From a virus: a stretch of 20,628 bases of DNA. The position numbers and the translations under genes are program-made. The notes beneath the pieces were generated by a model, which worked only from the letters and a program-made list of their open reading frames with translations, did not search any database and was not told where the DNA came from. Shown here piece after piece: positions 1 through 20,628 of this stretch (its first letter is position 1; every line of letters starts with the position of its first letter). The stretch covers positions 1 to 20,628 of the IMG/VR virus record IMGVR_UViG_3300032288_000340. One strand, 5' to 3'.

Positions 1-53
1 CCCAATTACCCGCAAATGAATTTGACCATTGGGGGGTAATACATTACAGTTGA
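1..53 (+). other. 3' end of an upstream gene, frame uncertain
   Basis: Two frames are open from the window edge. Frame 3 reads about 16 residues (ending HWGVIHYS) and stops with TGA at 51-53, three bases before the small terminase start. Frame 1 reads 12 residues and stops at 37-39. The tight packing of later genes favours frame 3, because its stop would allow translational coupling to the terminase. The piece is too short to assign a family. Phages of this type often carry an HNH endonuclease here, but no HNH motif is visible in the few residues present. Confidence 0.25.
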
Positions 54-56
54 GTT

Positions 57-527
57 ATGAACCAAAAACCACCAGAACTTCATTTAGTTGACGGGACTAC
101 TCCAAAAAGGGGTATGCCCAAGATGCTGCCTGACAATTTAAAAAAGAGAATTCCTAAAGCGGAGTGGGTGGATAACCCAGAGGCGTGGGACAAGACTCAA
201 TTTATTGAGGAAACGGCAGAATTTCTTTATAACGTGTACGGCATTGGGAATGACCAAGACAAACACACGTTGGCGATGCTGGCCGACCATATTGATACTT
301 ATGTGAAATGCACCGACGCAATTAAACGCGGTGGTATTGTTTCTAAGTTTAATGATGGCAAAACGGTTGGTCCTAATCCTTATTTGTCTGTGCGGAATAA
401 GACCATGACGTTGATTATTCAATTGATGAACGAATTAGGGTTGACCCCTAGAAGCCGTTTGTCTGCTGGCAAACAGGAAGAAGACAGCCCTGTGGCGCAA
501 TTCCTTAAAGGACCGTTTGCCGGATGA
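57..527 (+). CDS. terS: Terminase small subunit (P27 family)
   Basis: This 156-residue protein would recognise phage DNA and deliver it to the large terminase at the portal. The clearest family signal is at residues 105-134: GPNPYLSVRNKT followed by a helix and ELGLTPRSR, which is the C-terminal hallmark of P27-like (Terminase_4) small terminases. The preceding part (about 45-95) is predicted helical, as expected for the DNA-binding and oligomerisation region. The length is normal for the family. The Shine-Dalgarno is weak, so translation may depend on coupling to the upstream gene, whose stop is three bases away. The stop codon overlaps the large terminase start as ATGA. Family assignment is confident; the DNA site it binds cannot be seen. 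Confidence 0.88.
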   Translation: MNQKPPELHLVDGTTPKRGMPKMLPDNLKKRIPKAEWVDNPEAWDKTQFIEETAEFLYNVYGIGNDQDKHTLAMLADHIDTYVKCTDAIKRGGIVSKFNDGKTVGPNPYLSVRNKTMTLIIQLMNELGLTPRSRLSAGKQEEDSPVAQFLKGPFAG

Positions 528-2194
528 ATTACCAAGACGGTATAGCCTATGCTCATGCGGTGGCCAAGGGCGAGATAAATGTTTGCAACGATGTGCGCCT
601 GGCTTGCCAGAGATTCATCAACCAGTTGGAAAACAAAGAATGGGAATGGGTGTTTGACAGCCGAGCGCCTGACCATGTTTTACAGTTTGCGGCTACGCTA
701 AAACACACAAAAGGCCCGCAGGCAGGGCAATCAATTGTGCTTGAGCCGTTCCAGATATTGCTTATTTGCGCCATTTACGGGTTTAGGTCAAAGAAAACCC
801 TAAACAAGCGGATGGTGACGGATGTTATTTTGTTTATTCCAAGGAAGGCTGGCAAGTCAACTCTGACTGCGGTCTTAACTCTTTATGAGTTACTGTTTGG
901 CGAGGCTGGTCCTGAAGTGTTTACTTTAGCCACAAACAGGGAGCAGGCAACAATTGTGTTTGATGCTGCCAAAGGTTTTGTGGAATCTATGCCCAAAGAA
1001 CTGGCTGAATTATTTACCCCTACTAAATTTAGCATTGGTAAAAGAGGCGATTCGCAGTCTATGTTCAAGGCGTTGAGCCGTGATACAAAAAAGACTGGTG
1101 ACGGCAAAAACCCGTCTGCGGTGGTGGTGGATGAGGCCGCGCAGATTGTTGACCGCAACTCAATTGAGGTTTTGCACTCAGGTATGGTGGCCAGACAGAA
1201 CCCACTTCGGGTGTATATTACGACCGCCTCGTTCACGAAGGACACAAAGTTTTATGAGGACTTGTCCATGTATCAGTCGATGCTTCGTGGCGAGGCAACT
1301 GACAACCCGCGGTGGTTTGGCTTGCTCTACGGCCTAGATTTAGGTGATGACTGGCGTGACCCTGTGAATTGGGCAAAAGCCAATCCAATGCATGGAATAT
1401 CGGTTTATGAGGATGCCATTGCACAACGGGCAGAGGAAGCCAAACATAAGCCAGCGGCACTTAATGAGTTTCTTTGCAAAACCCTCAATATCTGGGTTTC
1501 ATCTAATGCGGCATGGCTTGACAGACAGCATTGGGATGACCCTGCGGCAATTATTGTTGAGCCACGCAAAGACCCAGAAGCGGTTTTTATTGGGTTTGAC
1601 TTGGCAGCAACGCGAGATTTAAATGCCGTTTGTACTTTAAAAAGATTTGGTGAATTGGACTATGAAGCCGAATGGCAGTTTTTTTTGCCGGAAGATTCTT
1701 TAGCGCATATACCCAAACACTATTTGGACATTTTTCAAGTGGCCATTAAAAGCGGTATTTTGAAACTGACAGAAGGCAACGTGATGGATGACCGCGAGAT
1801 TAGCGATTACATCATTAACCAACAGTGTCAAAAATACAACGTCAAAGAAGTTGGATATGACGCATACAACGCAGCCTCTTTGGTGGCCAGATTGCACGAT
1901 GCTGGACTGCCTGTAAAAAAGGTTGGTCAGGGCATGGCGGTCCTAAATAACCCAAGTAAGTACATTGAAAAGTTGATTTTGAATCAACAAATTAAGCATG
2001 ATGGCAATCCTTTTGTTGGATGGCAATTAGGAAACTGCTCTTGTTTCGTGGATGTTAACGGTAATATTAAAGTGCGTAAGAACGAAGCAGACAAAGGTGC
2101 AAAAGTTGACGGCATCATATCTATGATTATTGCGGCTCATTGTTCGTTAGATAATCCCTATGTTAGCGATAGTTTTGGATTTCGCTCGTTTTAA
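524..2194 (+). CDS. terL: Terminase large subunit
   Basis: This 556-residue packaging motor pumps DNA into the prohead through its N-terminal ATPase and cuts the concatemer with its C-terminal RNase H-like nuclease. The Walker A motif is PRKAGKST (about 106-113), the Walker B motif is VVVDEA (about 200-205), and the coupling motif ITTAS follows at 232-236. In the nuclease half, acidic residues lie in FIGFDLAATRD (Asp359), GYDAYNA (Asp446) and KVDGI (Asp529), the expected metal-binding pattern. Length and layout match the Terminase_1 family of HK97-like phages. The start overlaps the small terminase stop by 4 bases (ATGA), which implies translational coupling. All key motifs look intact. Confidence 0.96.
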   Translation: MNYQDGIAYAHAVAKGEINVCNDVRLACQRFINQLENKEWEWVFDSRAPDHVLQFAATLKHTKGPQAGQSIVLEPFQILLICAIYGFRSKKTLNKRMVTDVILFIPRKAGKSTLTAVLTLYELLFGEAGPEVFTLATNREQATIVFDAAKGFVESMPKELAELFTPTKFSIGKRGDSQSMFKALSRDTKKTGDGKNPSAVVVDEAAQIVDRNSIEVLHSGMVARQNPLRVYITTASFTKDTKFYEDLSMYQSMLRGEATDNPRWFGLLYGLDLGDDWRDPVNWAKANPMHGISVYEDAIAQRAEEAKHKPAALNEFLCKTLNIWVSSNAAWLDRQHWDDPAAIIVEPRKDPEAVFIGFDLAATRDLNAVCTLKRFGELDYEAEWQFFLPEDSLAHIPKHYLDIFQVAIKSGILKLTEGNVMDDREISDYIINQQCQKYNVKEVGYDAYNAASLVARLHDAGLPVKKVGQGMAVLNNPSKYIEKLILNQQIKHDGNPFVGWQLGNCSCFVDVNGNIKVRKNEADKGAKVDGIISMIIAAHCSLDNPYVSDSFGFRSF

Positions 2195-2224
2195 TGTAGG
2201 ATTGCGGAAATTTAGGAGAAAAAC

Positions 2225-3613
2225 ATGGGCATTTTGGATGTTTTCAGCAGAAAAAAAGTAACTGAATCTAACGCAGTTCTTGGCCAATTGCAGTTGGGCA
2301 ACCAAGTAATCATGGGGCAGAATCGCCAGCAGCCCTCTCAGCAATTACTGTATGTAACAACATCTAGCACCACCACCGCAGGCCGCGTGTTGGATATGTC
2401 TGCTTTGACACGCAATTCCACCGTGATGGGATGCGTTGGCGTTAAGGCAAGGGCATTGTCTCAATGCGGTATTGCTATCATGGCCAAGAATAAAGATGGC
2501 AATTTGGTAGATGCCTTGGCAGACCCTAGTGTTGGCGCCAGAGACAAGGGTAAAGCCCAACAAGTGCTGAATTTGTTGCACAACCCAAATAACTTCCAAA
2601 GCGCCTATGAATTTTGGTATCAATGGATGATGTGGCAAGACCTTGCTGGTGAATCCTTTACCCTGTGGTGGAGAAAAGACCAAAAAGACCCTGTGCAGAC
2701 TCCAATTGAGATGTACAACATGGATGCCACGCTGATTACGGTCAAATTGACTCCAGGCAACTATCCGTCTTATGTTCTAAGTTCACCCTCATACGGCTTT
2801 AGCAAAGACACGCCTTTGGATGCACATCAAATCATGCACATCAAAGAAGCGGCATGGCAAGGCTCGTCTGGCTTTAACAAAGGCATCTTGGCCACAGAGT
2901 TAATTGCGCTAGACCAAGACATTGATATTTACGCCAACTTCATTATGCAGAACGGTGCTAAACCTTCTGGCATTTTTAAGACTGATCAAGTTATTCCTGA
3001 CGCAAAGTACAAAGAAATCGCGGCTCGGATTAAAGAAACTTGGAATCAAATGACTGGCAGCAGGGCCACAGACCCATCCAAGTCGGGTCAGGGTATGTTG
3101 CTCGATCAAGGCATGACGTATGAAAGCATCAAGATGCTAAATCTACAAGATGCTGACGCGGCCAATCTGAAAATCCAAACCATGAAGCGCATTTGCGGTT
3201 TGTTTGGTGTACCGCCTGCAATGCTTGGAATTGCCGATGGCAAATATAATAATACTCAGACTATGTTGGATGAGTTTTATAAAACGGTTATGTATCCAAC
3301 CGTTATTAGCGTTGAGCAAAAATTAAAACAGCATTTGTTTAAAGGTTATCCAAACCTTTGTGTGCGCTTTGATACAAAAGATTTTTTAAAAGGCGCACCG
3401 CTTGACCAAATGAATTTTGTGACAGCCGCGGTCAAATCTGGCATTATGACTCCCAACGAAGCGCGTGAATATCTGAATATGCCGCGTATTGATGGTGGTG
3501 ATGAACTACAATCTGATGGCTCATCTGATGAGCCTATAAAAGGTACTTCACCACAGGACACGGGCGGTGGTGGCGGTAGCCAAAAGCGGAAAATGAATAT
3601 TGGCACAACATGA
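2225..3613 (+). CDS. Portal protein (HK97 family)
   Basis: This 462-residue protein would form the dodecameric ring at one capsid vertex through which DNA enters and to which the tail attaches. It opens with MGILDVFSRKK, a common portal start. The central stretch DQDIDIYANFIMQNGAKPSGI and the later IQTMKRICGLFGVPPAMLG (about 315-335) are typical of the Phage_portal family. The C-terminus is rich in Gly, Ser and Asp (SSDEPIKGTSPQDTGGGGG), a normal disordered tail. A strong Shine-Dalgarno AGGAG at 2214-2218, 6 bases before the ATG, fixes the start. A 30-base gap separates it from the large terminase. Confidence 0.95.
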   Translation: MGILDVFSRKKVTESNAVLGQLQLGNQVIMGQNRQQPSQQLLYVTTSSTTTAGRVLDMSALTRNSTVMGCVGVKARALSQCGIAIMAKNKDGNLVDALADPSVGARDKGKAQQVLNLLHNPNNFQSAYEFWYQWMMWQDLAGESFTLWWRKDQKDPVQTPIEMYNMDATLITVKLTPGNYPSYVLSSPSYGFSKDTPLDAHQIMHIKEAAWQGSSGFNKGILATELIALDQDIDIYANFIMQNGAKPSGIFKTDQVIPDAKYKEIAARIKETWNQMTGSRATDPSKSGQGMLLDQGMTYESIKMLNLQDADAANLKIQTMKRICGLFGVPPAMLGIADGKYNNTQTMLDEFYKTVMYPTVISVEQKLKQHLFKGYPNLCVRFDTKDFLKGAPLDQMNFVTAAVKSGIMTPNEAREYLNMPRIDGGDELQSDGSSDEPIKGTSPQDTGGGGGSQKRKMNIGTT

Positions 3614-3632
3614 TTGCAAAAAAACTTGCAAT
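3613..3632. repeat. 20-base dyad at the portal stop codon
   Basis: ATTGCAA (3613-3619) and TTGCAAT (3626-3632) are perfect inverted repeats separated by AAAAAC. The dyad begins at the last base of the portal stop and ends 6 bases before a candidate -35 box. As RNA it would form a weak 7-bp A+U-rich hairpin followed by UUU, so it could be a weak terminator. As DNA it could be an operator for the promoter just downstream. A chance dyad is also possible. Confidence 0.35.
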
Positions 3633-3638
3633 TTTGGC

Positions 3639-3668
3639 TTCACAAATTAAACCGAGTAATGTTACACT
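3639..3668 (+). promoter_or_regulatory. Candidate sigma-70 extended -10 promoter for head genes
   Basis: TTCACA (3639-3644, 5 of 6 matches to consensus) is followed after 18 bases by TACACT (3663-3668, 4 of 6), with an extended -10 TG at 3660-3661. It lies in a 120-base gap between portal and protease, one of the few sizeable gaps in the window. It would place the protease and both capsid genes under extra transcription, which suits high-copy capsid proteins. Sequence match alone is weak evidence, and no start site is known. Confidence 0.4.
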
Positions 3669-3733
3669 CGCGAGAATAGAGAAGCCCCACAAGATAAGAG
3701 ACGATAATCAATCTATCCACAATGGGGTGATAA

Positions 3734-4516
3734 ATGAAGAATTACACGCTAATTTGCGAAGCGCAGGTCCAACTAGCGGCTGGCGCAAACGAGGCACAAA
3801 ACCCATCAGGCATGATGGAAGCCAGAGTGACAACTTGGGGAGCGCGTGAAGGCGCAGACGGTCGCAAATTTAACTATCAGCCCGAAGGTTTCATGGATTG
3901 GGCAGATGAATTCAATGCTGGCGACAAACCACTTCCAATGTTTTTAAATCACAACGACCTTGGTATGCCAATGGGCGAGTGGAATTCATTTGAGTTTGAC
4001 GACAAAGGCATGACCGCCAAAGGTCGCTTGTACACAAACACAGTTGGTGGCAATGACCTTTATCAAATCCTAAAAGAATCCCCAAAGATGTTTGGCGGTG
4101 TTTCTGTTGGCGCTTATGCAGAAGAAGCCCAAATGGTTGATGCTGATGGCAACCCAGACCAATCAGAAGATGCTTATTTTCAAATTACTAAAGGCGGCTT
4201 GCGCGAAGTGTCCGTAGTTATGTATCCAAACAACCCAAATGCAGAAATCAACAAATTAGAAATGTTTAGCCCTGAAGGTGCTTTGAACATTCGCTCAGTC
4301 GAAAAGACCTTGCGTGAGGCGGGTCTGACTCGAAAGGATGCGACCACCGCATCTTTGGTATTCAAGAACGCTCTGGAACAGCGTGAGGCAGTTTCTAAGC
4401 CACTTGAATCTCTACCAACTCAGGGTGAGCCTGATGCGGTGGTAAACGAAGCCGATGCTCTGCTTGCCGCTTTTGAAGCGCGTGAGTTGGCCAAGGCACT
4501 TGAAAAACGTATCTAA
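3734..4516 (+). CDS. Prohead maturation protease (HK97 family, S78-like)
   Basis: This 260-residue serine protease would be packaged inside the prohead, cleave the scaffold (delta) extension of the capsid protein, and then itself. The likely catalytic triad is His73 (FLNHND), Ser124 (GGVSVGAY) and Glu158 (LREVSVVMYPNNPNA), in the order and spacing of the HK97 prohead protease family. The C-terminal 80 residues are charged and probably helical, as in the self-cleaved or scaffold-binding tail of relatives. An in-frame TAA lies directly before the ATG, which fixes the start; GGGGTG at 3724-3729 serves as a weak ribosome site. It sits directly before a capsid protein that has the predicted cleavable extension. 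Confidence 0.92.
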   Translation: MKNYTLICEAQVQLAAGANEAQNPSGMMEARVTTWGAREGADGRKFNYQPEGFMDWADEFNAGDKPLPMFLNHNDLGMPMGEWNSFEFDDKGMTAKGRLYTNTVGGNDLYQILKESPKMFGGVSVGAYAEEAQMVDADGNPDQSEDAYFQITKGGLREVSVVMYPNNPNAEINKLEMFSPEGALNIRSVEKTLREAGLTRKDATTASLVFKNALEQREAVSKPLESLPTQGEPDAVVNEADALLAAFEARELAKALEKRI

Positions 4517-4527
4517 AGGAAATTATC

Positions 4528-5871
4528 ATGTCTATGGATAAAGTACTCGAAAAAGTTGACGCTATTGCTGTGTCTAACGAAGCCAAAATTGACGCTGTAA
4601 AAAGCGAAGTCGCAACTACTGTGGAATCCGCAAAAGCCGAGTTGACTGAAAAGTTTGCCGCTTTGGAAGCCAAAGTTTCTGCAATTCAAATCCCTGAGAT
4701 TATTCGCACCCCTGCTAAAACAGTTCGTGGTGATGTGAATCGTCGCGTGAAAGAGCAACTTGCTTCTTTCACAAAAGGCAGCAACCGCGTTCACACAGAA
4801 GTGAAATTGTGGGAATCTGAAGAACAGCACCAAGCCTATTTGACAGAAGCCTCAACCTTGACTGGTTCTGGCGCTGGCATCGGTGGCCGTACTGCTTACG
4901 ACCCCGTGTTCTTCAAACTGCGTTTGCTCAACCCAATGCGCGGTGTTTCCCGTAACGTGGCTACTGATGGTTCAACCTATCAGTTCCGCGCTAAGACAGG
5001 CAACGCAGGTGCGGCTTGGGGCTATGCAATTCAAAACAACGGTGCGGCTACAACTGAAGCCACTAGCATCTGGCAATTGAATATGCAAGACATCAACGTG
5101 CAATTCCCAATCCGTACTGCGGCTTTGGATGACATTGATGGTTTGGAATCAAATGTTGTTGACGATATGTTGCAAGAATTCTCGCAACAAGAAGGCTTGT
5201 CAATGATTTTGAACAACGACCAAGCAGGTTCTACCACTACTGCCTACGGTGCAACTTCAGGCTTGCGTGGTCTGAATTCTTACCCTGGCTCTAACGCAAC
5301 CTACACTGGTGGCACTATCTCTGCTGCGGCCTTCGGCTCAAGCGGTACTGCCTCTACTGACGGTCTGCACAGCATTGCAACCTATGACCAAACCACCACC
5401 AATGGTTTTGCCGCTGCAAACAACGTGAAATACATTGATTTGATTCAATTCATTCACAACTTGCCACAGCAATACTGGTCTGCAAGCAACTGTTTTGTTA
5501 TCAATCCCTTGATGCTCGCTGGCATCCGCGGCTTGGTGGACAACAACGGTACGCCTGTGTTTGAACGTATGTCTCCGCTGATTTATGACGGCATCGTTGG
5601 CAAGTTGTTGGGCTTTGATGTGTATGTAAACTCATACTGCTCTGCTCCTACATCTGCTGGCGCTTCTGCTGGCACTACAAGCCTGTTCCCAATGTACTTC
5701 GGTGACTTCTCACGCGGCCACACAATCGTTGACCGTTTGAGCATGGTTCTGCGTAGATACGAACAGACAGCCCCAGGCTTTATCACATTTTTTGGTGAGA
5801 AACGCCTTTGCTCCAGCGTTGTTGACCCCAACGCCATTATTCGCTATCGCTCCACAGCGACAGGCGCTTAA
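4528..5871 (+). CDS. Major capsid protein 1, with delta domain
   Basis: This 447-residue HK97-fold capsid protein has an N-terminal delta/scaffold region. Residues 1-55 form a heptad-rich, Ala/Glu/Lys helix (coiled coil), followed by a basic linker to about 100. The core starts near EASTLTGSGAGIGGRT (107-122) and includes LNNDQAGSTTTA, TSGLRGLN and the C-terminal EQTAPGFITFFGEKRL strand typical of Phage_capsid proteins. The delta region is presumably removed by the protease encoded just upstream; the cut site should lie around 95-107 but cannot be read. A strong Shine-Dalgarno AAAGGA precedes the ATG by 7 bases. The gene is followed at once by an intrinsic terminator and then by a shorter paralog. 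Confidence 0.94.
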   Translation: MSMDKVLEKVDAIAVSNEAKIDAVKSEVATTVESAKAELTEKFAALEAKVSAIQIPEIIRTPAKTVRGDVNRRVKEQLASFTKGSNRVHTEVKLWESEEQHQAYLTEASTLTGSGAGIGGRTAYDPVFFKLRLLNPMRGVSRNVATDGSTYQFRAKTGNAGAAWGYAIQNNGAATTEATSIWQLNMQDINVQFPIRTAALDDIDGLESNVVDDMLQEFSQQEGLSMILNNDQAGSTTTAYGATSGLRGLNSYPGSNATYTGGTISAAAFGSSGTASTDGLHSIATYDQTTTNGFAAANNVKYIDLIQFIHNLPQQYWSASNCFVINPLMLAGIRGLVDNNGTPVFERMSPLIYDGIVGKLLGFDVYVNSYCSAPTSAGASAGTTSLFPMYFGDFSRGHTIVDRLSMVLRRYEQTAPGFITFFGEKRLCSSVVDPNAIIRYRSTATGA

Positions 5872-5885
5872 TTAGCGAAAAAATT

Positions 5886-5913
5886 GATGGGGGGCTTCGG
5901 CCTCCCGTCTTTT
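5886..5913 (+). terminator. Intrinsic terminator with UUCG tetraloop between the capsid genes
   Basis: GATGGGGGGC (5886-5895) pairs with GCCTCCCGTC (5900-5909) across a TTCG loop, giving a 10-bp stem with two G-U pairs and the very stable C(UUCG)G closure. TTTT follows at 5910-5913. It lies 15 bases after the stop of capsid protein 1 and 22 bases before the start of capsid protein 2. Because all downstream tail genes are on the same strand with no obvious new promoter in between, it is probably a partial terminator that lowers downstream expression. Confidence 0.85.
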
Positions 5914-5934
5914 AATCTTTAAGGAATTATCAAA

Positions 5935-6963
5935 ATGAGTGCAAACCAAAAAATCCTAGACGGCATCAAGCAAGCCATTACAGAGGGCGGCAAAGTAAAG
6001 ATTGATCTTCGTGAAGCATCAACGCTTACAGGGTCTGGTGCTGGCATTGGTGGTCGCACTTATTTTGATGATGCTTTTGCAACATTACGTTTTGCAAATC
6101 CTATTCGCGCTATGTCTCGCGTTGTGTCTGCGGCTGGTTCTGCTGTGCAATTTGTGGCAAAGACAGGTAATGCGGCCAACCAGACAAATCCTTTTGGCTA
6201 TACATTTACGCCAGACAGCGGTACTCCAAACACCGCCACATCAATCTGGCAATTGCCTACCCGTGTGATTACAGCCCAGTTGCCTGTGCGTACTGCGGTT
6301 ATGTCTGACATTAACTATCTTGACCAGACAATCATTGATGATTTGATGCTTGAATTTGCACAAATCGAAGGCGCATCAATGGTGCTGAATAATGACCAAG
6401 CGGGTTCAACTACTACTGCCAACGGTGGCACAAGTGGTTTGCGCGGATTAAATATGTACGCAAGTGCCGCTTCATCTGCTTATGGCTCTAGCGGTACTGC
6501 AATCACAAACGGTATTCATTCGATTGCTACATTTACGCAAGCGGCAGCGGCTGTGACGTATTCTGACATTACAGACATGGCTCGTTTGTTCCCTGCACAG
6601 TATTGGAACTTGCCTGGCACTGCGTGGATGATGCACCCACAGACAATTCACGAATTGCGTAACCTTGGCGGTGCTACTGCTATCAAACAATTCGCAGAAG
6701 TTGGCGATGATGATGGCGGTGCTGTTATGAATGTGTTTGGCTTCCCTGTTATTGCAAATCCAAATATGCAAACAACAGGTGCGGGCAAGTTCAATATCTA
6801 TTTGGCAAACTGGCCAAGATTTGTAACGATTGCTGACGTTGAAGAAATGAGCGTGCAAGCAATGGAACAAACGGCCCCAGGCTTTGTGACTCTGTTCGCA
6901 GAGAAACGCCTTGTAAGTACCGTTCGGGACCCGTTTGCTGGCATCCGTTTGGTTGGTGTATAA
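5935..6963 (+). CDS. Major capsid protein 2, paralog lacking the delta domain
   Basis: This 342-residue HK97-fold protein is clearly paralogous to the capsid protein encoded just upstream. Shared blocks include EASTLTGSGAGIGGRT (27-42 here, 107-122 there), ATSIWQL, LNNDQAGSTTTA, TSGLRGLN, a GSSGTA...HSIAT block and EQTAPGF...EKRL near the C-terminus. It starts 80 residues later than its partner, so the coiled-coil scaffold is missing, and it lacks a loop insertion near the middle. Shared codons differ at many synonymous sites, so the duplication is old. The Shine-Dalgarno AAGGA (5921-5925) is good. It may be a second shell subunit, a vertex (pentamer) protein or a minor capsid protein; the sequence does not decide. 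Confidence 0.9.
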   Translation: MSANQKILDGIKQAITEGGKVKIDLREASTLTGSGAGIGGRTYFDDAFATLRFANPIRAMSRVVSAAGSAVQFVAKTGNAANQTNPFGYTFTPDSGTPNTATSIWQLPTRVITAQLPVRTAVMSDINYLDQTIIDDLMLEFAQIEGASMVLNNDQAGSTTTANGGTSGLRGLNMYASAASSAYGSSGTAITNGIHSIATFTQAAAAVTYSDITDMARLFPAQYWNLPGTAWMMHPQTIHELRNLGGATAIKQFAEVGDDDGGAVMNVFGFPVIANPNMQTTGAGKFNIYLANWPRFVTIADVEEMSVQAMEQTAPGFVTLFAEKRLVSTVRDPFAGIRLVGV

Positions 6964-6966
6964 AAC

Positions 6967-7629
6967 ATGGCTGTCGAGAATCAAACCCTCGCGCCCTTTT
7001 ATTCCGACCAGCGGAATCCGTTTAACTACGCCAAATTTGAGCAAGTTGACCGTGACGTAGCAACGCCTTGGCTAACCCTTTCTGAAATCACGCAACAATT
7101 AAATTTGTTTGATGATGAAAGCCAAGACACATACTTGCAGTCTTTGGAACTGGCCACAAGGATGGCCATTGAAGACTTTATTGGTGCGGCTATTTATCCA
7201 ACCACCTACAAGGTCTATTACCCTAACTTTGGCTTGTACAACACAGCGGTGTTTTTGGACTTGCCTGAAGTGGCCGTAACTGCCTTTAACACGGTTGGCG
7301 TAATCATTAACAAGGTGGAGTTTTATTCCACATCAAACACAGTACCAGTTACGATTGCATCAACACAATATTCATACGACCCAACGGGTAATCGTGTTAT
7401 TTTGAACACAATCCCTAACACGTTGAATCAGACTGTGGCCAACCCAATCGTGGTGACTTATACGCAAAATTCTGCGTTTATTTCTACTTACCCTGTAATT
7501 AAACAGGCAGCATTGATGTTGCTGACCCACTTGTATAACAACCGTTCAAACACAACTGACGGCAAATTGCATGAAGTTCCATTTGGTGTAGCAACATTGC
7601 TAAGACCTTACAAACCACTCATCATGTGA
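6967..7629 (+). CDS. Head-tail connector (HK97 gp6 / phiE125 gp8-like)
   Basis: This 220-residue protein would form the adaptor ring below the portal. LTLSEITQQLNL (36-47) followed by a helix ending in ATRMAIEDFIGAAIYPTTYKV, and the ending EVPFGVATLLRPYKPL, are the usual marks of gp6-like connectors. The central part is beta-rich, with LDLPEVAV and YDPTGNRVIL segments typical of the phiE125 gp8 group. The start is only three bases after the stop of capsid protein 2 (TAA-AAC-ATG) with a weak Shine-Dalgarno, so coupling is likely. Length fits the phiE125 gp8 group. Confidence 0.85.
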   Translation: MAVENQTLAPFYSDQRNPFNYAKFEQVDRDVATPWLTLSEITQQLNLFDDESQDTYLQSLELATRMAIEDFIGAAIYPTTYKVYYPNFGLYNTAVFLDLPEVAVTAFNTVGVIINKVEFYSTSNTVPVTIASTQYSYDPTGNRVILNTIPNTLNQTVANPIVVTYTQNSAFISTYPVIKQAALMLLTHLYNNRSNTTDGKLHEVPFGVATLLRPYKPLIM

Positions 7630-7637
7630 GGCAGTAA

Positions 7638-7982
7638 ATGGGAATCGCACGTTTTGAGAACATAACCATTAACAACCTTTCTTTTGGGAAAAGTTCTTTT
7701 GGTGAACAATCAACTACTATTACAAAATGGTTTGAAACTCGTGCGCGTGTTCGCTCTGTGGCCAACAGTGTCCGCATCTCTGACAAGTACAGGGTTTATT
7801 CTGACATTGTTGAATTCACTTTGAACTACACACCGAACACCAAAACAATTATTGACAATCAAAATGCTTATTCCCTAACATGGAAATCGTTTGACTGGCG
7901 GGTGGATAGTGTTAGGGAATCGGATGACCGCATGACAGTTAAGTTTTTGTGCGTTCGCAATGACCCTGTGGTGGCTGTATGA
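7638..7982 (+). CDS. Head closure / head-tail joining protein
   Basis: This 114-residue, beta-rich protein resembles the Phage_H_T_join (SPP1 gp16-like) stoppers that close the connector after packaging. Supporting features are the early WFETRARVRSV segment, the VEFTLNYTPNTK strand, and the C-terminal WRVDSVRESDDRMTVKFLCVRN pattern, which matches the family's order of strands. Size and position after the gp6-like connector agree. GAGG at 7627-7630 precedes the ATG. It overlaps the next gene as ATGA. The family call rests on pattern and position rather than on a unique motif. Confidence 0.7.
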   Translation: MGIARFENITINNLSFGKSSFGEQSTTITKWFETRARVRSVANSVRISDKYRVYSDIVEFTLNYTPNTKTIIDNQNAYSLTWKSFDWRVDSVRESDDRMTVKFLCVRNDPVVAV

Positions 7983-8401
7983 CAGTTCAAAACAACGTCA
8001 TTAACTACGGCAAGGCAATCCAGTATCAACTGCAAAACATTGTCACGCCTGTGCCTGTATATGCGGCTTTTAACCGCAATTTTGCAACGCAGCCTAAGTT
8101 CATTACTTGGATGCTGAGAAATGTTCACCAAGAGGTTTATACAGGCTCGTATCAGTCTGTAAAAGGGATTGATCGACCAGTATTCCAGATAAGCATTTTC
8201 ACGCAAGTTATAGAAGACGGTTTTACAATTTCCAATCAAGTACTACAATCTCTACACGGTTATAGCGGTATGTTGGGAAACCCTGCTGACGGTGGATTTA
8301 ATATATCAAAAGCAGATTGCCAGTGGCTGTATAACAGTTATGACAACGAGAATAAGTTGGCGCAAATCTTTATTGATTGCACCATTGATATTCCATCATA
8401 A
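7979..8401 (+). CDS. Tail terminator / tail completion protein (DUF3168-like)
   Basis: This 140-residue protein sits between the head-closure gene and the tail tube gene, where siphoviruses encode the ring that caps the tail tube (lambda gpU / HK97 gp10-adjacent position). The start region GKAIQYQLQNIVTPVPVYAA and the later SVKGIDRPVFQISIFT strand resemble DUF3168 proteins, which open with a helix, a short VYxxxP-like strand and then a beta sheet. The C-terminal AQIFIDCTIDIPS would be the last strand. Translation is coupled by an ATGA overlap with the previous gene. The role is inferred mainly from order, size and predicted fold. Confidence 0.65.
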   Translation: MTVQNNVINYGKAIQYQLQNIVTPVPVYAAFNRNFATQPKFITWMLRNVHQEVYTGSYQSVKGIDRPVFQISIFTQVIEDGFTISNQVLQSLHGYSGMLGNPADGGFNISKADCQWLYNSYDNENKLAQIFIDCTIDIPS

Positions 8402-8437
8402 GACACGATTCATTCAACTCTTTAAAGGAAACTTAAA

Positions 8438-8932
8438 ATGGCTTTACCAACAAAAATTTTGCCCGGCTTTAGTGCAACACTATATGCACAGCCTAGCGCC
8501 ACTCCAACACCTTTGACAATTGCAAACTTGTCGACTTATGCCAGCGTTTCTGCTTTGGCAATTTCTGGCAACTTAGTGCCTGTTGAAGCAATCCCTGCTT
8601 TTGGCCAAGATGATGCTGTGGCATCTTTCTCTATTGCTGGTTCACGCCAATCGGACAAGATTCCTGTGCAATCTGCTCCTACTAGCATGACCATCACAGC
8701 CGCTTGGAATCCTAGCGACACCGTGTTGTTGTTGCTTCGCGCTGATGCTTACAACGGTACGATTGACCGCACTTTTGTGATTTCTGCAACAGATGGCACA
8801 GGCATTGTTAACTACGCCTTCAATGGCCGCGTTAGCCAGTGGACTATTGACTCAGCCCCAGGCGCTGAAGCCAAAGTGACATTCAGCATCCATCCCCGTG
8901 GCAATCAATACGGCTGGTCTGCCAGCACCTAA
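8438..8932 (+). CDS. Major tail tube protein
   Basis: This 164-residue, beta-rich protein is likely the tube subunit through which DNA leaves the virion. It starts MALPTKILPGFSATLYAQ, and has VQSAPTSMTITAAWNPSD (about 79-96) and RTFVISATDGTGIVNYAFNGRVSQWTI (about 110-136), matching the sheet pattern of lambda gpV-type tube proteins. No C-terminal Ig-like domain is present. A strong AAAGGAA Shine-Dalgarno in a 36-base gap precedes the ATG; the two capsid genes have the same type of leader, which fits three high-copy proteins. Position before the tail chaperone and tape measure supports the call. Confidence 0.82.
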   Translation: MALPTKILPGFSATLYAQPSATPTPLTIANLSTYASVSALAISGNLVPVEAIPAFGQDDAVASFSIAGSRQSDKIPVQSAPTSMTITAAWNPSDTVLLLLRADAYNGTIDRTFVISATDGTGIVNYAFNGRVSQWTIDSAPGAEAKVTFSIHPRGNQYGWSAST

Positions 8933-8934
8933 TC

Positions 8935-9132
8935 ATGTCTCTTAAAGACTCGATTGCTTTATTGACTAGCACCTACTTGCCCTTTGACCTTGCGGTCAGG
9001 GGCATGGAGTTGGATGCAAAAGAAGTGGCTGATGCTTTGGCAAAGGCTACTCCTGATACAGAAGAATTCACAGTTCTTCAACACCTTGCTACATACTTTC
9101 CGTATGTACCAACCAAAAAATCAACAGAATAA
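8935..9132 (+). CDS. Small protein of unknown function in the tail operon
   Basis: This 65-residue acidic protein starts 2 bases after the tail tube stop (TAATCATG) and is followed 3 bases later by another small gene. No family is recognised. It is mostly predicted helical, with a Leu/Ala-rich N-terminal helix and the segment DAKEVADALAKATPDTEEF in the middle. The tight spacing on both sides supports it being a real translated gene. A role in tail assembly is possible by position only. Confidence 0.6.
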   Translation: MSLKDSIALLTSTYLPFDLAVRGMELDAKEVADALAKATPDTEEFTVLQHLATYFPYVPTKKSTE

Positions 9133-9135
9133 AAC

Positions 9136-9360
9136 ATGACCACGACAATAAAAGACAGCAATGACCTTTTGGGTTTCCTAGTAAGCCAAGCCGAATCTCG
9201 AAAGGATTGGTTTGGCTTTTCTCAACAGAGAATGACTGCGGTTAACTTGGCGCACCAGATTGCCCAGAATCACGCAGACAAGATGACTCCCGAAGAAGTG
9301 GTGAACTACGCTATTCAAGTAAACCACTTGATTTTTCATAAGATTATTAAGGCGGGTTAA
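9136..9360 (+). CDS. Small helical protein of unknown function in the tail operon
   Basis: This 74-residue protein begins 3 bases after the previous stop (TAA-AAC-ATG, the same junction as between capsid protein 2 and the connector) and ends 3 bases before the gp10-like gene. It is predicted all-helical, with FGFSQQRMTAVNLAHQIAQ in the middle and a Val/Ile-rich C-terminal helix. No family is recognised. Regular operon spacing supports expression. Confidence 0.6.
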   Translation: MTTTIKDSNDLLGFLVSQAESRKDWFGFSQQRMTAVNLAHQIAQNHADKMTPEEVVNYAIQVNHLIFHKIIKAG

Positions 9361-9363
9361 ATC

Positions 9364-9912
9364 ATGCAGGCATCTTTCAAAATTGAAGGTTTGAAAGATG
9401 TGCTTGCCGCATTTGAAGAATTGGCTCAAGACATTGGCGACAAAAAAGCCACAAGTAAAATCTTAGTGCCAGCCGCACGAGAGGCCATGCAACCTGTTTT
9501 ATCACAAGCGGTTGCCAATGCACCGATGGACACGGGCGCATTAAGATTATCTCTACAGGTAGAAGCAAGACGACCCACTAGGCGCGACAGAAGGTCGAAA
9601 TATATTACCGAAAAAGATTCAGTTATTGCGGTGGTGACCACAGCGCCTGGCAAGAAGTTAAAAGCCATGAGCGAGGGCAAAGGCTTAATAAGCAGCCGTA
9701 AAAAACTCAAGAAAATGGGCGTTGAAAATGCTGATGCTTTTATGGGAATCAAAAGCGATGCTCGCGCAATAGCACAAGAATTTGGCTCTGCTCACAATCC
9801 GGCACATCCGTATTTGAGGCCAGCAATGGAATCCCAAGCCCCTAACACCGCCAAAAGGCTTGGAGATATTATCGGTAGGCGGTTAAATCAATACAAGGCA
9901 AAACAGAAATGA
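9364..9912 (+). CDS. HK97 gp10-like tail/neck protein
   Basis: This 182-residue protein matches the HK97-gp10-like family. It starts FKIEGLKDVLAAFEEL, then has a helix ending AAREAMQPVLSQAVANAP followed by MDTGALRLSL (the A-P-x-D-T-G-x-L-R signature, about 51-64), a basic segment, and the closing AQEFGSAHNPAHPYLRPAME (about 137-156). The family acts in neck or tail completion. In HK97 and many relatives it lies between the head-closure and tail-terminator genes, but here it follows the tail tube and two small genes. It is strongly basic (RRPTRRDRRSK, 69-79). It overlaps the next gene by 4 bases (ATGA). Confidence 0.85.
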   Translation: MQASFKIEGLKDVLAAFEELAQDIGDKKATSKILVPAAREAMQPVLSQAVANAPMDTGALRLSLQVEARRPTRRDRRSKYITEKDSVIAVVTTAPGKKLKAMSEGKGLISSRKKLKKMGVENADAFMGIKSDARAIAQEFGSAHNPAHPYLRPAMESQAPNTAKRLGDIIGRRLNQYKAKQK

Positions 9913-10391
9913 CGAAATTTAGTTCAGCATTTGGTGAAAAGTATCAGACAAATAAGAAGAACCTATTGGTTCGTTCATTTGAACTTGGCGGTCATACATT
10001 TAAGGTGCGTATTCCTTTGATGGCCGAATCGGATGAGATTTATACAAAAGTCACAAATCCAAATGACGAAACGATAGAAAAAATATATCAAGAATTAACA
10101 AAACCTTTGATGCAGTTTGAAAGCAACCAGACTGAGGAATTTAAGTTTGTTGAAAACGACATTTTGGTGGATGGTCGCTCAATGCGCGAAGCGGCCAAGA
10201 ACAAGGCTATTACAGAGGCTCGCATAACAGAATTCTTTAAATTGCTTGTGCCTGAGTTAGAAGGTGCAAGCCTAGAAGATTTGACATATCAGGACATTGA
10301 GGATGAATTCCCTATGTCGGTACAGTTGCAAATCGTTGAAAAAATTGGTGAAGCAATTAGCCCAACATATAAGGAAAGTCGGGGAAACTAA
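9909..10391 (+). CDS. Tail assembly chaperone, short form (gpG-like)
   Basis: This 160-residue protein corresponds by position and arrangement to lambda gpG, which coats the tape measure protein and recruits tube subunits. It begins with a beta region (SFELGGHTFKVRIPLMAESD, about 23-42) and continues as helices with many acidic residues (LEGASLEDLTYQDIEDEF). The last codons, GGA AAC, form part of a slippery heptamer directly before the TAA stop, so a minority of ribosomes should continue into the GT form. It overlaps the gp10-like gene by 4 bases. Confidence 0.82.
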   Translation: MTKFSSAFGEKYQTNKKNLLVRSFELGGHTFKVRIPLMAESDEIYTKVTNPNDETIEKIYQELTKPLMQFESNQTEEFKFVENDILVDGRSMREAAKNKAITEARITEFFKLLVPELEGASLEDLTYQDIEDEFPMSVQLQIVEKIGEAISPTYKESRGN

Positions 10392-10753
10392 TTGGCTCGT
10401 TGAAAAGTCAATGTATAGCAGCAATGATTTTCAACGGGCATACAACCGAGACAATTTCTGAGTTAGATGATGTGACGATGGCCAATATTCAAACAATGTA
10501 TGCGGATGGGTTGATTGGCAACTATGGATTGCTGACGCAACTGGCCACGCTGACAAACGGTGTTTTTAACTATATGAGGGCGGCTAATTCGCCTCCATAT
10601 AAACTAGCAAATATACTTGGGAGTGCGTATGATTACATCTATCCACCGTTGCCTGAAAGTAGCAAAGAGGCGGCTGTTAACGATAGCCTTTTAATGTTTA
10701 TGACGCAGGCTCAAGGGTTTGATAAGAAATTGTTTGAGGTAAAACATGGCTAA
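9909..10753 (+). CDS. Tail assembly chaperone, frameshifted long form (gpGT-like)
   Basis: A -1 frameshift at 10382-10388 would join the 160-residue gpG-like protein to 121 further residues read in the other frame from 10388 to 10750, giving a 281-residue product. The junction would read ...ESRGN then LIGSLKSQ. The downstream frame is open from 10373 and has no ATG near its beginning; the first possible initiation codon is a TTG at 10400 inside the stem-loop, with no Shine-Dalgarno. This favours frameshifting over independent translation. The T part is helical with a YxYPPLPE segment. In lambda, gpGT binds the tape measure through G and tube subunits through T. It overlaps the tape measure start by 8 bases. 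Confidence 0.85.
10382..10388 (+). promoter_or_regulatory. -1 ribosomal frameshift slippery heptamer GGGAAAC
   Basis: In the zero frame this reads G GGA AAC followed at once by UAA. Slipping back one base pairs the same tRNAs with GGG AAA, and the next codon becomes CUA in the T frame. It fits the X XXY YYZ rule and differs from the lambda G/GT site (G GGA AAG) only in the last base. The direction of shift from the upstream to the downstream frame is exactly -1. Confidence 0.88.
10395..10439 (+). promoter_or_regulatory. Frameshift-stimulating stem-loop
   Basis: GCTCGTTGAAAA (10395-10406) pairs with TTTTCAACGGGC (10428-10439), a 12-bp stem with one G-U pair and a 21-base loop. It starts 6 bases after the slippery heptamer, within the usual 5 to 9 base spacing for stimulatory structures. 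The core CGTTGAAAA/TTTTCAACG repeat is perfect. No clear pseudoknot partner for the loop was found by eye. Confidence 0.78.
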
Positions 10754-12743
10754 TATGATTGCCCGCCTTGGCGTTGTTCTAGGCTTAGATTCAGCGGAGT
10801 TTAGCAAGGGCTTAGACGCGGCTGGAAAGAAACTAGAACAGTTCAGCCAATCTGCTGAAAAATACGGCAAGATTGCTGCAACCGCTTTGGTGGCCGCCAG
10901 TGCCGCGGCAATTAAATATGCTGATGATTTGGCAGACGTAGCAGAAGCCAATGAAGTCGCAATTGGTACAGTTTTGCAGTTATCCAATGCTTTGGCCAAT
11001 TCTGGCGGCAAAGCAGATAACGCAGGCAAGATGCTGTCAGCGTTTGCAAAGTTTATTGACGAGGCGGCTGGTGGCTCAGATAAGGCTCAGAAGACTGCAA
11101 TTGCTTTAGGCGTGTCTTTAAAGGATTTAGGCAAACTCTCCCAAGAGGAATTGCTTAATAAGTTGGTTGCCAATCTATCCAAAATTGAAGACCCAGTTAC
11201 ACGCAATGCCAAGGCGATGGAGATTTTCTCTAAAGCGGCCAAAGGCGTGGACATGGTTGGCTTTGCTGACAAGATGGCAGAAGCCAATCCGCTTATTGAG
11301 CAACAAGAAAAAGCAATTAAAGCCGCGGCTGATACTTATGATTTGTTGGCGCAAACCTCACGCGATGTGATGGTTGTATTGGCCACAGAGTTAGGTCCAA
11401 TTCTAAAGTCAACCATTGAATATATGAAAACAATGAATGATTATGGAATATCACTTAGCGGTATTTTTAAAACTGTATTTCAAACAGTAACGGTTTTAGG
11501 TTCTGAAGTATTCTATTTTTTCAAAGCAATATTTGATGAAATTGGTCACACCTATACTAACGCCAAAACTTTAATAACTAAAGGCGTTGATGCTGCTATT
11601 GCAGAAAACGCTAGGTATAACGCATCGGTAAAATCGCAACGCGAAAATTTAGATTTTTATCAAGCGCAGGTAATGGGGATAAGTTACGGGCGTACCGGAA
11701 ACGACCCAAGGCGCACAGATATTAAAAAGCCAAGCGCAGGCGGTGGTGGTGGCCGTATAGTTCAAGAATCTAAAGAAGCAGAAGCGGCTCGAAAAAGAGA
11801 GATGCAACTGTACGCGCAAGGTGCGGCTAATGCACAAAAGGCAGCGGAAGAAGATGCAAAGGCAAGAGCAGATTTCTTTAGTTCTTACGAAAAAGGAAAT
11901 GGCGCAGTTGCAGAACGTCAAAGGTTGATGGGCATTGCACTAGAAAACGAAAAAGAATTGATGTTATTGGAAATGAATTCCAGCAATAAACGTCAAGAAG
12001 ATTACGCGCTAGAGCGTGAGCAGATGTTGATTCGTCAACAACTTTCAAGAAATCTTGAAGAAATTGATGCTCGTAGAGATTTGACCGCAACAGCAAGGGC
12101 AGAGGCAGAGGCTCGTGAAACCGCTTTGGCAGAGAAATCATTAGCCATTGCAAAAGAAAAATATCGTTTAACAAGAGGATTGCGCGAGGGTACTTTTGAA
12201 GAAGGCATTACAAAACAAGCGCAAAGATTCTTGCGTGATATGCCAACAGAATTAGAAATGGGCGCAAAAGCCTTTGATTCTTTGATGGGCAATATGGAAT
12301 CTGCCATTGACAGATTTGTGCGTACTGGCAAGGCAAGTTTTAAAGATTTAGCCAGAAGCATTATTCAAGACATTATTGCCATGCAAATGAAAGCAATGGC
12401 CACTAGTTTCTTGAGTTCTTTGTTTGGCGTTGGGCCAAATCCATATCAACCAGCATCAGTTCTAGGGATGCCTGGCTACGCTAACGGTGGCAATCCTACT
12501 GTTGGCCAAGTCAGCGTGGTTGGCGAGCGCGGCCCTGAGTTGTTTGTGCCAAGAACTGCGGGAACAATTATCCCAAATCATGCTTTGGCTGGTGTTGGTG
12601 GAACTACAAACGTCACCAATTACAACATCAACGCAATTGACACTAAGTCATTTGAAGACAGACTGCTTGGAAGTTCTACGGCTATTTGGGCGGCAAATAA
12701 ATACGGTGAAAAAAACCTTGCTACAAAGTACGGGAGAACATAA
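10746..12743 (+). CDS. Tail tape measure protein (lambda gpH-like C-terminus)
   Basis: This 665-residue protein would set tail length and enter the host envelope during DNA delivery. Residues 1-70 are a helical start with an Ala-rich hydrophobic stretch (about 43-57). A second hydrophobic segment around 235-266 (FKTVFQTVTVLGSEVFYFF) may insert into membrane. A Gly-rich hinge (AGGGGG, 331-336) precedes a long charged coiled coil (about 340-480). Residues 495-560 (ELEMGAKAFDSLMGNMESAI and after) match the lambda tape-measure C-terminal domain, followed by YANGGNPTVGQVSVVGERGP, a common ending. At about 1.5 angstrom per residue a tail near 100 nm is predicted. GAGG at 10736-10739 lies 6 bases before the ATG. 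Confidence 0.93.
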   Translation: MANMIARLGVVLGLDSAEFSKGLDAAGKKLEQFSQSAEKYGKIAATALVAASAAAIKYADDLADVAEANEVAIGTVLQLSNALANSGGKADNAGKMLSAFAKFIDEAAGGSDKAQKTAIALGVSLKDLGKLSQEELLNKLVANLSKIEDPVTRNAKAMEIFSKAAKGVDMVGFADKMAEANPLIEQQEKAIKAAADTYDLLAQTSRDVMVVLATELGPILKSTIEYMKTMNDYGISLSGIFKTVFQTVTVLGSEVFYFFKAIFDEIGHTYTNAKTLITKGVDAAIAENARYNASVKSQRENLDFYQAQVMGISYGRTGNDPRRTDIKKPSAGGGGGRIVQESKEAEAARKREMQLYAQGAANAQKAAEEDAKARADFFSSYEKGNGAVAERQRLMGIALENEKELMLLEMNSSNKRQEDYALEREQMLIRQQLSRNLEEIDARRDLTATARAEAEARETALAEKSLAIAKEKYRLTRGLREGTFEEGITKQAQRFLRDMPTELEMGAKAFDSLMGNMESAIDRFVRTGKASFKDLARSIIQDIIAMQMKAMATSFLSSLFGVGPNPYQPASVLGMPGYANGGNPTVGQVSVVGERGPELFVPRTAGTIIPNHALAGVGGTTNVTNYNINAIDTKSFEDRLLGSSTAIWAANKYGEKNLATKYGRT

Positions 12744-13393
12744 TGTCGCTACAGACAATATTTGATATTCAGCAATCCATGACGGTGAATAACCGTAGGA
12801 CTGTTGGTCAACAAGTAAGCCGTTCAGGTCAAGTCAGAGTTGCTCAATACCTTACTTCTGTGCCTTGGGTGTTTACTGTTACACCACACAACTACTTGTA
12901 TTACCCACAGGTTCGTAATGTCATTCAAGCCATTGACAATAAAGATCGCCAGTTGCCTGAAAGCATTTCATTTGCCAGTACAAATCTGTCTTGGTTTGTT
13001 GCTTATCAAGGCGACTTGACGACAGGGCAGGTAAATGCTTTGACATTGGCATCAGCGCCAGCGGCTAATGCAACAACCATTTCCGTGGGTAACTTGCCTT
13101 CTGTTTCATCTTCTGCTTATGTGTTTAAGGCTGGCGACTTTCTTCAATTAGGTTTATACCCTTACAAAGTCACAGAAAATGTTTTAAGAGGCTCTGGCTC
13201 TACGGTGAATGTTACCCTGCATCGACCTGTTATTTCAACGCCTAGCGTTGGTACGTTGACTGCGGTAGGTACGGCTTGCACGTTTTATATGTTGGCAGAA
13301 ACTTGTCCCACCTATACACTCAACCCTATGACAAATGGTGCGTTTGTTGCGTGGGATGCGCCTTTTGTCTTTAGAGAGGACATTACAGGATGA
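12743..13393 (+). CDS. Minor tail protein after the tape measure (lambda gpM-like position)
   Basis: This 216-residue, beta-rich protein lies in the position of the distal tail or gpM-like protein that joins the tube to the tip. Visible segments are VAQYLTSVPWVFTVTPHNYLYYPQV (about 33-57) and, later, FKAGDFLQLGLYPYKVTENV (about 128-147), which looks like a small barrel-type insertion of the kind seen in phage tail-tip proteins (a GDFLQL strand followed by a partner strand). The C-terminus FVAWDAPFVFREDITG resembles tube/distal tail domains. It overlaps the tape measure stop (TAATG), with GGGAG at 12732-12736. The exact family is not certain. Confidence 0.62.
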   Translation: MSLQTIFDIQQSMTVNNRRTVGQQVSRSGQVRVAQYLTSVPWVFTVTPHNYLYYPQVRNVIQAIDNKDRQLPESISFASTNLSWFVAYQGDLTTGQVNALTLASAPAANATTISVGNLPSVSSSAYVFKAGDFLQLGLYPYKVTENVLRGSGSTVNVTLHRPVISTPSVGTLTAVGTACTFYMLAETCPTYTLNPMTNGAFVAWDAPFVFREDITG

Positions 13394-14040
13394 GTACAAC
13401 AATAGCGGCTTTATCTAGCCCATCAATCAACTATGGCGAGTTTGTCAAATTGACAACTGCCACAAACACCTATACTTTTTGCAATGCAGCATCACCCATT
13501 ACTGTAGGTGGAACTACTTACAGCAACTTGGGAAGCCTGTTAAGCATTGGCGACATTAAACGCGAGACTAAGGCGACTAGTGGCGACCTTACGATTGCTT
13601 TAACTGGTGTTGATGGCGCTAATGTGGCAGTCATTCTTGGTGCAGATATTAAAGGTTCATTGGTAGAAATTTGGCGCGGATTCTTTGATTCCAACAACCA
13701 AATTATCACAACTCCAACCTTGCAGTTTTTTAAACGGTATCAAGGTTATGTTGGTAACTTTTCTGTGACTGAGGATTGGAATCAGCAGATGCGGTCGCGG
13801 GTGGCTACTTGTTCAATCAGTTGCTCATCATTCCGGACAATCTTGCAAAACCGTATTAGCGGATTAAAGACTAATCCATCGGTATGGAAGAACTTCTATC
13901 CGAACGACACAAGCATGGACAGAGTTCCTGTCATTGCCTCAACTTACTTTGACTTTGGTTCACCGCCTGTGCAAGGTAGTCAATCTGCTACTAATGCTCC
14001 TTCTGACAGCGGAAACACAACGTCTTTTGAAGCAGCATAA
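13390..14040 (+). CDS. Minor tail protein before the hub (DUF2163 / gpL-like)
   Basis: This 216-residue protein starts 4 bases inside the previous gene (ATGA), with GAGAGGA (13374-13380) as its ribosome site. The early part (VKLTTATNTYTFCNAASPITVGGTTY, then SIGDIKRETKATSGDLTIALTG) follows the pattern of DUF2163-like or gpL-like proteins, in which a tail-hub strand set precedes the central hub gene. The middle has QFFKRYQGYVGNFSVTEDW and a Cys-containing ATCSISCSS segment, and the end FYPNDTSMDRVP...YFDFG recurs in this kind of phage protein. I do not see the C-terminal four-Cys cluster of lambda gpL. The C-terminus is Ser/Asn-rich and likely flexible. Confidence 0.6.
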   Translation: MSTTIAALSSPSINYGEFVKLTTATNTYTFCNAASPITVGGTTYSNLGSLLSIGDIKRETKATSGDLTIALTGVDGANVAVILGADIKGSLVEIWRGFFDSNNQIITTPTLQFFKRYQGYVGNFSVTEDWNQQMRSRVATCSISCSSFRTILQNRISGLKTNPSVWKNFYPNDTSMDRVPVIASTYFDFGSPPVQGSQSATNAPSDSGNTTSFEAA

Positions 14041-14487
14041 ATGATAAGACAGGCTACAAGACACGATATTCCAGTTTTGGTATGGATGATGCGGGAGTAT
14101 GCAAAAGAAGCGCCTATCCCCGTTTTGACAAGACCAGATGCACATAACTCAGACCATGTTGGGCAATTGATATTTCAAATGCTGAGTGGTCGGGGATTTA
14201 TTCTGATTGATGATGACCACAGGGGCATGATTGCCGCCATCATTACTCAAAATGTCTGGTGTCCTAAAGTATTGGAATTGCGTGAATTGGCTTGGTGGGT
14301 AATGCCAGAGCATCGAGGTAAATCTATTGGTGGCAAATTGTGGATTAAGTTTGATGAACTTGCCCAAGATATGCTAAACAATAAAAGAGTTGATTTTGTC
14401 TGTACAACTGTAATGGCAAACTCACCTTTGATAGACTATACAAAGAGAGGTTATAGGCCTCTCGAAGCAACTTTCTTTAGGGACTGA
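14041..14487 (+). CDS. GNAT-family N-acetyltransferase within the tail-tip operon
   Basis: This 148-residue protein has the GNAT fold pattern. MIRQATRHDIPVLVWMMREY (1-20) is the usual first strand and helix. ELRELAWWVMPEHRGKSIGG (79-98) is motif A, with the acetyl-CoA phosphate loop RGKSIGG. VDFVCTTVMANSPLIDYTKRGYRPLE (117-142) is the strand-helix-strand end, with a loop of the N-x-x-x-x-x-x-Y-x-K-x-G-Y type. It would transfer an acetyl group from acetyl-CoA to an unknown amine. It begins right after the previous stop (TAA then ATG) and ends 2 bases before the hub gene, so it is expressed with late tail genes. Lambda-like phages usually have a cell-wall peptidase here; none is seen in this window. 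Confidence 0.88.
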   Translation: MIRQATRHDIPVLVWMMREYAKEAPIPVLTRPDAHNSDHVGQLIFQMLSGRGFILIDDDHRGMIAAIITQNVWCPKVLELRELAWWVMPEHRGKSIGGKLWIKFDELAQDMLNNKRVDFVCTTVMANSPLIDYTKRGYRPLEATFFRD

Positions 14488-14489
14488 AA

Positions 14490-17400
14490 ATGCCATCCAC
14501 ACTTGTATTAGCCGCAATGGGGCTTGAATTAACTGGCATGACATTGCTTGCAGCAAGGTTTGCCATTAACTTTGCTGTTTCCACAATTGTGACTCGCGTG
14601 TTTACTTCAGGAAATGCCAATCAAAATGTGGATAACGGTGTTCGCCAACAAGTGCCACCATCCACCACAAATAGTATTCCAATCGTTTATGGCGATGCTT
14701 ACCTTGGCGGTGTATTTGTTGATGCCGTGTTATCAACAGACCAGAAAACAATGTACTATGTTTTGGCTATATCTCAGATTAGCCCTAATGGTCAGTTTTC
14801 TTTTGACACAACAAAGATGTACTGGCAAGACCAGACAATTACATTTGATGGCACTGACCCAACAAAAGTAGTAAGCCTGACTGATGGCGCCGGAAATGTT
14901 CAGACAAAGATTTCTGGCAACCTTTATATCAACCTATACAAATCTAACGAAGCAGGGACTATTACTGCTTTGAATGGCACAGCCTTACCTAACTCTGTCA
15001 TGGGTGGCTCTGACATTGCTGTGGCTCAAAGATGGCCTTCTAGCGGTCGCCAAATGAATGGCTTGGCATTTGCTATTGTGAAGATGGTTTACAACAGGGA
15101 TGCTGGCACAACGCAAATGCAACCCATCACCTTCAGGGCTTCGCATTATTTGAACAGCACAGGTGTGGCAAAGCCGGGCGACGTTTGGTATGACTACATT
15201 ACAAATGATAAGTATGGCTGTGCAATGGATGCAAGCATTGTGGATGCTACAACTGCAACCGCATTAAACGCTTATTCTGACCAAACAATTACTTATATCC
15301 CTGCATCTGGCGGTTCTTCCACTCAGCCTCGTTACCGAATTAACGGTGTAATGGATACGGGCCAAGACGTATTGTCTAACCTTGATCAAATCATGTTGGC
15401 TTGTGATTCATGGAATCAATACAACGCTGCAACTGGTAAATGGTCTATTGTTATTAATAGAGCAGAAACTGAATCATTTGTTTTTAATGACTCAAATATT
15501 GTTGGCGAAATTCGCGTTAGTGCGTTTGATATTGCTTCTAGTATTAACCAGATTCAGGCGCAGTTCCCTAGCAAGTTAAACCGCGACCAATCAGATTACG
15601 TTTACTTGAACACGCCTTCAGGATTGTTGTTTGCCAATGAGCCTGATAACAAATACACAATTACTTTAGGTTTGGTCAATGATTCTGTACAAGCGCAATA
15701 CCTTGCAAATAGGATGCTTGAGCAAGCGCGGGAAGATTTAATTGTTACTTTCTCTACAACCTATAACGGTATTCAAGTAGATGCTGGCGATGTAATTAGC
15801 GTTACTAACTCTGCTTATGGCTGGACAAATAAATTATTCCGTGTCATTAAAGTTTCTGAAGCCTCTTTGCCTGATGGCAACTTGGGTGCGGCTCTTGAAT
15901 TGAATGAGTACAACGCACAAGTTTATGACGATGCTTCCATCACGGCATTTTCTCCAACACCAAACAGCAATCTGTCAAACCCTAATTTCTTTAGCAATTT
16001 GACAGCGCCTACAGTAGCGAACATCAATCCAACTGCAACCATTCCGCACTTTGATGTTGTTTGCGGAATACCTGCAACTGGCAGGGTTACTGAAGTCACT
16101 TTGTTTTATACAACGGTAAGCAGCCCAACCACTTCTGATTGGGCGGTTTGGGGTGTTGAGACACTGCCTAACTCGCAACCATTTGCGCCCTCTACCAGTT
16201 TGACTTTTGCTGACCTTAATCTGCCCACAGCAACTTATTATTTTGCCTTTAAAGTGGCAAATGAAATTGGCGGCTCTGCTTTGTCTGCCACATCAACAGG
16301 CTTTACTTGGTCGCCAAATCCAACAACAACTGCGGTGGCTGGTACTTTCTTAGCAACTTTCTCACCAATCGTGATGCAAGTACCGAGAAACTCATCACTT
16401 GTTCCATCTTTTACAGGATTGATTACACAACTGTACGGCTCTGCGGCTGGCGGTGCAATCGACTTTGTAACTGCTCAAGCAGATAGTGATGCGTCTTTTG
16501 TAGATAACACTTGGCGTATTGGAGCATCATCAACCACAGGCAATGCGGATGTATCTACATCAGGCGGCTTGGTTATGGGTTCAATTACTGATGGCGGCAC
16601 ATTTGCTCAATGGGGAATCCCAACAGCAATGACTTCATCACCAGCGACATTGACTGTGCCTGTGCGGTATAAATCTGCTTTGGGTGTGGTGTCTCAAGGT
16701 GCAACGGCTGTATTGCAATTTGTGTTTGTTGACCAAGGCGCAACTGGCTCTCCCGGCACTGATGGCAATCAAGCGGCTAACCCTACTCTCTATCAATGGG
16801 CTACCACCACACCATCCAACCCAAGCGGCTCATCTACCTACACTTGGTCAACAGGCGTTAACTCAAGTTATACAGGCGGTGGTGGTTGGACAACTACTAT
16901 CCCTGCTAATCCTACAACTGCGGGAATTCAGTTGTGGACAGCAATTAAGCCAACCGTGGTGGCGGCTGGAACGACTACTTCAACAATCAGTTGGACAAGT
17001 GGCTTTACTATATCTTCTGTGACTGCTAACGGTGCTAATGGCGCCAATGGTACTAACGGCACAAATGGAACAAATGGTCTTCAGACAGCAAGACCTACAG
17101 TTTATTTGTGGGCGGCTACATTGCCTTCTAGCCCAACAGGAACTACAACTTATACATGGTCAACTGGTAGTTATTCTGCGCCTTCTGGCTGGAGTACATC
17201 TATTACAAGTTCGCCAAGTACGGGGTTCACACTTTGGGCGGCTACAGTCAATATTACTGATACGGCTACGGCTACCACCACCACAATCAATTGGGGCTTG
17301 TCTAGCATCATTGCTTCGGGTTATGCAGGGAATAATGGTGCTACTGGTGCTACAGGGGCTACAGGGGCTACAGGTGCGACAGGGGCAACAGGCAATCAAG

Positions 17401-19091
17401 GTGCATCTTCTCGAATCTGCTACTCCAAAACAACTTTGAGTTCTTTGGATGCAACACCGACAACCATCACAACAACAGGAAGCGCATCATTTCCTGCAAA
17501 TAATTCTTGGGGAACTGGAACTGTCTGGGTTGCACAGCCACCAGCAATTACTGCGGGTGAATCGGTTTATCAGTCAGACGGTATTTATGACCCCGCAACC
17601 AATAACACGGTTTGGAATGTCCCTTATCTTTCTGCGCTAAAAGTTGGCAGCCTTTCTGCAATTACTGCAAACACAGGAAACCTGACTGTCTCTGGAACGA
17701 TTCAATCTAACACGGGTGCAATCAGTGGCACGACCATGACGGGTTCAGGCGCTGTCATTTACTCATCTGGCAACTTTGCTGTCGGTAACTCAACTAACAA
17801 TATTACCTATAACGGCTCTGCCATCACGCTTAATGGAACGGTGGTTTTCCCTGCCAACATTAACTCAAACAACCTGACGCTAAAAGACGGTTCAGGCAAT
17901 GTGATTTTGGGCAATGGCACTCCACTTAACTTTGCCAACATTACCCCTGCTTCCGGTTGGCTTAACACTAACATTTCTGTTTCTGGTGGTGCTATTTCTG
18001 GCATTGGTACAGGGACAGGAACTGTTGTTGCTAACGATCAAATCTATATTTCTAGTGGGAGTTTGTTTGGCATTGGTTCTGGCGCTGGAACTGCTGTTGC
18101 CAATAGCGCAATTAGCATTAACTCAAATGGAACATTGTCTGGTGCTGGTGGTGGCGCAGTTACCCCTAATGGCATCAATGCAGTCAATACCAATCTATCC
18201 AATGCGCCAGCGGGTATTTTGAATAGCAATGTGTCTCTTGGAACATTGGGTGCTGGTGCATTTGCTTACATCAATGCCATCACTACTGCTAACGTATCAA
18301 CCTACATTAATAGCGCAGCAATCGGAACGGCTCAAGTGGGCGTTTTAGCGGCTGGCAACATTGGTGCTAATACGATTGATGCCTCCAAGATTGCTGCCAA
18401 CACGATTACAGCGGGGCAGATTGCAGCCAACTCAATTACGGCTGACAGAATGTCTGTCTCAACCCTATCGGCAATCACAGCCAATTTAGGCACGATTACA
18501 GCGGGTTCAATTAGTGGGTCATCTTTGAGCGTGGGTTCTAGCCCTGCGGTGTCTGGCACAAGCATGAGTGGCACAGGAGCAAAGATCAATACCGATGGCA
18601 CATTTGCTTTAGGTAATTCATCTACTAACATTACCTACAATGGTAGTGCCATGTATTTGAACGGCAATGTGGTTGCTACTGGAAACATTAATGCTAATGC
18701 CGTAACGCTATTAGTGACTGCTTTTACTTCTTCACTTATTAGCAATACAGCCGTAAATACTTGGCAAGATTTTCAAACTCTTACCATAGCATCTAATGGT
18801 TCTCCAATATATATTACAACTGCTGGTCAAACAATTTCGGGTTCATTTTTTGATGGTAGTGAATATGTTCCATTTAGTCCGAAAATTAGAATTGTTCGTG
18901 ATTCAACAGTTTTAATAACATCATCATTTAATGCTTCACTTGTTTACAACGATCAGCCGGGTTCAGGAACATTTACTTATCGTCTTCAATTTAATTCAGA
19001 TGCATCTCCACTTAACCCTTCGCCCGGAGATGTTTCGACTTATGCAGGTTTATATAATAGTTCTTTATTTTTACTTGAGGTAAAACGATGA
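14490..19091 (+). CDS. gpJ-like central tail hub and receptor-binding fibre protein
   Basis: This 1533-residue protein would form the tail tip and bind the host. Residues 4-39 are hydrophobic. NSIPIVYGDAYLGG (61-74) is the usual start of the J-type hub, and 290-480 resembles the Phage-tail_3 hub domain (SWNQYNAATGKWSIVINRAE, NRMLEQAREDLIVTFS, GDVISVTNSAYGW). A fibronectin-III-like domain lies at about 507-610. From 750 the protein alternates Gly-X-Y segments (750-761, 848-865, 947-973) with two similar domains (764-847, 868-946). A DUF1983-like repeat region covers about 1056-1410 (ANTITAGQIAANSITADRM), and the last 120 residues form a separate beta-rich tip. AGGGA (14479-14483) lies 6 bases before the ATG. 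It overlaps the chaperone gene by 4 bases. Confidence 0.92.
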   Translation: MPSTLVLAAMGLELTGMTLLAARFAINFAVSTIVTRVFTSGNANQNVDNGVRQQVPPSTTNSIPIVYGDAYLGGVFVDAVLSTDQKTMYYVLAISQISPNGQFSFDTTKMYWQDQTITFDGTDPTKVVSLTDGAGNVQTKISGNLYINLYKSNEAGTITALNGTALPNSVMGGSDIAVAQRWPSSGRQMNGLAFAIVKMVYNRDAGTTQMQPITFRASHYLNSTGVAKPGDVWYDYITNDKYGCAMDASIVDATTATALNAYSDQTITYIPASGGSSTQPRYRINGVMDTGQDVLSNLDQIMLACDSWNQYNAATGKWSIVINRAETESFVFNDSNIVGEIRVSAFDIASSINQIQAQFPSKLNRDQSDYVYLNTPSGLLFANEPDNKYTITLGLVNDSVQAQYLANRMLEQAREDLIVTFSTTYNGIQVDAGDVISVTNSAYGWTNKLFRVIKVSEASLPDGNLGAALELNEYNAQVYDDASITAFSPTPNSNLSNPNFFSNLTAPTVANINPTATIPHFDVVCGIPATGRVTEVTLFYTTVSSPTTSDWAVWGVETLPNSQPFAPSTSLTFADLNLPTATYYFAFKVANEIGGSALSATSTGFTWSPNPTTTAVAGTFLATFSPIVMQVPRNSSLVPSFTGLITQLYGSAAGGAIDFVTAQADSDASFVDNTWRIGASSTTGNADVSTSGGLVMGSITDGGTFAQWGIPTAMTSSPATLTVPVRYKSALGVVSQGATAVLQFVFVDQGATGSPGTDGNQAANPTLYQWATTTPSNPSGSSTYTWSTGVNSSYTGGGGWTTTIPANPTTAGIQLWTAIKPTVVAAGTTTSTISWTSGFTISSVTANGANGANGTNGTNGTNGLQTARPTVYLWAATLPSSPTGTTTYTWSTGSYSAPSGWSTSITSSPSTGFTLWAATVNITDTATATTTTINWGLSSIIASGYAGNNGATGATGATGATGATGATGNQGASSRICYSKTTLSSLDATPTTITTTGSASFPANNSWGTGTVWVAQPPAITAGESVYQSDGIYDPATNNTVWNVPYLSALKVGSLSAITANTGNLTVSGTIQSNTGAISGTTMTGSGAVIYSSGNFAVGNSTNNITYNGSAITLNGTVVFPANINSNNLTLKDGSGNVILGNGTPLNFANITPASGWLNTNISVSGGAISGIGTGTGTVVANDQIYISSGSLFGIGSGAGTAVANSAISINSNGTLSGAGGGAVTPNGINAVNTNLSNAPAGILNSNVSLGTLGAGAFAYINAITTANVSTYINSAAIGTAQVGVLAAGNIGANTIDASKIAANTITAGQIAANSITADRMSVSTLSAITANLGTITAGSISGSSLSVGSSPAVSGTSMSGTGAKINTDGTFALGNSSTNITYNGSAMYLNGNVVATGNINANAVTLLVTAFTSSLISNTAVNTWQDFQTLTIASNGSPIYITTAGQTISGSFFDGSEYVPFSPKIRIVRDSTVLITSSFNASLVYNDQPGSGTFTYRLQFNSDASPLNPSPGDVSTYAGLYNSSLFLLEVKR
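16737..16772 (+). repeat. Collagen-like Gly-X-Y segment 1 in the hub protein
   Basis: Four triplets GAT-GSP-GTD-GNQ (residues 750-761) precede the first of two similar domains. Short Gly-X-Y runs in phage fibres are known to form trimeric triple-helix linkers. The same GNQ ending recurs in segment 3. Confidence 0.7.
16779..17327 (+). repeat. Tandem duplicated domain in the hub protein
   Basis: Copy 1 (16779-17030, residues 764-847) and copy 2 (17091-17327, residues 868-946) share NPT/RPT, L-Y/YLW, then SGSSTYTWSTG versus TGTTTYTWSTG, then GGWTTTIP versus SGWSTSITSSP, then LWTA versus LWAA, and end near SWTSGF or NWGLSS. Both are about 80 residues, Trp-, Ser- and Thr-rich, and each is followed by a Gly-X-Y segment. 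They look like tandem copies of a small beta domain. I do not recognise the family. Confidence 0.78.
17031..17084 (+). repeat. Collagen-like Gly-X-Y segment 2 in the hub protein
   Basis: Six triplets, GAN-GAN-GTN-GTN-GTN-GLQ (residues 848-865), encoded by imperfect 9-base repeats of the GGT-xCT-AAT type. It links the two copies of the duplicated domain. Asn in the third position is unlike animal collagen but common in phage Gly-X-Y runs. Confidence 0.8.
17328..17408 (+). repeat. Collagen-like Gly-X-Y segment 3 in the hub protein
   Basis: Nine triplets: GNN, six GAT, GNQ, GAS (residues 947-973). The GAT part is a 54-base run of six 9-base units of the GGxGCxACx type. Such tandem DNA repeats can gain or lose units by slippage without changing frame, which would change fibre length. 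Confidence 0.85.
17655..18714 (+). repeat. Two related copies of a fibre module in the hub protein
   Basis: Copy A (about 17655-17882, residues 1056-1131) and copy B (about 18468-18714, residues 1327-1408) both begin SAITAN-T/L-G and contain the blocks SGTTMTGSGA or SGTSMSGTGA, then GNFAVGNSTNNITYNGSA or GTFALGNSSTNITYNGSA, then LNGTVV or LNGNVV and NINSNN or NINANAV. Between them lie two shorter GIGTG/GIGSG...ISSG/SINSNG units. These are repeated beta-helix-like fibre modules of the DUF1983 type. Confidence 0.75.
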
Positions 19092-19498
19092 TGTACACAA
19101 TTTACTCTGAAATAAATGGGCAGATTATTAGGATTGTTCAAACAGATAATATTGAATCTCAACTACAAGATAACGAAAGTTATCTTGATGGTTCAATAGA
19201 TGATTCGGCTTATTACATTCAGAATGGAGTTCCTGTAGCAATTCCACCAAAACCTGACCAATATTCCGTTTTTGACTACACCACAAAACAATGGGTTCAA
19301 AACGAAAAAATAGCAATTGCTAGTGTTTCTCAAAAGCGTCAAAAATTGCTTTATTTAAGCGATTGGACACAGATTCCAAACAACCCTCTGACCACTGTTC
19401 AACAAGAAGCATGGGCAACTTATCGACAAGAATTGCGGGATATCCCACAGCAATCAGGTTATCCATTTAATGTTGTTTGGCCTGTTGCACCAACCTAA
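19088..19498 (+). CDS. Tail fibre assembly chaperone
   Basis: This 136-residue protein resembles tail-fibre assembly proteins that help the fibre tip trimerise. The N-terminal half is a small beta region with an acidic patch (NGVPVAIPPKPDQYSVFDY, 46-64, in the middle). The C-terminal half, KLLYLSDWTQIPNNPLTTVQ (about 85-104), then EAWATYRQELRDIP and YPFNVVWP, is the standard ending of these chaperones. It begins inside the hub gene stop (ATGA). The leader TTGAGGTAAAAC (19075-19086) is identical to the one before the tape measure gene. ATG codons occur at 19088 and 19091; the first is used here, and the second would fit equally well. Its substrate is presumably the hub tip directly upstream. 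Confidence 0.82.
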   Translation: MMYTIYSEINGQIIRIVQTDNIESQLQDNESYLDGSIDDSAYYIQNGVPVAIPPKPDQYSVFDYTTKQWVQNEKIAIASVSQKRQKLLYLSDWTQIPNNPLTTVQQEAWATYRQELRDIPQQSGYPFNVVWPVAPT

Positions 19499-19513
19499 AA
19501 AGCACATTAGAAT
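19485..19513 (+). promoter_or_regulatory. Candidate promoter before the homing endonuclease
   Basis: TAGAAT (19508-19513) matches the -10 consensus at 5 of 6 positions. TTGCAC (19485-19490) lies 17 bases upstream but matches the -35 consensus only at its TTG. It overlaps the end of the chaperone gene. The roughly 80-base gap before the endonuclease breaks the otherwise tight operon, consistent with separate expression. The evidence is weak. Confidence 0.3.
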
Positions 19514-19541
19514 CTGTAAAACAAGATACGACATCATCCGC

Positions 19542-19563
19542 AGTTCTGTGAGTGCATAGAACT
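19542..19563 (+). promoter_or_regulatory. Leader hairpin upstream of the homing endonuclease
   Basis: AGTTCTGTG (19542-19550) pairs with CATAGAACT (19555-19563) over a 4-base AGTG loop, giving 9 bp with one G-U pair. No T-run follows, so it is not a standard terminator. It ends 26 bases before the preferred start codon of the endonuclease. It could limit translation or protect the RNA end. Confidence 0.5.
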
Positions 19564-19589
19564 TGTTGTAACCCAGAATGGGGAACGGA

Positions 19590-20210
19590 ATGTCAGAAGC
19601 ATATATTTATGTTCATCATCGGTTGGATACCGATGCGCCTTTTTATGTAGGGAAAGGCTCATCCAATCGCGCCACAAGCAAAAAAGATAGAAATCAATAT
19701 TGGCACAATATTGTCAATAAAGTTGGTTATAAAGCCATCATTGTTCAAAATGGCCTATCTCACAAACAAGCCTTAAATGCTGAAAAATTTGTAATTGCAG
19801 CATTAAAAAACAAATATAAGTTGGTCAACCTTACAAACGGTGGCGATGGTGGAAACGGCTTAAAAGGCGTAAAACATCCTTTGTATGGCCAGCAAAGAAG
19901 TGCAAAAACCAAGGCTAAGATTTCAAAAGCATTGCAAGGCGTAAGTGAAGGCGGCAAAGCCAAAAAAGGCATTGCACTAACAGAAGCGCACAAACAAGCC
20001 ATTTCCAATGGTTTAAAAGGCAAACCTAAAAGCGCAACACATATTGCGGCAGTCGCACAAGCCAACAAAGATTCAAGCAAAAACAAAAAGCCGCGGAAAC
20101 TTTTATCTGAAGAAACAAAATTAAAAATTTCTTTAGCGCAAAAGGGTCGGAAATTAACAGAGGCGCATAGAATTGCACTATGTAAGCCTAAAGCAAAAAA
20201 GGTACTCTAA
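19590..20210 (+). CDS. Free-standing GIY-YIG homing endonuclease with NUMOD3 motifs
   Basis: This gene encodes a site-specific DNA endonuclease of 206 residues. The nuclease domain shows YIYVHHRLDTDAPFYVGKG (GIY and YIG strands), Arg in SSNRATS, catalytic Glu in LNAEKFVI, and NLTNGGDGG. The rest is basic and carries several NUMOD3-like DNA-binding repeats: HPLYGQQRSAKTKAKISKAL, ALTEAHKQAISNGLKGK, LSEETKLKISLAQKGR and LTEAHRIALCK. An alternative start at 19578 adds MGNG, but MSEAYIYVH from 19590, preceded by GGGA (19581-19584), is the more natural start. It sits between the chaperone gene and another structural gene, overlapping the latter by one base (TAATG), as expected for a mobile gene inserted at a junction. 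Confidence 0.9.
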   Translation: MSEAYIYVHHRLDTDAPFYVGKGSSNRATSKKDRNQYWHNIVNKVGYKAIIVQNGLSHKQALNAEKFVIAALKNKYKLVNLTNGGDGGNGLKGVKHPLYGQQRSAKTKAKISKALQGVSEGGKAKKGIALTEAHKQAISNGLKGKPKSATHIAAVAQANKDSSKNKKPRKLLSEETKLKISLAQKGRKLTEAHRIALCKPKAKKVL

Positions 20211-20628
20211 TGGCTATATTTTCCAAAAACGTACTCAGCCAAATTTCTGGCTTTGACAATCCAATTCTTGCTGGCGAATTGGTTTACAACCAGAATACTT
20301 ACTGGAATTTAACATTCACGAATTCCAATACAAACTTGCCAATCAATCTTACTGGTGCGACCATCAACGCTCAAATTGTTCGCAGGCAAGTCACAAACAT
20401 CATTGACACTCGCAATGGCTTAACATTTGACATTGCTGACTACAACCCAACACCGACCGCTATTCCGCTGACCGTATCCAACATTGTGGCGGCTGCTGGC
20501 ACTTGCACATTGGTAATTGACTCAACGACTTGGGGGCTAATCACAACAGATGCCCAACTTGAAATTAACGCGACAAGTTGCGTTGGTTATTCAGGTCGGG
20601 TCAAGGTTTCATTCCCTGCTAGTGGCTC
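20210..20628 (+). CDS. Structural protein, 5' part only (runs off the window)
   Basis: An open frame begins at the ATG overlapping the endonuclease stop and runs without interruption for 139 codons to the window end. It starts MAIFSKNVLSQISGFDNPIL and continues with YWNLTFTNSNTNLPINLTGA, then INAQIVRRQVTNIIDTRNGL, and later SCVGYSGRVKVSFPASG. The beta-rich pattern and the LTGATINAQI phrase resemble the N-terminal domains of baseplate or upper-fibre proteins, which often read LTGAxVxxQI. AAGG at 20199-20202 is a plausible ribosome site. The family cannot be fixed from a fragment, but position in the tail region supports a structural role. Confidence 0.7.
   Translation, partial: MAIFSKNVLSQISGFDNPILAGELVYNQNTYWNLTFTNSNTNLPINLTGATINAQIVRRQVTNIIDTRNGLTFDIADYNPTPTAIPLTVSNIVAAAGTCTLVIDSTTWGLITTDAQLEINATSCVGYSGRVKVSFPASG

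Follow-up and report, generated by a model that had tools for sequence, protein, structure and literature searches.

A pair of unequal capsid paralogs in small tailed phages suggests an independent parallel to the vertex protein of phage T4

The head of phage T4 is built with two capsid paralogs, gp23 and gp24. The gene of the vertex protein gp24 lies next downstream of that of the major capsid protein gp23, with a terminator between them and a weaker codon bias in the second gene, and the two products carry a long and a short leader, respectively. According to the account of T4 in PMC9958956, gp23 sheds 65 residues and gp24 sheds 10. The sequences at these cut points read LTE|A in gp23 and LRE|S in gp24, and in the giant phage SPN3US the cuts are likewise described as placed after Glu (PMC5694885). 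In the gene transfer agent RcGTA and in HK97 (gp5), unlike what is proposed for the pair described here, a single capsid protein makes both hexamers and pentamers, and PMC7296036 places the spikes of RcGTA on the pentamers. A two-component shell of another kind is the Family 2B encapsulin of Streptomyces lydicus, reported in PMC12407261 as two HK97-fold proteins that co-assemble with irregular tiling; it differs from the present case in being a bacterial nanocompartment of variable composition and not a phage head. Here a pair of adjacent capsid paralogs, MCP1 and MCP2, is described that resembles gp23 and gp24 in gene order, terminator, codon bias, leader lengths and leader ends. We favour, with a probability of about 0.63, the reading that MCP2 is a scarce, protease-processed shell subunit, most likely forming the vertex pentamer, and an independent parallel to T4 gp24.

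The window, that is, the whole stretch of DNA analysed, comprises the 20,628 bases of a viral record and encodes the head and tail module of a tailed phage. The genes run in the order TerS, TerL, portal, S78 protease, MCP1, MCP2, connector and a weak head-completion match, and the module continues with a gene weakly matching a tail terminator, a candidate tail tube gene and that of a tape measure protein (Table 1). The original prediction, that the locus holds two adjacent and unequal capsid paralogs, was confirmed: both open reading frames are present, and BLASTP (44% identity over 341 columns, E 3e-75) and Pfam agree on their relationship. Since, in addition, both proteins pass the curated cut-off of the Phage_capsid profile PF05065 (99.8 bits for MCP1 and 68.1 bits for MCP2, against 24.2), their kinship is not due to chance. 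The N-terminal offset of 80 residues proposed at the outset is exact, the common block starting at E107 in MCP1 and at E27 in MCP2, and the predicted mature forms have 340 aa (36.2 kDa) and 315 aa (33.2 kDa), respectively. The accompanying claim that only MCP1 has a scaffold region holds for the 107-residue leader of MCP1, but MCP2 still has a leader of 27 residues with a predicted helix. MCP2 may plausibly rely on the scaffold domain of MCP1.

Table 1. Head-module features at and around the capsid gene pair (window coordinates)
Feature	Position	Strand	Basis and size
Prohead protease (Peptidase_S78)	3734..4516	+	Pfam PF04586 E 1.5e-10; PHROG head maturation protease
MCP1, major capsid protein	4528..5871	+	447 aa, 48.0 kDa; PF05065 E 2.4e-28
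MCP1 leader (delta-like), residues 1-107, end LTE|AS	4528..4848	+	conserved motif; model helix 3-52
Intrinsic terminator-like hairpin with T-run, MCP1-MCP2 gap	5886..5915	+	10 pairs, 7 G-C
MCP2, capsid paralog, proposed vertex subunit	5935..6963	+	342 aa, 36.2 kDa; PF05065 E 1.1e-18
MCP2 short leader, residues 1-27, end LRE|AS	5935..6015	+	conserved motif
Head-tail connector (Ad1/gp6-like), downstream flank	6967..7629	+	PF05135, PHROG 40/442

Relatives of the pair are frequent in public viral contigs, with up to 447 matching stretches per scan. Scans from MCP2 contributed the best 80 of 292, all 33 and the best 80 of 135 matches, and reverse scans from MCP1 contributed 4 matches, the best 80 of 135 and the best 80 of 447. 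The matches listed, together with phage P19250A and leaving out the window's own two copies and one control, make up 342 loci, which include some contigs twice as well as near-identical phages; complete pairs at 274 loci reduce to 219 distinct protein pairs. The search for phages with the same pair, proposed with the original prediction, was thus productive: among the matches listed, MCP1 is followed by MCP2 at 319 of the 342 loci. Of the remainder, 15 loci have MCP2 without MCP1 and 7 the reverse, and in one (L307) the MCP2 frame is divided into two overlapping pieces, possibly by a sequencing error or in a broken gene. At all 22 single-gene loci the contig ends at most 200 bases from the gene on the partner's side, and at the roomiest of them (L077, 193 bases) the last residues of MCP1 were found in that space.

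The same pair, in the same place, is carried by the Methylophilaceae phage P19250A (KX815270), cultured on a freshwater bacterium of that family, whose gp5 and gp6 are 58% and 56% identical to MCP1 and MCP2 of the window and are separated by a hairpin; gp6 is deposited as 'hypothetical protein'. The marine phage Venkman is assigned to one genus-level cluster with P19250A in PMC8163748, and no record as close to P19250A as Venkman was found in the phage collection searched. Among the matches listed, other phage records reach at most ~26% identity by portal and 29% by protease, and at most 33% with the terminase of P19250A as query. A literature search, whose coverage did not extend to the original P19250A paper, found no description of this capsid pair.

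Both copies are maintained and, to judge from these comparisons, the duplication is old. The ratio of substitutions, a comparison also proposed at the outset, indicates purifying selection on both proteins, with a median dN/dS of 0.106 for MCP1 and 0.085 for MCP2 (1109 pairs, filtered by identity and dS). The identity between MCP1 and MCP2 averages 42.4% within a phage and 41.9% between phages (a sample); these similar values place the split before the radiation of the sampled group and show no recent conversion. In a tree of 34 phages MCP2 is separate from MCP1, with branch support of 97/93 for MCP2 and of only 53/67 for MCP1. A search for close single-capsid relatives that could root the duplication yielded none. 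Among the records compared, the nearest phage with a single MCP was D14E (one MCP annotated); it is 22.5% identical over 69% of MCP1 and was discarded as outgroup, its branch being too long for rooting.

The closest solved relatives of MCP1 and MCP2 by sequence profile are RcGTA-type capsids, and the RcGTA capsid itself (Rcc01687) is the nearest solved relative of both by sequence and fold search. The structural model of MCP2, although of low confidence (mean pLDDT 55.5), matched over residues ~45-342 the RcGTA capsid (Z 15.6, 219 aligned residues, rmsd 5.2) and HK97 prohead I (Z 11.3). A fold without the HK97 domains, the outcome that had been named as fatal to the prediction, was therefore not what the model gave. 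The MCP1 model, which with a mean pLDDT of 48.2 is too poor for domain claims, has the same best match, the RcGTA capsid (Foldseek only). The genes are not those of an encapsulin shell, as the pair sits between the prohead protease and the connector of a phage head module, in P19250A too.

The capsid proteins of T4 differ in family, belonging to PF07068 whereas those described here belong to PF05065: the T4 Gp23/Gp24 profile gave no match at E up to 1, and the best BLASTP value between gp24 and MCP2, E 2.5, is not significant. Hence the resemblance looks like a parallel and not like shared inheritance, and the duplication apparently was a separate one from that of T4; MCP2 would work like gp24 and yet not be a member of its family. 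Also unlike T4, the pair occurs in genomes such as that of P19250A (38.7 kb and termed a siphovirus in PMC8163748), with an S78 protease and a scaffold encoded in the leader.

The difference between the leaders is a constant property of the pair. In the 219 distinct pairs the leader extends over 100-113 residues in MCP1 (median 106) and over 23-42 in MCP2 (median 27). The Glu at its end (E107 and E27 in the window) is invariant in both proteins, 219/219 in each case, and stands in an [LIMV]xE[AS] context in 213 of the MCP1 and 217 of the MCP2 sequences. Low-confidence models predict a leader helix at residues 3-52 of MCP1 and 3-17 of MCP2. It seems probable from this shared [LIMV]xE motif, which in the window takes the forms LTE|AS and LRE|AS, that both proteins are cut after it, presumably by the S78 protease of the module. 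The Glu motif is not a rule for S78 proteases, because the S78 protease of HK97 cuts after Lys103, and the motif Glu is missing from gp24 in two of six T4-like phages (L351, L352).

The gap between the two genes contains a hairpin followed by a T-run that heads the list of 27 terminator-like sites in positions 1-20000 of the window, where shuffles gave an expectation of 20.5. A terminator in this gap was found at 313 of the 319 loci, corresponding to 196 of 201 distinct intergenic sequences, and the stem-loops come in 128 sequence variants. For comparison, the finder scored 10 of 204 stretches after MCP2 and 1 of 171 before MCP1, both of these flank controls being mostly coding sequence, and 182 of 3000 random windows. 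An earlier set of loci had given 70/70, against 263/3500 shuffles. Most of the six loci that fail the test still show a hairpin with a weak T-run; the intergenic length of one locus (L186) is unreliable, its MCP2 start being misassigned. A terminator follows gene 23 in all six T4-like phages. It was nevertheless rejected as proof of a vertex role, because all four lambda-type phages have one directly after their MCP gene; in two of these phages the finder also placed one in the gap between D and E, and one is annotated there in the HK225 record. A terminator after the MCP gene, being common, hence points to lower expression of whatever follows and not a vertex role.

Codon usage was expressed as the C-ending fraction in six codon families for nine genes of the module. 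C-ending codons are a mark of high expression known from E. coli, on which the measure is based; it was calibrated on few phages. The mean fraction was highest of the nine in MCP1 (0.528), with 0.379 in MCP2, 0.403 in the portal gene and 0.380 in the connector gene, and MCP1 exceeded MCP2 in 225 of 235 phages. In the T4-like phages gene 23 exceeded gene 24 in six of six (0.53 and 0.37 in T4), and the vertex gene lay below the portal gene in four of six. The measure cannot tell 55 copies from 12. The terminator and the codon bias together point to MCP2 as the scarcer partner. Among the roles first considered for MCP2, that of a bulk second shell subunit is disfavoured by a codon usage that equals that of the portal and connector genes and not that of MCP1.

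The proposal that MCP2 acts as an outer-surface decoration protein fares worst of the readings weighed. It could appeal to the window's list of open reading frames, which holds, as originally noted, no decoration-type gene between protease and connector, and to the MCP2 of one locus (L186:5374-6637), in which ~75 extra residues, Gly/Thr/Val-rich and resembling a surface domain, are inserted in the presumed E-loop region. Decoration genes of lambda-type phages, however, have a C-ending fraction at or above that of their MCP in three of four phages (19-27 codons each), whereas MCP2 lies below MCP1. Moreover MCP2 is unlike lambda gpD or Soc-type proteins in its 342 aa, in its capsid family by Pfam and in its HK97-fold model, and it has a leader and motif of capsid type.

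The original suggestion that MCP2 co-assembles as pentamers is favoured by the terminator, by the codon bias as calibrated on T4, by the T4-like leader motif and by the HK97-fold model, the last of low confidence; the position at the vertex we infer from the analogy with T4. MCP2 would go back to an ancient duplication of the major capsid gene and, like T4 gp24, would supply the pentamers of the 11 vertices that lack the portal. A single transcript may span both genes, and the hairpin after MCP1 would stop most of it, so that MCP2 would be made by read-through and in lower amount. MCP1, with its helical leader of ~106 residues, would form the prohead lattice alongside portal and protease; the five-fold positions would be taken by MCP2 with its leader of ~27 residues. 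The S78 protease would then cleave both proteins after the [LIMV]xE motif present in their sequences, and expansion would produce a two-protein shell with hexamers of MCP1 and pentamers of MCP2. If this is true, a two-protein head of the T4 style arose anew in small tailed phages from a different capsid family, and it did so with the gene order, the terminator, the unequal leaders and the leader motif all alike. It would also suggest a general route from one self-assembling capsid protein to specialists for hexamers and pentamers. The cultured P19250A makes the vertex model testable.

MCP2 is exchanged between otherwise similar phages to a degree not seen in its neighbours. Across 148 phages, the identities of MCP1 and connector track each other with a Spearman coefficient of 0.84, and those of MCP2 track MCP1 and connector with 0.64 and 0.60. 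Such loose correlation does not by itself set MCP2 apart, since it is weaker still between the head-completion gene and these two (0.42 for MCP1 and 0.43 for the connector); what does is sharp replacement between similar flanks. An exchange was scored where a gene fell below 72% identity while both flanking genes, MCP2 excluded from the flanks, stayed above 88% (142 phages). MCP2 was sharply replaced in 65 of 246 pairs, representing 7 separate groups and 45 loci, against 0/364 for the protease, 0/233 for MCP1, 1/175 for the connector and 7/276, all in one group, for the head-completion gene. The overall mean identities are similar (0.646 for MCP2, 0.643 for the protease and 0.626 for the connector). 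In five profiled pairs the DNA identity drops within MCP2 and rises again toward its end. These counts replace those of a first test (67/262 for MCP2 and 0/404, 0/192 and 0/132 for controls), which was biased because two of its controls used MCP2 as a flank. An exchange specific to the A domain was also dropped: this block is the most variable in MCP2 (0.49), but likewise in equally diverged MCP1 (0.56), in a comparison with approximate block limits and a looser cut-off (269 pairs) from which no count is drawn.

The exchange weakens the vertex reading, because replacement of MCP2 while MCP1 stays alike is unexpected for a tightly co-evolving lattice partner. It may alternatively be accommodated by regarding the vertex protein as an exchangeable cassette, such that the hexamer lattice is kept, the pentamer protein is swapped and the corners of the head evolve on their own; this extension is offered tentatively and is itself rather doubtful. 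Were it true, the swapped corners would be the place where spikes of the RcGTA type bind or where host defences may sense the particle. Homing, vertex-bound spikes and pressure from host defence are candidate causes of the exchange.

The main alternative is a mixed shell in which MCP2 enters hexamers and pentamers in variable amount and tunes the size or stability of the head, after the manner of the Streptomyces lydicus encapsulin. A two-component HK97-fold shell of this kind is on record in PMC12407261, and its chains are among the fold matches obtained here. MCP1 and MCP2 are, besides, 44% identical, against a figure of ~20% for gp23 and gp24 in PMC9958956, and owing to this higher identity their interfaces may still fit each other. 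Mixed capsomers, on the other hand, would be expected to resist the swapping of MCP2 next to an unchanged MCP1, and, within-phage and between-phage identity being nearly equal, neither pairwise matching nor gene conversion is apparent. With the terminator and codon signs of low MCP2 expression added, a mixed shell appears unlikely.

That unusual exchangeability could also be taken to mean that MCP2 stays outside the virion, as an assembly factor or as a decoy for capsid-sensing defence, capsid proteins being triggers of some bacterial defences. MCP2 is, however, not lost at any of the examined loci with room for it, bar one split frame, its dN/dS is 0.085, and its leader and motif are kept, all of which makes a non-virion role improbable. 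Hardly more credible is a shell, or an alternative head such as a size variant, built by MCP2 apart from MCP1. MCP2 does cover the capsid fold and has a leader of its own, but the module was found to have a single protease gene and a single portal gene, the shared leader motif suggests the same prohead, and the signs of low expression hold here as well. It is similarly improbable that MCP2 forms an adaptor ring at the portal vertex or neck instead of occupying all vertices. Its gene adjoins that of the connector and has the codon usage of portal and connector, but further downstream there is already a connector gene and one with a weak match to head-completion proteins, and we know of no HK97-fold neck adaptor.

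Some loci show further particularities. One contig carrying the capsid pair (L117) is filed under Candidatus Nitrosotalea; this may be a binning error, because Pseudomonadota is the assignment of the three remaining genome contigs found. The tail module of the window includes a gene for a GNAT-type acetyltransferase (14041-14487). An open reading frame of 100 aa lies between MCP1 and MCP2 at three loci (L182, L185, L190), and its copy in L182 matches PHROG 2859, of unknown function. A homing endonuclease lies between the capsid genes in three of the six T4-like phages (T4, AB-Navy-v2 and phi1_146010) and here at 3 of the 319 loci (L236, L246, L254), as homing-endonuclease-like reading frames of 199-209 aa. 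The one in L246 is assigned to PHROG 314. Over 138 residues it shares 36% identity with the homing endonuclease of the window, a protein with a NUMOD3 motif (PHROG 314) encoded downstream of the tail genes at 19578-20210.
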